Source: Rhizobium sp. FKL33
GTDB lineage: Bacteria > Pseudomonadota > Alphaproteobacteria > Rhizobiales > Rhizobiaceae
Length of the DNA stretch: 64,000 nt
Direction: 5' to 3'
Assembly (NCBI RefSeq): GCF_005222915.1
Contig: NZ_STFX01000006.1
Location: 1 to 64,000 of the forward strand
Shown: piece by piece, positions 1 to 64,000 of the stretch
Position numbering within the stretch: the stretch's first letter is position 1
Layout: every line of letters begins with the position of its first letter
Program-made: the position numbers and the translations under genes
Notes under the pieces: generated by a model
The model's database searches: none
Told to the model about the DNA's origin: nothing
The model's input: the letters and a program-made list of their open reading frames with translations, nothing else

Positions 1-302
1 GACACAAGGGAAAATCGCCTTTCGGCGTTGCTTGCAACGCCTGCCGGCCAGGGGAAAGCTGGCATCAGACGTTGAAGAACCGAATTTTGCTGGAAAACGA
101 CTTCTTCAAGGAAGACCTCGAAGCCCAGATCGCGGCCTTCGTGGAGCATTCCTATCACCGACGACGCCACGAGAGCCTCGACAATCTCACCCCAGTCGAC
201 GTCTATCTCGGGCGCGGCCACACCATCCTGCTCGAACGCGAAAGGATCAAATGCGACACCATCAAACAGCGCCGCTTGAACCACCAAGCCAAAGCGGCTT
301 AA
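1..302 (+). pseudogene. IS3-family transposase, C-terminal remnant
   Basis: This is the tail of an IS3-type DDE transposase (OrfB). The typical segments are visible in order: TQGKI, WHQTLKNRILLEN, a YHRRRHESL-NLTPVDVYLGR stretch and the RERIK end. The N-terminal part lies beyond the window. The reading frame is broken between TQGKI (frame 2) and WHQTLKNR (frame 3) by about 40 extra bases that hold a perfect palindrome, so the gene is dead. The original element may run on to about position 375, but I could not fix its terminal repeat. It sits immediately left of the siderophore operon and suggests past movement of this locus. Confidence 0.85.
24..41. repeat. Perfect 8-bp palindrome inside transposase remnant
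   Basis: GGCGTTGC and GCAACGCC flank a TT loop. The palindrome lies within roughly 40 bases absent from the normal IS3 reading frame, and these bases are flanked by similar GGGAAA tracts. It may be a small palindromic insertion; chance divergence of a dead gene is the alternative. Confidence 0.5.
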
Positions 303-400
303 ATCAACCCGCAAACCGAGCTGGAAACTCCATTCTTCCAAAGCCCAAAAAGTCTCAAATCATTCGACGACGGACACTTTCGTCAAACGTCCGCAACCGG
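303..400. other. Gap after the IS remnant
   Basis: This short stretch lies between the transposase stop and the end of the phosphopantetheinyl transferase gene. It probably includes the right end of the insertion sequence (an AT-richer run near 340-375). No gene or clear terminator was found. Confidence 0.4.
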
Positions 401-1090
401 TCATGGCGATGCGCTGGCTTCGGCGGAAACGAGGACCGCGGCGGCCGCAAATTCCGGAAATCTGGGTATGTCCAGGAAGCGATACGGGCGGCGACAATGG
501 CCTAGTGCAGCGCCGAGGGGCGTCGTCATGGTCGACCACTCGAGCACATCGATCTGCCGGAGGTCCAGGCTGAGGCCCATTCCAAGGGCTTTGACGATGG
601 CTTCCTTCCTCACCCAAAGATCATAGAACAGATAATGCTTGCTCTCTCCCGAGAGCGATGAGAAGGCCCTGACTTCGTTGCTCGACATGAAATGAGGAGC
701 GATCTCGTAAGGGGCTTCCGCTGATTTCCTTTCGAGATCCACTCCGATGGGCTCTTCATCGGAAAGGCCGACGGCGAAATGATCGTGGCTGTGGGATATG
801 TTGAAATTCAGTGCCTTGAAGGGCTCACAGAGTAACGGTTTACCCCATTCGTTCGTCTCAAATCTTATCTCGGCAGGAGGAATACCCAGCACATCGGACA
901 ACGCGTGCCGCAAGGTGCCGTGGGTGGCGACATAGACATCGTGCAGCATCCTGGTTCGAAAGTCGGCAGCCCGCGCCCGCTCGCCGTCCGACAAGGCCGC
1001 TAGGCAGAGTGAAAGATCGTCGTCCGGCGTCACGCGACCGACAATGACGACTTTGGTGGTGGATAGGTGATGGACTGACAGTTCCGGCAT
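401..1090 (-). CDS. Sfp/EntD-type 4'-phosphopantetheinyl transferase
   Basis: The protein (229 aa) transfers the phosphopantetheine arm of CoA to a serine of carrier proteins. The family motifs are present: IGVDLE near residue 115, which supplies magnesium ligands, and WVRKEAIVKALG near residue 160. The length fits the Sfp/EntD group rather than the short AcpS group. The ATG at 1090 has an AGGG ribosome site and lies 14 bases after entA, so it is the last gene of the biosynthetic operon. Its likely clients are the two carrier domains of the NRPS and the free aryl carrier protein upstream in the same operon. The C-terminus reaches close to the IS remnant but looks complete. Confidence 0.92.
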   Translation of the reverse strand: MPELSVHHLSTTKVVIVGRVTPDDDLSLCLAALSDGERARAADFRTRMLHDVYVATHGTLRHALSDVLGIPPAEIRFETNEWGKPLLCEPFKALNFNISHSHDHFAVGLSDEEPIGVDLERKSAEAPYEIAPHFMSSNEVRAFSSLSGESKHYLFYDLWVRKEAIVKALGMGLSLDLRQIDVLEWSTMTTPLGAALGHCRRPYRFLDIPRFPEFAAAAVLVSAEASASP

Positions 1091-1104
1091 GCAGGGACCC
1101 TGGA

Positions 1105-1899
1105 CTACGCCCGCAGTGTTGCACCACCGTCGACATAGACGTCCGTCATGGTGATGTGGGCGGCGCGATCCGACAGCAGAAATGCGATTGACTGGGCAAT
1201 GTCGTCGGGGGTCGCGAGCTTACCAAGCGGAATTCCGGTCTTGAAGGTTTCGGGCAGGCCGGCGATGACCCGATCGCCACCATGCGCATCGGCCCACATG
1301 CCGGTTTGCATCGGGGTCAACGTGGATCCGGGCGCCACGATGTTGCAGCGGATGCCGTAGGGGGCAAGTTCGAGGCCGAGGCAGCGAGTGAACATCGTGG
1401 CGGCCGCCTTTGAAGCCGCATAGGCGGCCATGCCGTGACGGGGAATGCCGGCCGCGTTGGAGCTCACGGTCACGATAGCCCCGCGGCGTCGCGCGATCAT
1501 GCACCGGCCAAGCGCGCGACCGACATGAAACACGCCTTGCGCGTTGACGGCGAAGACACGCCGCCATTCGTCATCCGTCGTGTCCGTCACCAGACCTGTC
1601 GAAAGAATGCCGGCAACGCTGGCGCCGAGGTCGATCGGTCCGATCGCCTCTTCGACATGCTCGACAAGCGCCTCGACAGCGGCGGCGCAGGCGACGTCCA
1701 ATGCCCGGCAAACCACACCGGACATCGTAAACTCGGGCGTCTCGATATCGGTTGCGACGACGGTTGCGCCTTCGTCATGCAGGAGCGAAACAAGTGCGGC
1801 GCCGATGCCGCCAGCTGCCCCGGTCACGAGGGCGACCTTATTCCTGAAGCCATAGAAATTCGATGCGCCCGTGGGCAGGAATGAAGGGAGGGTGTTCAT
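1105..1899 (-). CDS. entA: 2,3-dihydro-2,3-dihydroxybenzoate dehydrogenase
   Basis: This short-chain dehydrogenase (264 aa) would oxidise 2,3-dihydro-2,3-dihydroxybenzoate to 2,3-dihydroxybenzoate with NAD, the last step of DHB synthesis. Visible motifs are the TGAAGGIG cofactor loop near residue 25, the Y-x3-K pair in AYAASKAAA near 155, and a C-terminal VDGGATL. The reading frame extends further upstream, but the ATG at 1899 is chosen because it overlaps the entB stop as ATGA and yields the normal family length. The role is assigned from the entC-entE-entB-entA context; a generic SDR could not be separated by motif alone. Confidence 0.92.
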   Translation of the reverse strand: MNTLPSFLPTGASNFYGFRNKVALVTGAAGGIGAALVSLLHDEGATVVATDIETPEFTMSGVVCRALDVACAAAVEALVEHVEEAIGPIDLGASVAGILSTGLVTDTTDDEWRRVFAVNAQGVFHVGRALGRCMIARRRGAIVTVSSNAAGIPRHGMAAYAASKAAATMFTRCLGLELAPYGIRCNIVAPGSTLTPMQTGMWADAHGGDRVIAGLPETFKTGIPLGKLATPDDIAQSIAFLLSDRAAHITMTDVYVDGGATLRA

Positions 1900-2540
1900 G
1901 CCAGGGCCCCGATCACCTGATCCGTGGTCATCGGTACAGCGCAGGTGGCGGCGACGTAGGCCACGGCCATATCGTGTTTCTCGCGCGAAAAATCGGCCAG
2001 TGCATCGGCCACGAAAAAAGGCTCGATGTCGCGCATGAAGGCCTCGCCCGCGGTCATCAGGCAACCGATATGGGCATAGATGCCCGCGATGATCAGCTGG
2101 TCGCGGCCGCGAACGCGCAACAACGTCTCGAGATTGCTGCGCTGGAAGGCGCTGTAGCGATGTTTGACCAGCACGAAATCGCCCTCCGCCGGTCGAAGCT
2201 CTGTCAAGATGGGCTGATGCTCAGCCGGATCGCTCATGCCCGAGCCCCAGAGATCGGCCTGCAATCCGCGATCCCTGCGGTCCTGGTTGACCGTCTGCGC
2301 GGTGTAGAAGACCGGGATGCCAGCTAGGCGGCAGGTATCGAGAAGGCGCACGATATTGGCGATGGCTGGGGCGATTGGTGCTTCGACGATATCGAAGGGG
2401 CGGACGAAATAGCGTTGCATGTCATGCACGAGAAGTGCAGCGCGGCGCTTGTCGAGTTTCCACGGCGCACGCGGCACTGGCAGCTCGCTTTCGGTGGGCA
2501 GGGTATAAGATGCGATCTTCGGCAGTCCCTTGGATGTCAC
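1896..2540 (-). CDS. entB: Isochorismatase, EntB N-terminal domain only
   Basis: The protein (214 aa) hydrolyses isochorismate to 2,3-dihydro-2,3-dihydroxybenzoate and pyruvate. It matches the isochorismatase fold throughout: [11 protein letters not shown] near residue 36, YTAQ near 80, a LVKHRYSAF segment, and [12 protein letters not shown] near 155. E. coli EntB and B. subtilis DhbB carry a C-terminal aryl carrier domain and are about 285-310 residues. This protein stops right after the isochorismatase domain, so the carrier is missing. A stand-alone aryl carrier gene at 12872-13147 probably replaces it. Start and stop overlap the neighbours (ATGA with entE and with entA). Confidence 0.93.
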
Positions 2541-4168
2541 TGTGCCATGTCTCCATTCTGGATCAGAAAGTCGCGTCTGAGGCGCGCCCGCAATTCCTTG
2601 CGGCTGACCTTGCCGGCGGCCGTGGTTTCGAACCGATCGACGAAGACGATCTGGTCGGGGATCTTGAAGGCGGCGATGTCGCGGCGGCGCATCCAGGACT
2701 TGAGGCTGGACGCCTTGAGGCCTGCCTCGCTGGCGATGACGAAAGCGCAGCTGCGTTCGCCCAGTGCCGCGTCCGGCATCGACACGATGGCGACGTCGAA
2801 CACGCAGGGATGGGCGAGAAGATGGTCCTCGACCTCTTCGGCCGAGATTTTCTCGCCGGCGCGATTGATATGGTCGCCGGCGCGGCCCAGCACTTCGAGA
2901 TAGCCGCCAGGCAAACGCCGCACGACGTCGCCGGTCCGGTAGAAGCCATCGGCCGTGAAGGAGCGCTGGTTCGCAGCGGGGTCGTCGTGATAAGCGCGGA
3001 TCGTGTAGGGACCGCGTGTCAGCAGATAGCCGCTCTCGCCATCGGCCACCGGCTCGCCGGCATCGTCGACCACGCGCACTTCGTCGTTGGGGCTGATCGG
3101 CCGGCCCTGGGTGCCGACGACGATATCGTCGGGATCGTCCAGACGCGTATAATTGACCAGACCCTCGGCCATTCCGAAGACCTGTTGTAGCCGGCAGCCC
3201 AGCGTCGCCCGCACGCGCTTTGCCGCCTCGGGCAGGAACTTGGCCCCGCCGACGAGCAGAACCTCAAGACTGGAAAGGTCGTGGCCGGCGGTCGGCGCCG
3301 TCTGCATCCACAAGAGCGCCAGCGGTGGCACAAGGCCGGTAATCGTCACGCGCTCGCGGGCGATCAGCGGGAAAGCTGCCTCCGGATTGGCCGCCGGGGA
3401 CAGCACAACGCGGGCGCCGGCATAGAGGGCGCCCATGTGGCCGGGCGAACTCATCGGGAAATTGTGAGCGGCGGGAAGTGCGATGAGGAATACGCTGTTT
3501 TCGGTCACGCCGCAGATCTCGTTGCTCGCCCGGAAACTGTAGATATAGTCGTCATGAGTACGCGGGATCAGTTTCGGCAAGCCGGTGCTGCCGCCGGAAA
3601 TCTGCAGGAAGGCGACCGAGGACGGATCGGGATCCCCGGGAAGGCTCGAGGCGTCGCCGGTGCAGTCGTCCAGCGCAACGAATTCCTCGGCGTCGCCGGC
3701 GATGATCACATGCCTGAGATCGGAAGCCTCCGCCTTCAGCCCGCGGGCCAGCATGCGGTAGTCGAAGCCGTCATAGTCAGCGCCGGCAATATAGGCGCGT
3801 GCCTCCGAGCGCCGTGCCAGATGGGCGACTTCGGTCAGACGATGGGCCGGGAGGCTGTAGACGGGTATCAGGCCGGCGCGGAACAGGCCGAAGACGGCGG
3901 AGAAGAATTCGGCGACATTGCCCAGCTGCACGACGACACGGTCGCCGGGGGAAAGGCCGAGGGCGAGAAACCCCGCGGCATGCGCCTCGGCGCGTCGGTG
4001 GAGTTCGGCAAAGGTCCAGCTGCGGTCGCCATCGACGATTGCCGTCGCCTCCGGCCTCTCGGCCGCGCGTGCCCGCAGGAAAGCGGGGAAGGTCTCGCCG
4101 CGCCAGTATCCGGCCTTGCGATACCGATCGGCGAGGTCATCGGGCCAGCGTTGCTCGACCGGCTTCAT
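2537..4168 (-). CDS. entE: 2,3-dihydroxybenzoate-AMP ligase
   Basis: A stand-alone adenylation enzyme (543 aa) that activates 2,3-dihydroxybenzoate with ATP and loads it on the aryl carrier protein. The phosphate loop SGGSTGLPK lies near residue 192, and the aryl-acid pocket motif AAHNFPMSSPG near 240. The Asn in that motif is the aryl-acid anchor, and the second Ser corresponds to the residue that in known ligases goes with DHB rather than salicylate. YRTGD and the C-terminal GKVSRKEL lysine motif are also present. The ATG at 4168 overlaps the entC stop as ATGA, and the end overlaps entB the same way. Confidence 0.95.
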   Translation of the reverse strand: MKPVEQRWPDDLADRYRKAGYWRGETFPAFLRARAAERPEATAIVDGDRSWTFAELHRRAEAHAAGFLALGLSPGDRVVVQLGNVAEFFSAVFGLFRAGLIPVYSLPAHRLTEVAHLARRSEARAYIAGADYDGFDYRMLARGLKAEASDLRHVIIAGDAEEFVALDDCTGDASSLPGDPDPSSVAFLQISGGSTGLPKLIPRTHDDYIYSFRASNEICGVTENSVFLIALPAAHNFPMSSPGHMGALYAGARVVLSPAANPEAAFPLIARERVTITGLVPPLALLWMQTAPTAGHDLSSLEVLLVGGAKFLPEAAKRVRATLGCRLQQVFGMAEGLVNYTRLDDPDDIVVGTQGRPISPNDEVRVVDDAGEPVADGESGYLLTRGPYTIRAYHDDPAANQRSFTADGFYRTGDVVRRLPGGYLEVLGRAGDHINRAGEKISAEEVEDHLLAHPCVFDVAIVSMPDAALGERSCAFVIASEAGLKASSLKSWMRRRDIAAFKIPDQIVFVDRFETTAAGKVSRKELRARLRRDFLIQNGDMAQ

Positions 4169-5337
4169 GCCCGTCCTCCTTCGAGCCTGATGCCGAGGGC
4201 CGCGAGCATGGCGCCGAATTTCGCACCTGTCTCCTCGGCCTCAGCTTGCGGGTCCGATCCCGGAACGATGCCGGCGCCGGCATAAAGCCGGGCTTCATCG
4301 CCGCTAAGTTCGGCGCAGCGGATCGTCACATACCAGGCGCCGTCACCGCGTCCGTCGCACCAGCCGACCGCGCCGGCATAGAAGTCGCGGTCATGGGGCT
4401 CAAGTTCCGTGATGATTCCCGCTGCACGCTCGCGGGGGACGCCGCAGACGGCGGGCGTGGGATGCAGCGCTGCGGCGAGGACAGCTACGGGCATTGCGGC
4501 GTCTTTCAGCTCGCCTTCGATCCGGGTGCCGAGATGCCACATGCTATTGGTGCAGGTGACTGTGGCGCCCTCTGGCAGGAGAAGGCGATGGCAATAGGGA
4601 GCAAGCGTGTCGAGAATGAATTCGACGACGAGCCGATGCTCGCGATGATCCTTTTCCGAACGGCCGAGCGTCGTCGCGGCTTTCGCATCGGCGGCGAGCG
4701 ACGGCTGTCGCTTAGCGGAACCCGCCAGCGGATGCGACGAGATACGCGCACCGGACTTCGACAGGAGCAGTTCGGGCGTGGCGCCGACAAGGGCGCGCGG
4801 CATTTGGTTGCGGTCGGGCAATGGCACCAGGAAGGCAGTGGTCGCCGGATCGGTAGACAGGCGGCCGAGAACCGCAGTGACATCGATCGGTTGAGCCGCC
4901 TTCGCGACGAGCGTGCGGGCCAGCACGATCTTGGCCAGCGCGTCCGGATGGCCTGCCTCCTCTGCCATGATTGCGAGTGCCCGGCGCACGGCGTCCGCAT
5001 AGGCTTCGGCGCTCGGCTCCTGGCGAAGCCGCCAGTTGCTTTGGGGCAGCGAAGCCTGCCGGCCGAAGAACGTGCCGGATCGCGTGTGATCCGCCTGCCA
5101 GAGATAGTCGGCTGCCCCGCGGGCGAAAGGCAGGGCGCCGGCGACGACCGCGTCGGGGCCGGCCCTGTGGAAGAAATCCGCCAGCCGTGCCTCGATGGTT
5201 GCGACCGAACCACGCGTGACATCGGCTTTCCGGCCGAAACCTGCAATATTGCCGCGTCGGGATCGGAACGCGAAAAGCGGTGTTTCCTCAGACTGGGGAA
5301 GGCTTGACGGAATGGTCTTGCGTGAAATGCTACTCAT
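4165..5337 (-). CDS. entC: Isochorismate synthase
   Basis: This chorismate-utilising enzyme (390 aa) converts chorismate to isochorismate, the entry step of DHB synthesis. The C-terminal two thirds carry the family blocks: GATPELLLSKSG, HPLAGSAKR, the SEKDHREH acidic motif, HPTPAVCG, ITELEPHDRDFYAGAVGWCD and YAGAGIVPGSDP. Length and motifs match EntC/DhbC rather than the salicylate synthases. The ATG at 5337 is preceded by a G-rich ribosome site. A 72-base gap separates it from the NRPS stop upstream, with no clear terminator in it, so cotranscription is likely. Confidence 0.94.
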   Translation of the reverse strand: MSSISRKTIPSSLPQSEETPLFAFRSRRGNIAGFGRKADVTRGSVATIEARLADFFHRAGPDAVVAGALPFARGAADYLWQADHTRSGTFFGRQASLPQSNWRLRQEPSAEAYADAVRRALAIMAEEAGHPDALAKIVLARTLVAKAAQPIDVTAVLGRLSTDPATTAFLVPLPDRNQMPRALVGATPELLLSKSGARISSHPLAGSAKRQPSLAADAKAATTLGRSEKDHREHRLVVEFILDTLAPYCHRLLLPEGATVTCTNSMWHLGTRIEGELKDAAMPVAVLAAALHPTPAVCGVPRERAAGIITELEPHDRDFYAGAVGWCDGRGDGAWYVTIRCAELSGDEARLYAGAGIVPGSDPQAEAEETGAKFGAMLAALGIRLEGGRA

Positions 5338-5409
5338 GGGCGATCCCCCTTGGTGGCGGGCATGTGGTGAATGATGACGATGCTTGTGCGCGCTGGCATG
5401 GGTCGTCTC

Positions 5410-8400
5410 TCAGCGGCTCGCCGCCGCGAGGCGGTCGGGCTTGCCGGACGTATCCTTGGTGTCCGCCATCGTCTCGGCGTCGCGGATCAGCGCGTCCAGC
5501 AAGGGGCCGAGCGTTTCGAGCGAGGCGGGTGAGATGATGTCTTCATGCGAGCAATGGGCGAGGCGATGGATCGAAAGGCCGCCGACGCGGGGCGTCCAGC
5601 TTGCCTCGGGATCGATGCCGGGCAGCAGTGACTTGCCGGCGACAAAGAGGGTAAGGTGTCCGTCGTAATCTGGAGTCGAGGCTTTCGAGAGCAGTTCGAC
5701 GCTGTCACGGTAGTTCTCGAAAATGTGGCCGAACATCTCTTCCTTCTCGCGGCGGAAGTCGTCGTCCATGACATCGGCCATAGCGTCGTTGATGAACTGC
5801 TCCTGCTCGCGCTCGGCGCCTTGATTGGCCTGGGCGCCGTCAGGGTCGGTCCAGTCGTGTACTTCCGATGGATAGGTATCGAGAAGACCGAGAAAACGAA
5901 CCTCTTCGCCCAGTGCCCGAAGCTTCACGGCAAGCCCATAGGCGATGGTGCCGCCAAGCGAATAGCCGAGCAGATAGTAGGGGCCCTTGGGCTGAACGCC
6001 GCGAAGGATCGCGAGCTGTTGCCCCCAGAGGTCATCCATCGTCTCGCTTGCGGCGATAGGCCCATGCGGTCGGGGTGACTGAAGGCCGACGATCGGCATG
6101 TCCTGCCGGAGATAACGCGACAGCACGCTGTACTGCCAGGATACGCCTGAGGCGGGATAGATGCAGATCAACGGCGCGCCCGTGCCGTCACGAAGCCGGA
6201 TCACGGTCTCGAAGCCGCCCTTGGCCATGTCGCTGACGAGCTCGCCGGCGATCATGTGTTCGGCGAGTTTGGCGACCGTCGGCATGGTCATGATCTGGCC
6301 GACAGAAATCTGCCGACCAAGGTCGCGGCGGATGCGGGCGGCCAGGCGCATGGCAAGCAGCGAATGGCCGCCGATGGCGAAGAAGTCCTCGTCGGCACCG
6401 ACGGACTCGCGTTCGAGGAGCTCCGCGAAGATCGCCGCGGTCTTGCTCTCCAGTCCCTCCGCCGGTGCCCGGCCAGTACCCACGCCGCCGGCAAGGCTCG
6501 GCATGGGCAGGGCCTTGCGGTCGAGCTTGCCATTCGCCGAGAGCGGCAGGGTCTGCATCTCGACGAAGGCGACGGGCACCATATGGGTGGGCAGGACGGC
6601 CTTCAGCGCATTGGCAAAAGTTGAGAGCGCCAACGAGACATTGGCCGTCGGCACGACATGGGCCACGAGCTGCCGCTCGTCTGCACCGGCCATGCCGGCC
6701 TGGCCCAGGGACATCGCACTGACCACGGCCTGGGCCACACCCGGCAGCTTCTCGATCTGGGCCTCGATCTCGCCAAGTTCGACGCGCTGGCCGCGGATCT
6801 TGATCTGGTGATCGGTCCGACCGAGATATTCGATGCGACCACCCGGCAACGAGCGGGCGAGGTCGCCGGTGCGATACATGCGCTCGCCGGCTGAGAACGG
6901 GTTCGCGACGAAGCGGGAGGCCGTAAGTTCGGGCCGTCCCAGATAGCCGATGCCGAGTTGCACGCCGGCAAGATAGAGCTCGCCGGCCACGCCCGCCGGC
7001 ACCGGACGGAGCAGGTGGTCGAGGATGTGAAGTCTCGTGTTCCAAACCGGCAGGCCGATCGGCACGCTGCCTTCTCCGGCGATGAGCTCGTCCATAGCGG
7101 GCGCAAAGCTGACATCGATCGCAGCTTCCGTGGGGCCATAGAGATTGTGAAGCTCGGCCCCAAACAGGGTGGCGAAATCGCGCGACAGGCCCTTTGCCAG
7201 CGCCTCGCCGCTGCAGAATACCAGCCGCATCGAAGGGCAAAGCGGTCCGTGGCTGCGCAGGTCGCGGGCGGTCGCAATGAAGATGGCGAGCATCGAGGGC
7301 ACGAAATGCAGGGTCGTGACGCCATGCGTTTCGATCAGTGCGATCAGAGCTGCGGGATCGCGATGTGCCTCCGTCGGCGCCATCACCAGCCGAGCGCCGA
7401 TGATGTAGGACCAGAAGAACTCCCACACCGAAACGTCGAAGCCGCAGGGCGTCTTTTGCAGGATCACATCCTTGCCGTCGAGCGGATAGGTGTTCTGCAT
7501 CCAGAGGATCCGGTTGACGATGGCCGCATGCGACACAATCGCGCCTTTGGGACGTCCGGTCGTGCCCGAGGTGTAGAGCACATAGGCGGGATGATCGGGC
7601 AGGAGTTCGGCTGCCTCCGGGATCTCCCGGACCTCGACATCCCGGTCGCAGAAGTGGTCGAACAGAAGCGCTGGTACATCGCCGGAGATGCGGTCATGCG
7701 TCTCCGCGTCGGTGATCAAAAGGCGTGGTGTCGCATCCTCCAGCATGAAAGCGAGGCGGTCGGCGGGATAGGAAAGGTCGAGCGGCAGGAAGGCCGCGCC
7801 GGCCTCGATGACAGCCAGCAACGCCACGCTGAGCCGGGCCGAGCGTGGCAGCGCGACGGCCACGATATCGCCCGTCCGCACGCCCTCGCGCCGCAGCCTC
7901 GCGGCGAGATGCAGCGACTGCTGGCGGACCTGCCGGAAGCTCAGTTCATGATCGGCATCGATGAGCGCCATGGCATCCGGCGTCCGTCCGGCCTGCGCCA
8001 GCAGGAGGTCGCGGAGCGTCAATGGCGGAAGAGCATGGTCGGTTTCGTTGACCGTATCGATTGCCTGACGGTCCGTCTTCGAGCAGACAGGAAGGGCGGC
8101 GACTTTGACGTCCCCCTCCCAGATCAATGCTTCGAGCAGGGCAGCGACACGCTCGACAAGCGCCCGGGAGCCGGCGATGGCGCCACGGTTCTCGAGCAGC
8201 AGCGTCAGCTCGCGGCCCGGAAGCACCAGGAGGGCGAGCGGATAGTGGCTATAGCCGCGATTGTGGATATCGCGGATGGCGAGGCCGTCAAGATCCTGGT
8301 CGAGATAGCTGCTGTCAGGGTAGTTCTCGACCACCAGAAGCGTATCGAACAGATTGCCAAGGCCTGCAAGCGACTGGATTTCGCCCAAGCCGAGGCCGTC

Positions 8401-11400
8401 ATGTTCCATCAGTGCGGCATGTTTCGTCTGCAATGCCCGCGCCTGTTCCCAAAGCCCCTGCTCGGGTTGAAGAGCGATGCGGACGGGGATTGTGTTGAGG
8501 AAAAGGCCGATCTGGTCCGCAAGACCTTCGATGGGGGAGGAGCGGCCCGCGACCGGCGTGCCGAAGACCACATCGTCGCGCCCTGTCATCGAGCCCAGCA
8601 CCAGAGCCCAGACCGATTGCATGAGCACGTTCAGGGTGACGCCCTCCGCCCGCGCGCGGGCCGTCAGCGCCTGGGTGCTGGCCTCCGACAGGCGGAATTC
8701 GCTTTCCTCCACCATCGCCGTCGGCGCGATCTGATCGAAGAGCCGGGTTGGGGTTACACCGGCAAGGGCGTCGCGCCATGCGAGGCGGCTCGCGGTCGGG
8801 TCGCGGCGGTCGAGTTGCTTGACGACATCGGCATATCCGGTGCGGAGCGGCGTCAGCGTCGCACCGTTACGCCGATAGGCCTCAAAAAGATCGCCAAGCA
8901 GCAGCGGCGTCGACCAGCCGTCGATCATCAGGTGATGGACGAGGATGAGGAGCACATGCTCGGTGGCCGAGGTGCGGATCAGGGTCGCACTCAGCAGGCG
9001 GCGGAAGGCGGGTCCGAAATGCTCCCGCTCCGTCGCATTGGCCTCGATCCGGGCGAAGGCGGCCCTCCCCTCCTGCTCCGGCAGATGACTGACGTCATGC
9101 AGCTCGAAGGGCCATAGGCCCCGCGCCTTCGGCGAAAATGCGGGTACGACCAGCAATGGTTCGTCGCGACCTTCAAGATCGAAGACGGCGCCGAGCTGGG
9201 GGTGGCGGCGCAAGACGGCGTCGAAGGCCCGCGAGAGCCGTTCCGCATCGAGCGGCCCGGACAGCGTCAGTCGGGTGAAGGCGTTATAGGAGCCGGCGCG
9301 ATCGCCGAGCGCGGCATGGAACAACATCCCCTTCTGCGTTGCGAGGACCGGCAGTACGGTCTCGATCGGGCCGTAGCGCTTGGCAAGGAGCGCTGTCTCG
9401 GCGTCGGAGACGTTGCTCGCGGTCGCGTCGACACCGGCGGGCGCCAACGCTACGACCGGCGTCATGAGCCGGGCCAGCCCGCGCGCATCGCGTGCGGCGA
9501 AAATATCGCGCGGGCGAATGACGTAGCCTTCGGCGCGCAGGGCATTGCAGAGCATGATCGCGTTGATGCTGTCGCCGCCGAGCGAGAAGAAGTCGCTGTC
9601 GGCGCCGACGTCGGGCAGTTTCAGCACATGCGCGATCGCGGCACAGACCAGCGCCTCGGCCGGCGTCGAGGGCGCGGTCTCGACGGCCACGCTCGGGGCA
9701 GGCAGTCGGCTGCGGTCGACCTTGCCATTGATGGTCAGCGGGAAGGCATCGATCACCATCATCACGGATGGGACCATGTAATCGGGGAGCTTTTGCGCCA
9801 GTTGGAAGCGCAGGCGTGCCGCAAGCGCGCCGCGGTCAACGCCGGTCTTGTCCGTCACCGTGCAATAGGCGACGAGACGGTGACTGCCGTTCACCGCCTC
9901 GGCCATGACCAGGACCGTCTGCACACCGTCGAGGGCCTGGATCGCAAGCTCGACTTCGGCCGTCTCGATCCGGTAGCCGCGCACCTTCACCTGGTGATCG
10001 ACGCGACCGAGGAATTCGATCTGGCCGTTCTCGTTCCAGCGCACGCGATCGCCGGTGCGGTACATGATCGCGCCCGGCTCGAAAGGGTTGGCGACGAAGC
10101 GCTGTGCGGTCAGGTCCGGTCGCCCGATATAGCCGCGCGCGAGCCCAGCGCCGGCAAGATAGAGCTCGCCGGTGACGCCGATGGCCACCGGTCGAAGCCG
10201 GTCGTCGAGCACATGGGCGCGGCTGTCGCCGATCGGCCTGCCGATGACGGGATGATCGGCCATGTCGATCGGAGCCCGCAACGCATCGACGGTATATTCC
10301 GTCGGCCCGTAAAGATTGTGGATGTGGAGCGTGGCGGCATGCGGATGCAGCATGTCCCAGAGTGCCGCCGACATCGCCTCGCCGCCGATCAGCAGCACGG
10401 TCGGGCGGTGCCTTCCCGAGGCCAGCAGGCCGCAATTCAGCATCTGCGTGCAAAAGGATGGCGGCAGATCAAGCGCGTCGATCTGCCGTTCCGCGATCGC
10501 ATCGGCCAGCCCCTGCGCATCGCGCCTGAGATCCTCGTCGATGATGTGAAGTTCCTGGCCGTGCAACATCCAGAAGATCTGCAGCCAGGAGGAATCAAAG
10601 GCGAAGGAATGGGTATGCGCAGCCCTGAGCGCCCGCTCCGGATGATGCGCCTGCAGCACGGCGAGCGAGGGTTGGTAGATCGTGGGCTTGTGCGACAGGA
10701 ACAGGTTCAGAAGCGCGCCGTGGGCGTTTATCACCCCCTTTGGCCGGCCGGTGGAACCGGAGGTAAAGATGACATAGGCGATGCTATCTGCCGACGGTGA
10801 TGCATCGAGCGCCTGTGCGGAAAGTGCCCGGCAGATGCCGATCAGCGCCGGATCATCGAGGCAGAGATAGAGTGGACCGTGCGGCAAGTCATCGACCAGC
10901 GGCCGGGTCGTGATGACTGCCTTCGGACGTGCGTCCTCACACATCATGGTAAGACGCTCCGGCGGATAATCGAGATCGAGCGGCATATGAGCCGCGCCAC
11001 TTGCCATGACCGCGAGCATCGTGGTGACAACATCTGCGGAGCGCGGCATGGCGACCGCCACGATGTCACCGGGGCCGATGCCATGTGCCTGGAGATAGCG
11101 GGCCAGCCGGAAGACCCGACCGGCGGTCTCGGCGAAGGTCAGCCTTGTGTCGCCAAAAACCAGCGCGACCGCATCGGGCGTGGCTTCCGCCTGCGCGGCA
11201 AAGACATCGATGATGGATTGGAACGCCTCGGGCCTCTCGACACCGGGGCCGGCGGCGTGTTCGGCAAGCAGAGCCGCTTCTGTGGGTTCCATGAGCGGGA
11301 GATCGTCGATCGTCGTCGCTTTGTCGGCGATGAAGGCTCCGATCATCAGCGCCAGCCTGCGGCTGTGGCGGGCGAGATCAGTCTGATCATAGAGCGGTGT

Positions 11401-12609
11401 CTCCCCGCGCAGTTCCAGCGTGACATGCCCGTCATCGATCAGGATTCCGAACTCGATATCGTCGACTGGGCCGGTCGCAAGATGATGCGTCGCAGCCCTG
11501 ATCTCACCGAAGCGCAGGTCGTAGTCGAACATGCGATAGTTGATAACGGCGCCATAAAGCGCCCGGCCGGTGCCGACGAGGCCGAGATCACGCTGGATCT
11601 GTTCTGCGTCATAGCGCTGATGTTTGCGGACCTGGCGAAGCGCCGTCTTGACGGCCTCCGCGACTTCCAGAACCGTCTGGCCACCATCTATCTCCACGCG
11701 AACCGGAAGGACGTTGACGACAGGGGCCGAGGACGCGAGGGCGGAAGAACCCATGCGCCGCATGAAGGGTATGCCGACGACCTGTTCGCCCGAACCCGAC
11801 AGACGGTGGAGGTAGGCGCATATCGCTGCAGACAGAATGTCGAAAACCGCGAGGTTCCTGTCCCTTGCAATGTCTTCGAGAGCGGGAAGGGTGGCATCTT
11901 CGAGCCTGTGCAGATATTCGCTAGGACGGCCGTCATGCGCTGCCATGGGCCGACCTGTCCGGAAGGATGGACTGAAGACCGGAGGCAGATCTTCGCAGTA
12001 GCGTTGCCAGAAATCACAGTCGCGCGACGCTGCGTCGGACGCGCGGTAGGCGTCGTATTCGGCAAGCACCTCGGACACCGGGCCGAACGGCGAGGGACGA
12101 GCGATGGCGCCGTCGAGCGAGGCGGTGTAGAGCTCGGCGATGCGCCGCGTGAGTGTAGTGAAGCTGAAACCGTCCAGCATCACATGGTGATAGCGCTGAT
12201 ACCAGAACCAGCGCGGCTGGCCCTGGACGTCGCCGAGCCGGATGAGAATCTGCCTGCAAAGCGATACGTTCTTGGCGGCCGACGCCGTCAGATCGGCCTC
12301 GATCAGCTGTCGCATATCGGCATCGGGATCGGCATGGTCCGAGAAGTCGAGGACCTCGGGTTCAGCCACGTTCTCGGCCGAAGCGCTTTCCGGGATCACC
12401 TGCCAGGCGCCGGCGTCGTCCTCGATATAGCGCGCGATCACTGTATCGGCCTCGGCAAGGCCGCCGCGGATGGCAGCGCTGAACCGGCCGATATCGACCG
12501 CGCCCTGCAACTCGATGCCATGAGCAATCAGATAGCGGTTGCGGCGGCTCGCCACCTGATCGGCGAGCCATATGCCGAGCTGAGTGCTGAGAAGGGGAAA
12601 TGCGGGCAT
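5410..12609 (-). CDS. Dimodular siderophore NRPS, C-A-PCP-C-A-PCP-TE
   Basis: This 2399-residue synthetase has the DhbF layout rather than the one-module EntF layout. Domains and key residues: starter-type condensation domain (HHVMLDG near residue 143); A1 (FTSGSTGRPKG near 618); PCP1 (LGGDSI near 1011); second condensation domain (HHLMIDG near 1228); A2 (YTSGTTGRPKG near 1681); PCP2 (IGGHSL near 2081); thioesterase (GYSLGG near 2217, with a late HCSHED histidine). No epimerase domain is present. The specificity codes, read by eye, are D-S-L-D-L-G-L-V-D-K for A1 and D-V-W-H-F-S-L-I-D-K for A2. The A2 code is the classical serine code. The A1 code resembles the glycine code backbone but has Asp at the 278 and 331 positions, which suggests a cationic side chain (inference). 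The thioesterase would cyclise or release ester-linked units. Confidence 0.95.
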   Translation of the reverse strand: MPAFPLLSTQLGIWLADQVASRRNRYLIAHGIELQGAVDIGRFSAAIRGGLAEADTVIARYIEDDAGAWQVIPESASAENVAEPEVLDFSDHADPDADMRQLIEADLTASAAKNVSLCRQILIRLGDVQGQPRWFWYQRYHHVMLDGFSFTTLTRRIAELYTASLDGAIARPSPFGPVSEVLAEYDAYRASDAASRDCDFWQRYCEDLPPVFSPSFRTGRPMAAHDGRPSEYLHRLEDATLPALEDIARDRNLAVFDILSAAICAYLHRLSGSGEQVVGIPFMRRMGSSALASSAPVVNVLPVRVEIDGGQTVLEVAEAVKTALRQVRKHQRYDAEQIQRDLGLVGTGRALYGAVINYRMFDYDLRFGEIRAATHHLATGPVDDIEFGILIDDGHVTLELRGETPLYDQTDLARHSRRLALMIGAFIADKATTIDDLPLMEPTEAALLAEHAAGPGVERPEAFQSIIDVFAAQAEATPDAVALVFGDTRLTFAETAGRVFRLARYLQAHGIGPGDIVAVAMPRSADVVTTMLAVMASGAAHMPLDLDYPPERLTMMCEDARPKAVITTRPLVDDLPHGPLYLCLDDPALIGICRALSAQALDASPSADSIAYVIFTSGSTGRPKGVINAHGALLNLFLSHKPTIYQPSLAVLQAHHPERALRAAHTHSFAFDSSWLQIFWMLHGQELHIIDEDLRRDAQGLADAIAERQIDALDLPPSFCTQMLNCGLLASGRHRPTVLLIGGEAMSAALWDMLHPHAATLHIHNLYGPTEYTVDALRAPIDMADHPVIGRPIGDSRAHVLDDRLRPVAIGVTGELYLAGAGLARGYIGRPDLTAQRFVANPFEPGAIMYRTGDRVRWNENGQIEFLGRVDHQVKVRGYRIETAEVELAIQALDGVQTVLVMAEAVNGSHRLVAYCTVTDKTGVDRGALAARLRFQLAQKLPDYMVPSVMMVIDAFPLTINGKVDRSRLPAPSVAVETAPSTPAEALVCAAIAHVLKLPDVGADSDFFSLGGDSINAIMLCNALRAEGYVIRPRDIFAARDARGLARLMTPVVALAPAGVDATASNVSDAETALLAKRYGPIETVLPVLATQKGMLFHAALGDRAGSYNAFTRLTLSGPLDAERLSRAFDAVLRRHPQLGAVFDLEGRDEPLLVVPAFSPKARGLWPFELHDVSHLPEQEGRAAFARIEANATEREHFGPAFRRLLSATLIRTSATEHVLLILVHHLMIDGWSTPLLLGDLFEAYRRNGATLTPLRTGYADVVKQLDRRDPTASRLAWRDALAGVTPTRLFDQIAPTAMVEESEFRLSEASTQALTARARAEGVTLNVLMQSVWALVLGSMTGRDDVVFGTPVAGRSSPIEGLADQIGLFLNTIPVRIALQPEQGLWEQARALQTKHAALMEHDGLGLGEIQSLAGLGNLFDTLLVVENYPDSSYLDQDLDGLAIRDIHNRGYSHYPLALLVLPGRELTLLLENRGAIAGSRALVERVAALLEALIWEGDVKVAALPVCSKTDRQAIDTVNETDHALPPLTLRDLLLAQAGRTPDAMALIDADHELSFRQVRQQSLHLAARLRREGVRTGDIVAVALPRSARLSVALLAVIEAGAAFLPLDLSYPADRLAFMLEDATPRLLITDAETHDRISGDVPALLFDHFCDRDVEVREIPEAAELLPDHPAYVLYTSGTTGRPKGAIVSHAAIVNRILWMQNTYPLDGKDVILQKTPCGFDVSVWEFFWSYIIGARLVMAPTEAHRDPAALIALIETHGVTTLHFVPSMLAIFIATARDLRSHGPLCPSMRLVFCSGEALAKGLSRDFATLFGAELHNLYGPTEAAIDVSFAPAMDELIAGEGSVPIGLPVWNTRLHILDHLLRPVPAGVAGELYLAGVQLGIGYLGRPELTASRFVANPFSAGERMYRTGDLARSLPGGRIEYLGRTDHQIKIRGQRVELGEIEAQIEKLPGVAQAVVSAMSLGQAGMAGADERQLVAHVVPTANVSLALSTFANALKAVLPTHMVPVAFVEMQTLPLSANGKLDRKALPMPSLAGGVGTGRAPAEGLESKTAAIFAELLERESVGADEDFFAIGGHSLLAMRLAARIRRDLGRQISVGQIMTMPTVAKLAEHMIAGELVSDMAKGGFETVIRLRDGTGAPLICIYPASGVSWQYSVLSRYLRQDMPIVGLQSPRPHGPIAASETMDDLWGQQLAILRGVQPKGPYYLLGYSLGGTIAYGLAVKLRALGEEVRFLGLLDTYPSEVHDWTDPDGAQANQGAEREQEQFINDAMADVMDDDFRREKEEMFGHIFENYRDSVELLSKASTPDYDGHLTLFVAGKSLLPGIDPEASWTPRVGGLSIHRLAHCSHEDIISPASLETLGPLLDALIRDAETMADTKDTSGKPDRLAAASR

Positions 12610-12671
12610 GGCCTCATCCTCTCGCGCAGCGACCGCAGCGCGTTTTCACGAAATCCGATTGTGTTTGTCGT

Positions 12672-12875
12672 CTAGGCGCCGGGCCGGAGATCGCGCCAGG
12701 TGCTGCCGATATGGGCGAGGCAGGCCGCGCGCGTATCCGGGCCGAAGGTCACTTCCCAGCCTGCAGGCACATCGGCAAAGGCCGGCCACAGGCTGTGCTG
12801 GCCGGCGTCGTTGACGAGGGCCAGGAAGCGATGGTTCTCATTGTCGAATGGATTGACGTGGTTCTCGTCCATCAT
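12672..12875 (-). CDS. MbtH-like NRPS accessory protein
   Basis: A 67-residue MbtH family protein, which binds NRPS adenylation domains and supports their folding or activity. The family signature is clear: NPFDNEN near the start, SLWP, the PAGW turn, AACL, and a final W-x-D-L-RP. The reading frame runs further upstream, but the ATG at 12875 overlaps the stop of the aryl carrier gene as ATGA and gives the standard family size. It lies 62 bases before the NRPS start in the same direction, the usual position. Confidence 0.95.
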   Translation of the reverse strand: MMDENHVNPFDNENHRFLALVNDAGQHSLWPAFADVPAGWEVTFGPDTRAACLAHIGSTWRDLRPGA

Positions 12876-13147
12876 GCGCTCCCCGTTGTCGCATTGGCCG
12901 CGATTCTTTGCTGCAGCAGATGCCACATGCCGTCGATCGTCGGCCCGCGGGCGAGCGCGATGAAATCGATCTCGATATCCGCCTGCTTCCATTCTGTCAC
13001 CAGTTTCATGACGTCGATGGAGGTCAGGCCGAAATCCAGGAGATTGTCGTCATCCGCCGGATCCTCGTCGAGGAAGCGGCGAACCTGAAGGCGCAGGGCC
13101 TCCTTGGAGAGGGCGGCGCCCTTGATGGCCGTTGCGGCATGCATCAT
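12872..13147 (-). CDS. Stand-alone aryl carrier protein
   Basis: A 91-residue carrier protein. Its core (NLLDFGLTSIDVMKL, then IDFIALARGPTIDGMW) closely resembles the C-terminal ArCP domain of EntB, including the hydrophobic NPTID-type patch that contacts EntE and the condensation domain. The Ser in GLTSID is the phosphopantetheine site. It would carry 2,3-dihydroxybenzoate from EntE to the first NRPS condensation domain, supplying the domain that EntB lacks here. The ATG at 13147 is chosen because GGAG lies 6 bases before it; a longer frame to 13228 has no ribosome site. Confidence 0.9.
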   Translation of the reverse strand: MMHAATAIKGAALSKEALRLQVRRFLDEDPADDDNLLDFGLTSIDVMKLVTEWKQADIEIDFIALARGPTIDGMWHLLQQRIAANATTGSA

Positions 13148-13193
13148 TTTGGTCTCCACGGTGTGTTGCATTCTATGGCGATGCCCCGATTTA

Positions 13194-14441
13194 TCAGGAT
13201 TTCGCCGGTTCCAGATCGTCTTGCGCATCGGACCGCCGCAGCATGCGGAGCACCGCGCCGAGCACCATCGCTATTGCGAGTGCCGTCATGCCGAGAGCGA
13301 GCACGCTTTCGGCCGGCATGAAGATGTTTGCGGTCAGACCGATCAGCAGCGCCCCGGCAATGTCGCCGAGATTGTCCATCGCGGCCCACAGGCTGTTGAC
13401 CCGCCCGAGATAGGCGTCCGGCGTATGGGACTGAACGAGCGCATATTGCACGATCGAGGCGAGAGCGGTGGCGTAGCCGTAGATTACAAGCAGCGCCATG
13501 CCGAGATAGAGGTTGGTGCAGAGGCCGAAGGCGGCGATGCAGGCGAAGGCGAGCATGCACAGCAGGGTCATGGCGCTGTCGGGGTGAGCGACGTGCCGCG
13601 CCCATCCGCTGAGTACCGCGCCGAGCGTCGCGCCGACTGGTACGGCGGAGAACAGGAGTCCGGTCTCGAAGGCGCCACCGCCGAACGGGCCACTCGCGAG
13701 TGCGGGAAACAGAATACGAATGGCGCTGGTCAGCGTCATGAGGCCGCCTATGGTAAACAATGCGAGCAGCGCCGGCCGGCGGAAGACGAAGGCGAAGGCC
13801 TGACCCAGCATACGCAGCGGGTGCTCGGGTTCGCCGCGTGGCGGGACCATGGATGGAAGATGAAGGAGCGTGAGCACAGTCACCAGGGTGGCCACGGCCG
13901 CGAGGATGTAGTTCCAGCCCACGCCCGCCAGCGCGATCACCACGCCGCCCAGGGCCGGAGAGACGATGGTCGCGAAACGCGCGGTCATCATGCCCAGCGC
14001 GCTTGCCTGCATCAGGTTCTCGCGGCCGACGATATGCGGCATCGCGGCCATCAGCGCCGAGACCCCCAGCGCGCCGAAGAAGCCGTCCCAGGTCGCGAGA
14101 ACATAGATGGCGACAACGGAGGGTACGGGCAGCATGCTGTTGAGCGCCAGGGCCAGAAAGCCCAGTCCGCAGATGCTGCGCGCCATCAGGATCAGCCGCC
14201 GCCGGTCATGAAGATCGGCAAGCACGCCGCCGAGCAACAGGCCGGCGAACATGCCCGCGCCGTCCAGTGCCGCTGCAATCCCGACCTGGAAGCTCGAGCC
14301 CGTGAGATCGTAGATCTGCAGCGGAACGCTGACCGCAAGCATGCCGAGACCCATCAGCGAAATCGTTCGCGCGATAAGAATGCGGCGGAAATTCGCGTTG
14401 GTCCGCAGCAGCGAAAGATCGACGAACAGGCGAGATGGCAT
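13194..14441 (-). CDS. entS: EntS-type siderophore exporter (MFS)
   Basis: This major-facilitator membrane protein (415 aa, about 12 hydrophobic segments) resembles E. coli EntS along its length: a short NLSLLRT-like N-terminus, VGIAAALDGAGMFAGLLLGGVLAD with the motif-A basic DRRR loop, ATWDGFFGALGVSALMAA, and VGRENLMQA. It would export the finished siderophore across the inner membrane. The ATG at 14441 is chosen over an upstream TTG at 14483 because GGAAG sits 6 bases before it and the resulting size equals EntS. It is followed after 46 bases by the aryl carrier gene, so it probably heads or continues the biosynthetic operon. Confidence 0.93.
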   Translation of the reverse strand: MPSRLFVDLSLLRTNANFRRILIARTISLMGLGMLAVSVPLQIYDLTGSSFQVGIAAALDGAGMFAGLLLGGVLADLHDRRRLILMARSICGLGFLALALNSMLPVPSVVAIYVLATWDGFFGALGVSALMAAMPHIVGRENLMQASALGMMTARFATIVSPALGGVVIALAGVGWNYILAAVATLVTVLTLLHLPSMVPPRGEPEHPLRMLGQAFAFVFRRPALLALFTIGGLMTLTSAIRILFPALASGPFGGGAFETGLLFSAVPVGATLGAVLSGWARHVAHPDSAMTLLCMLAFACIAAFGLCTNLYLGMALLVIYGYATALASIVQYALVQSHTPDAYLGRVNSLWAAMDNLGDIAGALLIGLTANIFMPAESVLALGMTALAIAMVLGAVLRMLRRSDAQDDLEPAKS

Positions 14442-14581
14442 GGGACGCTTCCACTGATATTCAGTTAAAGTGGAGTTTTTCAATCATATATCGCTGCGTG
14501 TTCTCGAAGTCGACGGATTTCGCTTTTGGCAAAAAGGCAAAAACCTTTGCGTGAGCGTCACGCGGCATTTGCCTTAAAGTC
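14442..14581 (-). promoter_or_regulatory. Intergenic region upstream of entS with 6-3-6 palindrome
   Basis: This 140-base gap between the ABC ATPase stop and entS is AT-richer than its surroundings. It contains GCGTGA-GCG-TCACGC at 14549-14563, a perfect 6-bp inverted repeat, and a GATATATGAT stretch at about 14484-14493 that could be a -10 region. It is a candidate promoter for the biosynthetic genes. I did not find a TGA-N9-TCA iron box here, so iron control might act through the upstream genes or through the AraC regulator. Confidence 0.4.
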
Positions 14582-15337
14582 TCAATAACAGTCGGCGATG
14601 CGCTTTCCGCCAATCTCGTGGACCGTGAACTCGATGCCGAAGATCTCCTCGAGCACATGGTCGCGGATCACATCGGCCGGCGTTCCCGCGCAGTGGATAC
14701 GGCCGTCGCGCATGGCGATTATGCGATCCGAATAGGCTGCGGCGAAGTTGATGTCATGGATGACCAGGATGACCGTCTTGCTGAATTCGCCGGCGATGCG
14801 CCGGAAAAGCGTCATCGTCGCCAGGGCGTGGCGGGCATCGAGATTATTGAGCGGCTCGTCGAACAGCAGATAGTCGGTATCCTGCGCCAGGATCATCGCG
14901 ATGAATGCACGTTGCCGCTGGCCACCCGACAATTGATCGAGATAGCGATTTTCGAGCGATCCGAGTTCCGTAAAGGCGAGGGCCTGATCGATATGTCGGA
15001 TATCCTCGGCATTGATCCTGCCCTTGGAATGCGGATAGCGGCCGAAGGAAACGAGGTCCCGGACGGTCACGCGCGCCGCCACCGCATTGTCCTGCCTGAG
15101 GATGGCGAGCCTGCGGGCGAGAATATCGCTCGGCGTCGCACCGACCGGCTGCCCGTCGATCAGCACCGTGCCGGCGTCCATTGGCTGGAGGCGGCTGATG
15201 ATCGAGAGCAGCGTCGACTTGCCGGCGCCGTTCGGCCCGATGATGGAGGTGATGCCGCCCTGCCTCAGGTCAAGATCAATGCTGTCGAGTACCGGGGTCG
15301 CGCCATAGGATTTCGAGATGCCGCGGATTTCGATCAT
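14582..15337 (-). CDS. Siderophore ABC importer, ATP-binding protein (CeuD/VctC-like)
   Basis: A cytoplasmic ATPase (251 aa) of the iron-siderophore FecE/FepC class. Walker A GPNGAGKST lies near residue 34, the signature LSGGQRQRA near 136, Walker B YLLFDEPLNNLD near 155, and the switch VIHD near 190. The IEIRGISKSYG start and the SFGRYPHSKGR block resemble the YclP/VctC/CeuD branch, which works with tetradentate catecholates. It overlaps the preceding permease gene (ATGA). Confidence 0.92.
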   Translation of the reverse strand: MIEIRGISKSYGATPVLDSIDLDLRQGGITSIIGPNGAGKSTLLSIISRLQPMDAGTVLIDGQPVGATPSDILARRLAILRQDNAVAARVTVRDLVSFGRYPHSKGRINAEDIRHIDQALAFTELGSLENRYLDQLSGGQRQRAFIAMILAQDTDYLLFDEPLNNLDARHALATMTLFRRIAGEFSKTVILVIHDINFAAAYSDRIIAMRDGRIHCAGTPADVIRDHVLEEIFGIEFTVHEIGGKRIADCY

Positions 15338-16302
15338 CGGGCGGAGCCCCTGAGCAGGAGGAAAATGAAGATCAGCCCGCCCGCGAGTTCGATCACTATG
15401 CCAATGGCGCCGTCGAGCGCCAGCACATGTTCCAGGACGACCTGACCTGTTAGCAGGACCGTCACCGCAACGGCGACGGCGACGGGGAGAATATGCCGAT
15501 GCGCCGACGACGGCGCGAGCTGATAAGCGAGATTGGCGACAAGGAGCCCGAAGAAGGTGATCGGCCCGGACAGAGTGGTCGAAACCGACACCATGACCGC
15601 AATCAGGATCAGGAGCATGAACACGCTTTTTCGATGATCGACGCCGAGATTGATGGCGGTCTCGCGTCCCAGTGCCAGAACATCGAGCACCGGCAACATT
15701 CGCCAGACGACGAGGACGCAGGCGGCGATCAGGATAAAGGCGATGAGCAGGAGGTCCGGGCGGATGGTGTTGAAACTCGCAAACATCCTGTCCTGCAGCA
15801 CAACTAAGTCGTTGGGGTCTATCAAGCGTTGCATGAAGTTGCTCAGGCTGCGGAAGAAGCTGCCGAACACGATGCCGGCGAGCAACATGAGATGCAGGCT
15901 GTTGAGCATGCCGGAAAACAGCCGCTGGAACAGGAGAGCGGAGAACAGAACCATCGTACCGGTCTCGAGGAGAAACATGACGCGTGGGTCGATCGCGACC
16001 AGTCCCGCTATGCCGAAGAAGAAAACGAAGAGCGTCTGCAACAACGCGTAAAGTGCGTCGAAACCCATGATCGACGGCGTCAGGATCTTGTTGTTGGTGA
16101 TGGTCTGGAATATCACCGTCGAAATAGCGACGGCGCTGGCGACGAGCGCCATGGCGATGACCTTCGGCGCGCGGAAGGCAAGCGTGAAGCCAAGATCGCC
16201 TTTCATGCCGACGAGCAGGAAGAGCAGCACCGAGGCCGTTGCCGCCAGGCCACAGAACTGCATGGTGCGCGTGATGGGTAAAGGCCTGGGATCAGCCGGC
16301 AT
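15334..16302 (-). CDS. Siderophore ABC importer, FecCD permease (CeuC/VctG-like)
   Basis: An inner-membrane permease (322 aa) of the FecCD family with about nine or ten hydrophobic segments. The block SGPITFFGLLVANLAY near residue 265 is the family's ATPase-contact region. TNNKILTPSIMGFDALYALLQT near 70 is characteristic of the YclO/VctG/CeuC partner. It overlaps the second permease by 11 bases upstream and the ATPase by 4 downstream, so the three genes form one translation unit. Confidence 0.92.
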   Translation of the reverse strand: MPADPRPLPITRTMQFCGLAATASVLLFLLVGMKGDLGFTLAFRAPKVIAMALVASAVAISTVIFQTITNNKILTPSIMGFDALYALLQTLFVFFFGIAGLVAIDPRVMFLLETGTMVLFSALLFQRLFSGMLNSLHLMLLAGIVFGSFFRSLSNFMQRLIDPNDLVVLQDRMFASFNTIRPDLLLIAFILIAACVLVVWRMLPVLDVLALGRETAINLGVDHRKSVFMLLILIAVMVSVSTTLSGPITFFGLLVANLAYQLAPSSAHRHILPVAVAVAVTVLLTGQVVLEHVLALDGAIGIVIELAGGLIFIFLLLRGSAR

Positions 16303-17263
16303 GGTGTCGGCGTCTCATCAGCATGAACAGGAAGAAAGCGCCGCCGATCACGCCCGTAATCGTCGCCGCCGGTATCTCATAGGGCTTGATGACGACGCGG
16401 CCGAGCATGTCGCAGACCAGCGCGAATGCCGAGCCGGCCAGGGCGACCCAGGGCAGGGTCTTCCTTAGATTGTCGCCCAGTACAAGCGCCACTAGATTGG
16501 GCACGATCAGACCGATGAACGGGATGGCGCCGACGGTCACCGTCACCGCGGCCGTCACCAGCGACACGACTCCCATGCCGAGAAAGAGTGTGCGGCGATA
16601 ATCGAGGCCGGTGCTGCGTGCGATGTCCTCGCCAAGGCCGGCAAGCGTGAAGCTGACGGCGACGACATAGGCGAAGACCGTCACGGCGAGCGAAATCCAG
16701 AGCAATTCGTAGCGGCCCCGCATGGCGCTTGAAAAGTCGCCGGTCGTCCAGGCCGACAGCGATTGCATGAGGTCCTGCCGATAGGCGATGAAGACAGTGA
16801 CCGAGCTGACGATGCCGCCGAGCGTGAGGCCCACGAGTGGAATGAGGAAAGCCGAATGCATGGGCATCCGGCGGATCAGCGCGAAGAACAGCGCCGTGCC
16901 GCCCATGGCGAAAGCCGCCGCCACCAGCATCTTGACGAAAACGGGGCTTTCCGGCGCCGCAAGCAGCACCAAGATCATGCCGAGCTGGGCCGATTCCACG
17001 GTCCCCGTCGTCGACGGTTCGGCAAACCGGTTGAGCGCGATCATCTGCATCACGGCGCCCGCGACCGCAAGCCCGCAGCCGGCGAGCATCACGGCAAAGG
17101 TGCGCGGAATGCGGCTCGCCATCAGGATGAGATTCGCCGTGCCGTCATCGCCGACGCCGAAAAGCGCCGCTATCGACATGCTGCTAGCGCCGGCCAGAAG
17201 GCTCAGCGCCGCCAGCGCGATCAGTATCAGAACGGCGGCAAGGACCGGAGCGGCTCTCAACAT
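16292..17263 (-). CDS. Siderophore ABC importer, FecCD permease (CeuB/VctD-like)
   Basis: The second FecCD permease (323 aa), forming the heterodimeric channel with the next gene. A hydrophobic N-terminal anchor is followed by RIPRTFAVMLAGCGLAVAG near residue 50 (the usual R-x-PR start of this family) and FIGLIVPNLVALVLGDN near 240, the ATPase coupling region. The ATG at 17263 has a GAGG-type ribosome site. It begins 75 bases after the AraC regulator stop, so the regulator and importer may be cotranscribed. The cognate binding protein is encoded separately at 22329-23273. Confidence 0.92.
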   Translation of the reverse strand: MLRAAPVLAAVLILIALAALSLLAGASSMSIAALFGVGDDGTANLILMASRIPRTFAVMLAGCGLAVAGAVMQMIALNRFAEPSTTGTVESAQLGMILVLLAAPESPVFVKMLVAAAFAMGGTALFFALIRRMPMHSAFLIPLVGLTLGGIVSSVTVFIAYRQDLMQSLSAWTTGDFSSAMRGRYELLWISLAVTVFAYVVAVSFTLAGLGEDIARSTGLDYRRTLFLGMGVVSLVTAAVTVTVGAIPFIGLIVPNLVALVLGDNLRKTLPWVALAGSAFALVCDMLGRVVIKPYEIPAATITGVIGGAFFLFMLMRRRHHAG

Positions 17264-17338
17264 GCCGCTCCGCCTCTCGGTCGCACTGCCATGGGCATGC
17301 GACCTGTTGTCATCGATTCCGAATGCATATTTTTCCGA

Positions 17339-18205
17339 TCAGGCGCGCCGACGCTTGGGGGTGACGCCATAAGCTTTCTTGAAGGCGACGGAGAAGTTGG
17401 ACGGATTGGCGTAGCCCGCCACGAAGGCGGCCTGGGCGATGGTCGCGCCGTTCTTCTCCAGCTCTTCGCGCGCGTGTTCCAGCCGCTGATGGCGGATGAA
17501 TTCGAACAGCGTGATGCCGAACGAGTCGCGGAAATGGCGCTGGATCGTGCTGGCGCTGGCGCCCGTATCCCGGGCGATCAGGTCGATCGTGAGCGGATTG
17601 AACAGATTGTCCAGCACATAGTCGCGGACCTTCTCGCTCTGACGCATTGCCGAAAGTGCAGGCTTGTCCGACCGGCCCTCGCGCTTGCCATCCATGATCG
17701 AGCCGCATGCCAAGCATAGCAGCTCAAGCGCACGGGCGCGCTGGTGCAGTTTCTGCATTTCGATGCTCATTCCCGGCGGCGGTTCCAGAATGTCGCTCGC
17801 AAGCTGGAGCGCATGTTTCGGCAGTTGCCAGTAATGATGATTGAGATGCCGGCCGACGAATTCGTCGAGCTCCGGCGACCGCATGTCGGTATCGATCTGC
17901 ATGTCCTGGATCCAGCTCCTGGGAGCTGCGATCATGATCTTCTGCAGCGTATTTTCGGACGTCGGCAGATGTTTCAGGACCGAATTGCGCGTCAGGTTGA
18001 TCAGCAATCCGATTGGCCGGCTCGTGTCACCCTCGCCGACGGCGATGTCGAAGCGCCTGTCATCGATGATGAAACTCTGCGCGCCCTTCAAATACAGCAT
18101 TAGCTGAAATTTCGGCGACAGGTCGTCGTTCTGCGACAGCAGATGCCTTTTCCTACGTCCGTCCAGAACGCCGAGATTGATCCCGCCTGAGAAGTGTTCG
18201 AGCAT
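17339..18205 (-). CDS. AraC-family transcription regulator of the siderophore locus
   Basis: A 288-residue regulator with a C-terminal AraC double helix-turn-helix. KVRDYVLDNLFNPLTIDLIARDTGASASTIQRHFRDSFGITLFEFIRHQRL forms the first motif region and IAQAAFVAGYANPSNFSVAFKKAYGVTP the second. The N-terminal part is a ligand or partner domain I could not classify. By position it resembles PchR/YbtA-type activators that sense the ferric siderophore (inference). The ATG at 18205 has GAGG at ideal distance; an ATG four codons upstream (18217) is the alternative. It is divergent from the TonB receptor, with the shared intergenic region holding the promoters. Confidence 0.85.
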   Translation of the reverse strand: MLEHFSGGINLGVLDGRRKRHLLSQNDDLSPKFQLMLYLKGAQSFIIDDRRFDIAVGEGDTSRPIGLLINLTRNSVLKHLPTSENTLQKIMIAAPRSWIQDMQIDTDMRSPELDEFVGRHLNHHYWQLPKHALQLASDILEPPPGMSIEMQKLHQRARALELLCLACGSIMDGKREGRSDKPALSAMRQSEKVRDYVLDNLFNPLTIDLIARDTGASASTIQRHFRDSFGITLFEFIRHQRLEHAREELEKNGATIAQAAFVAGYANPSNFSVAFKKAYGVTPKRRRA

Positions 18206-18347
18206 GGCATACCTCATTCACACATGGACAGTCCCAGTATGCCGATTCAATGACGCTGAAAATCGCGATGCCCGCGGTTGCCCGTGTAAAACGGTCCATT
18301 TGACGCTCTCTCAAAGGTTTTTGACGTTTGCGGCAAATGGCTCGCAA

Positions 18348-18377
18348 TCGACAAGCTTCTCCTCCCTTCTATATAGA
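18348..18377 (+). promoter_or_regulatory. Candidate sigma-70 promoter of receptor operon
   Basis: TCGACA at 18348-18353 (one mismatch from TTGACA) is followed after 16-18 bases by a TATATA/TATAGA stretch at 18370-18377. It points toward the receptor gene starting at 18458 and is directly followed by the candidate iron box. This was read by eye only. Confidence 0.45.
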
Positions 18378-18392
18378 TGATTATGAAAGTCA
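18378..18392. promoter_or_regulatory. Candidate RirA iron-responsive operator (IRO box)
   Basis: TGA-TTATGAAAG-TCA fits the rhizobial IRO box pattern TGA-N9-TCA with an AT-rich core, which is bound by the iron-sulfur repressor RirA. It lies just downstream of the candidate -10 region and 65 bases before the receptor start codon, where binding would block transcription in iron-replete cells. By chance such a pattern appears about once per 4 kb, so position and gene content are the main support. Confidence 0.5.
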
Positions 18393-18457
18393 AGTTTTCG
18401 TGAAGCCGGCCGCAGGGATGCCGTTGGCCAGTTTTGTCACAGGGGCAGAGTAGAAAA

Positions 18458-20671
18458 ATGAAGGGTAATTCACTTCTATCGATCACTGGTCGGGGACGGG
18501 GTGACGGGGCGGCATCGCGGCTTGTGCTTCGTGCCGGACTGGCCGCTGCAGTCAGCCTGATCGCGCTTTCCGCAGCGCATGCGCAGGAGGCAGACCAAGG
18601 AGAAACGGTCCTCAAGCGCATCGTCGTCGACGGCGGCGGAGATGGCGACGAGACCAAGGGCTATATCGCCAGATCGAGCCGTATCGGCACCAAGACGGAT
18701 ACGCCGATCGAAAAGGTTCCGCAGACGATCAATGTCGTGACCAGGGAGCAGATGGACGACCAACAGGTGACGTCGGTGGCCGAGTCGCTCCGCTACACGC
18801 CGGGCGTCTTCACCGACTATCGCGGCGCTTCGAACGTTCGCGACGAAGTGTTTTCGCGCGGATATTTCTATATTCCGCGCTATCTCGACGGCCTGCTTTT
18901 CGCGACCGCCGAACTCGGCCAGATCGATCCCTTCATGCTCGACAGCGTCGAGCTCATGAAGGGTCCGTCGTCGGTGCTGTTCGGCCAGACCAATCCGGGC
19001 GGCCTCATCAACATGACGTCCAAGAAGCCGAAGGACGCGCCCTATCGCGAGGTTACGGTCGGCTTCGGCACGAACAATCGCGCCAGCGCCGCATTTGATG
19101 TCAGCGATGCGCTCAATGACACCATACGCTACCGAATCGCAGCGATCGGCCTGACTTCCGACCTGCAGGAGGACTACACCCATCAGCAGCGCATCGCGGT
19201 CGCACCCTCGGTCAGCTGGACACCCGACGATGCCACCAGCCTGACGATCAGCGGCATTTTCCAGCATGATCCCGAAGTCGGTTATCGCAACTTCATGGAA
19301 AAGCTTGGCACGATCGACAAGACGGCCTATGGCCGCGTGCCGACCGATTTCTTCGTCAGTGATCCCGATTACGAGAAGTTCACCCGCGACCAGGCGACGC
19401 TCGGCTATCAGTTCTCGCATGAATTCAACGACGCGCTGACGTTCCGTTCGAGCGCGCGCTATACGCATGTCGACGAGGCGCAGAAAACACTCGTGTGGGG
19501 CGCGCTCGACTCTACCGATGGCAAGACGATCAGCCGCACTGCGTCCGGCGGGCGCGACGTGGTCGATCAGTTCGTCATCGACAACAGCCTGCAGGCCAAG
19601 GTCTCGACCGGCCCGGCCAACCACACGTTCCTTATTGGCGGCGATTATCGCTACCGCGAGCGGGATTATCACTGGGGATACGATTACACCGTTCCCTCGA
19701 TCGACTGGACCGATCCGGTCTACGGCAATCTCGGCAAGATCAAGCTCACGACCACGGAAGACACCTCCACCGTCGCCAAGCAGCTTGGTGTCTATGCGCA
19801 GGACCAGATCGAGATCGGAAAGCTCAACCTGCTGTTCGGCGGTCGCTACGATTGGGCCACGACCGACATCGACGACCATCTGAACGGCGGGCGTACATCC
19901 TATAACGACTCGGCCTTCAGCTACCGGGCCGGTGCAATCTACAATTTCGACAACGGCATCTCGCCCTATGCCAGCTACTCGACCTCGTTCGAGCCGGTTA
20001 TCCAGGCGGCGCCCGCAGGCGAAGACCCGTTCAAGCCGACCACGGCGCGGCAGTTCGAAGCCGGCATTCGCTACGCGCCGACTTTGTCGGACTTCACGCT
20101 GACCGCCTCCTATTTCGACATCGAGCAGAAAAACCTGGTCGGGACGATGTGGGAGCAGGATTCGAGTGGCAACTGGACCAGCGTCAGCAAACAGATGGGC
20201 AAGACTCGCAGCCGCGGCATCGAGCTGCAGGGCACGGCAAGTCTGACCGACAACCTATCGCTTCTGTCGAGCTACGCCTACATCGACACGAAGGTGCTGA
20301 CCAGCGTCGATCCCACACTGATCGGCAACGCGGTCTATCGCTCTCCTCCACAGCACCAGGCATCGCTGTGGGCGAAGTATGAGCACACGGACGGTACGTT
20401 CAACGGCCTGGGGTATGGCGCCGGCGTCCGTTACATCGGGACCGCTTGGGGAGATGAGGCCAACTCGTTCAAGGTTCCAGCCGTGACGCTGCTTGATGCG
20501 ACCATATCCTACGACTTCGGCGCGAAGAGCAAGGATCTCGAAGGCCTGAGCCTCCAGATCAATGTCAAGAATCTCGCCGACAAGAAGTATGTATCGTCTT
20601 GCGCCATCGCCTATGCATGCTGGTATGGCGAACGCCGGTCAGTCTTCGGTACGCTGAAGTACACCTGGTGA
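18458..20671 (+). CDS. TonB-dependent catecholate siderophore receptor
   Basis: An outer-membrane receptor (737 aa). It has a signal peptide ending AHA before QEADQG, a TonB-box-like start (ETVLKRIVV), a plug domain with TPIEKVPQTINVVTREQM and the LRYTPGVF and GGLINM blocks typical of siderophore receptors, then a long beta-barrel ending in an aromatic residue (KYTW). A TTG further upstream keeps the frame open, but the ATG at 18458 gives a normal signal peptide. It is followed after 2 bases by the esterase gene and then the binding protein, so the three form an uptake operon. The iron box upstream suggests iron repression. Confidence 0.93.
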   Translation: MKGNSLLSITGRGRGDGAASRLVLRAGLAAAVSLIALSAAHAQEADQGETVLKRIVVDGGGDGDETKGYIARSSRIGTKTDTPIEKVPQTINVVTREQMDDQQVTSVAESLRYTPGVFTDYRGASNVRDEVFSRGYFYIPRYLDGLLFATAELGQIDPFMLDSVELMKGPSSVLFGQTNPGGLINMTSKKPKDAPYREVTVGFGTNNRASAAFDVSDALNDTIRYRIAAIGLTSDLQEDYTHQQRIAVAPSVSWTPDDATSLTISGIFQHDPEVGYRNFMEKLGTIDKTAYGRVPTDFFVSDPDYEKFTRDQATLGYQFSHEFNDALTFRSSARYTHVDEAQKTLVWGALDSTDGKTISRTASGGRDVVDQFVIDNSLQAKVSTGPANHTFLIGGDYRYRERDYHWGYDYTVPSIDWTDPVYGNLGKIKLTTTEDTSTVAKQLGVYAQDQIEIGKLNLLFGGRYDWATTDIDDHLNGGRTSYNDSAFSYRAGAIYNFDNGISPYASYSTSFEPVIQAAPAGEDPFKPTTARQFEAGIRYAPTLSDFTLTASYFDIEQKNLVGTMWEQDSSGNWTSVSKQMGKTRSRGIELQGTASLTDNLSLLSSYAYIDTKVLTSVDPTLIGNAVYRSPPQHQASLWAKYEHTDGTFNGLGYGAGVRYIGTAWGDEANSFKVPAVTLLDATISYDFGAKSKDLEGLSLQINVKNLADKKYVSSCAIAYACWYGERRSVFGTLKYTW

Positions 20672-20673
20672 GA

Positions 20674-22287
20674 ATGATGGAGAAGCAAACCGTGGGGATA
20701 GCCGTTTCCATCGCCGTCGGACTGGCCGTCTTTGGCCAGGCCGCGGCCGGGGACGACGCACCCCGCGCGCTGAGGCCCGGCACGGCCGTCACAGGCGAGA
20801 TCGCTGCAGAGGAGAGAGCACAGCTCTTTCCCCTCGCCAGCCGCCAAGGTGACTTCGTGCAGGGCGTGATCGACGTAAAGGGTGGCCCGGTCGACCTCGA
20901 TGTGGTCGACCGGGCCAGCCGCACCCTGCGCCGGCTCGCGGCGAAGAGCGCGGGTCGAACCACCTTTCTTTTCATCGCGGGCGAAGGCGATGCACTCAGG
21001 CTGACGGCGTCGAAAGAAGGCGCTTCCTATAGCCTGGAAATCGTCAAACAGTTTGCGGTCACCGAGCAGGCGCCGCCGCCGCCCACCTATCTCAGCCCGG
21101 CCGTCGCCGCCGCCGCAGCAGCAGCACGGGACGGCAAGGGCACGGACGCTTTCTGGGCGCGCATAGCGCGCGATGGCACGCCTCTCGTCGAGCCATCCTC
21201 CGATCGCATGCGTATCGTCACATTTCTCTATCGCGGTGCGAGCCGGAATGTCCGCATCCTCGGCGCGCCGTCGGCGGACCATGATCCGCTGGAACATGTC
21301 GACGGAACCGATATCTGGTTCAAAACTTATCTGCTGCCGGCTTCGACCCGGCTGTCCTACCAGATCGCGCCCGATATACCCGAGATTCCGGGCACGGCGC
21401 GCGAGCGCCGCGTGGCGATCCTGGCGACGGCACAGGCCGACCCGCTCAACCGTTTTCCATGGCCGGCCGATGCCAGTGACCGGTTCAACCTCTCCTCGAC
21501 CTTCGCGCTTGACGGCGCGCCGGCGCAGCCCTTCCTCGCCAAGCGCAAGGTCGACAAGGGCAAGCTCGTGGATTTCGAGATCGAGAGCCCGCGCCTCGGC
21601 AACACAAGAACGATCACGCTCTATACGCCGCCGCATTTCTCGCCTGCCAGGAAGGACAACGTGCTGCTGTTCCTGTTCGACGGCGATGCTTACCAGAGCA
21701 AGGTTCCCACGCCCACGATCCTCGACAATATGATCGCCGATGGCGCCATCCCGCCCGTGGTTGCGGTTCTCATTCCCAATCCGGATCGTGAGGCGCGCGG
21801 CCGCGAATTGCCCGACAGCGCCGATTTCACCGCTTTCCTCGCCGATGAACTCTTGCCGGCGGTTGCCGCGCGTACCGGCTTGAAGCCGGCGCCATCCCGC
21901 ACGATCCTTGCCGGATCGAGTTTCGGCGGCCTTGCTTCGGTGAGGATCGCGCTGGCGCGGCCGGACCTGTTCGGCAATGCGCTTAGCATGTCAGGTTCGT
22001 TCTGGTGGCATCCCGACAGCGCGCCGGCAGAGGACGGCGAGTATATCGCGGCCTTGGTGGCCAGAAACCCGAAGGCGGGCATACGGGTCTTCCTCAGCGC
22101 CGGTCTGTTCGAGGTCAAGGGACCAGGCGCGGATGCGGGCATTCTCGATTCCAACCGCCATCTTCGCGATGTCCTGCAGGCCAGGGACTATGAAATCCAC
22201 TACCGCGAATACGCCGCCGGCCACGATTACCTCGTTTGGCGCGGGATCCTCTCGGATGGCTTGATCGCTCTCTTCGGCCGTCGCTGA
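20674..22287 (+). CDS. Periplasmic Fes-like siderophore esterase
   Basis: A 538-residue protein with a signal peptide (hydrophobic stretch ending GQAAA), an N-terminal beta-rich segment (about 25-140) that resembles pre-peptidase domains, an enterochelin-esterase N-terminal region, and a C-terminal alpha/beta hydrolase of the Fes type. The Ser motif is LAGSSFGGLAS near residue 415, followed by SGSFWWHPD, with a late GHDYLVWR histidine. It would cut the ester backbone of the imported ferric tris-catecholate. The signal peptide places it in the periplasm, as for Campylobacter Cee or Pseudomonas PfeE rather than cytoplasmic E. coli Fes. Two ATG codons occur in tandem; the first is used. Confidence 0.88.
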   Translation: MMEKQTVGIAVSIAVGLAVFGQAAAGDDAPRALRPGTAVTGEIAAEERAQLFPLASRQGDFVQGVIDVKGGPVDLDVVDRASRTLRRLAAKSAGRTTFLFIAGEGDALRLTASKEGASYSLEIVKQFAVTEQAPPPPTYLSPAVAAAAAAARDGKGTDAFWARIARDGTPLVEPSSDRMRIVTFLYRGASRNVRILGAPSADHDPLEHVDGTDIWFKTYLLPASTRLSYQIAPDIPEIPGTARERRVAILATAQADPLNRFPWPADASDRFNLSSTFALDGAPAQPFLAKRKVDKGKLVDFEIESPRLGNTRTITLYTPPHFSPARKDNVLLFLFDGDAYQSKVPTPTILDNMIADGAIPPVVAVLIPNPDREARGRELPDSADFTAFLADELLPAVAARTGLKPAPSRTILAGSSFGGLASVRIALARPDLFGNALSMSGSFWWHPDSAPAEDGEYIAALVARNPKAGIRVFLSAGLFEVKGPGADAGILDSNRHLRDVLQARDYEIHYREYAAGHDYLVWRGILSDGLIALFGRR

Positions 22288-22328
22288 CCCGGATCGCTCA
22301 CTGCCAGAAAAATTAGAAAGGCTCAGAC

Positions 22329-23273
22329 ATGTCGAAATCAGGATTCATGCGTCGTGCGATGCTTGCTGCGCTATTCGGCGCCGTCCTGACAGGCGGCGCA
22401 CCCATCGGCTCTGCCATCGCGGAACCGATCGAGGTCCGGCATTTCCAGGGTACGACGACGCTCGAAGGCCGCCCGTCGCGGGTCTTCGTCTACGATCTCG
22501 GCATTCTCGACATGCTGGATGCGCTCGATGTTCCCGTGCGTGGTGTGCCAGGCTCGAATGTCCCGCTGTCGCTGTCGAAATACAAGGCGGACAGCTATGT
22601 GAAGATCGGAACGCTGTTCGAACCGGACTACGAGACAGTCAATGCGGAGAAGCCCGACCTGATCCTGATCGGGCCGCGCACCAGCGAGAAATATGCCGCA
22701 CTGTCGGCGCTCGCGCCCGTCGTCGACCTGACGGCCGACAGCAACCATTTTCTCGACAGCGTCGAAACCAATGCCCGCACACTCGGCAAGATCTTCGGCA
22801 AGGAGGCAGAGGTAGAAGCCGACATCGCCGCGCTCGGCAAATCCATCAACGACCTGCGGTCGGAGACGAAGACGATGGGCAACGGGCTTGTGATTCTGGC
22901 CACCGGCGGCAAGATCAGTGCTTACGGTCCGAAGTCGCGATTCGGCGAACTTCATGCGGAGTTCGGCATTGCGCCGGCAGACCCCAATCTGGCGGTTGCC
23001 GTGCATGGCCAGGCGATCTCCTTCGAATATATTCTGGAGGTCAACCCCGACTGGCTCTTCGTCATCGACCGCGATGCCGCCGTGGCCGGTCATGCCCAGA
23101 CGGCTGACAAGCTGCTCGACAACGAGCTTGTGCGACGAACTCGTGCGTGGGCGACCGGCCGCGTCGTCTACCTCGATCCGGTGAAGATGTATCTGACAAG
23201 CTCGAGCCTGCGCTCCCAGCAGGGGATCGTCGACGAACTCATCGCCGCGATCCGGCAGAAGTCAAAGTCGTGA
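22329..23273 (+). CDS. CeuE/VctP-like siderophore-binding protein
   Basis: A periplasmic binding protein (314 aa) with an N-terminal signal peptide ending near AIAEP. The family blocks are RVFVYDLGILDMLDAL near residue 51, EPDYETVNAEKPDLILIG near 98, VHGQAISFEYI near 225, NPDWLFVIDR near 239 and VVYLDPVKMYL near 279. His226 and Tyr288 fall at the positions that in C. jejuni CeuE (His227, Tyr288) complete the iron shell of tetradentate bis-catecholates. With the periplasmic esterase upstream, this suggests capture of linear hydrolysis products. It follows the esterase by about 41 bases. Its permeases and ATPase lie on the other strand at 14582-17263. Confidence 0.92.
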   Translation: MSKSGFMRRAMLAALFGAVLTGGAPIGSAIAEPIEVRHFQGTTTLEGRPSRVFVYDLGILDMLDALDVPVRGVPGSNVPLSLSKYKADSYVKIGTLFEPDYETVNAEKPDLILIGPRTSEKYAALSALAPVVDLTADSNHFLDSVETNARTLGKIFGKEAEVEADIAALGKSINDLRSETKTMGNGLVILATGGKISAYGPKSRFGELHAEFGIAPADPNLAVAVHGQAISFEYILEVNPDWLFVIDRDAAVAGHAQTADKLLDNELVRRTRAWATGRVVYLDPVKMYLTSSSLRSQQGIVDELIAAIRQKSKS

Positions 23274-23391
23274 AACCTGAAGCCTGGCTATCAACGGCTC
23301 TGGCGGGCCAGCTGAGAGGAGTGTTGTATGAAATTGTCACAGCGATCCAGCCTGAACTGATGGGGTTGCCCCCTCCGGCCGGCATCGGAGT

Positions 23392-23871
23392 ATGATGCCT
23401 GCCCAGCGCCATGGTGGCGCTCATGGAGGAAAGGCAGATGACACAGGTGCGCATATCCTTGCAATCGACCTAGCAAAGCGGAGCTTCCATGTCTGTGGGA
23501 CGGATCGCGGCGGTGCGGTTCTATTCAACAGGGCACTGTCGCGGGGCCGATTGCAGCAGTTTCTGAGTGAGCAGTCGCCATGCATCGTGGCGATGGAAGC
23601 GTGCGCCACGAGTCACTTCTGGGGACGGTTCGCGCGGAGTCACGGCCACGACGTACGGCTGATCCCGCCAATCTATGTGAAGCCGTTCGTCAAACGACAG
23701 AAGAATGACGCGGCCGATGCAGCCGCGATTGCGGAAGCCGCGTTGCGTCCGAACATGCACTACGTCGCGGCCGAGAGCGCCGAGCATCAGGCGCGCAGTA
23801 CACCCACCAGTGCTTTGTGCGCCAGCGCACCCAGCTCATCAATGCCTTGCGCGGGCATCTGGCGGAGTTGA
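23392..23871 (+). pseudogene. IS110-family transposase, truncated and frameshifted
   Basis: This is the N-terminal DEDD catalytic part of an IS110-type transposase: ILAIDLAKRSFHVCG (first Asp), VAMEACATSHFWGRF (Glu), and KRQKNDAADAAAIAEAA (paired Asp). After AAESAEHQ the frame shifts by one base, and the expected VRQRTQLINALRGHLAE continues in another frame from 23817. The element then stops, with the whole C-terminal serine domain missing. It lies about 120 bases past the last siderophore gene and marks the right border of that block. A GGGGTTGCCCCCTCC stretch near 23361 may be part of its left end. Confidence 0.88.
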
Positions 23872-24084
23872 GAAGATCGACTGACGGAACGCTGCGGAAA
23901 GGACTTCAATGTTCAGAATGGGCCAAGCCAGTCCCGGGGCTCGAGCCAACCAAGCTCTCTGAACCGATGTGGACCCTGTTCTTCGAACTGCATCCCGGCC
24001 CGTGGCTACTTCAGGCCACATTATGAGGCCTGTCACACGACCGATAGAATTCCTCGTCCGCAGACAGTCGTCAGAAAATTCTTC
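23872..24084. other. Non-coding junction sequence
   Basis: Between the broken IS110 transposase and the RND remnant I see no recognisable gene, repeat or RNA. The frames that stay open are short and carry no family motif. It looks like decayed junction sequence from successive insertions or deletions. Confidence 0.4.
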
Positions 24085-24294
24085 TTGTCAAACCGGGGGC
24101 ATCCACACATCCCGCTCGCGATCGCCAGCGGCCCAGGTTCGAAGGCGCAGAACTCGATCGGCGTCGCGGTTATGGGCGGCGCCATCGCCTCCACACTGCT
24201 CGGGATCTTCTTCATTCCCCTGCTGTTCGTGGTGACCTGGCGGCTGTTCCAACGGCGCCAGACAAGAGCGAAACGAAACCTGGCGGCAGAATGA
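24085..24294 (+). pseudogene. RND efflux pump, C-terminal remnant
   Basis: About 60 residues match the end of an AcrB-type RND transporter: PLAIASGPGSKAQNSIGVAVMGGAIASTLLGIFF, then IPLLFVVTWRLF. This is the last transmembrane pair of the family, whose members are normally above 1000 residues. Nothing else of the pump is present, and upstream sequence is unrelated, so it is a fragment left by a deletion at the island border. A following small open stretch (24298-24408) shows no known family. Confidence 0.8.
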
Positions 24295-24388
24295 CAATGG
24301 ATGCGCGGGCCAATTCCTCCGGTCTTGTCGTCGGTCGGAGGCAGGAAGACGCGGTCATTGCGTTGTTCAGGCCCAATCACCAGACTCC

Positions 24389-24414
24389 AGGTTGGTCTAC
24401 CACTTGACCAACCT
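24389..24414. promoter_or_regulatory. 9-bp inverted repeat upstream of toxin-antitoxin pair
   Basis: AGGTTGGTC and GACCAACCT flank an 8-base spacer, centred about 65 bases before the antitoxin start. Antitoxins of this class usually bind palindromes at their own promoter, so this is a plausible autoregulatory operator. A site for a GntR-type regulator from the lost neighbouring sequence is the alternative. Confidence 0.45.
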
Positions 24415-24465
24415 CGGACCTCCTCCTATCCTGGTGTTGAAACTCCAGAAAATCGGAGAATAGCG

Positions 24466-24705
24466 ATGACTGTCACCGTAAAGGTCGCCGAGGCGAAAAC
24501 CCATCTGTCAGACCTGTTGGCAAGGGTTGAGGCCGGTGAGGATTTCATCATTGCCCGCGGCAATGATCCCATCGCCAAATTGGTGGCGATCGACGAACGC
24601 CGCCAGCGCTTGGCGGCAATCGAGGCCGTCCGGGCTTTGCGCGCCCAGTCCAAGCCGGTGACTGCCGAAGAAATCCAGGCGTGGAAGCAGGAAGGCCGCC
24701 GCTGA
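24466..24705 (+). CDS. Phd/YefM-type antitoxin
   Basis: A 79-residue antitoxin. The N-terminal VTVKVAEAKTHLSDLLARVEAGEDFIIARGNDPIAKLV is the Phd/YefM DNA-binding fold. The C-terminal charged tail (RALRAQSKPVTAEEIQAWKQEGRR) would wrap the toxin. The frame is open further upstream, but the ATG at 24466 has GGAGA at good spacing and gives the standard size. The stop overlaps the toxin start by one base (TGATG), the usual coupling. Confidence 0.9.
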   Translation: MTVTVKVAEAKTHLSDLLARVEAGEDFIIARGNDPIAKLVAIDERRQRLAAIEAVRALRAQSKPVTAEEIQAWKQEGRR

Positions 24706-25124
24706 TGGCGTTTGTGGTTGACGCCTCGATAGCCGGCGCCTGGCTTTTGCCCGATGAGGAAAATGCGCTCGCCGAGCAGGCGATGGCGCGAATGATCGAT
24801 GAAGACGTCGCAGCGCCGGATCTTTTGCGCCACGAAATCCGGAGCATCCTCCTAAGCGCGGAACGGCGCGGCAGAATCTCCGACGATTTTGTCCATGCCG
24901 CGCTGAGCCGCTTTCGCGGACTGCCGCTTCAATTCGCGGGTCCTTCGGACGACACGGAGGTGGTGCGGCTGTCGCGCAAACACCGCCTGAGCGCCTATGA
25001 CGCCGCCTATCTGGCTCTCGCCGTCCTCGAACAGTTGCCGCTCGCCACGCTCGACCGCCGATTGGCGGACGCCGCACGCGCCGAGGGCGTTGTCGTTTTG
25101 GAGCCGAAACAGGGAGAGCATTGA
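24705..25124 (+). CDS. VapC-type PIN-domain toxin
   Basis: A 139-residue PIN ribonuclease. Acidic active-site residues are in place: Asp in FVVDASIAGAWL near residue 6, Glu in LLRHEIRSILL near 43, and Asp in SAYDAAYLALA near 97, with a late ATLDRRLADAA segment. It is expected to cut RNA, in known VapCs often tRNA, and to be held by the antitoxin encoded just upstream. The ATG at 24705 overlaps the antitoxin stop. Position beside IS and RND remnants suggests it came with or stabilised a mobile segment. Confidence 0.9.
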   Translation: MAFVVDASIAGAWLLPDEENALAEQAMARMIDEDVAAPDLLRHEIRSILLSAERRGRISDDFVHAALSRFRGLPLQFAGPSDDTEVVRLSRKHRLSAYDAAYLALAVLEQLPLATLDRRLADAARAEGVVVLEPKQGEH

Positions 25125-25197
25125 TCGCGTCTCTCCATTCGCTCTACGAGCGAACTCCATAGGATGACGTCTATATCGGCTGCTTGGCCCCGGCGTC

Positions 25198-25220
25198 CGC
25201 GCCGAAAAGATCTCGGCGCG
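25198..25220. repeat. 8-bp hairpin between convergent genes
   Basis: CGCGCCGA and TCGGCGCG enclose a 7-base loop in the 115-base space between the toxin gene and the convergent SorC-DhaK gene. A second smaller hairpin (TTCGCTC/GAGCGAA) lies at 25138-25154. Neither has a T-run, so they are weak terminator candidates at best. Confidence 0.4.
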
Positions 25221-25239
25221 ATAGTGAAGCGAATTCCGT

Positions 25240-27306
25240 TCAAACCCGCAGCGCCGCGCCATCGCAAGGATGCGCCAGCAATTCCTCCAGCTCAGGATCA
25301 AGAAGCAGCACGGAGATCGAAGCGCCGACCATATCGATCGACGTGCAGTAATGGCCGATCCAGTTGACCGCGATCGTCACTTGCTTGGCGGACAGCCGCT
25401 CCTCGATGCGGCGATAGAGAATGTAGAGCTCCATCATCGGCGTCGCGCCGAAAGAATTCACCAGCACAGCGACGCGATCGCCCGGGACGGGCTTCATTTC
25501 CGCGAAAATCTTGTCCATCACCATGTCGACGATGTCATCCGCCGTCTTCAGCTTTTCACGTATGACGCCTGGCTCGCCATGGATTCCCATGCCGATTTCC
25601 ATTTCGTCCGCGCCGATTTCGAAATTGTAGCGTCGGGTTTGCGGCAGCGAACAGGGTTCCAGGGCAACCCCCAATGTAAAGGTGCGCTCATTCGAGCGGC
25701 GCGTAATCGCCGCGCAAGCGTCGAGATCCAGGCCGCGATCGGCAGCGGCGCCGGCGATCTTGAAGGCGAATAGATTTCCGGCAACGCCGCGCCGGCCCTC
25801 GCGGTCCTCAATATTGGCGGAGGCGATGTCATCGGTGGTGATGACGGTTCGTACGGGAACGCCATGTTCGGCCGCCATTTCGGCGGCCATATCAAAATTC
25901 ATGACGTCGCCGTGATAATTGCCATAAACGAACAAGACCCCTGCCCCGCCATCGACAGCCTTGACGCATTCGAAGATCGGATCGGGCGGCGGCGAGGAAA
26001 ATACGTTGCCGACAGCCACCGCATCGGCGAGCCCCTTGCCGACATACCCGAAAAAGCAAGGCTCATGACCCGATCCGCCGCCGATTACGATCCCCACCTT
26101 TCCCGGTCGCGGCCCGTCGCGGGCGATTAGCGCTCGCGGATAGTTCTGCAGGACATAGAGATGCCTGCCATAGGCAGCGGCAGCGCCGGCCACCATCTCG
26201 TCGATCACATCCTGGGGATCGTTGATGAATTTCTTCACCTTGTCCCGCGTGTTGAAGCCCGAAGCGGGTTCGGTCCGCTGGCGCGGCGCAAGCTTGGCGT
26301 CGATGTCGGAAACACCATCGGCGCGCAGGATTCCCCGCGCGGTGACGGCATCGGTGATGAGCACGGTGACAAGCTGGCCACGCAGCGCGCCGAGGATCGC
26401 GGGCACCTTGTCCGCTCCGCCGGCCACACCGATGCGGGTGGGAACCGCCCTGAGTTGATCGAACGAAATGCCGATTACTCGGTTGTCGAGGGGCCCAGCC
26501 ACGCGACGGCCGCGCTCATCGATGAAATGTCCCGCCACGACACCGATCGCCTTGTTGCCGAGATAATGTTGTAGCGCGCCGGGCGCATCGAGAAGCCCGC
26601 TCTGATGGACGGTGGAATTCGGCCGAAGCGAAGCGATCGAGAAGATCGTCTTGTTGACAGAAGACAGTCGGGCAAGTTGTTGACTGAGCAACGTCTCGTC
26701 TTCCAGCAGCCGCCTGACCTCCGACGAGGAAACCAGAATGGGCGCGAGGATATTTTCGCAGCGGCCGCCGACCGCGGCGGCGAAGGTCCAGGCGCATTGC
26801 TGCGGGGTGGAGCTCAGGGTCGAAGCGGTGCCGCCGGTCGCCTGAAACACCGTCACGTCCTGAAGGCCGTTGAGCTTTAACCTCTCTCCGACGGCAAGAA
26901 CCGTCCGGCCCCAGACTACGGCAAGGCGGTCGCCGGATCGGACGATTTTCTCGAGGGCCTGCGCGCCGACAGCGCCGAGCCGGTCGATTAGAGCATCGCC
27001 GTCGTCACGGGTGGGCGCGACGATGCAATCATGCAGACCAAAATGTCGCTTGAGTTCCTGGGCGAGATACAAGGACGCCAGCCGCGCCGGATCCAGACTG
27101 ATCTGAATGATCCCGCGCTCCCTGGCGTCAGCGAGATAGGCGTTCACCGTGGCGCGTGAGATGCCCATCGTGACGGCGATATCGCTCTGGGTCAGGCCTT
27201 CTTCGTAGTAGAGCCAGCATGCCCAGATATAGGGATCGGCTCCAAACCGGAGCGGGATGTCCATTGCAGCGGCTGCGCCACTCTCGATCGGCTTTTCCCT
27301 TGCCAT
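25240..27306 (-). CDS. SorC-type regulator fused to a DhaK domain
   Basis: One uninterrupted 688-residue frame holds two families. Residues about 25-342 are a SorC/DeoR-type regulator: a helix-turn-helix (GLTQSDIAVTMGISRATVNAYLADARERG, about 37-65), then the sugar-binding domain with LAVVWGRTV and the late ADGVSDIDAK block. Residues about 352-688 are a complete DhaK (dihydroxyacetone kinase substrate subunit). The active-site residues are kept: His414 in GGGSGHEP, Asp467 in YGNYHGDVMNF and His576 in GMGIHGEPG, the last being the residue that binds dihydroxyacetone covalently in E. coli DhaK. It is the last gene of the polyol operon, 163 bases after dhaL. It may sense a triose or tetrose ketose directly, act as a kinase subunit with DhaL, or both. 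Confidence 0.92.
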   Translation of the reverse strand: MAREKPIESGAAAAMDIPLRFGADPYIWACWLYYEEGLTQSDIAVTMGISRATVNAYLADARERGIIQISLDPARLASLYLAQELKRHFGLHDCIVAPTRDDGDALIDRLGAVGAQALEKIVRSGDRLAVVWGRTVLAVGERLKLNGLQDVTVFQATGGTASTLSSTPQQCAWTFAAAVGGRCENILAPILVSSSEVRRLLEDETLLSQQLARLSSVNKTIFSIASLRPNSTVHQSGLLDAPGALQHYLGNKAIGVVAGHFIDERGRRVAGPLDNRVIGISFDQLRAVPTRIGVAGGADKVPAILGALRGQLVTVLITDAVTARGILRADGVSDIDAKLAPRQRTEPASGFNTRDKVKKFINDPQDVIDEMVAGAAAAYGRHLYVLQNYPRALIARDGPRPGKVGIVIGGGSGHEPCFFGYVGKGLADAVAVGNVFSSPPPDPIFECVKAVDGGAGVLFVYGNYHGDVMNFDMAAEMAAEHGVPVRTVITTDDIASANIEDREGRRGVAGNLFAFKIAGAAADRGLDLDACAAITRRSNERTFTLGVALEPCSLPQTRRYNFEIGADEMEIGMGIHGEPGVIREKLKTADDIVDMVMDKIFAEMKPVPGDRVAVLVNSFGATPMMELYILYRRIEERLSAKQVTIAVNWIGHYCTSIDMVGASISVLLLDPELEELLAHPCDGAALRV

Positions 27307-27469
27307 GTTGTCGTCCGTCTATGGTTGACTTGCCATTGTCCCGCGCAAGAAGAAGGCAAGGCGATCCTTTTATAGGTTCGCCAAAAGCCGTTCTCCCTGC
27401 ACCAACATGCGGCAAGCCTATGCGTTGAAACGCTGCCCGGCGGAAGTCCCTCCGACCATAAGCCTAGCG

Positions 27470-28108
27470 CTAACGGTCGAAAAACTCGCAAATTTCCGCC
27501 ACGATGATCGCCGCAGAGGCGGCTCCGGGATCGATATGACCGAGCGACCGTTCACCGAGACGAGACGACCGTCCCTTGCTCGCGACCATCGCCTTTGTCG
27601 CTTCCGCGCCATCTTCGGCCGCCTTGCGGGCGGCGGCCAGCGCCTCGGCTGCCGGCTTGCCGGCTTCACGCGCCTGCGCGACGGCGATCGCAGCCGGTTT
27701 CCATGCGTCAATCATGGTCTTGTCGCCGAGTTCCGCCTTGCCGCGGTCCTCAATACCCCGCGCCATGGCTTCGATAACGGACAACGCTTCATCGAGCGTC
27801 ACAGTCTCCTTTCCTTTGAAGGTCGCGCCGGCGCGAAGGAAAGCCGTCGCATAAAGCGGTCCCGATGAGGCTCCGACGGCATTGAGGAAGGATTTCGCAG
27901 CGGTGTTGAACACATCGGTCGGCGTGGCCGCATCCGTCGCGAGCGTATCCAGCGCCTTCACGATCGCGCCGAAGCCCTGCTCCATTGCGATACCGTGGTC
28001 GGCGTCTCCGATGTGACCGTCGAGTTCGCAGAGATGGTTACGCTCGCCCTCGATCCGGCTTGAGATCTTTCGAAACATGGCTTTGAAATCTGCGGCGTCC
28101 AGTTGCAT
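27470..28108 (-). CDS. dhaL: Dihydroxyacetone kinase ATP-binding subunit DhaL
   Basis: This 212-residue protein is the nucleotide-binding partner of DhaK. It shows the magnesium-binding Asp motif in GHIGDADHGIAM (residues about 31-42), an AVGASSGPLYATAFLRA loop, and the C-terminal GRSSRLGERSLGHIDPGA motif that closes over ATP. No PTS-linked DhaM gene is nearby, so the kinase is probably ATP-driven. It begins 10 bases after dhaK and is followed by the SorC-DhaK gene. The substrate could be dihydroxyacetone, but erythrulose kinases belong to the same family, so triose versus tetrose cannot be decided here. Confidence 0.92.
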   Translation of the reverse strand: MQLDAADFKAMFRKISSRIEGERNHLCELDGHIGDADHGIAMEQGFGAIVKALDTLATDAATPTDVFNTAAKSFLNAVGASSGPLYATAFLRAGATFKGKETVTLDEALSVIEAMARGIEDRGKAELGDKTMIDAWKPAAIAVAQAREAGKPAAEALAAARKAAEDGAEATKAMVASKGRSSRLGERSLGHIDPGAASAAIIVAEICEFFDR

Positions 28109-28118
28109 AACCTCTCCC

Positions 28119-29126
28119 TCACTTCACCTGAAACATCGCACAGTCACAGGGATGATCCAGCATTTCGGTCAGTTCCGCATCAAGATGCAGCACGGTGACG
28201 GAAACGCCGGCCATTTCCAGTGACGTGCAATAGGGACCGACCCAGGTCTTGTAGACATCAAGGCCCGCTTCCGCGAGACGCTGGTTGACCCGCCGGTTGA
28301 CGATGTAAAGCTCCATCAGCGGCGTCGAGCCGAGCGAGTTGACAAGCACGGCGACCTTTTCTCCGCTTTTTGCGGACATTTCCGCGAAAATACGGTTCAT
28401 GATATCATCGACAATGGCGTCAGCGCTGGCGAGCTTTTCGCGGGCGACGCCCGGCTCGCCATGGATGCCCATGCCGACTTCCATTTCATCATCGCCCATG
28501 GAGAAATTCCATTTCCGCGTTTGCGGCAACGAACAGGCGGACAGAGCAACCCCGACGGTGAATGTCCGATCATTGGTCTTTCGGGCGATGCGCTCGCAGT
28601 CGTCGATGGACATCATCTTGTCTGCGGCCGCCCCGGTCAGCTTGAAGACGAAGAAATTGCCCGCAACGCCTCGTCGCTTGTCCCGTTGATCGCGCGGAGC
28701 CGACGCAATGTCGTCGGTGGTCAGCACCGTCCGCACCTCGATGTCATCGAGCGCCATCATCTCGGCGGCCATATCGAAGTTCATCACGTCGCCGGCATAG
28801 TTTCCATAGAGATAGAGAACCCCCGCGCCGCCATCAACCGCACGCGTGCAGGACATGATCGGGTCCGGCGGCGGCGACGCGAAGACGTTGCCTACCGCGC
28901 AGCCGTCCGCCAAGCCTTTTCCAACAAAACCCACGAATGTCGGCTCGTGACCGGAGCCTCCACCGACGACAATTCCCACCTTGCCCTTGCGGGGTCCCTC
29001 GCGGGCAACGATGGCGCGCGGATTATCCTCGACATAAGTGAGGATATGGGGGTGAGCGGCGAGAATGCCGTCCACCATTTCGTCAACGACGCGGGCGCCA
29101 TCATTGATGATCTTCTTGGTCTGCAT
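28119..29126 (-). CDS. dhaK: Dihydroxyacetone kinase substrate subunit DhaK
   Basis: A 335-residue DhaK with the full active site: VGGGSGHEPTFVGFVGKG near residue 54, GNYAGDVMNFDMA near 108, TTDDIAS, and GMGIHGEPGVAREKL near 219 with the covalent His. It would bind a short-chain ketose, and DhaL would phosphorylate it. It is visibly related to the DhaK half of the regulator two genes downstream, sharing long stretches such as AVDGGAGVL and the SLPQTR block, which suggests duplication within this locus. It lies between a PfkB kinase gene and dhaL. Confidence 0.94.
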   Translation of the reverse strand: MQTKKIINDGARVVDEMVDGILAAHPHILTYVEDNPRAIVAREGPRKGKVGIVVGGGSGHEPTFVGFVGKGLADGCAVGNVFASPPPDPIMSCTRAVDGGAGVLYLYGNYAGDVMNFDMAAEMMALDDIEVRTVLTTDDIASAPRDQRDKRRGVAGNFFVFKLTGAAADKMMSIDDCERIARKTNDRTFTVGVALSACSLPQTRKWNFSMGDDEMEVGMGIHGEPGVAREKLASADAIVDDIMNRIFAEMSAKSGEKVAVLVNSLGSTPLMELYIVNRRVNQRLAEAGLDVYKTWVGPYCTSLEMAGVSVTVLHLDAELTEMLDHPCDCAMFQVK

Positions 29127-29144
29127 GGGAGCCTCCCTTCCGTG

Positions 29145-30095
29145 CTAACGGACACTGCCGCGAACCGGCTGCGTTTTCATGAATTCCATCACCTGTTCGA
29201 AAGACCGGATACCGGCGTCGGAGCCGAGCCCGGTTGCGACCAGCGCCGCCGAAGCCTGGGCGAAGGACAGCCGCGTTTCCAGATCCATGCCGTGATGCAA
29301 GGCGACCACATAGCCGGCGTCGAAAGCGTCGCCGCAGCCCGTGGTGTCGACGACGTCGATGGCGTAGGCCGGACGCGTCAGCCGCGCGCCGGCCTGATCG
29401 GCATAGAAAGCGCCGTCGCCGCCAAGGGTGAAGACGCAGGCGTTGACGCCCTTGTCGAGGAAGAAGCGCGCGGCGTCCTCGACCGAATTCTGGCCTGACA
29501 TGGCGCAGGCTTCTTCGATCGAAGGCATGAAATAGTCGATATAGGGCAGAAGCGGTTCGACCACCGCAATTGTTCCGGCATTGGCGGCGATGAGATCGAA
29601 CGTCGTGGTACGGCCCCGCTTCTTGGCTTCGGCGAGCAGCTTGCGACTGGGCTCCCCGTCCAGCTTGCGCAACAGGCCGGTGCCGCCGAGATGAATGATC
29701 GGCGGCGCAAGCACCGTGTCATATGCGCTTTCGGGCACGTCGAAATGATTGGATGCGCCGCGCTGATGAAGCGCCGGCCTCTCGCCATTGCGGCGGACAT
29801 TGAGGATGGTCGCCGAGGATGGTACGTTGGACAGCCGCTGCATGCCGGAGATGTCGATGCCGAATTTCTGCATGGTCGCCAGCATGAAATCGGCTTTTTC
29901 ATCGTCTCCGACAGCCCCGACCGCCAGGCAATTCAGGCCCATCTTGGCGATGTCCACGACGGTTCCCCCGGCGGTGCCGGCGACCGTCAGGCGGATTTCG
30001 TCGATGAAATCGACCTGTCCGCCCGGCGGGATGGCGTCGACGGGACGCCCGAGAATGTCCAGAATGTAAAGACCGATGACCGAGACGTCATGCAT
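29145..30095 (-). CDS. PfkB-family carbohydrate kinase
   Basis: A 316-residue ribokinase-fold sugar kinase. The N-terminal GLYILDILGRPVDAIPPGG segment, the glycine pair in TVAGTAGGTVVDIAKMG, and the C-terminal DTTGCGDAFDAGYV (PfkB signature with the catalytic Asp) are all present. The ATG at 30095 is chosen because it is preceded by a perfect AAGGAGGT ribosome site 6 bases away; the frame runs 11 codons further. In this operon it would phosphorylate the imported substrate or an intermediate. The substrate cannot be read from the sequence. Confidence 0.88.
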   Translation of the reverse strand: MHDVSVIGLYILDILGRPVDAIPPGGQVDFIDEIRLTVAGTAGGTVVDIAKMGLNCLAVGAVGDDEKADFMLATMQKFGIDISGMQRLSNVPSSATILNVRRNGERPALHQRGASNHFDVPESAYDTVLAPPIIHLGGTGLLRKLDGEPSRKLLAEAKKRGRTTTFDLIAANAGTIAVVEPLLPYIDYFMPSIEEACAMSGQNSVEDAARFFLDKGVNACVFTLGGDGAFYADQAGARLTRPAYAIDVVDTTGCGDAFDAGYVVALHHGMDLETRLSFAQASAALVATGLGSDAGIRSFEQVMEFMKTQPVRGSVR

Positions 30096-30151
30096 AATGC
30101 TACCTCCTTTCGGGCGACGACGCTTCAAGCCGGCGTCGTTCTGCCCATCCC

Positions 30152-31237
30152 TTATTCAGCATAACCCGCAAGCGAGCCGATCCTCACGCCATCACGATAA
30201 AGGCTCATATGAACGGGATCGACATGCAGATGGGCGGTCGCGCCACGGCCGAAAGCAGGGCGCCCGTCCGTCTTCGCCTTGATTGTCACGCCTTCGACGT
30301 CGAGCGTGACCACAAAGCGTCCGGCGATCGTGACGTTCATGTCGCGGATCACCGCCGGCACGCTGCCGTTTTTCGGAGCGCCCGTCAGAGTCACGTGCTC
30401 GGGCCGGACGCCGATGCGCAGATCGCCGCCAGCATCGCCCAGATCCGTGACAACCAAGGGAAGCGCCGACAACGGCGTCTCCAACTGCCCTCCCCTCACC
30501 CGCGCCGGCGGAAAGTTCATGCCGGGATTGCCGAGAAACCAGCCGGCGAATTCGGTGGCGGGCGTGTCGTACAGCGCGGCTGGCGCGTCATACTGGATGA
30601 TCCGGCCGTCGCGCATCAGCGCCACGCGGTCGGCGAGCGTCATGGCTTCGGTCTGGTCATGAGTGACATAGACGATGGTCTGCCGCAGGCGTTGGGTGAC
30701 AAGCTTGAAGGCCCGGATCAGCAGCAGCTTGGCGTGCACCTCGACATTGGTGGTCGGTTCGTCGAACAATACGATGTCGGAGCGCCGCGCGACAGCCCGA
30801 CCCACGGCGACCTTCTGCCGGCTGCCGGCGTCGAGATCGCCGATGAACAGCTTGCGCTTGTCGCGCATGTCAAGAATGTCGAGCACCTCGTCGATGCGGC
30901 GGGCGCGTTCGGAACTCGACAGCGTCTTGTCCTGTTCGAGCGGCAGCGAGATGTTCTCCTCGACCGACAAGGTCTGGTACATGACCGGATATTGAAAGAC
31001 CATGCCGACATTGCGCTTGCGCGGCGGCAGCGAGCCCATGTCCCGGTCGTCGAACAGGATGCGGCCCGAAGTCGGCTTTTCCAGGCCGACGATCATCCGC
31101 ATCAGCGTCGTCTTTCCGCAGCCGGAGGGACCGAGAAGGCAAGTGACCTGGCCATCGGCGAAGACGGCGTCCATGTCGCGGATGGCGGTGAAAGCGCCGA
31201 ATTTCTTGGTCAGGTTCTGGATGACGATGCGCGCCAT
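30152..31237 (-). CDS. Polyol ABC transporter ATPase with degenerate signature
   Basis: A 361-residue ATPase of the MalK/UgpC class with a C-terminal regulatory OB region. Walker A GPSGCGKTT (near residue 37), Walker B IVLFDEPTT (with catalytic Glu) and the switch VTHDQTEA are canonical. The ABC signature, normally LSGGQ, reads DAGSRQ (near 138), so the sequence that must contact ATP on the partner subunit is lost. The next gene upstream encodes the complementary partner. The operon order resembles the rhizobial glycerol system GlpSTPQV, where two different ATPases also occur. Confidence 0.9.
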   Translation of the reverse strand: MARIVIQNLTKKFGAFTAIRDMDAVFADGQVTCLLGPSGCGKTTLMRMIVGLEKPTSGRILFDDRDMGSLPPRKRNVGMVFQYPVMYQTLSVEENISLPLEQDKTLSSSERARRIDEVLDILDMRDKRKLFIGDLDAGSRQKVAVGRAVARRSDIVLFDEPTTNVEVHAKLLLIRAFKLVTQRLRQTIVYVTHDQTEAMTLADRVALMRDGRIIQYDAPAALYDTPATEFAGWFLGNPGMNFPPARVRGGQLETPLSALPLVVTDLGDAGGDLRIGVRPEHVTLTGAPKNGSVPAVIRDMNVTIAGRFVVTLDVEGVTIKAKTDGRPAFGRGATAHLHVDPVHMSLYRDGVRIGSLAGYAE

Positions 31238-31247
31238 GACCCTCTCC

Positions 31248-32318
31248 TCATGCTCGGGGCTGGCAGCGGCCGAGGAAGCGGCCGGAGCTGTTGTCGAAGA
31301 TCATCACGTCTTCGGCGCGAATGCCGATCTTGACGGGACTGTCGATCGGAGGCGCAAGCTGCCCGGAAGCGGGGTAAGCCGCCGTGAGAGACAGCCCGCC
31401 GACATCGGCATAGAGCACGATTTCGGAGCCGAGATGTTCGACGATGGTCACCTTCCCCTCCAGGCCTTCGGGGGCGCCGACAAGCACATGCTCGGGCCGC
31501 AGCCCCAGAATGAGATCGCTGGTCGAGACGCCTTCGGGCAGGCCGAAGGAAAAGCCGGCGAATTGGGCGCACCCGTCTCGCGCGACGCAATCGATCAGAT
31601 TGGCGCGGGGAAAGCCGACGATCTCCAGGCTGCGCGCCTGTTGCGGCTCGAGATAGAGATCGACGGCCGGCGCATGCTCCACCAGCCTCCCCGCATCGAG
31701 GACCGCGAGCGATTGGGCAAGCGTCAGCGCTTCGAGCGAATCCGAGGTGGCGTAGAAGAAGGTGGTCCGCAGTTCCTCGCAGAGCTGCTTCAACTCATCC
31801 ATCAGCCGTTCGCGGAGCTTGTAGTCGAGGCCGACAAGGGGATCGTCGAGCACGAAGACCTTGGCGTCTTTCATGAGACCGCGCGCCACCGCCACCCGCT
31901 GCTTTTCGCCGCCCGACAGTTGATCAGGCGTCTTCTTCATCAGATGCTTGATCGACAGCATTCCCGCCGTCGCATCCACTTTGCGGGCGATATCCTCGCG
32001 CGGCGCGCCCGAAAGATGCAGCGGATAGGCGATGTTGTCGTAAACAGTCAGATGCGGATAGAGCGCAAAACTCTGCGGCACATAGCCGACATTGCGCTCG
32101 GACGGCGGGGCATGGGTGATGTCGCGCCCGGCGAGGAAGATGCGGCCTTCATCCGCCTGCTCCAGCCCGACCAGCAGTCGAAAGAGGATGGATTTTCCGG
32201 CTTTCGGCGGACCGCAGACCACGGTGAAGCTGCCTTCTTCGACCGCCAGCGACACCTGATCAAGCGCGCGCTTGCCGCGATAGGCCTTGCTGACGGACTG
32301 ATACTCCACTGCATGCAT
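31248..32318 (-). CDS. Polyol ABC transporter ATPase with altered catalytic residues
   Basis: A 356-residue MalK-type ATPase. The signature LSGGEKQRVAVARG is intact and Walker A is GPPKAGKS, but Walker B ends VLDDP (Asp replacing the catalytic Glu) and the switch region reads ATSDSLEA, with Ser where the His belongs. It is thus expected to bind ATP but hydrolyse poorly on its own site, while its good signature completes the other subunit's site. The ATG at 32318 follows the stop of the small membrane protein gene by one base; a TTG at 32330 is an alternative. Confidence 0.88.
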   Translation of the reverse strand: MHAVEYQSVSKAYRGKRALDQVSLAVEEGSFTVVCGPPKAGKSILFRLLVGLEQADEGRIFLAGRDITHAPPSERNVGYVPQSFALYPHLTVYDNIAYPLHLSGAPREDIARKVDATAGMLSIKHLMKKTPDQLSGGEKQRVAVARGLMKDAKVFVLDDPLVGLDYKLRERLMDELKQLCEELRTTFFYATSDSLEALTLAQSLAVLDAGRLVEHAPAVDLYLEPQQARSLEIVGFPRANLIDCVARDGCAQFAGFSFGLPEGVSTSDLILGLRPEHVLVGAPEGLEGKVTIVEHLGSEIVLYADVGGLSLTAAYPASGQLAPPIDSPVKIGIRAEDVMIFDNSSGRFLGRCQPRA

Positions 32319-32319
32319 G

Positions 32320-32619
32320 TCAGCGTCCAATCTGTGCGAAATAAGGGGCGAGCAGAATGCCCAGGCCGAACATCAGGGCGACGACTGCAAGCAGGATCAC
32401 GATCCGCAACAGGCTGCGCCCGACGCTCAAGTCCCGCGGCGTATTGCCGACCGCGATCTGCAACAGCGTCGCGCCGACGAGAATGCCGAGCCCGATGCGG
32501 AAGACCGTGACCGAAAACTGCTGCGCCACCAGAATGATGCCGAGAAGGATGAGCGCCATCAGCACTGCTTCCAGCCGGTCGATGAAGCTGCGCTCGGACT
32601 TGATGTCGTCAGACTCCAT
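32320..32619 (-). CDS. Small membrane protein of the polyol transporter
   Basis: A 99-residue protein with about three hydrophobic segments (roughly 18-34, 38-56 and 70-93) and a charged N-terminus (MESDDIKSER). I recognise no domain. It lies tightly between the ATPase gene (1 base) and the permease gene (1 base). The rhizobial glycerol ABC operon also has a small integral membrane protein (GlpU) among its transporter genes, so a similar accessory role is likely. Confidence 0.75.
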   Translation of the reverse strand: MESDDIKSERSFIDRLEAVLMALILLGIILVAQQFSVTVFRIGLGILVGATLLQIAVGNTPRDLSVGRSLLRIVILLAVVALMFGLGILLAPYFAQIGR

Positions 32620-32620
32620 C

Positions 32621-33454
32621 TCACACCTCCCCGCGCACGGTGCCGAAGGTCATGCCGACCAGCAGATATTTCTGGAAGAAGTAGATGAACAGCACCGGTG
32701 GCAGGATGTAGATCGACGTCAGCGCGGATATGAAGGTCCAGTTGAGGCCGCCGTCGGAATAGGCGCCGACCGCGAGCGCATAGGGAATGTTCTGCGTCGA
32801 CACGCCGCCGATGATGAAATTGAACAGAAACTCGTTCCAGACGAAGATCATGTTGAAGATGAAGGCCGCAATGAGCCCTGGCTTCACCTGCGGCAGCACC
32901 ACCCGGAAGATGATATGCGGCCAGGAGCCGCCATTCACACGGCCCGTTTCGTCGAAACGCGTCGAGACGCCGTCGAGAAACCCTTTGAGGATCCAGACCG
33001 AGAACGGAATGGAGAACATGGCGTAGAACAGGATCATCGCCAGATGATTGTCCTTCCAGCCGAAGGCCACATACATCAGATACACGGGCAGGATCACCGC
33101 CGGGCCCGGCAACATGCGGATGGACAGAAGCAGGAACATCAGGAAGTCAGTGCCCTTCGGCTTGAAGCGCGAGAAGCAGAAGGCGGCGAGAAAAGACACG
33201 AAGACCGCGATCACCACCGCCGCCGCCGACAGCAGCACGGAATTTCCGAGCTGCAGCAGAAAGGATGTGTTGGTGGCGAAGAGATCGGCGTAATTGGCAA
33301 GGGTCGGCGAGAAAAACAGTTTCGGCGGCGTCGCCAGAATGTCCTCCCGCGTCTTGAACGACGACAGGATGATCCAGGCCACCGGCGAGAAGAACAGCAG
33401 CGACACGAGCCAGAGCGTGACGTGATAGAGGCGGGCGCGAAGAGTTTCCGACAT
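32621..33454 (-). CDS. Polyol ABC transporter permease (MalG type)
   Basis: A 277-residue inner-membrane permease with about six transmembrane segments. The EAA-type loop that meets the ATPases is GRVNGGSWPHIIFRVVLPQVKPG near residue 190, followed by WNEFLFNFII. The N-terminus (VTLWLVSLLFFSPVAWIILSSFKTREDI) is typical of the MalG class. It pairs with the permease encoded one base upstream. The GlpPQ-like arrangement suggests transport of glycerol or another small polyol (inference). Confidence 0.9.
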   Translation of the reverse strand: MSETLRARLYHVTLWLVSLLFFSPVAWIILSSFKTREDILATPPKLFFSPTLANYADLFATNTSFLLQLGNSVLLSAAAVVIAVFVSFLAAFCFSRFKPKGTDFLMFLLLSIRMLPGPAVILPVYLMYVAFGWKDNHLAMILFYAMFSIPFSVWILKGFLDGVSTRFDETGRVNGGSWPHIIFRVVLPQVKPGLIAAFIFNMIFVWNEFLFNFIIGGVSTQNIPYALAVGAYSDGGLNWTFISALTSIYILPPVLFIYFFQKYLLVGMTFGTVRGEV

Positions 33455-33455
33455 G

Positions 33456-34370
33456 TCAGCGTCCTCTGCGGCGACGATTGAGTATGAAGATGAACATCGA
33501 GGTCATCGCGATGGAGATCAGCAGCAGCAGCACCGAATAGGCGGACGACCAGCCCATGTTGAAGCTTTCGAAGGACTGCTTGTTGAGCTCCACCGCCACC
33601 AGACGCGTCGTCTGGCCCGGGCCGCCCTTGGTCATGGGGATGACGAGGTCGAGCGTCTTGAAGCTGTCGATGGTCCGCAGGAGGATGCCGAGCATCAGGA
33701 TGAATTTGCCATGATGCCAGATCACCAGCGAGATGCGCTTCGGCCAGGAAAGGCGATCGATTTCGGCGGCCTCCAGCTCCGCCTTCGGCACCGAGCCGAG
33801 GGCTGCGAGCGTCATCAGCGTCATGAACGGCGTCCACATCCAGCAATCGACCGCGAGCACCGCCCAGAAGGCGATCTGCGGATTGCCGAGGAAATCGATC
33901 GTGCCGGTTGGCGACAACCATCCGACCAGCGCGTTCAGAACGCCGAAAGTCGGGTCATAGATGAAGCGGAAGAAGGTGCCGGTGGCGACGGGGGTCAGCA
34001 CCATGGGCGTGAACAGCAAGGTCAACGCCAATTTGCGGCCGGGCATCTCCTTGGAGCCCCAAAACAGAAAGCCGAGCAGAATGCCAAGCGCGGTCTGAAT
34101 GCCGACGCCCACGCCGACGAACAGGAAGGTTCGGCCGAGATCGCCCCAAATGCCATTCCGGTTGCGGAAAATATCCTGGAAATTCCGGAAGCCGAAGAAT
34201 TCGGGCGGCGTGCCGTTCAGCAGCGAGAATTTGTGAAAGGAAAGTCCCAGCAGCCAGAGCGTCGGGATCGTGTTGAACACGATGAAGAAAGCGAGCACCG
34301 GAGCCAGGAGCGCAAAGATAATGACGCGCCTGTCGTCCTTGAACGCCGAGGGCGGTTTCGTTGACGCCAT
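33456..34370 (-). CDS. Polyol ABC transporter permease (MalF type)
   Basis: A 304-residue permease with six predicted transmembrane segments and the MalF-class N-terminus (IIFALLAPVLAFFIVFNTIPTLWLLGLSFHKF). The coupling loop AAEIDRLSWPKRISLVIWHHGK near residue 216 has the EAA-like pattern. It is separated from the binding-protein gene upstream by a 182-base gap containing a strong hairpin, a common device for keeping permease expression below that of the binding protein. Confidence 0.9.
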   Translation of the reverse strand: MASTKPPSAFKDDRRVIIFALLAPVLAFFIVFNTIPTLWLLGLSFHKFSLLNGTPPEFFGFRNFQDIFRNRNGIWGDLGRTFLFVGVGVGIQTALGILLGFLFWGSKEMPGRKLALTLLFTPMVLTPVATGTFFRFIYDPTFGVLNALVGWLSPTGTIDFLGNPQIAFWAVLAVDCWMWTPFMTLMTLAALGSVPKAELEAAEIDRLSWPKRISLVIWHHGKFILMLGILLRTIDSFKTLDLVIPMTKGGPGQTTRLVAVELNKQSFESFNMGWSSAYSVLLLLISIAMTSMFIFILNRRRRGR

Positions 34371-34441
34371 GATGTTCCATCCATTGAAGACAACGCCCGC
34401 CTATCCGCAAATGTCTTGGGCGCGCGCGTCTGTTCGGGGTT

Positions 34442-34474
34442 GGCGGCGGCCGGGAGGTCATACCGACCGCCGCC
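34442..34474 (-). repeat. GC-rich hairpin between binding protein and permease genes
   Basis: GGCGGCGG at 34442-34449 pairs with CCGCCGCC at 34467-34474, with a further GGT/ACC pair in the loop. It lies in the 182-base gap after the binding-protein stop. Such structures often protect the 3' end of the binding-protein mRNA or attenuate readthrough. No T-run follows, so full termination is unlikely. Confidence 0.6.
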
Positions 34475-34552
34475 GGGAGGGACGCTTGAACAAAGGCCGG
34501 GTCCGCCGGTCGCCTCGTCGGCGACCAGCAGATATCCCGAGGTTGCGAAACC

Positions 34553-36043
34553 TCAGAGACTGGCGGCCGAGCAGGCGTCGGAGGGACCTTCCTTGGCGAA
34601 ACCATCGTCATAGAGGATTTGCTGCTGCTGGCAGGCGATATAGTCGAGCGCCTGCTTGGCCGAGGCCGTCGAGCCGGTCATGTAGGAGGTGAAACCCTCC
34701 TGCTGGACAGCGAGCATTTCCGAGTAACGCGGATGGTGCCAGAAGTCGCGCGAGCGGCCGGTTTCCAGCATGAACTTGTAGGCGCGGTTCCACGGATTGA
34801 TCTTGTCGAAATCCGGATTGGAGAGCGTCGCCTTGTCGGTGGGGTTGCCGCCGCGCTTGGCGAATTCCAGCGTGGTTTCCGGCAGATACCACCAGTTCAT
34901 GAAGTCGATGGCGACGCGCATCTTCTCGTCGTCATTGAAGGCGTTGAGCACCCAGGGCTGGCCGCCCATGCAATAGATGCGCTTGGCCTGATCGCCCTTG
35001 CCGAATTTCGGCGGCGGCACGACGAGCACCTTGTCCTTGTTCTCGGGGGTGATCATGGCGAGGCCGACGGCCGCCCATTGCAGGCAGGTCGCCACCTTGC
35101 CCTGGGTCCAGACGTCGATTTCCTCGGCGATACCGAAATTGGTCGCGCCCGGCGGCATGTATTTGAGCCAGGATTTGTAGAGTTCCATGGCCTTGGCGTT
35201 TTCGTCGGTGTTGAGAATGCCTTCGACCTGTCCGGTGTTCGGATCCCAGATGTCGCCGCCGCGGCTCCACATGATCGAGAGCTGCGGGCAGGTGCAGAAG
35301 TCGTAGACGCGGCTGTATTGCCATGCGGCGCCCCAGAGACCCTGATCCGGACGCGTGAAGAACTCCATGATCTTCTCGTAGTCTTCGGCGTTGAGGTTCT
35401 CGTATTCCTCGAAGGTCGAGGGGAGCTTCATATTGTATTTGGCCTGGAAGGCGGCCTGTTCCTTGGGGTCCTCGACGAGGTCCTTGCGGACGTAAAGCGC
35501 CTTGGTGTCGCCTTCCTGCGGCAGGCCCCAGATCTGGTCGCTGCCATCGGGATATTTCATATAGGTGTTGACGACAGTGTCGGAATACCAGTCGAGCTGC
35601 AGGTTCTTGTTCTTGGCGATGATGTCGTTGAGCTGCAGGATCCAGCCGGGCTTGGCGAGCGCGCCGAGCCACTGGCTGTCGGAAATGATGATGTTGTATT
35701 CCTGGCTCTTGGTCGCGAGCGAGGTCGCGGCCTTCTGGAACAGATCCGAGAACGGCGCCTCGGCAAAGCCGAAGCTGACGTCGTAGCCGTATCTTTCCTT
35801 CACATAGTCGGCAAACAGCGGCGACATCTTCACGCCGAGCGAAGACGGCAGCCAGCCGGCAATGCCGAGAATGTTCATTTCGATCTTCTTGCCTGCCAGC
35901 GGATGGCTTTCGGCAGCCATCAGCCGGTTGATGAACGGCGCGGACATTGCGCCGGAAAGACCGGCGACCGCCGCGCCTTTCAGTATCGTTCTTCTCGGCA
36001 CGACAAAGCGCGCGCCGGTCTTGTCACCGGAATCCACAGTCAT
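34553..36043 (-). CDS. Polyol ABC transporter solute-binding protein, Tat-type export
   Basis: A 496-residue extracytoplasmic binding protein of the GlpV-like branch. The N-terminus PRRTILKGAAVAGLSGAMSAPFI is a twin-arginine signal. The mature part begins near HPLAGKKIEMNILGIAGWLPSS. Conserved blocks include DSQWLGALAKPGWILQLND near residue 145, GLPQEGDTKALYVRKD near 195, WTQGKVATCLQWAAVG near 320 and GGQPWVLNAF near 375. It has a strong GGGAGGAG ribosome site before the ATG at 36043 and is the first gene of the polyol operon. Similar architecture to the rhizobial glycerol system suggests a small polyol or triose ligand. The exact ligand is unknown. Confidence 0.9.
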   Translation of the reverse strand: MTVDSGDKTGARFVVPRRTILKGAAVAGLSGAMSAPFINRLMAAESHPLAGKKIEMNILGIAGWLPSSLGVKMSPLFADYVKERYGYDVSFGFAEAPFSDLFQKAATSLATKSQEYNIIISDSQWLGALAKPGWILQLNDIIAKNKNLQLDWYSDTVVNTYMKYPDGSDQIWGLPQEGDTKALYVRKDLVEDPKEQAAFQAKYNMKLPSTFEEYENLNAEDYEKIMEFFTRPDQGLWGAAWQYSRVYDFCTCPQLSIMWSRGGDIWDPNTGQVEGILNTDENAKAMELYKSWLKYMPPGATNFGIAEEIDVWTQGKVATCLQWAAVGLAMITPENKDKVLVVPPPKFGKGDQAKRIYCMGGQPWVLNAFNDDEKMRVAIDFMNWWYLPETTLEFAKRGGNPTDKATLSNPDFDKINPWNRAYKFMLETGRSRDFWHHPRYSEMLAVQQEGFTSYMTGSTASAKQALDYIACQQQQILYDDGFAKEGPSDACSAASL

Positions 36044-36134
36044 TGAGATCTCCTCCCGAAATGCCGCCCTCGGCTCCTCCCGCGGCGGCGATGCGTGACT
36101 TTAGCGGTTCCTAACCAGTCACTTTGACATTTGT

Positions 36135-36168
36135 TGATCATGTCCCGTATTTTGTCAATACACGATCA
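36135..36168 (-). promoter_or_regulatory. Candidate promoter and SorC operator of the polyol operon
   Basis: On the minus strand a perfect TTGACA (plus-strand 36153-36158) lies about 110 bases before the first gene. It sits inside a nested inverted repeat: outer arms TGATCATG (36135-36142) and CACGATCA (36161-36168, one mismatch) and inner arms GTATT/AATAC (36147-36151 and 36157-36161). A regulator bound here would cover the -35 element. The SorC-DhaK protein is the obvious candidate, since no other regulator is encoded in the operon. No good -10 was identified at 17 bases. Confidence 0.5.
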
Positions 36169-36170
36169 TG

Positions 36171-36486
36171 AGGCATTGGAATAATCTGGCGAAGCCGACT
36201 GGAGGCGCCAGTCTGCTCTCTTTGAAATTTTTAGGTTTTCACCCGCGTCAGGCGCACAAAATTCCCGCCTCGAACCCGCAGGAGCTTGCGACGGATTTCA
36301 ACATCCGCGTTTTCCGTCAGATTTCACTGGGACGGTCCAAAAGACGAAGGACATTTCGACGCTCGATTTCGACTTGTTCTTCAACGTCGACAATGATGGC
36401 GCTAAAGATCCGCTTATTCAGACCGAGAGCCAGGTTTCTGGCGCGCTGATCCCTGCGCGCCTCTGAACAAACATGGTTTTCTGATC
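36171..36486. other. Intergenic region with possible decayed coding sequence
   Basis: About 300 bases separate the polyol promoter from the end of the glycerate kinase gene. On the plus strand, one frame from about 36290 to a TGA at 36464-36466 reads like protein (DFTGTVQKTKDIS, then LDFDLFFNVDNDGAKD), and the frame just before it (NPQELATDFNIRVF) also looks coding, shifted by one base. There is no start codon with a ribosome site, and I recognise no family. It may be the tail of a lost gene or chance. Confidence 0.3.
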
Positions 36487-37758
36487 TCAGCTGACCGCAG
36501 GCGGCAGCACGAGAATGGCGCGGAAATCATTGACATTGGTCAGGGTTGGACCTGTCACGACCTGCCCATCGACGGCCGCGAAAAAGGAATGGGCGTCGTT
36601 GCGCCGAAGCGCATGCCGTGGATCGACGCCGCGTTCCTTCGCTGTCTTCAGCAGCTCCGGCCCAAAGACGGCGCCGGCCACTTCGGCTGCACCATCCACG
36701 CCATCGGTATCGCAAGCCAAAGCATGAATGCCCTCCGCTCCCTGGAGCGCAATGGCCAATGACAGGCAGAACTCGGCATTCGGGCCGCCGATACCATCCC
36801 CACGCCGCGTGACCGTGAGTTCTCCGCCGGACAAAAGCAGGATCGGCGCATCCCCTGCCTTCATGCCGGCCTGGAGAGCGAGGGCCTCTCTCGCCTGAGC
36901 TTCCGCAACCACCCGCGCCTCCCCTTCCAGCGCGTCGCCGAGCAGGCGCACATCGCAACCGGCTTGCATGGCAAGCGCCGCGGCCGCCTCCAGCGATTGC
37001 CGTGGCGCGGCATAGATGACGTTGCGAACGCGCGCCAGGCGTGGATCATCGGGCTGCGCCACGCCGGAGCCGCGGGAAAGCGCCTCGCGGATCGACGGGG
37101 GGACATTGATCTTCCATCGATCGATGACCGCGAGGGCATCCTCCGGCGTCGAGGGATCGCCGACGGTTGGTCCCGAGCCGATGAAAGCCGGATCGTCTCC
37201 CGGCACATCCGAAATCATCAGCGCAAGCAGTTCCGCCGGAAAGGCGGCAGCCGCCAATTGCCCACCCTTGACCCGGCTCAGATGCTTGCGGACCGTGTTC
37301 ATCCGGTCGATCGGCGCGCCGGAGGCCAAGAGCGCCTGATTGACGGCCTGTTTCTCGGCCAAGGAGACGCCCGTCACGGGCTGAACCAGCAGCGCCGAAG
37401 CGCCGCCGGAAATCAACGCCAGAACGAAATCGGCCTCGCCGGCGGTTTCGACCAAGGCAAGCATGCGGACCGTCGCCTCGAGCCCGGCCAGATCGGGAAC
37501 GGGATGGGCGGCCTCCACGATCTCGATGCCCCGGCAAGGCCTCCCATAGCCGTAGCGTGTGATGACGAGGCCTTCGCAGGGTCCCCAGGCTGCCTCGACC
37601 GCCTCGGCCATGCGCGCGCTCGCCTTGCCGGCGCCGACGACGATGACACGTCCTTTCGGTTTTTCCGGCAGGAAATCCTTGAGCGACCGCATGGGGTCAG
37701 CGACTTCCACGGCCCGGTCGAACAGGCTTCGAAGAAAGAGATCCGGTCGATCGATCAT
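36487..37758 (-). CDS. Glycerate 2-kinase, MOFRL family
   Basis: A 423-residue kinase of the GckA/TtuD type that phosphorylates D-glycerate to 2-phosphoglycerate. The N-terminal nucleotide-binding domain shows VIVVGAGKASARMAEA near residue 38 and LISGGASALL near 112. VPGDDPAFIGSGPTVGDPSTP near 188 is a family hallmark. The C-terminal MOFRL part contains LLLSGGELTVT and ALACDTDGVDGAAE. The ATG at 37758 overlaps the LacI stop (ATGA). It would carry the end product of the operon's pathway into glycolysis, so the pathway probably yields glycerate, hydroxypyruvate or tartronate semialdehyde. Confidence 0.92.
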   Translation of the reverse strand: MIDRPDLFLRSLFDRAVEVADPMRSLKDFLPEKPKGRVIVVGAGKASARMAEAVEAAWGPCEGLVITRYGYGRPCRGIEIVEAAHPVPDLAGLEATVRMLALVETAGEADFVLALISGGASALLVQPVTGVSLAEKQAVNQALLASGAPIDRMNTVRKHLSRVKGGQLAAAAFPAELLALMISDVPGDDPAFIGSGPTVGDPSTPEDALAVIDRWKINVPPSIREALSRGSGVAQPDDPRLARVRNVIYAAPRQSLEAAAALAMQAGCDVRLLGDALEGEARVVAEAQAREALALQAGMKAGDAPILLLSGGELTVTRRGDGIGGPNAEFCLSLAIALQGAEGIHALACDTDGVDGAAEVAGAVFGPELLKTAKERGVDPRHALRRNDAHSFFAAVDGQVVTGPTLTNVNDFRAILVLPPAVS

Positions 37759-38771
37759 GCAACGTCCCTTATGCCGCTCGTATCGCGGATCACCAGGTCC
37801 ACGGCCGTCAGGGTCTCCGGCTGCGGGCGCTTCCCCTCCTCCAGCCAGTCCAATATCGTGGCGGCTATGCTTCGTCCGAACTCCGCGACCCCGCAATGCA
37901 CCGTCGAGAGGGCGGGAAACACCTGGCTGCATTCTTCGATATCGTCGAAGCCGACCATGCGGAAATCATGCCCCACAGTGCGGTTCAACTTCGCAAAGCC
38001 CGAGAGCATGCCGAGCGCCACCAGATCGTTGAAGCAGATCGCCGCATCGATGTCCGGATGCGTCCGCGTCAGTTCCTCTGCGGCCTCGCGGCCAAAAACG
38101 CGGCTTGCCCTGCCCGAAAGAACGAATGGCTCCATGCCGGCTTCGGCCAGAGCCTCGAAATAGCCTGTCATGCGTTCGCGCGTGACGGCGCGATCGGCAA
38201 GTCCGCCGACAAAGGCGATGCGCCGCGGCGAAAAGGACAAGAGATGCCGCGCGGCAAGCAGACTGCCCAGGCGATAATCGGGAGCGGCAAAGGGGAACTG
38301 TTCGACCCGAGGATCCACCTTGCGAAGCACTTGCATCGTGGGAATGCCGCCGCGGGCGATCGCGTCGAATGTTCCGCTGTCATCGCCATAGGCGGGCGAC
38401 AGCACGAGAGCGGAAACGCCATGCTCGATCATGGCGCCGACCACCTGGGCCTGCACTGCCGGATCCTCGTCGGTATTGGCGACCACGGTCGCGTAACCGC
38501 GCTGGGACAACGCCATCTGCAGCGAAGTGGCGAATTCGGTGAAGAAAGGGTTGCGGAGATCGTTGATGACGAGGCCGATCAGACCGACATTCGACGAGCG
38601 AAGGTTGGCGGCGGCCCGGTTGTAGACATAACCAACCTTGTCCATGGCCTCGCGTACGAGGCGGCGCGTCTCCTCCTTGACCAGCGGGCTGTTCTGCAAG
38701 ACGAGGCTGACGGTGGATTTTGAAATCCCCGCCACGCGCGCCACGTCGATGATCGTCGGCCGTCGCTCCAT
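37755..38771 (-). CDS. LacI-family transcription repressor
   Basis: A 338-residue LacI-type regulator. TIIDVARVAGISKSTVSLVLQNSPLV is the helix-turn-helix, followed by the hinge helix RAAANLRSSNVGLIGLVI. The periplasmic-binding-protein-like effector domain includes FNDLVALGMLSGF and a MVGFDDIEE block. The ATG at 38771 is used; a TTG at 38780 is the alternative. It is encoded inside the 15-gene catabolic operon. The two mirrored palindromes at the operon promoter (53288-53320) have the CG centre of LacI-family operators and are its likely target, giving self-controlled induction by the substrate or an intermediate. Confidence 0.92.
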   Translation of the reverse strand: MERRPTIIDVARVAGISKSTVSLVLQNSPLVKEETRRLVREAMDKVGYVYNRAAANLRSSNVGLIGLVINDLRNPFFTEFATSLQMALSQRGYATVVANTDEDPAVQAQVVGAMIEHGVSALVLSPAYGDDSGTFDAIARGGIPTMQVLRKVDPRVEQFPFAAPDYRLGSLLAARHLLSFSPRRIAFVGGLADRAVTRERMTGYFEALAEAGMEPFVLSGRASRVFGREAAEELTRTHPDIDAAICFNDLVALGMLSGFAKLNRTVGHDFRMVGFDDIEECSQVFPALSTVHCGVAEFGRSIAATILDWLEEGKRPQPETLTAVDLVIRDTSGIRDVA

Positions 38772-38776
38772 GCCCG

Positions 38777-39940
38777 TCAATATACCCCGTTCAGTTCCAG
38801 CAAGACCCGCATCCTTCTCACGGCAAGCTCCGGATCGGCAAGCAGATTTGCCTGGTCCGCCAGCCGGAAAACCTCGGCATAGTGGAGGATGTCGCGGCTC
38901 GACTGGAAGCCGGCCGGCATAATGAAATGCCGCTGGTGGCCATTCAGCCAGGCGAGAAAAGCGATGCCGGCTTTATAGAAGCGGGTTGGCGCGCGGAAGA
39001 TTTCACGGCTGAGCGGCACGGTTGGCGCGAGCAGGCGGTGATAGGTTTCGAGGTCGCCGGTAGCAAGAGCGTCAAGCGCCTGCGACGCTGCGGGCGCGAT
39101 TGCGGCAAAGATGCCGAGAAGCGCATGCGAATAATGCTGGCCATCGCCGGCGATCAGGTCGGCATAGTTGAAGTCGTCGCCGGTGTAGAGCCGCACGCCG
39201 TCTGGCAGACGGGCGCGAAAACCCTCTTCATGCGCCTGGTCCAGCAGCGAGATCTTGATGCCGTCTACCTTACCGGGATTCTCGCGGATGAGGCCGAGAA
39301 CAAAATCGCTGGCTTCCGCGACGTTCTCACTGCCCCAATAGCTCTTGAGCGCGGGATCGAACATGTCGCCCAACCAATGCAGGATTACGGGCTCGCGCGC
39401 GCCATCAATCAGCCGCCGATAGACGGCGCGATAGATCTCGGGGCCCGCGCCCATGGCGGGAAAGGCGCGGGACGCCATCAGAATCAACTGCCCGCCGGCG
39501 GCCTCTATGGCCTCGGCTTGCGTCTCATAGGCGGCGGCGATCTTGTCGGCGGTGGTCAGGTCAGCAGGAGCCAGGTGGTCTGTGCCCGCCCCGCAGGCGA
39601 CGCGCGGCATCATCGGATGCGCCTTGGCCGCCGCCATTGTGCGTTGGATGAGTTCCAGCGCCGTCGGCCAGTCGACGCCCATGCCCCGTTGAGCGGTGTC
39701 CATCGCCTCTGCAAGCCCCAGGCCCTGATCCCAGAGGGAGGTGCGGAAGGCGAGCGTGCCGTCCCAGTCGACCGCCGGACGCCCATCCCAGGGATTGCGT
39801 TCGCGAAGCGGGTCAGAGACGACATGGGCCGCGGCAAAGGCGGTGCGAGTCAGCTGACGGGTGGGCGCACGGAGTGTCAGAGGCGTTCCGGTCAGACGAT
39901 AGTCCTCGATGCGGCAATCGGCAGTGGGCAGGGCGATCAT
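38777..39940 (-). CDS. DUF993 protein, TIM-barrel type
   Basis: A 387-residue protein of the DUF993 family, which is related in fold to dihydrodipicolinate synthase-like aldolases. Recognisable parts are the HVVSDP-ERNPWDGRPAVDWDGTLAFR start, GLGLAEAMDTAQRGMG, VACGAGTDHL, VILHWLGDMFDPALKSYWGS, and DGIKISLLD with a possible Schiff-base Lys. Its biochemical function is not established to my knowledge. In this operon an aldol or retro-aldol cleavage giving a C3 acid for glycerate kinase would make sense (inference). The start at ATG 39940 overlaps the Dabb gene stop (ATGA). Confidence 0.8.
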   Translation of the reverse strand: MIALPTADCRIEDYRLTGTPLTLRAPTRQLTRTAFAAAHVVSDPLRERNPWDGRPAVDWDGTLAFRTSLWDQGLGLAEAMDTAQRGMGVDWPTALELIQRTMAAAKAHPMMPRVACGAGTDHLAPADLTTADKIAAAYETQAEAIEAAGGQLILMASRAFPAMGAGPEIYRAVYRRLIDGAREPVILHWLGDMFDPALKSYWGSENVAEASDFVLGLIRENPGKVDGIKISLLDQAHEEGFRARLPDGVRLYTGDDFNYADLIAGDGQHYSHALLGIFAAIAPAASQALDALATGDLETYHRLLAPTVPLSREIFRAPTRFYKAGIAFLAWLNGHQRHFIMPAGFQSSRDILHYAEVFRLADQANLLADPELAVRRMRVLLELNGVY

Positions 39941-40266
39941 TGCGGGTATCCTTGAGTTTGGACGGGGAGGTCGAAGACGAGAATGCCGTCGAGTCCGCCC
40001 TCGGCTTGAGCAACCAGACGCGCCCCGAAGCGCTTGTGATCCGGGTGTAGCTGATAAGCTTCGAGCGCCGCCCAATCGGCGAAATCGGCGACAAAACCGT
40101 GCAGATAGCCGCGTTCGATGCGCTCCGGGCTTTCGCTGCGGCCAGAGGTGATCGACAAGAGACCGGGCAGCTTGCCTTCGATCCGATGCAGTTCCGCGAA
40201 GAGGTCGTCGATGACGGCAGCGGACACCGTCGACTGGAAACGAACGAGCACGATGTGGCGGATCAT
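39937..40266 (-). CDS. Dabb-domain stress-responsive barrel protein
   Basis: A 109-residue dimeric alpha/beta barrel protein (Dabb, PF07876). IRHIVLVRF at the start, LPGLLSITSGRSESPE near residue 33, and YQLHPDHKRF near 70 are typical. Such small proteins occur as helpers or cyclases/hydrolases next to oxidoreductases. It overlaps the GMC dehydrogenase upstream and the DUF993 gene downstream by ATGA, so it is translationally tied to both. The function here is unknown. Confidence 0.85.
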   Translation of the reverse strand: MIRHIVLVRFQSTVSAAVIDDLFAELHRIEGKLPGLLSITSGRSESPERIERGYLHGFVADFADWAALEAYQLHPDHKRFGARLVAQAEGGLDGILVFDLPVQTQGYPQ

Positions 40267-41855
40267 GACATGGCTCCGTGCTCGGCCTTGATCATGTCGG
40301 CAGCCTTTTCGGCGATCATGATGGTCGGCGCATTGGTGTTGGAGGAGATAAGCGTGGGCATGATCGAGGCGTCGATGACGCGAAGGCCTGCGACGCCATT
40401 GAAACGCAGCCGCGGATCGACGACGGCTGCGGGATCCGCCCCCATCCTGCAGGTCCCGGCAGGATGATGATCCGTCTTCGAATGGCGGCAGGCATAATTG
40501 AAAAAGTCCTGATCGCTCTGGACATCGGGTCCCGGAAGCCGTTCGGCCTTCACAAAGGGCTTCAACGCATCCTGACGCATGATGTCCCGGGCCATCTTCA
40601 AGCCGCGGATCGACATATCGCGATCATGCGGATCAGCCCAGTAGTTGGGATCGATCAGGGGCGCGGAGAGCGGGTCGGCCGATGCGAGCCGGACAGTGCC
40701 TCTCGAGCGCGGCCTGAGATAGGCGGAATTCAGCGTCACGCCGCCATTCGCCATGGCCGCGACGCCCGCCTCGATGCCGGAGCCGAGGCCGAGATGGAAC
40801 TGGATATCCGGCGACCGCGCATCCGGATCGGCATACCAAAAGCCGCCGGTCTCGAACAGGCTCGAGGCGACCGGACCGCGCTTCGTCAGCAGGTATTGGA
40901 GACCGGCCAGCACGGAGAGATGCGGCTTGGCGAAGCGGTCATAAGTGTGAGGTCCGGTGCATTCCGCAATCACGAAGAGATCAAGATGGTCTTGCAGATT
41001 GGAGCCGACACCGGGCTGGTCAAAGACAACGGGGAGGCCCAACGAAGCGAGGTGATCCGCCGGTCCAATCCCCGACAGCATCAGGAGGCGCGGGCTGCCA
41101 ATCGCGCCGGAGGAAAGAAGCACCTCCCGGCCTGCCCTGATCACGCCCTCGCCTGCGAGCTCGACGCCGATTGCCCGGCCGCTTTCAACGACGAGCTTCA
41201 ACACCTGCGCATTGGTGCGGACGGTCAGATTGGGCCGCCGACGCGCGGGATTGAGATAGGCGATCGACGCCGATGAACGGCGAACATGGCGTTGCGTCAG
41301 CTGATAGTATCCGACGCCATCCTGCTTTTCGCCCGTCATGTCGCCGTTGAAGGGGATGCCGAGCTCTGCCGCCGCCTTGAAATAGGCCTCGCAGATCGGC
41401 AGGGGCGCCACGGGTTTGCTGACCCCGAGCGGACCGCCCTTGGCATGATAGCGATCGTCGAAACTGTCGTTGTCTTCGGCCTTGCGGAAATAGGGCAGCA
41501 CATCCTCGTAGGACCAGCCTTCGCAGCCCATCTGACGCCAGTCGTCATAGTCGAGCGCATTGCCGCGGGTGTAGATCTGCGCGTTGATGCTGGAGCCGCC
41601 GCCGATAACCTTGGCCTGGGTGTATCGGATCACCATGTCGTTCATGTGCCGCTGCGGAACCGTGTTCCATCCCCAGCTACCGATGCCCTTGGTCATCTTC
41701 GCAAAGCCCGCCGGCAGATGGTAGAAGGGATGCCAGTCGCGCCCGCCGGCTTCGAGCAGCAGCACGTTGAAATCGGGATTTTCAGAGAGCCGCGCCGCGA
41801 GCACCGATCCCGCCGAACCGCCACCGATTATAATGAAATCAATATCTTTTCTCAT
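40263..41855 (-). CDS. GMC oxidoreductase, choline-dehydrogenase-like
   Basis: A 530-residue FAD enzyme. The dinucleotide fold is FIIIGGGSAGSVLAARL near residue 7, the GMC signature VIGGGSSINAQIYTRGNALDYDDW near 83, GAIGSPRLLMLSGIG near 250, and the C-terminal catalytic region has HPAGTCRMG near 465 with NAPTIMIAEKAADM. It would oxidise an alcohol group and pass electrons to quinone or another acceptor. There is no signal peptide or iron-sulfur Cys motif. It is one of two GMC enzymes in the operon, which suggests two separate alcohol oxidations of the substrate. Confidence 0.9.
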   Translation of the reverse strand: MRKDIDFIIIGGGSAGSVLAARLSENPDFNVLLLEAGGRDWHPFYHLPAGFAKMTKGIGSWGWNTVPQRHMNDMVIRYTQAKVIGGGSSINAQIYTRGNALDYDDWRQMGCEGWSYEDVLPYFRKAEDNDSFDDRYHAKGGPLGVSKPVAPLPICEAYFKAAAELGIPFNGDMTGEKQDGVGYYQLTQRHVRRSSASIAYLNPARRRPNLTVRTNAQVLKLVVESGRAIGVELAGEGVIRAGREVLLSSGAIGSPRLLMLSGIGPADHLASLGLPVVFDQPGVGSNLQDHLDLFVIAECTGPHTYDRFAKPHLSVLAGLQYLLTKRGPVASSLFETGGFWYADPDARSPDIQFHLGLGSGIEAGVAAMANGGVTLNSAYLRPRSRGTVRLASADPLSAPLIDPNYWADPHDRDMSIRGLKMARDIMRQDALKPFVKAERLPGPDVQSDQDFFNYACRHSKTDHHPAGTCRMGADPAAVVDPRLRFNGVAGLRVIDASIMPTLISSNTNAPTIMIAEKAADMIKAEHGAMS

Positions 41856-41864
41856 AACATTCTC

Positions 41865-42623
41865 CTAGAGGCGGGCTAGCGAAAGCCCGCCGTCGACGGG
41901 GATCACCGCGCCGTTGGCGAAGGCAAAACGCCCTTCCGCAAGCGGCGCGACCACGCTGCCGATATCGGCAGGTTGCCCCCAGCGCTGCGCCGGAACGAGC
42001 CCGCCCTCGATCCGCGCCGTGTATTTGTCTTTCACGCCGGCGGTCATTTCGGTTTCGATGATGCCGGGCCGAAGTTCGAAAACGCCAATGCCGTGCGGCG
42101 CGAGCCGAAGCGCGAAGAGTTCCGCCATCATGCCGGCGCCGGCCTTGGAGATGCAGTATTCCGCCCGCTCGATCGAGGCCATGCCGGCGCTCACGGATGT
42201 GACGAAGATGATCGAACGGTAGGTCTCGGATGGAGCCGCCAGCATGCGCGCGGCAACGGCCTGCGCAAGAAAGAAGGCGCCGCGCAGATTGACGCCGAGC
42301 ACGAAGTCGAAGCTGTCGGGCGCCAGCGCCAGCATGTCGCCCCGCACCTTCGCCGGCACGCCGGCGTTGGACACCAGGGTGGTGACAGGTCCCAGGCGCG
42401 TTTCGACGATGTCGAGAACCGATCCGACATTGCCGATATCCTGCAGGTCGTGACGGACATAGATCGCCGCATCCCCCAGTTCCTTGAGCGCCGCCGCCAC
42501 TTGCGGAGTATCCTCCTCGGAGCGAGACGCCAATGCGACCCCGAACCCGGCGGCGACCAGTTCGCGGGCGATGCCAAGGCCGATGCCCTGCTGCCCTCCG
42601 GTGATGAGTGCGACCTTGCTCAC
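41865..42623 (-). CDS. Short-chain dehydrogenase/reductase
   Basis: A 252-residue classical SDR. TGGQQGIGLGIA near residue 8 binds the cofactor, and ASRSEED after the second strand would fit NADP or NAD with little constraint. The active site is SVSAG with YCISKAG (Tyr-x3-Lys near 157), and PVDGG lies near the C-terminus. It resembles 3-ketoacyl reductase annotations but sits among sugar or polyol dehydrogenases, so the substrate is likely a keto or hydroxy intermediate. It overlaps the upstream GMC gene stop by ATGA. Confidence 0.88.
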   Translation of the reverse strand: MSKVALITGGQQGIGLGIARELVAAGFGVALASRSEEDTPQVAAALKELGDAAIYVRHDLQDIGNVGSVLDIVETRLGPVTTLVSNAGVPAKVRGDMLALAPDSFDFVLGVNLRGAFFLAQAVAARMLAAPSETYRSIIFVTSVSAGMASIERAEYCISKAGAGMMAELFALRLAPHGIGVFELRPGIIETEMTAGVKDKYTARIEGGLVPAQRWGQPADIGSVVAPLAEGRFAFANGAVIPVDGGLSLARL

Positions 42624-44119
42624 TGGCTGAACTCCGTTTCGATGATATGGCCGCCTGATCGCAAGGCGAGCGCTGCGATCGTCAGGGCCGGATTGACTGC
42701 GGCCGAGGTCGGCAGGATCGATGCGTCGACGATGAAGAGATTGCGGTGATCGTGACTGCGCCCAAAACTGTCGACGACGCTCGTCATCGGGTCACATCCC
42801 ATGCGGGCGGTCCCGCATTGATGCGATGGTGTGCGGCGATCGAAAGCGCGGGAAAGCACGACCGGATAGCCCGCCTTGCGCAGGAGACCCTTGAGTTTGT
42901 CGACGAGGGCCAGATGGCCTTCCCAGTTCGACCGCTTCCAGTCGAGCACGATCCGCCCATTCCGAACTTGCACGCGGCTTTCCGGATTGGGCAGATCTTC
43001 CGACATCGCATAGAGATCGATAGAACGCGCTGCGATCCAGTTGGCGATCTGGCGCGGCAATGGCGAACTTGCGGCGAGGATGGGACCAGTGATCTTGCCG
43101 AGCAGCTGGATATTGCCGAGCGGCTCGCCATTGGGTCCACCCGTCAGGTAGAAGTCGTTGACCATCAGGGTCTTCTGGTAAACGGACGGATTGCGCCGAA
43201 ACGGATGAAGCGCCAGGACGGCCGAGCAGTTATGGTTCATGAAGTTGCGACCGACCTGATCGGATCGGTTCGCCAGACCCTGGGGATGCCGCTCATCGAC
43301 CGATGACAGCAAGATAGCGGCGCTTCTGACGGCGCCGGCGGCAAGAACCACGATGGGCGCCTTCAGAACTCTGCGTTCGCCGCGGTCCAGGATTTCGACG
43401 CCGATGATCCGGCCGCCCTCACCTGCCAACAGGCGGGTCGCCTCACTCCCCGTCGAAAGCACCACGTTTGCATGGCGAAGCGCGAGCGCGAGGCTCACCG
43501 TCTCCGCATCCTTCTTGCCGCCGCAAGTATTCGGATAGGCGTCCCAGGTCGTCGCCCCATGCTTGAGCCAATGGTCGATATCGACTCCGAGCGGCAGGGA
43601 CGCCGGATGAAGCCCGACCGCGCTCAGGCGACGGCGGAGATCGGCGATGACAGGCTCGTCGGGCACGGGCCCGTGATCGTACGCGCCGGAATGGGCCGGT
43701 TCCGTCGGGTCTTCGCCGAGCGCGCCCCGGACCTCGAACAACCGCTCGGCCTGCTGATACCAGGGCTCCAGGTTTTCATAGGCGATCGGCCAACCCGGCG
43801 TCGTTCCGCCCATGTGCCTGAGCGGGGAGAAATCCTCGCGCCGGTAACGCAACAGAACTGCGCCATAGAATTTCGAATTTCCGCCGACATTGTAGTAGTT
43901 GCCGGGATTGAAGAGCTGGCCGTCGCCATCCAGCCATTCTTCCTTCGGCCTGAAATGCGCCTTGGCGAAGATGGCCTCGGCGTCCCGGTCCGCCGCAGAA
44001 GGGCGCAGTCTCTCGCCCTTCTCGACGATCAGGATCTTTCGCCCGGTCGGGGCAAGCTGCGCCGCGAGTGTCGCGCCACCCATGCCCGATCCAATGATGA
44101 TGACGTCGGCATCTGTCAT
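42620..44119 (-). CDS. GMC oxidoreductase, second of the operon
   Basis: A 499-residue FAD oxidoreductase. DVIIIGSGMGGATLAAQLA is the FAD fold, NYYNVGGNSKFYGAVLLRYR near residue 73 the GMC insertion, NTCGGKKDAETVSLA near 197, and HQCGTARMG near 437 the catalytic His region with VNPALTIAALALR after it. It belongs to the glucose-dehydrogenase or cholesterol-oxidase-like side of the family rather than the choline-dehydrogenase side of the other GMC enzyme here. No signal peptide and no C-x5-C-x3-C motif. Overlaps both neighbours by ATGA. Confidence 0.88.
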   Translation of the reverse strand: MTDADVIIIGSGMGGATLAAQLAPTGRKILIVEKGERLRPSAADRDAEAIFAKAHFRPKEEWLDGDGQLFNPGNYYNVGGNSKFYGAVLLRYRREDFSPLRHMGGTTPGWPIAYENLEPWYQQAERLFEVRGALGEDPTEPAHSGAYDHGPVPDEPVIADLRRRLSAVGLHPASLPLGVDIDHWLKHGATTWDAYPNTCGGKKDAETVSLALALRHANVVLSTGSEATRLLAGEGGRIIGVEILDRGERRVLKAPIVVLAAGAVRSAAILLSSVDERHPQGLANRSDQVGRNFMNHNCSAVLALHPFRRNPSVYQKTLMVNDFYLTGGPNGEPLGNIQLLGKITGPILAASSPLPRQIANWIAARSIDLYAMSEDLPNPESRVQVRNGRIVLDWKRSNWEGHLALVDKLKGLLRKAGYPVVLSRAFDRRTPSHQCGTARMGCDPMTSVVDSFGRSHDHRNLFIVDASILPTSAAVNPALTIAALALRSGGHIIETEFSQ

Positions 44120-45228
44120 GGACGAATCCGCTCTTCCGTCTTGGGATCGAAGGCGACGGCCTTTTCCATATTGATCGCGAAGTCGAACTCGCCGCCACCG
44201 GCGATGTCAACATCCGCCCGCATGCGGGCGATCACGTCCTTGCCGCCAAGCCCCATGGTGACGAATGTGTCGGAGCCTGCGGGCTCGGTGACGATCACCC
44301 GGTTTTTCAGGCTGACGATGTTCTGTGACTTGCGATCGGCGCCCTCCGGATCGGTAATCGCCTCAGGGCGGATGCCGAGCAGGATGTCGCGCCCTTCATA
44401 CGAGGCGAGCCCCGGCTGACTGAAGGCGAGCAAGCTCTTCGAACCGTCGCCCAGCATGACTTCGGCATGCGGCCTGCCATCGCGGACGACGATCCTGGCC
44501 GGCACGACATTCATCGCCGGGCTTCCCATGAAAGTCGCGACGAAGACGTTGGAGGGCGTGTCATAGATTTCCTTCGGCGTGCCGAGTTGCTGGATATAGC
44601 CCTTGTTCATGACCGCGATCCGCGTCGACAGCGTCATGGCCTCGATCTGGTCGTGCGTGACATAGACGATCGTGCGCTTGAGCTTGGCGTGCAGCTTTTT
44701 GATTTCGGTGCGCATGTCGACGCGCAACTTGGCGTCGAGGTTAGAGAGCGGCTCGTCGAAAAGAAAGACGTCGGGATCGCGCACAAGCGCCCTGCCCATG
44801 GCGACGCGCTGCCGCTGGCCGCCGGAAAGCTGGCCGGGCTTGCGATCGGTGAGGTGATCGATCTGCAGCAGCTTGGCGACTTCGGCGAGGGCCCTGTCAC
44901 GGTCCGCCTTCGGCACGCCATGCATCTCGAGACCGAAGGTTATATTCTGGCCGACGGTCATGTTCGGATAGAGCGCATAGGACTGGAAGACCATCGCGAT
45001 GTTGCGCTTGGACGGGTGCACTCCGTTGATGACCCGGTTCTTGATCGCGATCTCTCCGGAAGAAATGCCCTCGAGGCCCGCGATCATCCCCAAAAGGGTC
45101 GACTTGCCGCAACCTGATGGACCGACGAGCACGAGGAACTCCCCCTCCTCCACCGAGATGTCGACGCGATGCAGGACTTCCAGCTGTCCGTAGGACTTGG
45201 TGACGTGTTTGATGTCGAGAAAGCCCAT
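44116..45228 (-). CDS. Sugar ABC transporter ATPase, MalK/UgpC type
   Basis: A 370-residue ATPase with a fully canonical active site: Walker A GPSGCGKST near residue 38, signature LSGGQRQRVAMGRAL near 134, Walker B FLFDEPLSNLDAKL near 154 and the switch VTHDQIEAMTL. The C-terminal OB-type region follows. Unlike the polyol system at 30-32 kb, this transporter has a single ATPase that works as a homodimer. It is encoded 4 bases after the permease gene. Confidence 0.93.
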   Translation of the reverse strand: MGFLDIKHVTKSYGQLEVLHRVDISVEEGEFLVLVGPSGCGKSTLLGMIAGLEGISSGEIAIKNRVINGVHPSKRNIAMVFQSYALYPNMTVGQNITFGLEMHGVPKADRDRALAEVAKLLQIDHLTDRKPGQLSGGQRQRVAMGRALVRDPDVFLFDEPLSNLDAKLRVDMRTEIKKLHAKLKRTIVYVTHDQIEAMTLSTRIAVMNKGYIQQLGTPKEIYDTPSNVFVATFMGSPAMNVVPARIVVRDGRPHAEVMLGDGSKSLLAFSQPGLASYEGRDILLGIRPEAITDPEGADRKSQNIVSLKNRVIVTEPAGSDTFVTMGLGGKDVIARMRADVDIAGGGEFDFAINMEKAVAFDPKTEERIRP

Positions 45229-45232
45229 GATC

Positions 45233-46111
45233 TTATCCTTTGACTGAACCGGCCATCAGTCCGCGCACGAAATAGCGCCCGGCGACGACATAAACGAGAA
45301 GGGTGGGAAGGGCGGCGATGATCGCGCCTGCGAAGTGGACATTGTATTCCTTCACGCCGGTGGACGACTGCACCAGATTGTTGAGCGCCGCCGTCATAGG
45401 CTGGCTCGCGCCGCCGAAGGAAACGCCGAACAGGAAGTCGTTCCAGATATTGGTGAACTGCCAGATGACGGAGACGACGGTGATCGGACCGGAAACCGGC
45501 AGCAGGATGCGCCAGAAGATCCGGAAGAAACCCGCGCCGTCGATCTGCGCCGCCTTGACCAGTTCGGTGGGGAAGGTCGCATAGTAATTTCGGTAGTAGA
45601 GCGTGGTGAAGCCGATGCCGTAGACCACATGCACCAGCACGAGGCCTGGAACGGAACCTGCGAGCCCGAGCTTGCCGAGCACCAGCGCCATGGGGATGAG
45701 CACGATCTGGAACGGGATGAAGCAGGAGAACAGCATCAGTCCGAAGACGATGGTGTCGCCGCGGAAGCGCCATTTGGTCAGGACATAACCGTTGAGTGCG
45801 CCGACGATGGTCGAGATGGCGACGGCCGGAACGACCATCAGGATTGAGTTCAGAAAATAGGGCTTCAGTCCCGTCGGCGACACGCCGATCTGGGCCGTCG
45901 ACCAGGCCGAGCGCCAGGCGTCGAGCGTCCAGATTTCCGGCAGCGCCATCATATTGCCTCCAGTGATTTCGGAGAGCGGCTTCAGCGAGTTGATGCCCAT
46001 CACATAGAGCGGCAGAAGATAGAAGAGCGCAAAGAGGAGAAGCACGAGATAGATGAAGACGCGGGTGACTCGACCTGTCCTGACGGCGGTGTCCTGGCTA
46101 ACGGCGGACAT
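45233..46111 (-). CDS. Sugar ABC transporter permease, MalG type
   Basis: A 292-residue permease with six predicted transmembrane segments. LFALFYLLPLYVMGINSLKP at the start is typical of the class, and the coupling loop KAAQIDGAGFFRIFWRILLPVSGP lies near residue 190. It shares one base with the upstream permease stop. Along with the next two upstream genes it forms a CUT1-type sugar importer. Confidence 0.92.
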   Translation of the reverse strand: MSAVSQDTAVRTGRVTRVFIYLVLLLFALFYLLPLYVMGINSLKPLSEITGGNMMALPEIWTLDAWRSAWSTAQIGVSPTGLKPYFLNSILMVVPAVAISTIVGALNGYVLTKWRFRGDTIVFGLMLFSCFIPFQIVLIPMALVLGKLGLAGSVPGLVLVHVVYGIGFTTLYYRNYYATFPTELVKAAQIDGAGFFRIFWRILLPVSGPITVVSVIWQFTNIWNDFLFGVSFGGASQPMTAALNNLVQSSTGVKEYNVHFAGAIIAALPTLLVYVVAGRYFVRGLMAGSVKG

Positions 46112-47004
46112 CAGTTCTTCTCCTTCAGTTCGGCATAGAGATAGGGGACCATAATGGCGGCGATGGTCATGAGCATGATCACGGCGGAGGCGGAGCCGAC
46201 GCCCATCTGATTGCGGGTGAAGGTGTAGGAATACATGAAGGTCGCGGGCATTTCGGTCGCGCGTCCCGGCCCCCCGCCGGTCAGCGCGATGACGAGGTCA
46301 TAGGACTTGATCGCGAGATGACTGAGGATCACGAAGGCCGACAGGAAGGCCGGGCGCAACATCGGGATGACGATCCGGCGATAGAGTTGGAGGCTCGATG
46401 CGCCGTCGATCTGGGCGGCCTTGAGGATTTCGTTGTCGATGCCGCGCAGGCCCGCCAGGAACATGGCCATGACGAAGCCGCTGGTCTGCCACACCGCCGC
46501 GATGACGATGGTGTAGATCGCCATGTCGTTGTCCTTGATCCAGGTGAAGGAGAAGCTCTCCCATCCCCACAGGCGCATGATCCGTTCCAGCCCGATCCCG
46601 GGGTCGAGAAACCACTTCCAGGCGGTTCCGGTGACGATGAAGGACAGCGCCATCGGATAGAGATAGATCGGACGCAGCAGCCCTTCGCCGCGGATCTTCT
46701 GGTCGAGGAAAATCGCCAGCATCAGGCCGATCGCCGTGCAGACGACGATATAGAGGCTTGCAAAGATCGCGATATTGCCGATGGCGATATGCCAGTTTTC
46801 CTGGGCCCAGAGCCGGCTGTAATTGGTGAAGCCGACGAAGTTGTAGATGGGCAGCATCTTCGAGCCGGTGAAGGACAGCACGATGGTGAACAGGATGAAC
46901 CCGTAGACGAACAGCAGAATGACGGCGAAGGATGGCGCCAGAACCAGTTTCGGCAGCAAGTCCTGGATGCGCGTGCGCAAGTCGGCCCGGGTCGAGCTTG
47001 TCAT
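46111..47004 (-). CDS. Sugar ABC transporter permease, MalF type
   Basis: A 297-residue permease with six predicted transmembrane segments and the coupling loop ILKAAQIDGASSLQLYRRIVIPMLRP near residue 200. The ATG at 47004 is preceded by GGGAGA; the frame is open 14 codons further without a better ribosome site. It follows the binding-protein gene after a 101-base gap that contains two strong hairpins. Confidence 0.92.
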   Translation of the reverse strand: MTSSTRADLRTRIQDLLPKLVLAPSFAVILLFVYGFILFTIVLSFTGSKMLPIYNFVGFTNYSRLWAQENWHIAIGNIAIFASLYIVVCTAIGLMLAIFLDQKIRGEGLLRPIYLYPMALSFIVTGTAWKWFLDPGIGLERIMRLWGWESFSFTWIKDNDMAIYTIVIAAVWQTSGFVMAMFLAGLRGIDNEILKAAQIDGASSLQLYRRIVIPMLRPAFLSAFVILSHLAIKSYDLVIALTGGGPGRATEMPATFMYSYTFTRNQMGVGSASAVIMLMTIAAIMVPYLYAELKEKN

Positions 47005-47035
47005 GAGGGTTCTCCCTATGCGTATCGGATGGTTC

Positions 47036-47064
47036 GGCGCCATCATGGTGATGCGGATGGCGCC
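47036..47064 (-). repeat. 9-bp hairpin after the binding-protein gene
   Basis: GGCGCCATC (47036-47044) and GATGGCGCC (47056-47064) enclose an 11-base loop between the binding-protein stop and the permease start. It probably stabilises the upstream mRNA or lowers readthrough into the permeases. Confidence 0.6.
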
Positions 47065-47071
47065 GGGGTGC

Positions 47072-47097
47072 CGCGAGCGATGACGAGGCCGCTCGCG
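47072..47097 (-). repeat. Second hairpin after the binding-protein gene
   Basis: CGCGAGC (47072-47078) pairs with GCTCGCG (47091-47097) around a 12-base loop. It is adjacent to the hairpin at 47036-47064 and just downstream of the binding-protein stop, acting presumably in tandem with it. Confidence 0.55.
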
Positions 47098-47105
47098 AGG
47101 GGAGC

Positions 47106-48359
47106 TTACTTCGCGGCTGCGACCGCTTCGGCGAGCGCCTTGGCAGCCTCTGCGCCATCCTTGAAGCCGCCATTGAAGGCCTTGGTGACGACGTCATAGA
47201 CGGCGTTCTTCACTGCAGCGGGCGCAGCATGACCATGAGCCATGGAGCCAAACAGAGTCCCCGCGGAATTGGCTTCGGCGAGATCCTTCATCCCCTTCTT
47301 TCCGCAATCGTCGAAAGCGGCGTCAGGCACGTCGGTGCGGGCCGGAACCGATCCCTTGACGACGTTGAAGGCCGACTGGAATTTCGGGCTCTCGATCGAA
47401 GACGCCATGGCCATCTGCGCCTTGATCTTGTCTTCTCCCGAAACGTTGAACATCGCGAACTGATCGGAATTGAACGTCACGGCCCCCTGCGTTCCGGGGA
47501 AGCGAATGCAGACGAAGTCTGCGCCCGGCTTCTTGCCGGCCTTGAGGAATTCGCCCTTGGCCCAATCGCCCATCATCTGCATGCCGGCCTTGCCGTCGAT
47601 CACCATGGCCGAGGCAAGATTCCAGTCGCGGCCGGAAAAGTTGTCGTCTACAAAGCTGCGCAGCTTGATCAGGCGGTTGAAGGCGTCCGCCATGTCGGGA
47701 CCGCCCAAGGTCGCCGGGTCGAGATCGATGAAGGCCTTTTTGTAGAAGTCGTTGCCCTTGGAGAGCACGACGCCATCGAAAACGGTCGCGTCCTGCCAGG
47801 GCTGACCGCCATGGGCGAGCGGCGTGATGCCGTTCGCCTTCATCTTGTCGAGAACGGCGACGAGTTCATCCCAGCTCTCCGGCGCCTTACCGCCGGCTGC
47901 ATCGAGCGCGGCCTTGTTGATCCACACCCAGTTGGTCGAATGAACGTTGACAGGCGCCGCGATCCAGTGGCCGTCATATTTGGAAAATTTCTGCAGCGCT
48001 TCCGGCACGACCTTGTCCCAGCCCTCGGCATTTGCGACCGGGTCGAGATTGCCGAGCGCGCCCTGTTCCGCCCAATCGAGGATGTCGAAGCCGAGCATTT
48101 GAACCGCAGTCGGCGGGTTGCCTGCGGTGACGCGGGCGCGCAGCGCCGTCATCGCTGCTTCGCCGCCGCCGCCGGCGACCGGCATATCGACCCAACCGAT
48201 GCCCTTGGCGTTCAGATCCTCCTTCAGAACGTTGAGGGCCGCAGCTTCGCCGCCCGAGGTCCACCAATGGAGCACCTCGACATCGGTGGCGTGGGATATT
48301 CCGGCGGTGCTCGCGAGCATGGCGCCGGTGATCAGCATGGTCTTGAAATGGCTTCGCAT
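47106..48359 (-). CDS. Sugar ABC transporter solute-binding protein
   Basis: A 417-residue extracellular binding protein of the CUT1 glucose/mannose-like branch. The Sec signal peptide ends near GISHA before [45 protein letters not shown] near residue 57, [19 protein letters not shown] near 138 and [10 protein letters not shown] near 262 are typical. It supplies substrate to the permeases and ATPase next in the operon. The ligand, probably a monosaccharide or cyclitol-like compound, cannot be read from sequence. Confidence 0.9.
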
Positions 48360-48402
48360 GTCATCCTCCTGTTTGATGCGTTGCTTTCAGTCGTTCCGGA
48401 AG

Positions 48403-49926
48403 TCAGTCGCGGACCCAGTTCGGCCTTGTTCGGCCGATGCGCATCACGACGGATTTGATCTCCAGGAATTCGTCGAGGCCGTAGCGGCCATTCTCGCGGC
48501 CCTGCCCGCTTTGCTTGAAGCCGCCGAAAGCGACTTCCGGAAAGCCGTCCATCCACGTATTGGTCCAGACGGTGCCGGCCTCCGCGCGGCGCGCAAAAGC
48601 GAGGCAGGTGTGGACGTTCTCGCTCCAGACGCCTGCGGACAGGCCGTAGGAAGCGTCGTTGACGAGAGACACCGCCTCTTCCAGTGTTTTGAAGGTCAGC
48701 ACCGCGAGCACGGGGCCGAAGACCTCCTCGCGGGCGATCGGCATATCCGGTCTGACATTCGTCACCACGGTTGGGGCAAAGAAATCGCCAGGCAGGCCGG
48801 GGTGGTGAACGGCCTCCCCGCCGAGCGCCAGCTTGGCGCCAGCGGCCACCGCATCGCGCACATAGGCGGAGATCTTTTCCTTATGGGGCGGCGAGATGAT
48901 CGCGCCGACCTGGGTTTCGGGATTCAAGGGATCGCCGAAAGCAACCTTGCGCGACAAGGCCACGACCTTCTCAACCAGGACGTCGGCGATGGCTTCATGG
49001 ACGATGATGCGGCTGCCGGAATTGCAGCATTCGCCCGCGTTGAAATAGACGCCGAAGGTGATCGCATCTGCTGCGGCGTCGAGATCGGCGTCTGGGAAGA
49101 CGACCTGCGGGTTCTTGCCGCCGAGTTCGAGCGCCACCTTCTTCAACGTCTTCGACGCAGCGGCGCTAATCGCCTTGCCCACGGCGGTGGAACCGGTGAA
49201 ACTGACCATGTCGACATGAGGATGTTCCGCCATCAGCGCGCCGACCGGTTGACCGAAACCAAGCACAATGTTGACCACGCCGGCAGGCAATCCCGCTTCG
49301 ATCAGCAACTCTCCCAGCATCACGGTAGTCGAGGGCGTCATTTCCGAGGGCTTGATCACGCAGGTACAGCCCGCCGCAAGCGCGAAAGGCAATTTCTGGC
49401 TGAGAATCCAGAAAGGGAAGTTCCAGGGCGTGATGATCGAGACGACGCCGATCGGCTCCTTCAGCACGACGGCAAGCATGTCCTCGCCCAACGAATTGTG
49501 GCTGTCGCCGTGCAGGGTGCGGGCCAGAGCCGCCGCATAGCGCCAGAGATCGGCGGCGCCGGAGACTTCGCCGCGAGCCTGGGAAATCGGCTTGCCGCTT
49601 TCGAGCGTTTCAAGCAGCGCCATACGCTCGACATTGGCTTCGATGAGGTCGGCGATCCTGAGCAGCAGCGCGGAGCGTTCCTTGCCGGTCGCGCGGCTCC
49701 ACTTGCCATCGTCGAAGGCCCGACGCGCCGCGGCAATTGCGGCGCCGGTCTCAGCCGCGCTGCCACGCGCAGACCGGCTGGCGACGATGCCATGCGAGGG
49801 GGAAATCCTGTCGAACGTCGCGCCGTCGGCGCTGTCGCGCCAGATCCCGTCGATCAGGTGGCGGCCCTCGAAGGGCGCTATCGGCAGCGGATGGGCGACG
49901 GCGGCGGTCATGGTCATGTCGTTCAT
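48403..49926 (-). CDS. NAD(P)-dependent aldehyde dehydrogenase
   Basis: A 507-residue aldehyde dehydrogenase. Family motifs: the ITPWNFPFWIL start of the cofactor fold, SFTGSTAVGK near residue 245, the catalytic Glu in LELGGKNPQ near 268, and the nucleophilic Cys in NAGECCNSGSR near 302. EEVFGPVLAV and GGFKQSGQGRENG come near the end. The ATG at 49926 has GGGAG before it and lies one base after the enoyl-CoA hydratase stop. It would oxidise an aldehyde produced by the GMC dehydrogenases or by a cleavage step. Confidence 0.92.
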   Translation of the reverse strand: MNDMTMTAAVAHPLPIAPFEGRHLIDGIWRDSADGATFDRISPSHGIVASRSARGSAAETGAAIAAARRAFDDGKWSRATGKERSALLLRIADLIEANVERMALLETLESGKPISQARGEVSGAADLWRYAAALARTLHGDSHNSLGEDMLAVVLKEPIGVVSIITPWNFPFWILSQKLPFALAAGCTCVIKPSEMTPSTTVMLGELLIEAGLPAGVVNIVLGFGQPVGALMAEHPHVDMVSFTGSTAVGKAISAAASKTLKKVALELGGKNPQVVFPDADLDAAADAITFGVYFNAGECCNSGSRIIVHEAIADVLVEKVVALSRKVAFGDPLNPETQVGAIISPPHKEKISAYVRDAVAAGAKLALGGEAVHHPGLPGDFFAPTVVTNVRPDMPIAREEVFGPVLAVLTFKTLEEAVSLVNDASYGLSAGVWSENVHTCLAFARRAEAGTVWTNTWMDGFPEVAFGGFKQSGQGRENGRYGLDEFLEIKSVVMRIGRTRPNWVRD

Positions 49927-49927
49927 G

Positions 49928-50695
49928 TCATTCTCCCGAAAATGCGGGTTTGCGTTTCGCCCTGAAGGCGGCGACACCTTCGTCGCGGTCGGCGCTCGCG
50001 GCGATAGCCGCGCTGCCGAGCGCCTCGATCATCGCGCCGCGATCTTCTCCCCGGCCCGCATGGATCATGAATTTCGCCAGTTCGACGGCGCGCGGAGACA
50101 GGGAGAGAACCGATTGGGCGATGTTTCTGGCCGCCTGAACTGGGGTCGCCGAGACCTCGGCCACGAAACCGAAGGCATGGGCGCGCTCGGCGGAAATCCG
50201 CCGGCCGAACAGCGCCATCTCCTTGAGGATTGGTTCCGGCAGCAGCCGACCGAGGCGTTGCGTCCCCGACCAGCCGGGCACGATGCCGACATGCGCTTCA
50301 GGAAGCGCGAGGGTCGCATGCGCCGCCATGACCCTGATATCGCAGGCGGCGGCAAGCTCCAGACCACCGCCAAAGGCATGGCCTCCGATTGCGGCGATGA
50401 CAGGCTTCGACAGGCGTGCGAGACGATCAAAGACCCGATGTCCATCGCGCACCCAATGGCGGGCGAATTCCGCAGGGCCCAGATCTCCCCAGGCGTTGAT
50501 GTCAGCCCCGGCGCAAAAGGCGCGCTCGCCCTCAGCCGTGACGATGACGCAGCCGACGTCACGCATACGCTCCAACCGGTCGAGATGGCCGGTCAACTCC
50601 CCCAGCATCCCCACAGTGAACGCATTGAGTTTGGCCGGATTGTCGAGCCGGATCTCGGCGACGCCTTCGGCAATCTCCAGGTGAACGGCGCTCAT
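49928..50695 (-). CDS. Enoyl-CoA hydratase/isomerase family protein
   Basis: A 255-residue crotonase-fold protein. The oxyanion-hole segments AFCAGADINAWG near residue 60 and GGHAFGGGLELAAACDIRV near 98 are clear, as is LPEAHVGIVPGWSGTQRLGRLLP near 128, which keeps a family Glu. It acts on a CoA thioester, fitting the CoA-transferase encoded upstream. The ATG at 50695 overlaps that gene's stop (ATGA). Hydration, isomerisation or carbon-carbon cleavage are all possible in this superfamily. Confidence 0.9.
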   Translation of the reverse strand: MSAVHLEIAEGVAEIRLDNPAKLNAFTVGMLGELTGHLDRLERMRDVGCVIVTAEGERAFCAGADINAWGDLGPAEFARHWVRDGHRVFDRLARLSKPVIAAIGGHAFGGGLELAAACDIRVMAAHATLALPEAHVGIVPGWSGTQRLGRLLPEPILKEMALFGRRISAERAHAFGFVAEVSATPVQAARNIAQSVLSLSPRAVELAKFMIHAGRGEDRGAMIEALGSAAIAASADRDEGVAAFRAKRKPAFSGE

Positions 50696-52263
50696 GGCGT
50701 CCACCCCATCGGTTCCTTCGATAGAAGCGTTGTCGAGATCGCCTTCGCATCCGGCGCGACCCTCACCCGCCCCTTCGACGCCGAGACGATGTCGCGCTCA
50801 GGCTCGATCCCCGGCATGATCTCGGTGGCGACGAGCCCGCTTTCCGACAGGCGCATGACGCAGCGTTCGGTCACATAGAGAACGTCCTGACCCTGCTCTC
50901 GCGCTCTGCGACCCGAAAATGTGACATGTTCGACCTGATCGACCATCTTCGTGAACTTGCCGGGACTGCGCACATGAATGCCATTTTCGGTGAGTTCGAC
51001 GGCGGCGCCGGCTTCGAACCAGCCGGAGAAAACGATCTTCCTGGCATGCGCGGTGATATCGACGAAGCCGCCGCATCCGGCGGTCAGATAGGGTTTCTTG
51101 CCAAGTTTGGAGACGTTGACATTGCCCTCCACATCCACCTCCAGGAAGGACAGGAAGGAGACATGGAAGCCGCCGCCCTGGAAATAGATGAATTGCTGCG
51201 GCGAAGGCACGAAGCCATCGGCGTTCGAGGCGCAGCCGAAGGCGAAATCGGTGAGCGGCATGCCGCCGACGGCGCCCTGCTCGATAGCCCAGGTGACGGC
51301 CTCGGGATGCCCTTCCTCGAGCAGGATGCGCGGCACCTGCGCACTGATGCCGAAGCCGAGATTGGCGGTCATGCCGGATTTCAGTTCGAGCGCGGCGCGG
51401 CGCGCAATCACCTTCTCGACGCCGTGCGCCGCGAGTTCGAAACTCGACCAGGGCCGCATGATCTGGCCCGAGATCGCCGGATCATAGAGCGTTTCGCAGG
51501 TCTGTTTCTGCTCCGGATCGAGGACGACGAGGTCGACAAGATGGCCAGGCACGCGCACGTCATGTGGACGAAGGCTGCCGGCGGTCGTCATTCTTTGGAC
51601 TTGCGCGATGACGAGGCCGCCATTGTTGCGGGTCGCGATCGCCTGTTCGAGCCCGCCGAGATAGGCGCCCTCATATTCGTAGGTGAGATTGCCGCGCTCA
51701 TCAGCCGTCGTCGCCCTGAGAATGCAGACGTCCGGATAGATATTGGGGAAATGCAGCCAGGTTTCACCGGCGAAGTCGATGCGACTGACGATCGGGCGGG
51801 CGGATGCGCTTGCATTCATCGCGCAGCCTTCCCGGACCGGATCGACGAAGGTGTCGAGACCGATGCGTGTCAGCACGCCCGGACGGCGGGCCGCGGCTTC
51901 GCGGTGCATGTCGAACATGATGCCGGAGGGGACGTTATATGCCTCGACCCTGTTCTCGACGACCATCTTCCATATCTCGGGCATCGGCAGGCTCGACGGG
52001 CCCGATGGATAGGAGCCTGCCAGCACACGGCTGATCAGGCCGTCTTTGGCGATATGGTCGATGCCTTTCACGCCATACATATCGCCGGCGGCGATCGGAT
52101 GCAGCATGGTGAGATTGCGCGGATGGCCCTCAGCATCGAAACGGCGACCAAGGGCGGCCAGAACGAGGTCCGGGCAACCAAGCGCGGATGACGAGGATAC
52201 CGTAACGACAGCGCCATCGGGAATGCGCGACACGGCTTCTGCTGAAGCGACAAGCTTGTTCAA
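50692..52263 (-). CDS. Family I CoA-transferase, acetate/propionate type
   Basis: A 523-residue CoA-transferase with the alpha and beta halves in one chain, like YdiF and propionate CoA-transferase. The catalytic Glu lies in EQGAVGGMPL near residue 333, preceded by the LNLGFGISAQVP-type block (TANLGFGISAQVPRILLEEG). GGFVDITAHARKIVFSG and the VRSPGKFTKMVDQVEHVTFSG end are also typical. It would move CoA from acetyl-CoA or similar to a carboxylic acid made from the substrate. Overlaps both neighbours by ATGA. Confidence 0.92.
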   Translation of the reverse strand: MNKLVASAEAVSRIPDGAVVTVSSSSALGCPDLVLAALGRRFDAEGHPRNLTMLHPIAAGDMYGVKGIDHIAKDGLISRVLAGSYPSGPSSLPMPEIWKMVVENRVEAYNVPSGIMFDMHREAAARRPGVLTRIGLDTFVDPVREGCAMNASASARPIVSRIDFAGETWLHFPNIYPDVCILRATTADERGNLTYEYEGAYLGGLEQAIATRNNGGLVIAQVQRMTTAGSLRPHDVRVPGHLVDLVVLDPEQKQTCETLYDPAISGQIMRPWSSFELAAHGVEKVIARRAALELKSGMTANLGFGISAQVPRILLEEGHPEAVTWAIEQGAVGGMPLTDFAFGCASNADGFVPSPQQFIYFQGGGFHVSFLSFLEVDVEGNVNVSKLGKKPYLTAGCGGFVDITAHARKIVFSGWFEAGAAVELTENGIHVRSPGKFTKMVDQVEHVTFSGRRAREQGQDVLYVTERCVMRLSESGLVATEIMPGIEPERDIVSASKGRVRVAPDAKAISTTLLSKEPMGWTP

Positions 52264-53261
52264 TGGAGATCTCCATAATTGACGTCGATCCGAACGCCGC
52301 GGGCGGCGGCGTCGCGAACGGCAAGGGCGACCGCGAGCGACTTCACGCCGTCGAGGCCCGTTGCCGCCGGCTCGCCATTTCCAGCGACCGCCGTATGGAA
52401 CCGTCGGATACTTTCCTGGTACAAATCATGGCGGTCAAAGCCGATCGGCTCGCGACCCGACGCCGTCACCAGTTCGATGGAGCCGATCGGGTTCTGCGTC
52501 ATGACATCACGGGCGAAAATCGAGCCATGGGTTCCGTGCACTTCCAGACCCGAGCCGGCAAAGGGATGGGTGAAGCTCTCATGGCTCATCGCCATGGCGC
52601 CGGACGGCATAGTCCAGACGGACATAGCGGAATCCTCGACCCCCTCCCCGAGCCCGGAACTCGCCATCTGCGCCACAACCGATACCGGATCTTCACCAAG
52701 CAGAAAGCGGACGACATCGGCATCATGGACGGTGATGTCAGGAATGACGCCTCCACCGGAATCCGGCGCATTGATCCGCCATCCCTGAAGATGCGGCGGC
52801 AGGAAGACAGCGTGATGCAGACGCAAGGAAAGCACCCGGCCGATCCGGCCTGAGGCGATCAGTGCGCGCACAGCACGATGACTACCGGAGCAACGCAGAT
52901 GGTGATTGGTGGCGAAGACGAGCCCAGCTTTTTGAGCGGCGCGCACCATGGCGACCGCATCCTTCAGAGTTAAAGCCAAAGGCTTCTCACAGAGCACATG
53001 CTTTCCGGCCGTCAGCGCGGCCAGCGCCTGCGGCAGATGCTTTTCATTGGTCGTTGAGATGTAGACAGCTTCGACGTCGTTGTCGGCCAGAAGCTCGGCG
53101 AGATCGCTGCCAGACGCCGGCATCCGATGTTCAGCCGCGAAGTCGCGGGCGCGCTCCGCCGATGCGCTCATGATGCGGACGATCTCGCCACCTTGCGCGC
53201 GGATTGCTCCGATCATGTATTGCCGCGCAATTGTACTGGCTCCGACCAGGGCCCACCGCAT
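52260..53261 (-). CDS. Gfo/Idh/MocA family oxidoreductase
   Basis: A 333-residue NAD(P)-dependent dehydrogenase. The Rossmann start is WALVGASTIARQYM, and the EKP motif (VLCEKPLALT near residue 94) holds the catalytic Lys. NHHLRCSGSHRAVRALI near 118 and GGVIPDITVHDADVVRFLLGE near 175 contain the substrate-side residues. It acts on sugars, cyclitols or related polyols. It is the first gene of the operon, with GGAGGAG before its ATG and the promoter-operator pair less than 80 bases upstream. Confidence 0.92.
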   Translation of the reverse strand: MRWALVGASTIARQYMIGAIRAQGGEIVRIMSASAERARDFAAEHRMPASGSDLAELLADNDVEAVYISTTNEKHLPQALAALTAGKHVLCEKPLALTLKDAVAMVRAAQKAGLVFATNHHLRCSGSHRAVRALIASGRIGRVLSLRLHHAVFLPPHLQGWRINAPDSGGGVIPDITVHDADVVRFLLGEDPVSVVAQMASSGLGEGVEDSAMSVWTMPSGAMAMSHESFTHPFAGSGLEVHGTHGSIFARDVMTQNPIGSIELVTASGREPIGFDRHDLYQESIRRFHTAVAGNGEPAATGLDGVKSLAVALAVRDAAARGVRIDVNYGDLH

Positions 53262-53287
53262 TCAAAACTCCTCCCGAGCTGCATATT

Positions 53288-53320
53288 TTGGATCGTTCCA
53301 ATTCTTATGGAACGATCCAA
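53288..53320. promoter_or_regulatory. Double LacI-type operator
   Basis: TTGGATCGTTCC (53288-53299) and GGAACGATCCAA (53309-53320) form a perfect 12-bp inverted repeat. Each arm extended to 14 bases (TTGGATCGTTCCAA and ATGGAACGATCCAA) is itself a near-palindrome centred on CG, the pattern of LacI-family operators. Two operators therefore sit 19 bases apart, almost two helical turns. One overlaps the -35/-10 spacer and the other the transcription start of the catabolic operon. Confidence 0.75.
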
Positions 53321-53332
53321 ATTGACAGTCAA
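53304..53332 (-). promoter_or_regulatory. Sigma-70-type promoter of the catabolic operon
   Basis: On the minus strand TTGACT (plus 53327-53332) is followed by a 17-base spacer and CATAAG (plus 53304-53309). The operators overlap it, and the Gfo/Idh gene starts about 43 bases downstream of the -10. Confidence 0.65.
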
Positions 53333-53390
53333 GAGTCTTTTTCGATGAAGGCTGCGTTCAGTGTTTGTGGTTGAATTCGTGGACGCCCGT

Positions 53391-53873
53391 TCAGCCCGCC
53401 ATCAACCGAGCCGCTGACCACATGCCCGAGGCGAATACCGAATGGGCCAGAAGTCCCCATGCGCGTTCACGCCAGGGATGATCGACCTTCGCCAGAGCCC
53501 ATCCCAGCCCCATGCCCGGGAACAGCAGAAACCACCCGGCTGCGATCGTCAGCAGGCCGAACAGCCAGATCGGCAAGAAGCTCGGCTGGGCAAACCAATC
53601 GGGGCCCGCCAGAAGAGCGAAGACGACGCCGTAGAAAATCCCGATTGCGTAATGGAACGACCATCCAATCGCCGTCTCCGCGGGGACGGGCGCCGCCTGC
53701 GAGATATCGTCGTGAAAAATCTTGGGCATATGGCCGACCCAGCGGCCGACAAAGCCCCAATTCGCTTTGGGTCTTGCAAGCAGACGGTTCAGAATGAGGT
53801 CCAGCGCGTCCATGGCGACCGTGCCCGCCACCCCGATCAACACGCCCTTCAGCAACAAGTCCATGGTCGTCAT
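53391..53873 (-). CDS. DUF2938 membrane protein
   Basis: A 160-residue integral membrane protein with about four hydrophobic segments: a GVLIGVAGTVAMDALDLIL start, FHYAIGIFYGVVFALL, IWLFGLLTIAAGWFLLFPGMGLGWALA and a C-terminal LLAHSVFASGMWSAARL. The KANWGFVGRWVGHMPKIFHDDI loop between the first and second segments matches the DUF2938 family, whose function is unknown. It lies about 50 bases after the ERV/ALR-domain gene and may be the last gene of that operon. Confidence 0.8.
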   Translation of the reverse strand: MTTMDLLLKGVLIGVAGTVAMDALDLILNRLLARPKANWGFVGRWVGHMPKIFHDDISQAAPVPAETAIGWSFHYAIGIFYGVVFALLAGPDWFAQPSFLPIWLFGLLTIAAGWFLLFPGMGLGWALAKVDHPWRERAWGLLAHSVFASGMWSAARLMAG

Positions 53874-53926
53874 GTCTTCCCATCTCCAGATTGCGCATAG
53901 GGATCACGCCGCGCGCCGGCGGCGCC

Positions 53927-56290
53927 TCAGTTCTCGACGAAATAGCCGCTGCGCGCCAGCGCCTCCTCCTCGGCGGAAAAATGCGGGTCGGCCAGATCGC
54001 CCGCCGGATTGTATCGATAGGTTTCGTGGAGGAAGCGGGATGCCAGGATCGCCTGCTCGGCCAAGGGGATGACAACATCCGCCCGGCTCATGATCCGCTC
54101 CAGCGCCTCCGTTGCGGCGTCCGTGAGCGCCATCTGCAACTCGTCGCGCACGACTGCAAGATGCGCCGCCTGTTTTATGACTGCGTACATTCTGCGGATT
54201 CGGTCGGCGTCCAGCGTCTTTGAGCCTATGAAGCCGGCCCGCGCCAGTTCCGATTCGAGGCTTGGCCAATAACGGCTGGTGTAATGCGCCTGCTCGTCGC
54301 GGGCATACCAGGCCTCGGTCCGTCCGATCGAGGACGACACGGTGTTGTGCAGCTTCCACAGAAACGTCCGCAGGCTACCTGCCTCTGTGATGGTTTGCAG
54401 CTTCTCATCGATTGTCACGTCGATATGCGTCGCGTGCTTCTGTGGGCCGAGCAGCAGATATTCGACGGGATAGAGATGAATTTCGCGATTCCTGACCACA
54501 TAGCGATTGAGGTGGAAACGGCAATAGGGACACGGATAGACCGTGGCGAGAGAGGCGAAGAACGCCTTGAACAGCCCGACCGCCCGTGACTGTTCGGGGT
54601 CCGGCAGGTCAGCCGCGATTTCTGCGCTCGTATGCAGGAACCGCCATGTGGCCGGACCGATGAAATAGGGAAAGCTGATCCGCATTTCAGCGGCCGCGAT
54701 GTCGTCCCGACCAAGATAGATGTCGATGAAGGTCACATATTCCGAGAGATAGCCTGTTTCGCGGCCGAATTCTTCTCGTTCTCGCCGCTTCTGAACGCCG
54801 TTCAGATAATGTCTGCTCAGCCGCCAGGCCTGCTTGATCTCCTGCTTCACCGTCCTGGAGCAGTGAGGAAAGCTCTCGAGCACATCGAGAGCGTAAGGCG
54901 AAAACTCGCCCCTGTTCTTGCAGGCTTCGTACCAGTCATCCAGGTCGGCTTCCGTTTCCGCCGCCATGGCCGCGAGATCCGCAACTGTTCGCACCGAACA
55001 GCAGCGCAGCAATTTCGGCATGAAGTCTTCGTACCAATAGCGCGTCGGCACGATGGCTCCGGCATAATGAGTGTCGGCATCGTCAATGATCACCCGTTGC
55101 CAACTATCGATGAAAGTCGGATCGGTCCCCTGCTCGCCATATCGATGGCCGGACAATTCGCGATGATCGTCGATCTGGCGAAGCCGGTTGAGTTCATGAA
55201 GCTGCAAGTCTTCAGCCGTCAGCATATCCGTGCGATGTCCCAGCACGGACGCCGCGAGCGCGAGTTCGAGAGCAGCCGCAACGATCTGGCGATGGTGGTC
55301 GAGCGTGGACAGTTCCTGATCGGCTCGCGCTTCCGCCAACAGCATGGCCGGGCCGGCCTTGTCCGGGTCCCATGTTTCCATGCGGATGCGCAGGTCGTCG
55401 AAACAGCTGTTGATGGATTGCCTGAGGTCTTCGAGCGGCTGCCGGGCCTCCGCCTCGACCACGCCGAGCGCCTCGTAATAATCGATCGCATGATTTGCGA
55501 AGGCGACGAAATTGACGATCGTATAAGGGAGATCATAAGCGCGCAGATGCGTCTCCGAATTCGCCGAGTAACTTGCCCGAAAGCATCGATAGGCCGCCCC
55601 CTGCATCAGCCGGAAAAAGCCGATCTGCATCTGCAACGGAGAGGTTCCACCCAGTTCCGTCACGACATCGGCGAGTACGGGATCAGCCTTAGGCGAAGGC
55701 CTCGCCACCGGAACGCTGACTTCCGCCAAGACGGAATCGGCGACTTCACCCGAAATCCGCGCCGCCGGCGCCGCGCGAAAAGCCTTGGGATGAGCGGAAA
55801 AATCATCCGACAGGAATCGCAAGAAAGCCTGTTGCGAAAGGTCATCCGAACCGTCGCCGCTGATTTCGACGACCACCGCCTCCGCTTCCTCCGGGCTCAA
55901 GCCGAATATCTCGAGCAATCTGGCAAAGGCCTTGACGCTCACCCTGCCGCCGCCGTCGTGCTCGAGAACCTGATGGGCAAGCTTGATGCGCAAGGCGGCG
56001 TCCCCGGCCAGCAGCGCGATGAAGCTGACGAACTGCGCCTCGTCTTCGAACCTCCGCAGAGGATATGTCCGCAGCAGGACATCAACCTCCCGCCGACGCC
56101 TTTTCACGCCGACGGCCTGGCAGGCATGCGCGATGCGCCCGGATAGTCCGCCATCCGGATCGACCGCGCGCAAAGACTGAAAGTGGGTCCAGACTTTTTC
56201 CAAAGTCTCGATGTCGCTCACATATTGCATGCTCATCGCTTTCCAGTGGCGCGCGGATACAGGTCCGCCGCCATTCATCGAGATCGTCAC
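53927..56290 (-). CDS. Large protein with EF-hand-like and ERV/ALR sulfhydryl oxidase domains
   Basis: A 787-residue multidomain protein. Near residues 108-160 two EF-hand-like calcium loops are visible (HDGGGRVSVKAF and SGDGSDDLSQQAF). The middle, about 200-520, is helical and unclassified. Near 545-665 there is an ERV/ALR-type thiol oxidase domain: GPATWRFLHTSAEIA, the redox pair CPYC near residue 587, and the FAD-binding LWKLHNTVSSSIG near 645. No signal peptide or membrane anchor is apparent, which is odd for an enzyme that makes disulfides. Bacterial proteins of this size with this domain are uncommon in my knowledge. The GTG start at 56290 overlaps the MBL gene stop (GTGA); internal ATG starts at residues 5 or 19 are possible. 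Confidence 0.75.
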   Translation of the reverse strand: MTISMNGGGPVSARHWKAMSMQYVSDIETLEKVWTHFQSLRAVDPDGGLSGRIAHACQAVGVKRRRREVDVLLRTYPLRRFEDEAQFVSFIALLAGDAALRIKLAHQVLEHDGGGRVSVKAFARLLEIFGLSPEEAEAVVVEISGDGSDDLSQQAFLRFLSDDFSAHPKAFRAAPAARISGEVADSVLAEVSVPVARPSPKADPVLADVVTELGGTSPLQMQIGFFRLMQGAAYRCFRASYSANSETHLRAYDLPYTIVNFVAFANHAIDYYEALGVVEAEARQPLEDLRQSINSCFDDLRIRMETWDPDKAGPAMLLAEARADQELSTLDHHRQIVAAALELALAASVLGHRTDMLTAEDLQLHELNRLRQIDDHRELSGHRYGEQGTDPTFIDSWQRVIIDDADTHYAGAIVPTRYWYEDFMPKLLRCCSVRTVADLAAMAAETEADLDDWYEACKNRGEFSPYALDVLESFPHCSRTVKQEIKQAWRLSRHYLNGVQKRREREEFGRETGYLSEYVTFIDIYLGRDDIAAAEMRISFPYFIGPATWRFLHTSAEIAADLPDPEQSRAVGLFKAFFASLATVYPCPYCRFHLNRYVVRNREIHLYPVEYLLLGPQKHATHIDVTIDEKLQTITEAGSLRTFLWKLHNTVSSSIGRTEAWYARDEQAHYTSRYWPSLESELARAGFIGSKTLDADRIRRMYAVIKQAAHLAVVRDELQMALTDAATEALERIMSRADVVIPLAEQAILASRFLHETYRYNPAGDLADPHFSAEEEALARSGYFVEN

Positions 56291-57108
56291 GTCGCTGGAT
56301 TGCCGGCTTTCGCAGCCTCGGCGTCTGCGGCGTCGAGCATGGCGACGAAGGCGTCATTGTCCGGCAACTGGATCGGCGGCATGTCTCCGATCCTCTTGAT
56401 CATGTCGCACATCCGGTCGACATTCCTGCGCTCGACAGGGCCGTGACCGCTGACGATCATGCGCGCGCCCAGGCTCTTGATCCGTTCCGCGCCCTCGGCA
56501 AGCGCTTCGGGCTTTACATGTTCAAACCAGATGTGATTGGCGCGGTTCATGAAGAAGAAGCCGTCTTCGTAGTCCGCTTCCTTCATGTCGTCGATGTAGT
56601 GCGGAACCTCGCCGGCGGTGACGACGCCGAAGCAATCGGCGCCATAGTAGATTTCGCTTTTCGGATCCCAGATGCCCGTAGTCGCCGAGGAGTCGTAAAG
56701 CGGGGGGCGGATGGCCGCGACCGTGCGATCGCCGATATCGAGCGTGCCGCCGTCATTGAGGATATGGATGCGTCTGGGATCGAAGTCGAATTCCTCGTGC
56801 AATTTGCCGAGGCCGAGAAAATTCGTGACCAGCTTCGCCTTGGGACAGCGGGCCAGAACCTGCATGATGGAGCCGGAATGATCGCGGTCCTCATGGCTGA
56901 GAAACAGCCAGCGGACATCTTCGGGCTCAACGATGTTGAAAACCTCTTCGAGGAAGTAGTCGCGATGGACGATGGCGAGCGTGTCCAGGATCATGGGCTC
57001 CTTGCCGAGCAGCACCATGGCGTTGACCGGCAGTCTTCCGACTCCGGGCACGGGAAGATCTTCGGGAATGACAAAGGCTTCATGCGAAATCTTATAGGCG
57101 CGGCTCAT
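56287..57108 (-). CDS. Flavodiiron-type metallo-beta-lactamase fold protein
   Basis: A 273-residue metallo-beta-lactamase fold protein with the ODP/flavodiiron pattern: NAMVLLGKEPMILDTLAIVHRDYF, then the metal motif SHEDRDHSGS (His72, Asp74, Asp76, His77). Flavodiiron proteins use H-x-E-x-D-H; here the third position is Asp. VSGHGPVERR supplies a late His. The flavodoxin domain of true flavodiiron enzymes is absent. The ATG at 57108 has GAGGAG before it, and the stop overlaps the ERV/ALR gene start, so the two proteins are made together. Oxygen or nitric oxide sensing or reduction, or hydrolysis, are all possible. Confidence 0.82.
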   Translation of the reverse strand: MSRAYKISHEAFVIPEDLPVPGVGRLPVNAMVLLGKEPMILDTLAIVHRDYFLEEVFNIVEPEDVRWLFLSHEDRDHSGSIMQVLARCPKAKLVTNFLGLGKLHEEFDFDPRRIHILNDGGTLDIGDRTVAAIRPPLYDSSATTGIWDPKSEIYYGADCFGVVTAGEVPHYIDDMKEADYEDGFFFMNRANHIWFEHVKPEALAEGAERIKSLGARMIVSGHGPVERRNVDRMCDMIKRIGDMPPIQLPDNDAFVAMLDAADAEAAKAGNPAT

Positions 57109-57239
57109 GGGGTGCTCCTCTCCGCCGTTTTCGACATGCTTGGCTGGATCTCCCGGTCATCCGCCCCGACCCAGTCCCGTCCATGCCGGATAGGATCGGG
57201 GCGAATGCCGAAGGGATGAGGCGTCGACCTCAGCGCCGG

Positions 57240-57545
57240 CTATTCGTAATGGTCCCGCAATTCGTAGCGGGTCATCTTGAAGGTCGGCATGTCGATCATC
57301 GCCGTGAAGCTCTTGGTGCCCTCGTTGCCGACGAATTTGTCCATGGAGTTCTGGGCATCCTCGGGACTGGCCCAGTGCAGGACCACGATCCAGTCGCCAT
57401 CCTTGGATTTGCCGGTGTCGCGGTCGAGAAAGCCGGGCAGCTTTCCAAGAAAGTTGCGCTCCATGGCCATGGTCTCGGTTACGAACGCTTCGTCCGTCAC
57501 GCCGGGAGCCAGTCGGAACGTCACGATTTCAATAGTCTTCGTCAT
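57240..57545 (-). CDS. Small dimeric-barrel protein, ABM type
   Basis: A 101-residue ferredoxin-like alpha/beta-barrel protein of the antibiotic-biosynthesis-monooxygenase type. The pattern is TIEIVTFRLAPGVTDEAF, then LGKLPGFLDRDTG, DWIVVLHWASPEDAQNSMDKF and a short C-terminal strand. Such proteins act as small monooxygenases or as accessory proteins. No catalytic residue can be assigned. It lies 70 bases after the TIM-barrel gene and 131 before the MBL gene. Confidence 0.75.
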   Translation of the reverse strand: MTKTIEIVTFRLAPGVTDEAFVTETMAMERNFLGKLPGFLDRDTGKSKDGDWIVVLHWASPEDAQNSMDKFVGNEGTKSFTAMIDMPTFKMTRYELRDHYE

Positions 57546-57615
57546 AGGCTTTCTCCTCTAGGGTTTCTTATTGGAACAGTTGCGAAAGGGCAGGCTCACG
57601 CCGGGCTTCGATCGA

Positions 57616-58476
57616 TCAAGAAGTCCCCAGAAAGATTTCGGCGTGCTTGGCTTTGAGATAGGCGAGAGACTCTTCAGCCAGCGCCTCCGGACTGGCCGCA
57701 TAATCGCGCCAGATGCAGACGAGGCCGGCGAGTTTTTCGTTGCCCGGATTGAAGGATTCCACGCCGATCACGCCGGCATAGCCGATATCCTTCAGGGCCC
57801 GGAACGTGTCGTTCCAGGGAACCATGTCCCGGCCCGGAACGCCGCGATGGCTGCCGCAGGCATGGAAATAGGCCAGTTGCGACCCGGTCTTGCGGATCGC
57901 GTCGGCCATGTCGTTTTCCTCCCGCAACATATGGAACGTGTCGAGGTGCACCTTGCAATTGTCGAGGCCGACATCGTCGATGAAGCGACAGGCGTCTTCG
58001 GCAGTGTTGAGATAGTGGGATTCGAACCTGTTGAGGGTCTCCACCGCAATGATCAATCCGCTTCCGGCGGCATATTCGCCGATCGCCCTATAGGCTTCGA
58101 CGCCCCAGTTCCATTCGTCCTGACTGCGGCGACGGCCGGAATGATAGCCCCAGGCGCAATAATTCGCGCCGCAATAGATTTCCACCCCGGCTTCGACGCA
58201 GAGGTCGACGACGCGTTTCGACAGTTCGACGCCTCTTGCGCGGCAGGCGGCATCGGGGCTGATCGTGTTGGCGTCCAGCGGCAGCGCGAAATTGGCGTTG
58301 AGCGCCAGACCAAGCTCCTTCGCCCGCGCCCGGAGTTTGGCGGCGGGGAAGACGGAGGGGTCGACGGGAGTGACCTCGAAAACGTCGAAGCCCATGTCGT
58401 GGACCTTGTCGCAGAGGGCGATATCGTCTTCGTTGAAGGTTCCGGTGAAAAGAAGAGAGTTGACGGCGAAACGCAT
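57616..58476 (-). CDS. Sugar isomerase/epimerase, AP-endonuclease-2 TIM barrel
   Basis: A 286-residue TIM-barrel protein of the xylose-isomerase-like superfamily, closest by eye to D-psicose/tagatose 3-epimerases. Metal-ligand motifs are IAVETLNRFESHYLNT (Glu near residue 146), KVHLDTFHMLREE (Asp and His near 180), ACGSHRGVPGRDMVPW (His near 208) and IGVESFN (Glu near 243). It could epimerise or isomerise a keto-sugar made by the GMC enzyme of this operon. It starts 3 bases after the PPC-domain gene. Confidence 0.88.
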   Translation of the reverse strand: MRFAVNSLLFTGTFNEDDIALCDKVHDMGFDVFEVTPVDPSVFPAAKLRARAKELGLALNANFALPLDANTISPDAACRARGVELSKRVVDLCVEAGVEIYCGANYCAWGYHSGRRRSQDEWNWGVEAYRAIGEYAAGSGLIIAVETLNRFESHYLNTAEDACRFIDDVGLDNCKVHLDTFHMLREENDMADAIRKTGSQLAYFHACGSHRGVPGRDMVPWNDTFRALKDIGYAGVIGVESFNPGNEKLAGLVCIWRDYAASPEALAEESLAYLKAKHAEIFLGTS

Positions 58477-58479
58477 GGG

Positions 58480-58962
58480 TCAATCCTTCTGATTGGGTTG
58501 CAGCAGGACCAGACCGGTTGCGCGGTCCAATCCGCGGCTCATATGCACCGCGCTCTCCTCGATGATCAGCTCCATGGTCGGCCGGACGATCCCCTGGATC
58601 AGGTGACCGCCGCGTGTAGTGGCGTCGCGAAGCCCGACCACGCAATGGAGATGAAGATGGGGGCCGTCGTCGTCATCGCCGTCACCGTCGCTATCGGCCC
58701 CGCCATCCGGCCCGGCAATGTTGCCGACCAGCGCCAGAACCTCGGCCTGGACATCGATGTCGTTGCGGGTGAACTCCTTGGTGGCCGGGTTGAAATGGCC
58801 GAAGGAGCAGGTTTCAAACGCGCCGATGCCGGTGACCGAGGAGCCCTCGAGATCCTGAGCGCTCGCAAAAGCCTTGATCGCCGCGACCGCCTCTTCGCCG
58901 GCGTCCAGCACCAGCACGAACTTGCGGAGACCATTCTGATCTTCCAGAAGCTTGTGACGCAT
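58480..58962 (-). CDS. PPC/DUF296-domain protein
   Basis: A 160-residue protein with a PPC (DUF296) domain: LVLDAGEEAVAAIKAFA, LEGSSVTGIGAFETCSFGHFN, then HLHLHCVVGL with metal-binding histidines, and a late GGHLI. PPC domains occur in plant and bacterial proteins; bacterial ones bind zinc and their role is unclear. Before HLHLH there is an unusual acidic loop rich in Asp and Gly (about residues 92-108) that could bind calcium. It lies 2 bases after the IolE-like gene. The ATG at 58962 is used; the frame extends upstream without support. Confidence 0.82.
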   Translation of the reverse strand: MRHKLLEDQNGLRKFVLVLDAGEEAVAAIKAFASAQDLEGSSVTGIGAFETCSFGHFNPATKEFTRNDIDVQAEVLALVGNIAGPDGGADSDGDGDDDDGPHLHLHCVVGLRDATTRGGHLIQGIVRPTMELIIEESAVHMSRGLDRATGLVLLQPNQKD

Positions 58963-58964
58963 GG

Positions 58965-59867
58965 TCAGATCCCTGCCGTCTTGCGGATGTAGTCGCGCGC
59001 CTTGCGGGCATAATCCAGCGGATTGGCCTTGGCGGCGTCCTGCTCGGCTTCGACCATCAGCCAACCGGCGTAATCGGCGTCGGCGAGGACCTTGAAGATC
59101 GGGGCAAAATCAATGACGCCGTCGCCGGGCACGGTGAACACGCCCTCGATCACGCTCTCGATGAAGGTCCGGTTGGTTTCGTTGCAGCGGAGCATCACGT
59201 CGCGGCGGATATCCTTGAGATGGACATGGCGAATGCGTGACGCATAGGCACGGGCCATGTCGAGCGGATCGTCGCCCGCCCAATAGAGATGGCCGGTGTC
59301 GAGCAAGAGATGCACGACGTCCGGGTCCGTCTCGGCCATCAGGCGATCCACCTCGGGACGGAACATCACGCCGGTGCCCATGTGATGATGGTAGCAGAGT
59401 TGCATGCCGTTTTCGGCTGCGATCCGGCCCAGAGCGTTGAGCCCTTCGGTCAACGCCTTCCATTGATCGTCATTGAACAGCGGCTTGTTGGCGATCGGCG
59501 GCACCGGCTGCTGGTGAACGGCGTGACCGAGTTCGGCCACGACGACGGAGGTCCCGCCCATGCGCTTGATGAAAGCCATGGAGTCATGGAAGCTCTCGAA
59601 CGTGCGCTCGCGCATGTTCTTGACCGTGAAGTAGGTGCTGGACCATGGCTCGGACACACGCAGTCCGCGTTGGGACAGCTCTCGCATCAGAACATCGGGA
59701 TCGCGCGGAAACTTGTGGCCGACCGAGCAACCTTCATATCCGGCCAGCGCCATTTCCGAGACGCATTGCCCGAAGGAAATATCGTCCCCGAGCGCCGGGT
59801 AATCGTCGTTTGTCCATCCCGTTGGCGTGATGCCGACGAACACTTTGCTGCGATCAAACACGATCAT
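58965..59867 (-). CDS. iolE: IolE-like inosose dehydratase
   Basis: A 300-residue TIM-barrel protein closely resembling 2-keto-myo-inositol dehydratase (IolE). GITPTGWTNDDYPALG near residue 12, CVSEMALAGYEGCSVGHKFPRDP near 35, CYHHHMGTGVM near 158, LLLDTGHLYWAGDDP near 187 and HVHLKDIRRDV near 214 hold the metal and substrate ligands. In this operon it may dehydrate a 3-keto-sugar or keto-cyclitol formed by the GMC dehydrogenase rather than inosose itself, because the other iol genes are not present in this window. ATG at 59867 overlaps the upstream stop (ATGA). Confidence 0.85.
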   Translation of the reverse strand: MIVFDRSKVFVGITPTGWTNDDYPALGDDISFGQCVSEMALAGYEGCSVGHKFPRDPDVLMRELSQRGLRVSEPWSSTYFTVKNMRERTFESFHDSMAFIKRMGGTSVVVAELGHAVHQQPVPPIANKPLFNDDQWKALTEGLNALGRIAAENGMQLCYHHHMGTGVMFRPEVDRLMAETDPDVVHLLLDTGHLYWAGDDPLDMARAYASRIRHVHLKDIRRDVMLRCNETNRTFIESVIEGVFTVPGDGVIDFAPIFKVLADADYAGWLMVEAEQDAAKANPLDYARKARDYIRKTAGI

Positions 59868-60343
59868 ATCTCCTGATTGGGATTGGGGATGCGCGGAGGA
59901 CGGGCCCACATGGCGTAGCCCTGCGCCTTGACGCCAGCCGGGTTCGTGCCGATGGCCGGCCAGAGAAGACCTTCGGTGTAGGATGCGGCGCAGGGAACGG
60001 TGTCGACATCGTCGAGCGCCCCGCCGAAACGATCGTGCCATTCGGGGGGCAAGGCGTGCCAGACCCCGACATACCAGAGCTTGAGCAGGCTCCGCACCGG
60101 CGGCCCCAGGCAGGGATCGCTCAGCATCGAGTGGCGGATCGCGCGCTTTCTTTCGCCGGCATCGGCGATCGCGTCGATGCCGGCGAAGGTCTCGAGCAAC
60201 CTGTCGAACGCATCCGCGCCGATGCGATCGGCGAGATGCCGCGCATAGATCTCAACCAATCCCGTGCCGCGCAGGTGAAAGGCCGAAAAGCCGGTGAGCG
60301 CGACGCTGAGGGCGGTGAATGTGTCGAGCTGGACATTGGGCAT
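59864..60343 (-). CDS. Sorbitol-dehydrogenase-like small subunit
   Basis: A 159-residue protein resembling the small partner of FAD-dependent sorbitol-type dehydrogenases (PF12318-like). LSVALTGFSAFHL begins it, RSLLKLWYVGVWHALPPEW lies near residue 84, and a YTEGLLWPAIGTNPAGVKAQGYAMWARPP tail is present. Family members usually carry a Tat signal that exports the large subunit as a hitchhiker. None is visible here, so this complex is likely cytoplasmic. It sits 12 bases after the VioB-like gene and two genes after the GMC large subunit. Confidence 0.75.
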   Translation of the reverse strand: MPNVQLDTFTALSVALTGFSAFHLRGTGLVEIYARHLADRIGADAFDRLLETFAGIDAIADAGERKRAIRHSMLSDPCLGPPVRSLLKLWYVGVWHALPPEWHDRFGGALDDVDTVPCAASYTEGLLWPAIGTNPAGVKAQGYAMWARPPRIPNPNQEI

Positions 60344-60355
60344 GTCGAGGTCTCC

Positions 60356-61414
60356 TCAGGCCAGGTTGATTTCGAACGTGGGGGCGGCGTTCAATCCGGA
60401 GCCGTCGCCGAGCGGCTGACGCATCAGCTGGTAGATCAGGTCCTTGAGGCGGAACATGTCGCCCACCGCGTCGACCAGCAGATTGGGTTCGCCGTTGAAG
60501 GCGCGGGTGAGAAGCGCGAGATAGGCGGCGTAACCGGCGTTGAACGCTTCGGCCGCCGCCCGGGCTTCGGAGCCTTCGGGATAATCGGCGATCTTGGCGT
60601 TGGGCTTGATCGGGTAGACGGCGCTCCAGTCGACCTCCACCGCGCCGCCGGTGGGGTGATCGGGCTGATCGCCTTCCTGGTAGAAGCGACCGAGGACCAG
60701 TTGCTGAAACCGGTAGTAATGCGCGATCTCGCCATCTTCGTCGAAGATATGGCCTGTCACGCCCTCCCCTTGCTCGGCAATGAGATCCAAGGCTCTCTTC
60801 GCCGACGCCAAGTCCGTGACCGGGATCAGTCCGCCGCCGCCGGAATAGTAATATTCGGGGCCGACCTGCAGCGCCGGGTCGCCGGAAAACAGGGCATCCC
60901 CCATCTCCGCATAGAGGTCGTCGAGACCGATTTCGACAGCCTTGTAGAATTCGCCGATCGAGAAGAAATGTTCCTCCTCGCCCGCATCGGTGTGTCCGGC
61001 TGCGAGCAGACCGCGCTTGCGTTTGCGAAACCGCTTGTTGCTCTCTTCGGGCCTGAGGCTCGCCGGCCGCTCAATCTTGAGAAAAGTCTCGATCGCCTGC
61101 GGCGAAAAGGCTTGCAGGCCGGCGGAAAAGTCCTGCTCTCCATCGGGCAGATAGGCCGGATAATTGGGCGTGAAGCCTGGTGTCGAGAGATCGGGACGTC
61201 CGCCCACCGCGTTGAGCAGATTGCAGACGAGCGTCAGATGCAGCATTTCCTCCACCGCCACCGCCCTGATGATGTGATAGCCCTCGCGGTTCGTTCCCGG
61301 AACGATGGAATAGAGCGCGGTCAGATAGATCGGGATCGTCGCATGCTCAAGCTGCATCGCGGCGAACAGGTGACGCTTCAACTCGTCGAGATTTTTGATC
61401 CGGTACAAGCTCAT
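60356..61414 (-). CDS. VioB-like ferritin-fold protein
   Basis: A 352-residue protein with a ferritin-like N-terminal domain as in VioB/RebD-type proteins (PF12902). The helix pair QLEHATIPIYLTALY (Glu23) and AVAVEEMLHLTLVCNLLNAVGGRP (Glu56, His59) carries metal ligands, and a later EIAHYYRFQQL gives a further Glu/His set. In violacein and related pathways the domain is part of larger amino-acid dimerising enzymes; here it is nearly alone. It is one base from the GMC gene and close to the small subunit gene, suggesting an oxidative or oxygen-handling role in that complex. Confidence 0.78.
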   Translation of the reverse strand: MSLYRIKNLDELKRHLFAAMQLEHATIPIYLTALYSIVPGTNREGYHIIRAVAVEEMLHLTLVCNLLNAVGGRPDLSTPGFTPNYPAYLPDGEQDFSAGLQAFSPQAIETFLKIERPASLRPEESNKRFRKRKRGLLAAGHTDAGEEEHFFSIGEFYKAVEIGLDDLYAEMGDALFSGDPALQVGPEYYYSGGGGLIPVTDLASAKRALDLIAEQGEGVTGHIFDEDGEIAHYYRFQQLVLGRFYQEGDQPDHPTGGAVEVDWSAVYPIKPNAKIADYPEGSEARAAAEAFNAGYAAYLALLTRAFNGEPNLLVDAVGDMFRLKDLIYQLMRQPLGDGSGLNAAPTFEINLA

Positions 61415-61415
61415 T

Positions 61416-63299
61416 TTAGGCTCCTGCAGCTGAAGCGGCGGCGGTCGGGGCGAGACGGGCGGCGATGTCCTGGGCTGTCCTGAGACAGATCGCGGCCAGA
61501 GTCAGCGTCGTGTTGGCGGTGCCGATGGTGGGCATCGAGCCCGCGCCCGTGAGGTAGAGATTGGGATGTTCCCAGGACTGCTGGCGGTCATTGATCACGG
61601 AATCCTTCGCGGAAGCGCCCATCAGATGCGTGCCGGCCCAGTGATTGCCGCCGCGCACGACATAGCCTTCGCCGTTATGCGTCACCCAGCCGGGAGACAT
61701 AGGATCATAGTGGGAATGGTCGCGCGCGCCGACGCGCTGATAGAGTTGTCTGGTCAGGCGGCGGGAAAAGGCGACGGTTTCCAAAGTGTATTGCGGCACC
61801 TCGAAGGAGATCACCGGACGCAGATTGCCCAGCTGGTCCGTATAGCGCGGATCGACGGTGACGCGGTTTCCGGGATCGGCGGGAATTTCGATCATGCAGT
61901 CGATGAGCACCTGGCGGGCGACGGTGTCGATCAGGCCCTGGCGGAGGTCTGCCCCGAACAGATTCTGATTGTCGACCGCGTCGTAAAGGTCGGTATAGGG
62001 GCCGCCAGTCGCCCATCCCCAGCCGTCATTGTGGATGGAGAACCGCACCGCCGCCATGTCGCGCCGGTAGTTTCCGGTCCTCAGATCCTCGATGCCGGAG
62101 GTGCAGACTGGGCCGCGCATCACGCCGATGGGCTCGGGCATCAGCGCCCAGGTCAGGAGATAGCCGTGATCCATGAGATTGCGGCCCATCATGCCGTTCT
62201 GGCCTGGAAGTCCCGAAGCCAGCATGAGCCGCGCATTCTCGACCGCATTGGCGGCGAGCACATAGGTCCGCGCCTTGAACAGGCGCGTTTCGAACCCCGG
62301 CAGGTCGGGATCCTGATAGGTCTTCACCTCGATGCCGGAGACCGCGCCGGTCGCGGCGTCCACATGGACCTTGCTGGCTACCGACCAGGCCAGCAGGCTG
62401 ACATTGCCGGTCGCGATCGCCTGCATCAGCGTTCGGCGAGCGTCATATTTGGCCTGCACCGGACAGATCGGCACGCAATTGGTGTTGCCCTGGCAACGTC
62501 CGCCCATTTCCGCCTGATCGACGCTGACGGCGCCGGTCGGCTCAAATCCTGCGCCGCCGGCATAGGCCTTGTTCGGAATCCCGTTTCTGGCCTGGGGCGT
62601 GGTCCTGACCTTGAGATTGAAGGTCTGGTCGGCGACCTCGACCGTCATGCCGTCGATGTCGCGCGCCAGCACCTGATCCAGATAGCTGGCGGGCATCTTG
62701 TGCATCGGCAGAACATAGTCGCCGCCCCCGAAGGTCAGACCGCCATAGAGTTGATCCTCGACATCGCCGGACACCCCGAGTTCGGCCTCGGCCTGACGGT
62801 AATAGGGTTCGAGATCGTCATAGCTGATCGGCCAGTCGCGTCCGCGCCCGAACAGGCTATGCATGCGGAAATCGTCGGGCAGCATCCGCAAGGCCTTGCC
62901 TTCCCAGTGCCGCGTGGTGCCTCCGAGAACGCGGGTATAGGTGCTGTCGATCTCGAACGGGCCCTTCTGAACCAGATAGCCGCGATCGTTGATCTCACCG
63001 TCCCGCAGCCGCACGGTTTCATAGTCGCGGGGCATGGGCGCGTTTTTCGGGTTGTAATAGGCGGAGTTGTTGTCCTTGCCGACGGCGCCATAGAAGCGAA
63101 AGACGTTTTCCTCGTAATCGGCGACGGTAATGTCGTCGCCCGAGCCCGCTTCGATCACCAGGACCTTCAGCCCCTTGGACCCCAAACTTTTGGCGATCAG
63201 CGCTCCACTTACCCCGGAGCCGACGATCACGGCGTCAAACGCCGTCGAAGCCGCTTCGTCAGCGTCGATGCTGAAGCGATCTCTTGCCTTTCGTGTCAT
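61416..63299 (-). CDS. GMC dehydrogenase large subunit with Fe-S cluster motif
   Basis: A 627-residue FAD oxidoreductase. DAVIVGSGVSGALIAKSL near residue 22 is the FAD fold, and LGGTTRHWEGKALRM near 125 the GMC insertion. Cys269, Cys275 and Cys279 form C-x5-C-x3-C-P, the 3Fe-4S motif seen in the alpha subunit of FAD-dependent glucose dehydrogenase. GGNHWAGTHLMG near 560 and the TANTTLTLAA end give the catalytic His region. There is no Tat or Sec signal. The ATG at 63299 has AGGAGA before it. A sugar or glycoside hydroxyl is the probable target, with electrons leaving through the cluster. No cytochrome gene is seen nearby. Confidence 0.9.
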   Translation of the reverse strand: MTRKARDRFSIDADEAASTAFDAVIVGSGVSGALIAKSLGSKGLKVLVIEAGSGDDITVADYEENVFRFYGAVGKDNNSAYYNPKNAPMPRDYETVRLRDGEINDRGYLVQKGPFEIDSTYTRVLGGTTRHWEGKALRMLPDDFRMHSLFGRGRDWPISYDDLEPYYRQAEAELGVSGDVEDQLYGGLTFGGGDYVLPMHKMPASYLDQVLARDIDGMTVEVADQTFNLKVRTTPQARNGIPNKAYAGGAGFEPTGAVSVDQAEMGGRCQGNTNCVPICPVQAKYDARRTLMQAIATGNVSLLAWSVASKVHVDAATGAVSGIEVKTYQDPDLPGFETRLFKARTYVLAANAVENARLMLASGLPGQNGMMGRNLMDHGYLLTWALMPEPIGVMRGPVCTSGIEDLRTGNYRRDMAAVRFSIHNDGWGWATGGPYTDLYDAVDNQNLFGADLRQGLIDTVARQVLIDCMIEIPADPGNRVTVDPRYTDQLGNLRPVISFEVPQYTLETVAFSRRLTRQLYQRVGARDHSHYDPMSPGWVTHNGEGYVVRGGNHWAGTHLMGASAKDSVINDRQQSWEHPNLYLTGAGSMPTIGTANTTLTLAAICLRTAQDIAARLAPTAAASAAGA

Positions 63300-63316
63300 C
63301 CGTTCTCTCCTGACGA

Positions 63317-64000
63317 TCAGATTGCCTGAGATGATGGTTTGGACGAGGCGGCGCCCGAGCGCGGGCGCTTGCCCTTCAGCGCCGCCGGCGTCTCGCGGGC
63401 GCTTTCGCCGGCGCCGCTGCCGCCGATCGCCAATTCCTCGATGAGGACGCCGACCAGGCCCGTCCAGCCGGTCTGATGCGAGGCGCCGATGCCCGCGCCG
63501 ACATCGCCGTGGAAATATTCGTAAAAGAGAACATTCTCCTTCCACGCCGGATCGGACTGCATAGTCTCGTTCGCGCCGAAGACCGGGCGGCGTCCCTGCT
63601 CGTCGCGTTCGAAGATCGACACGAGCCGCCGGGACAATTCATCGGCCACTGCGCTGAGCGTCAGATATTGACCGGACCCGGTCGGGCATTCGACCGTGAA
63701 CGTGTCGCCGTAATGGGCGTGATAGCCGCGCAGCGCGTCGATCAGGAGATAATTGATCGGCATCCAGATCGGCCCGCGCCAGTTGGAATTGCCGCCGAAC
63801 ATGCCGGAATGGGATTCCGCCGGCTGATAGCCGGCCTCGAACAGGTGACCGCCGACCACGACGCGGAAAGGCTGGTCGAGATGCCGCCGCGACATGGAGC
63901 GAATGCCGTAATCCGACAACATTTCCTCGGGGTCCAGGAGCGGCTTGAGGATCTTGACCAGTTCGTCGGGGGAAAGGAACGACAGAAGCAGGTTCGCCTC
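63317..64000 (-). CDS. GH63/MGH1-like glycosidase, C-terminal part (runs off window)
   Basis: The frame stays open to the window edge, so this is the last 227 residues of a larger protein whose start lies beyond 64000. The segment MLSDYGIRSMSRRH, the NSNWRGPIWMPINYLLIDALRGYHAHYGD block and the YFHGDVGAGIGASHQTGWTGLV end match the (alpha/alpha)6-barrel glycosidases related to GH63 and mannosylglycerate hydrolase. WRGPIWMP and HQTGW are catalytic-site regions. It is followed after 17 bases by the GMC gene, so a glucoside hydrolase is cotranscribed with a sugar dehydrogenase. Confidence 0.85.
   Translation of the reverse strand, partial: EANLLLSFLSPDELVKILKPLLDPEEMLSDYGIRSMSRRHLDQPFRVVVGGHLFEAGYQPAESHSGMFGGNSNWRGPIWMPINYLLIDALRGYHAHYGDTFTVECPTGSGQYLTLSAVADELSRRLVSIFERDEQGRRPVFGANETMQSDPAWKENVLFYEYFHGDVGAGIGASHQTGWTGLVGVLIEELAIGGSGAGESARETPAALKGKRPRSGAASSKPSSQAI

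Follow-up and report, generated by a model that had tools for sequence, protein, structure and literature searches.

A SorC-type regulator and a complete DhaK domain in one reading frame

The window, the whole stretch of 64,000 nucleotides of Rhizobium sp. FKL33 that we analysed, carries on its reverse strand a presumed operon with the genes of an ABC transporter, a PfkB-family sugar kinase, a free DhaK and a DhaL, followed by a single frame in which a SorC-type transcriptional regulator continues into a full DhaK domain (Table 1). No DhaM was found among the ten operon-region proteins scanned with Pfam and NCBIfam, and the genome's one EIIA-man match lies on a different contig, in a frame of 160 aa. 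Immediately downstream of the fusion gene, at 24301-25124, are two short ORFs where relatives such as L078 keep a second DhaL; we take this pair to resemble a VapBC toxin-antitoxin. Elsewhere in the window, at 14582-23273, the ORF list reads as a siderophore-type cluster (TonB-dependent receptor, esterase, binding protein and FecCD-like transporter).

Table 1 Features of the fusion gene, its operon and the predicted operator
Feature	Position	Strand	Basis and details
SorC-DhaK fusion gene	25240..27306	-	688 aa, one ATG ORF 27306->25240
HTH region, SorC half, ~residues 25-66	27109..27234	-	Pfam matches 31-70 and model helices
Sugar-bind PF04198 effector domain, residues 78-328	26323..27075	-	Pfam
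Variable linker, residues 331-356	26239..26316	-	pLDDT, pN
DhaK (Dak1) domain, residues 357-688	25243..26238	-	Pfam, PDB sequence and structure matches
His414 (E. coli DhaK His56)	26065..26067	-	Alignment; invariant in 27-row alignment
Asp467 (E. coli DhaK Asp109)	25906..25908	-	Alignment; invariant in 27-row alignment
His576 (E. coli DhaK His218)	25579..25581	-	Alignment; invariant in 27-row alignment
DhaL, the genome's only Dak2 match	27470..28108	-	TIGR02365 200 bits vs 138.3; PF02734 in one place in genome
Free DhaK (type A clade), sole Dak1 match in the genome besides the fusion	28119..29126	-	Pfam, tree
PfkB-family sugar kinase	29145..30128	-	Pfam
ABC transporter ATPase 1	30152..31237	-	Pfam
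ABC transporter ATPase 2	31248..32330	-	Pfam
ABC permease	32621..33454	-	Pfam
ABC permease	33456..34370	-	Pfam
Extracellular solute-binding protein, first gene of presumed operon	34553..36043	-	Pfam
Operator box 2 (predicted), TCAACAAATGTCAA, 12/14 to TTGACAWWTGTCAA	36124..36137	-	Motif comparison
Operator box 1 (predicted), degenerate TTGACAAAATACGG, 9/14, exactly 21 bp from box 2	36145..36158	-	Motif comparison

The N-terminal half has the layout of SorC/DeoR-type regulators, an N-terminal HTH followed by a Sugar-bind domain above its curated cut-off (E 1.1e-55, 189 bits vs 27), within which W132-G133-R134 is invariant across 27 aligned fusions. The HTH was matched by several Pfam families at about residues 31-70 (Sigma70_r4_2, E 1.3e-7, and others), and the AlphaFold2 model places helices there at 25-34, 40-47 and 51-63. 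A PDB sequence search with this part retrieved DeoR (8r7y, 1e-31), LsrR (4go1, 2e-31) and SorC (2w48, 1e-25). The C-terminal part found E. coli DhaK at 1e-80, and Dak1 (PF02733) covers residues 374-683 (E 2.1e-116, 388.6 bits against a Pfam cut-off of 31.4). Foldseek on the model, which was built from 27 sequences with a mean pLDDT of 81.7 and a pTM of 0.53, returned DhaK (3pnk, 3pnl, 4lrx), DhaQ (2iu4) and DeoR/SorC/LsrR structures, and the DhaR(N)-DhaK complex is also among the structural matches of the DhaK half. ORF, Pfam and alignment thus agree with an earlier note on this DNA that had read the frame as a single 688-residue chain of a SorC-type regulator and a full DhaK with His414, Asp467 and His576. 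The same note had proposed two possible ligand sites, the SorC pocket and the DhaK histidine, and indeed both domains are present and the triad is intact. Judging from PDB entry titles, LsrR with phospho-AI-2 and ligand-bound DeoR are among the relatives of the SorC half, and by these family members its effector would be a phosphosugar. The linker between the halves has mean pLDDT values of 70, 34 and 53 (residues 331-340, 341-350 and 351-360) and a pN of 0.24-0.34, compared with 0.04-0.23 in the two halves; as it is variable and predicted to be disordered, direct allostery is not indicated.

The fusion recurs across alphaproteobacterial genomes

We sampled 297 genomes of the family to which the window belongs; 36 of them, its own among these, contain a full-length match free of stop codons. 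In total we collected 59 distinct single-ORF fusions. In a class sample of 385 genomes only the window itself was retrieved at E 1e-110, and a phylum sample of 398 genomes yielded the window and four other fusions, of which G971 and G978 lie outside its family; these are species samples, in which a diverged fusion could fall under the thresholds. A search of genome contigs gave at least 80 loci, at least 27 of them with an uninterrupted fusion, and among those listed two (L027, L070) with split halves. Record titles include Rhizobium, Mesorhizobium, Aurantimonas, Aureimonas, Gemmobacter, Stappia and Tropicimonas, and 109 PLSDB plasmid records, pSymB of S. meliloti 1021 among them, match at least 80% of the query; the S. 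meliloti ortholog occupies pSymB 312533-314569. Because the frame recurs in 36 of the 297 family genomes and the dN/dS of its DhaK half is low (see below), we regard it as real and conserved; that an assembly or sequencing artefact joined two genes has a negligible chance given these genomes, the 59 distinct fusions and the plasmid records. The search for the architecture in other genomes that the earlier note had called for rules out a sequencing error.

That note's statement that the form had no description does not hold, since such proteins are already listed in RefSeq as 'bifunctional sugar-binding transcriptional regulator/dihydroxyacetone kinase subunit DhaK' and fusions are carried by more than the one genome. 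The RefSeq/PGAP products (e.g., WP_223730486.1 and WP_084438665.1) have the same architecture at ~60-66% identity; the annotation amounts to a name only, and the window clade differs in being without a second DhaL. Our literature searches, which mostly did not extend to subscription journals, found no paper on the fused form and none that uses the product name. As far as these searches show, rhizobia and other alphaproteobacteria possess in this architecture a class of enzyme-regulator that has been named but apparently not studied.

Operon types and the balance of DhaK and DhaL

We surveyed the neighbourhoods of 60 distinct loci, namely the 59 fused ones and L027, which spans the query with a stop between its halves and is therefore counted outside the fusions. 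Six loci including the window (type A) combine a solute-binding protein, two permeases, two ATPases, PfkB, DhaK, DhaL and the fusion; three of them (L078, L065, L006) have a second DhaL after the fusion, and the other three (the window, L003, L024) have none. Seven loci (type A') have the type A transporter divergent from a fusion-DhaL pair, with PfkB in six and no free DhaK in the stretch. In 35 loci with a close rbs-like transporter (type B), the order is transporter, SDR, DhaK and DhaL1, and next, as a rule, fusion-DhaL2 or DhaL2-fusion. The remaining 11 fused loci have other surroundings.

Counted over the fetched stretches, the number of DhaK domains equals that of DhaL genes in 56 of the 59 fused loci (46 two-two, nine one-one and one three-three). 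Three loci depart from this: the window and the relatives nearest to it, L003 and L024, each have two DhaKs but a single DhaL. A DhaL partner is thus present near the window's fused DhaK, one for the two DhaKs of the operon, and the whole genome gave two Dak1 matches and one Dak2 match. In the two type A' genomes that were examined (L011, L013), the fused DhaK is the only Dak1 match and a DhaL adjoins it. Given the equal gene numbers and these sole Dak1 domains, the fused DhaK of the relatives is probably a working kinase subunit, and the window clade, by its gene content, is the unusual case in which one DhaL is common to two DhaKs.

An intact and constrained DhaK active site

In E. coli DhaK the triad consists of His56, Asp109 and His218, the last being the histidine that forms the covalent adduct; structures of H56 mutants have been solved, according to PDB entry titles. 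The corresponding triad is intact in all 59 fusions, a count made after two rows wrongly labelled as fusions had been removed. As with the free DhaK, purifying selection acts on the fused DhaK half: against the nearest relatives (L003 and L024), its dN/dS is ~0.05 and ~0.07. The idea that the fused DhaK of the window has been decaying since the second DhaL was lost finds no support, as dN/dS remains low. The fused DhaK scores below the NCBIfam cut-off for dhaK1 (TIGR02363, 385.1 vs 406.25 bits), as does the free DhaK next door (393.6 bits), and it is far below the cut-off of the DhaQ model (TIGR02362, 207.3 vs 413.25 bits). The active-site loops at 411-414 and 574-577 have a pLDDT below 50 and are not resolved by the model.

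The window clade alone, among the DhaKs compared, has a histidine two residues before Asp467 (the E. coli T107 position), where the others have Ala, Thr, Ser or Val. Only two changes at columns conserved to at least 90% are private to this clade, as counted without L082_KL, L133 and E. coli. At the E. coli S54 position, the Ser of GGGSGHEP is found in 102 of 103 free DhaKs, while Thr, Ala or Cys takes its place in 36 of the 49 fused DhaKs that belong neither to the window clade nor to the type A' clade, a change that may reflect a shifted substrate. A further divergent Dak1 domain, 34% identical to the fused DhaK, follows a DhaK-DhaL pair at L082:10034-12593.

Probable origin of the fusion from neighbouring genes

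The 59 fused SorC halves form one clade in a tree of 83 rows (support 99/96), whose sisters (99/98) are SorC genes of Pelagibius litoralis (L070) and of an alphaproteobacterial MAG (L027). In both of these, SorC and DhaK are separate neighbours beside the same divergent transporter: in L070 at 9929-10981 and 11046-12044, and in L027 with a TGA at 8397-8399 between the halves. Their arrangement is likely the pre-fusion state. A single loss of the stop between neighbours is the simplest history, with fission in L070 and L027 as the alternative.

The DhaK halves gave a less uniform picture. In a quick tree (141/169 rows) the free type A clade took in seven fused DhaKs of the Aurantimonas type, a hint of a second fusion, and in a careful tree of 60 rows (31 of the 59 fused) these seven type A' sequences grouped, when the topology was left free, with free type A DhaKs (94/99). 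For this tree L065_FUS_15 and L069_FUS_57 were counted as free, as long open frames upstream had made both look fused. A single fused-DhaK clade was not rejected by the AU test (p 0.386), and with the SorC halves in one clade we set two independent fusions aside; a second fusion or a swap of the DhaK is an alternative that we do not favour.

A paired operator-like box upstream of the transporter operons

Aligned type A upstream regions share a conserved TTGACA and ATGTCAA, which we scored as a palindromic motif, TTGACAWWTGTCAA. Upstream regions were taken from 61 loci (the 60 surveyed and L070), from which 11 without a recognised transporter start and L009 with a short upstream region dropped out, leaving 49. 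A site matching at 12/14 or better is present in 39 of these, against 0.34 expected from equal-length stretches of the same loci. The motif was derived from the type A, type A' and split loci (12 of 15 with the box), with the rbsA-type regions as test set; there the box occurs in 27 of 34, against 0.1 on average and never more than 1 in 200 mononucleotide shuffles, although the 34 rows are related and so do not count as independent events. A second box (at least 9/14) lies at exactly 21 bp in 33 of the 39, while all other spacings from 10 to 45 reach at most 0.21, and the pair stands before transporter operons of two different kinds. In L154, L156 and L166, with the type B operon inverted or moved, the box is still upstream of that operon. 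A box also lies upstream of dhaK in S. meliloti. At 12/14 or better the box is absent from 10 of the 49 regions, seven of them in the test set and most of them rhodobacteral. The earlier note had proposed DNA binding at 36135-36168; this lies near the boxes of the window, and the positions conserved across species are those of Table 1. We rejected a simple -35 element as an explanation of the box, since the one promoter-like match at this place is on the forward strand and neither the 21-bp pairing nor the second arm would be explained.

Searched anywhere in the stretch, the box occurs in 50 of the 60 loci and in 14 of 51 unfused loci, ten of the latter being one Mesorhizobium site, and we therefore assign it to a wider SorC subfamily. 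In L060 a perfect box lies ~90 bp from a free SorC match; among the free SorCs, this one is closest to the clade of fused and split proteins. The box looks like an operator of this subfamily that is older than the fusion and is probably still used by the fused proteins. The window's genome has 33 sites with at most two mismatches, against 6 for the reversed pattern. Its free SorC paralogue at C2:17888-18814 is 39% identical to the fused SorC and has boxes upstream at 18883-18896 and 18915-18928. Cross-talk between the regulons of the two proteins is possible, and another SorC regulator of this genome could act at the boxes of 36124-36158. A further 12/14 box lies at 36530-36543, inside the 3' end of a glycerate 2-kinase-like gene upstream of the operon; a counterpart was not found in L003 or L024.

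Clues to the substrate

The erythritol/threitol and apiose pathways include phosphorylation of tetruloses. The SDR of the type B loci is a GolD/DthD-like dehydrogenase (in Shinella, 413.8 bits against a cut-off of 286 for the NCBIfam 'GolD/DthD family dehydrogenase'), and one R. leguminosarum type A DhaKL adjoins oiaX. Tetrulose phosphorylation fits this gene context, with dihydroxyacetone as the other candidate; tetruloses as the substrate are our guess, a weak one for the window. Of the 51 unfused DhaK loci, 41 have a triose-phosphate-isomerase-like gene in their stretch, compared with 5 of 59 fused loci, the window being without one, and such genes at DhaK loci hint at tetrulose phosphate isomerisation. 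In Pelagibius a gene of this kind lies between DhaK and DhaL (L070:12014-12802).

A kinase subunit that may control its own operon

The triad kept in 59 of 59 fusions, the constraint on the DhaK half, the pairing of DhaK with DhaL, the sole Dak1 domains of L011 and L013 and the paired boxes incline us, at slightly better than even chances, to read the fusion as a trigger enzyme: a SorC-type repressor of its own sugar-uptake and kinase operon that also carries a DhaK subunit able to work with DhaL. Against this reading stand the variable linker, the one DhaL per two DhaKs and the histidine before Asp467 in the window clade, the score under the NCBIfam DhaK cut-off (which the free DhaK shares), the upstream regions without a box, the degenerate box 1 of the window, the boxes at unfused loci and the low-confidence active-site loops. 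Catalysis with the neighbouring DhaL, as raised in the earlier note, is possible but less straightforward: that DhaL sits at the position which the partner of the free DhaK has in relatives, and the window lacks the other DhaL, the one that relatives with a free DhaK keep beside the fusion.

SorC regulators are tetramers and DhaKs are dimers. A multimer of the fusion would bind both boxes 21 bp apart and repress the operon (repression rather than activation is assumed here). A short ketose imported by the ABC transporter would then bind covalently at His576 and be phosphorylated by DhaK with ATP-loaded DhaL, in an operon without DhaM, and the ketose phosphate would enter the SorC pocket and free the operator. 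Induction would then come from the product that the regulator's own kinase domain makes. As the second DhaL is missing from the window's three-member clade, the fused DhaK there would either share one DhaL with the free DhaK or serve chiefly as a ketose/DhaL sensor. Our boldest version, offered tentatively and as rather doubtful in full, is a self-inducing kinase-repressor: the DhaK loaded by DhaL-ATP would make the ketose phosphate sensed by the SorC half of the same multimer, and in the window clade the free and fused DhaKs would compete for one DhaL, whose occupancy would itself be a regulatory signal.

Two other accounts start from the same data. The fused DhaK of the window clade may be a sensor without turnover, holding the ketose at His576 and perhaps a bound DhaL and passing that state in cis to the DNA-binding half, much as DhaQ (with DhaS) in Lactococcus or DhaK/DhaL with DhaR in E. 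coli do in trans. This would suit the only three fused loci with fewer DhaLs than DhaKs, a genome with a single DhaL, the complete free DhaK that adjoins the fusion, the clade-specific histidine and the structural matches to DhaQ and the DhaR(N)-DhaK complex. The whole triad is nevertheless conserved and constrained, just two clade-specific changes fall at well-conserved columns, and the DhaK model outscores the DhaQ model (385 vs 207 bits, with cut-offs of 406 and 413), so we think this account unlikely for the clade; as a general account it also sits badly with L011 and L013, whose genomes have no Dak1 but the fused one, beside a DhaL. Alternatively, an ordinary SorC repressor and an ordinary DhaK were simply joined by loss of a stop, with co-expression at a fixed ratio as the sole gain and no cross-talk. 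The split neighbours of L070 and L027 show a possible route to this, and a disordered, fast-changing linker favours tethering over rigid allostery, as do the pTM of the model and its confident modules either side of the linker. The fused SorC halves nonetheless form one clade across several families and operon types, and of the SorC matches listed from 247 family genomes (at least 44% identity), 26 of 26 lie in fusion-sized frames of at least 692 residues. Such long retention suggests a benefit of the link, and we hold mere joining to be unlikely.

Relation to known systems and significance

SorC, DeoR, LsrR and CggR likewise combine an HTH with a PF04198 effector domain, and palindromic operators are typical of regulators of this type; the fusion adds the C-terminal DhaK and the paired TTGACAWWTGTCAA boxes at 21 bp spacing. 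Lactococcus DhaQ works with DhaS, and E. coli DhaK and DhaL act on DhaR. The feature common to these systems and the fusion is a DhaK-fold protein in the control of a dha operon, but there the DhaK-like proteins act in trans on a TetR-type or enhancer-binding regulator, whereas the DhaK of the window is covalently joined to a SorC regulator. The trigger enzymes NadR, PutA and BirA have DNA-binding and enzyme domains in one chain; they have other folds, and catalysis by the fusion would require a second protein, DhaL.

What is new in this analysis is the single clade of fused SorC halves with its split state, the counts of triads and of DhaL pairing, and the paired operator. The loci form a natural series (own DhaL, shared DhaL and sole DhaK), which, together with the predicted operator and the preserved split state, makes the evolution from DhaK to regulator, as in DhaQ and the control of DhaR, testable within one protein. 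The predicted operator is also a concrete forecast of the operons under the control of the fusion. If the self-inducing kinase-repressor is true, induction would report flux through the first catabolic step and not the concentration of the sugar. By the fusion, the enzyme that starts the use of a sugar may in these bacteria also govern the genes for its uptake.
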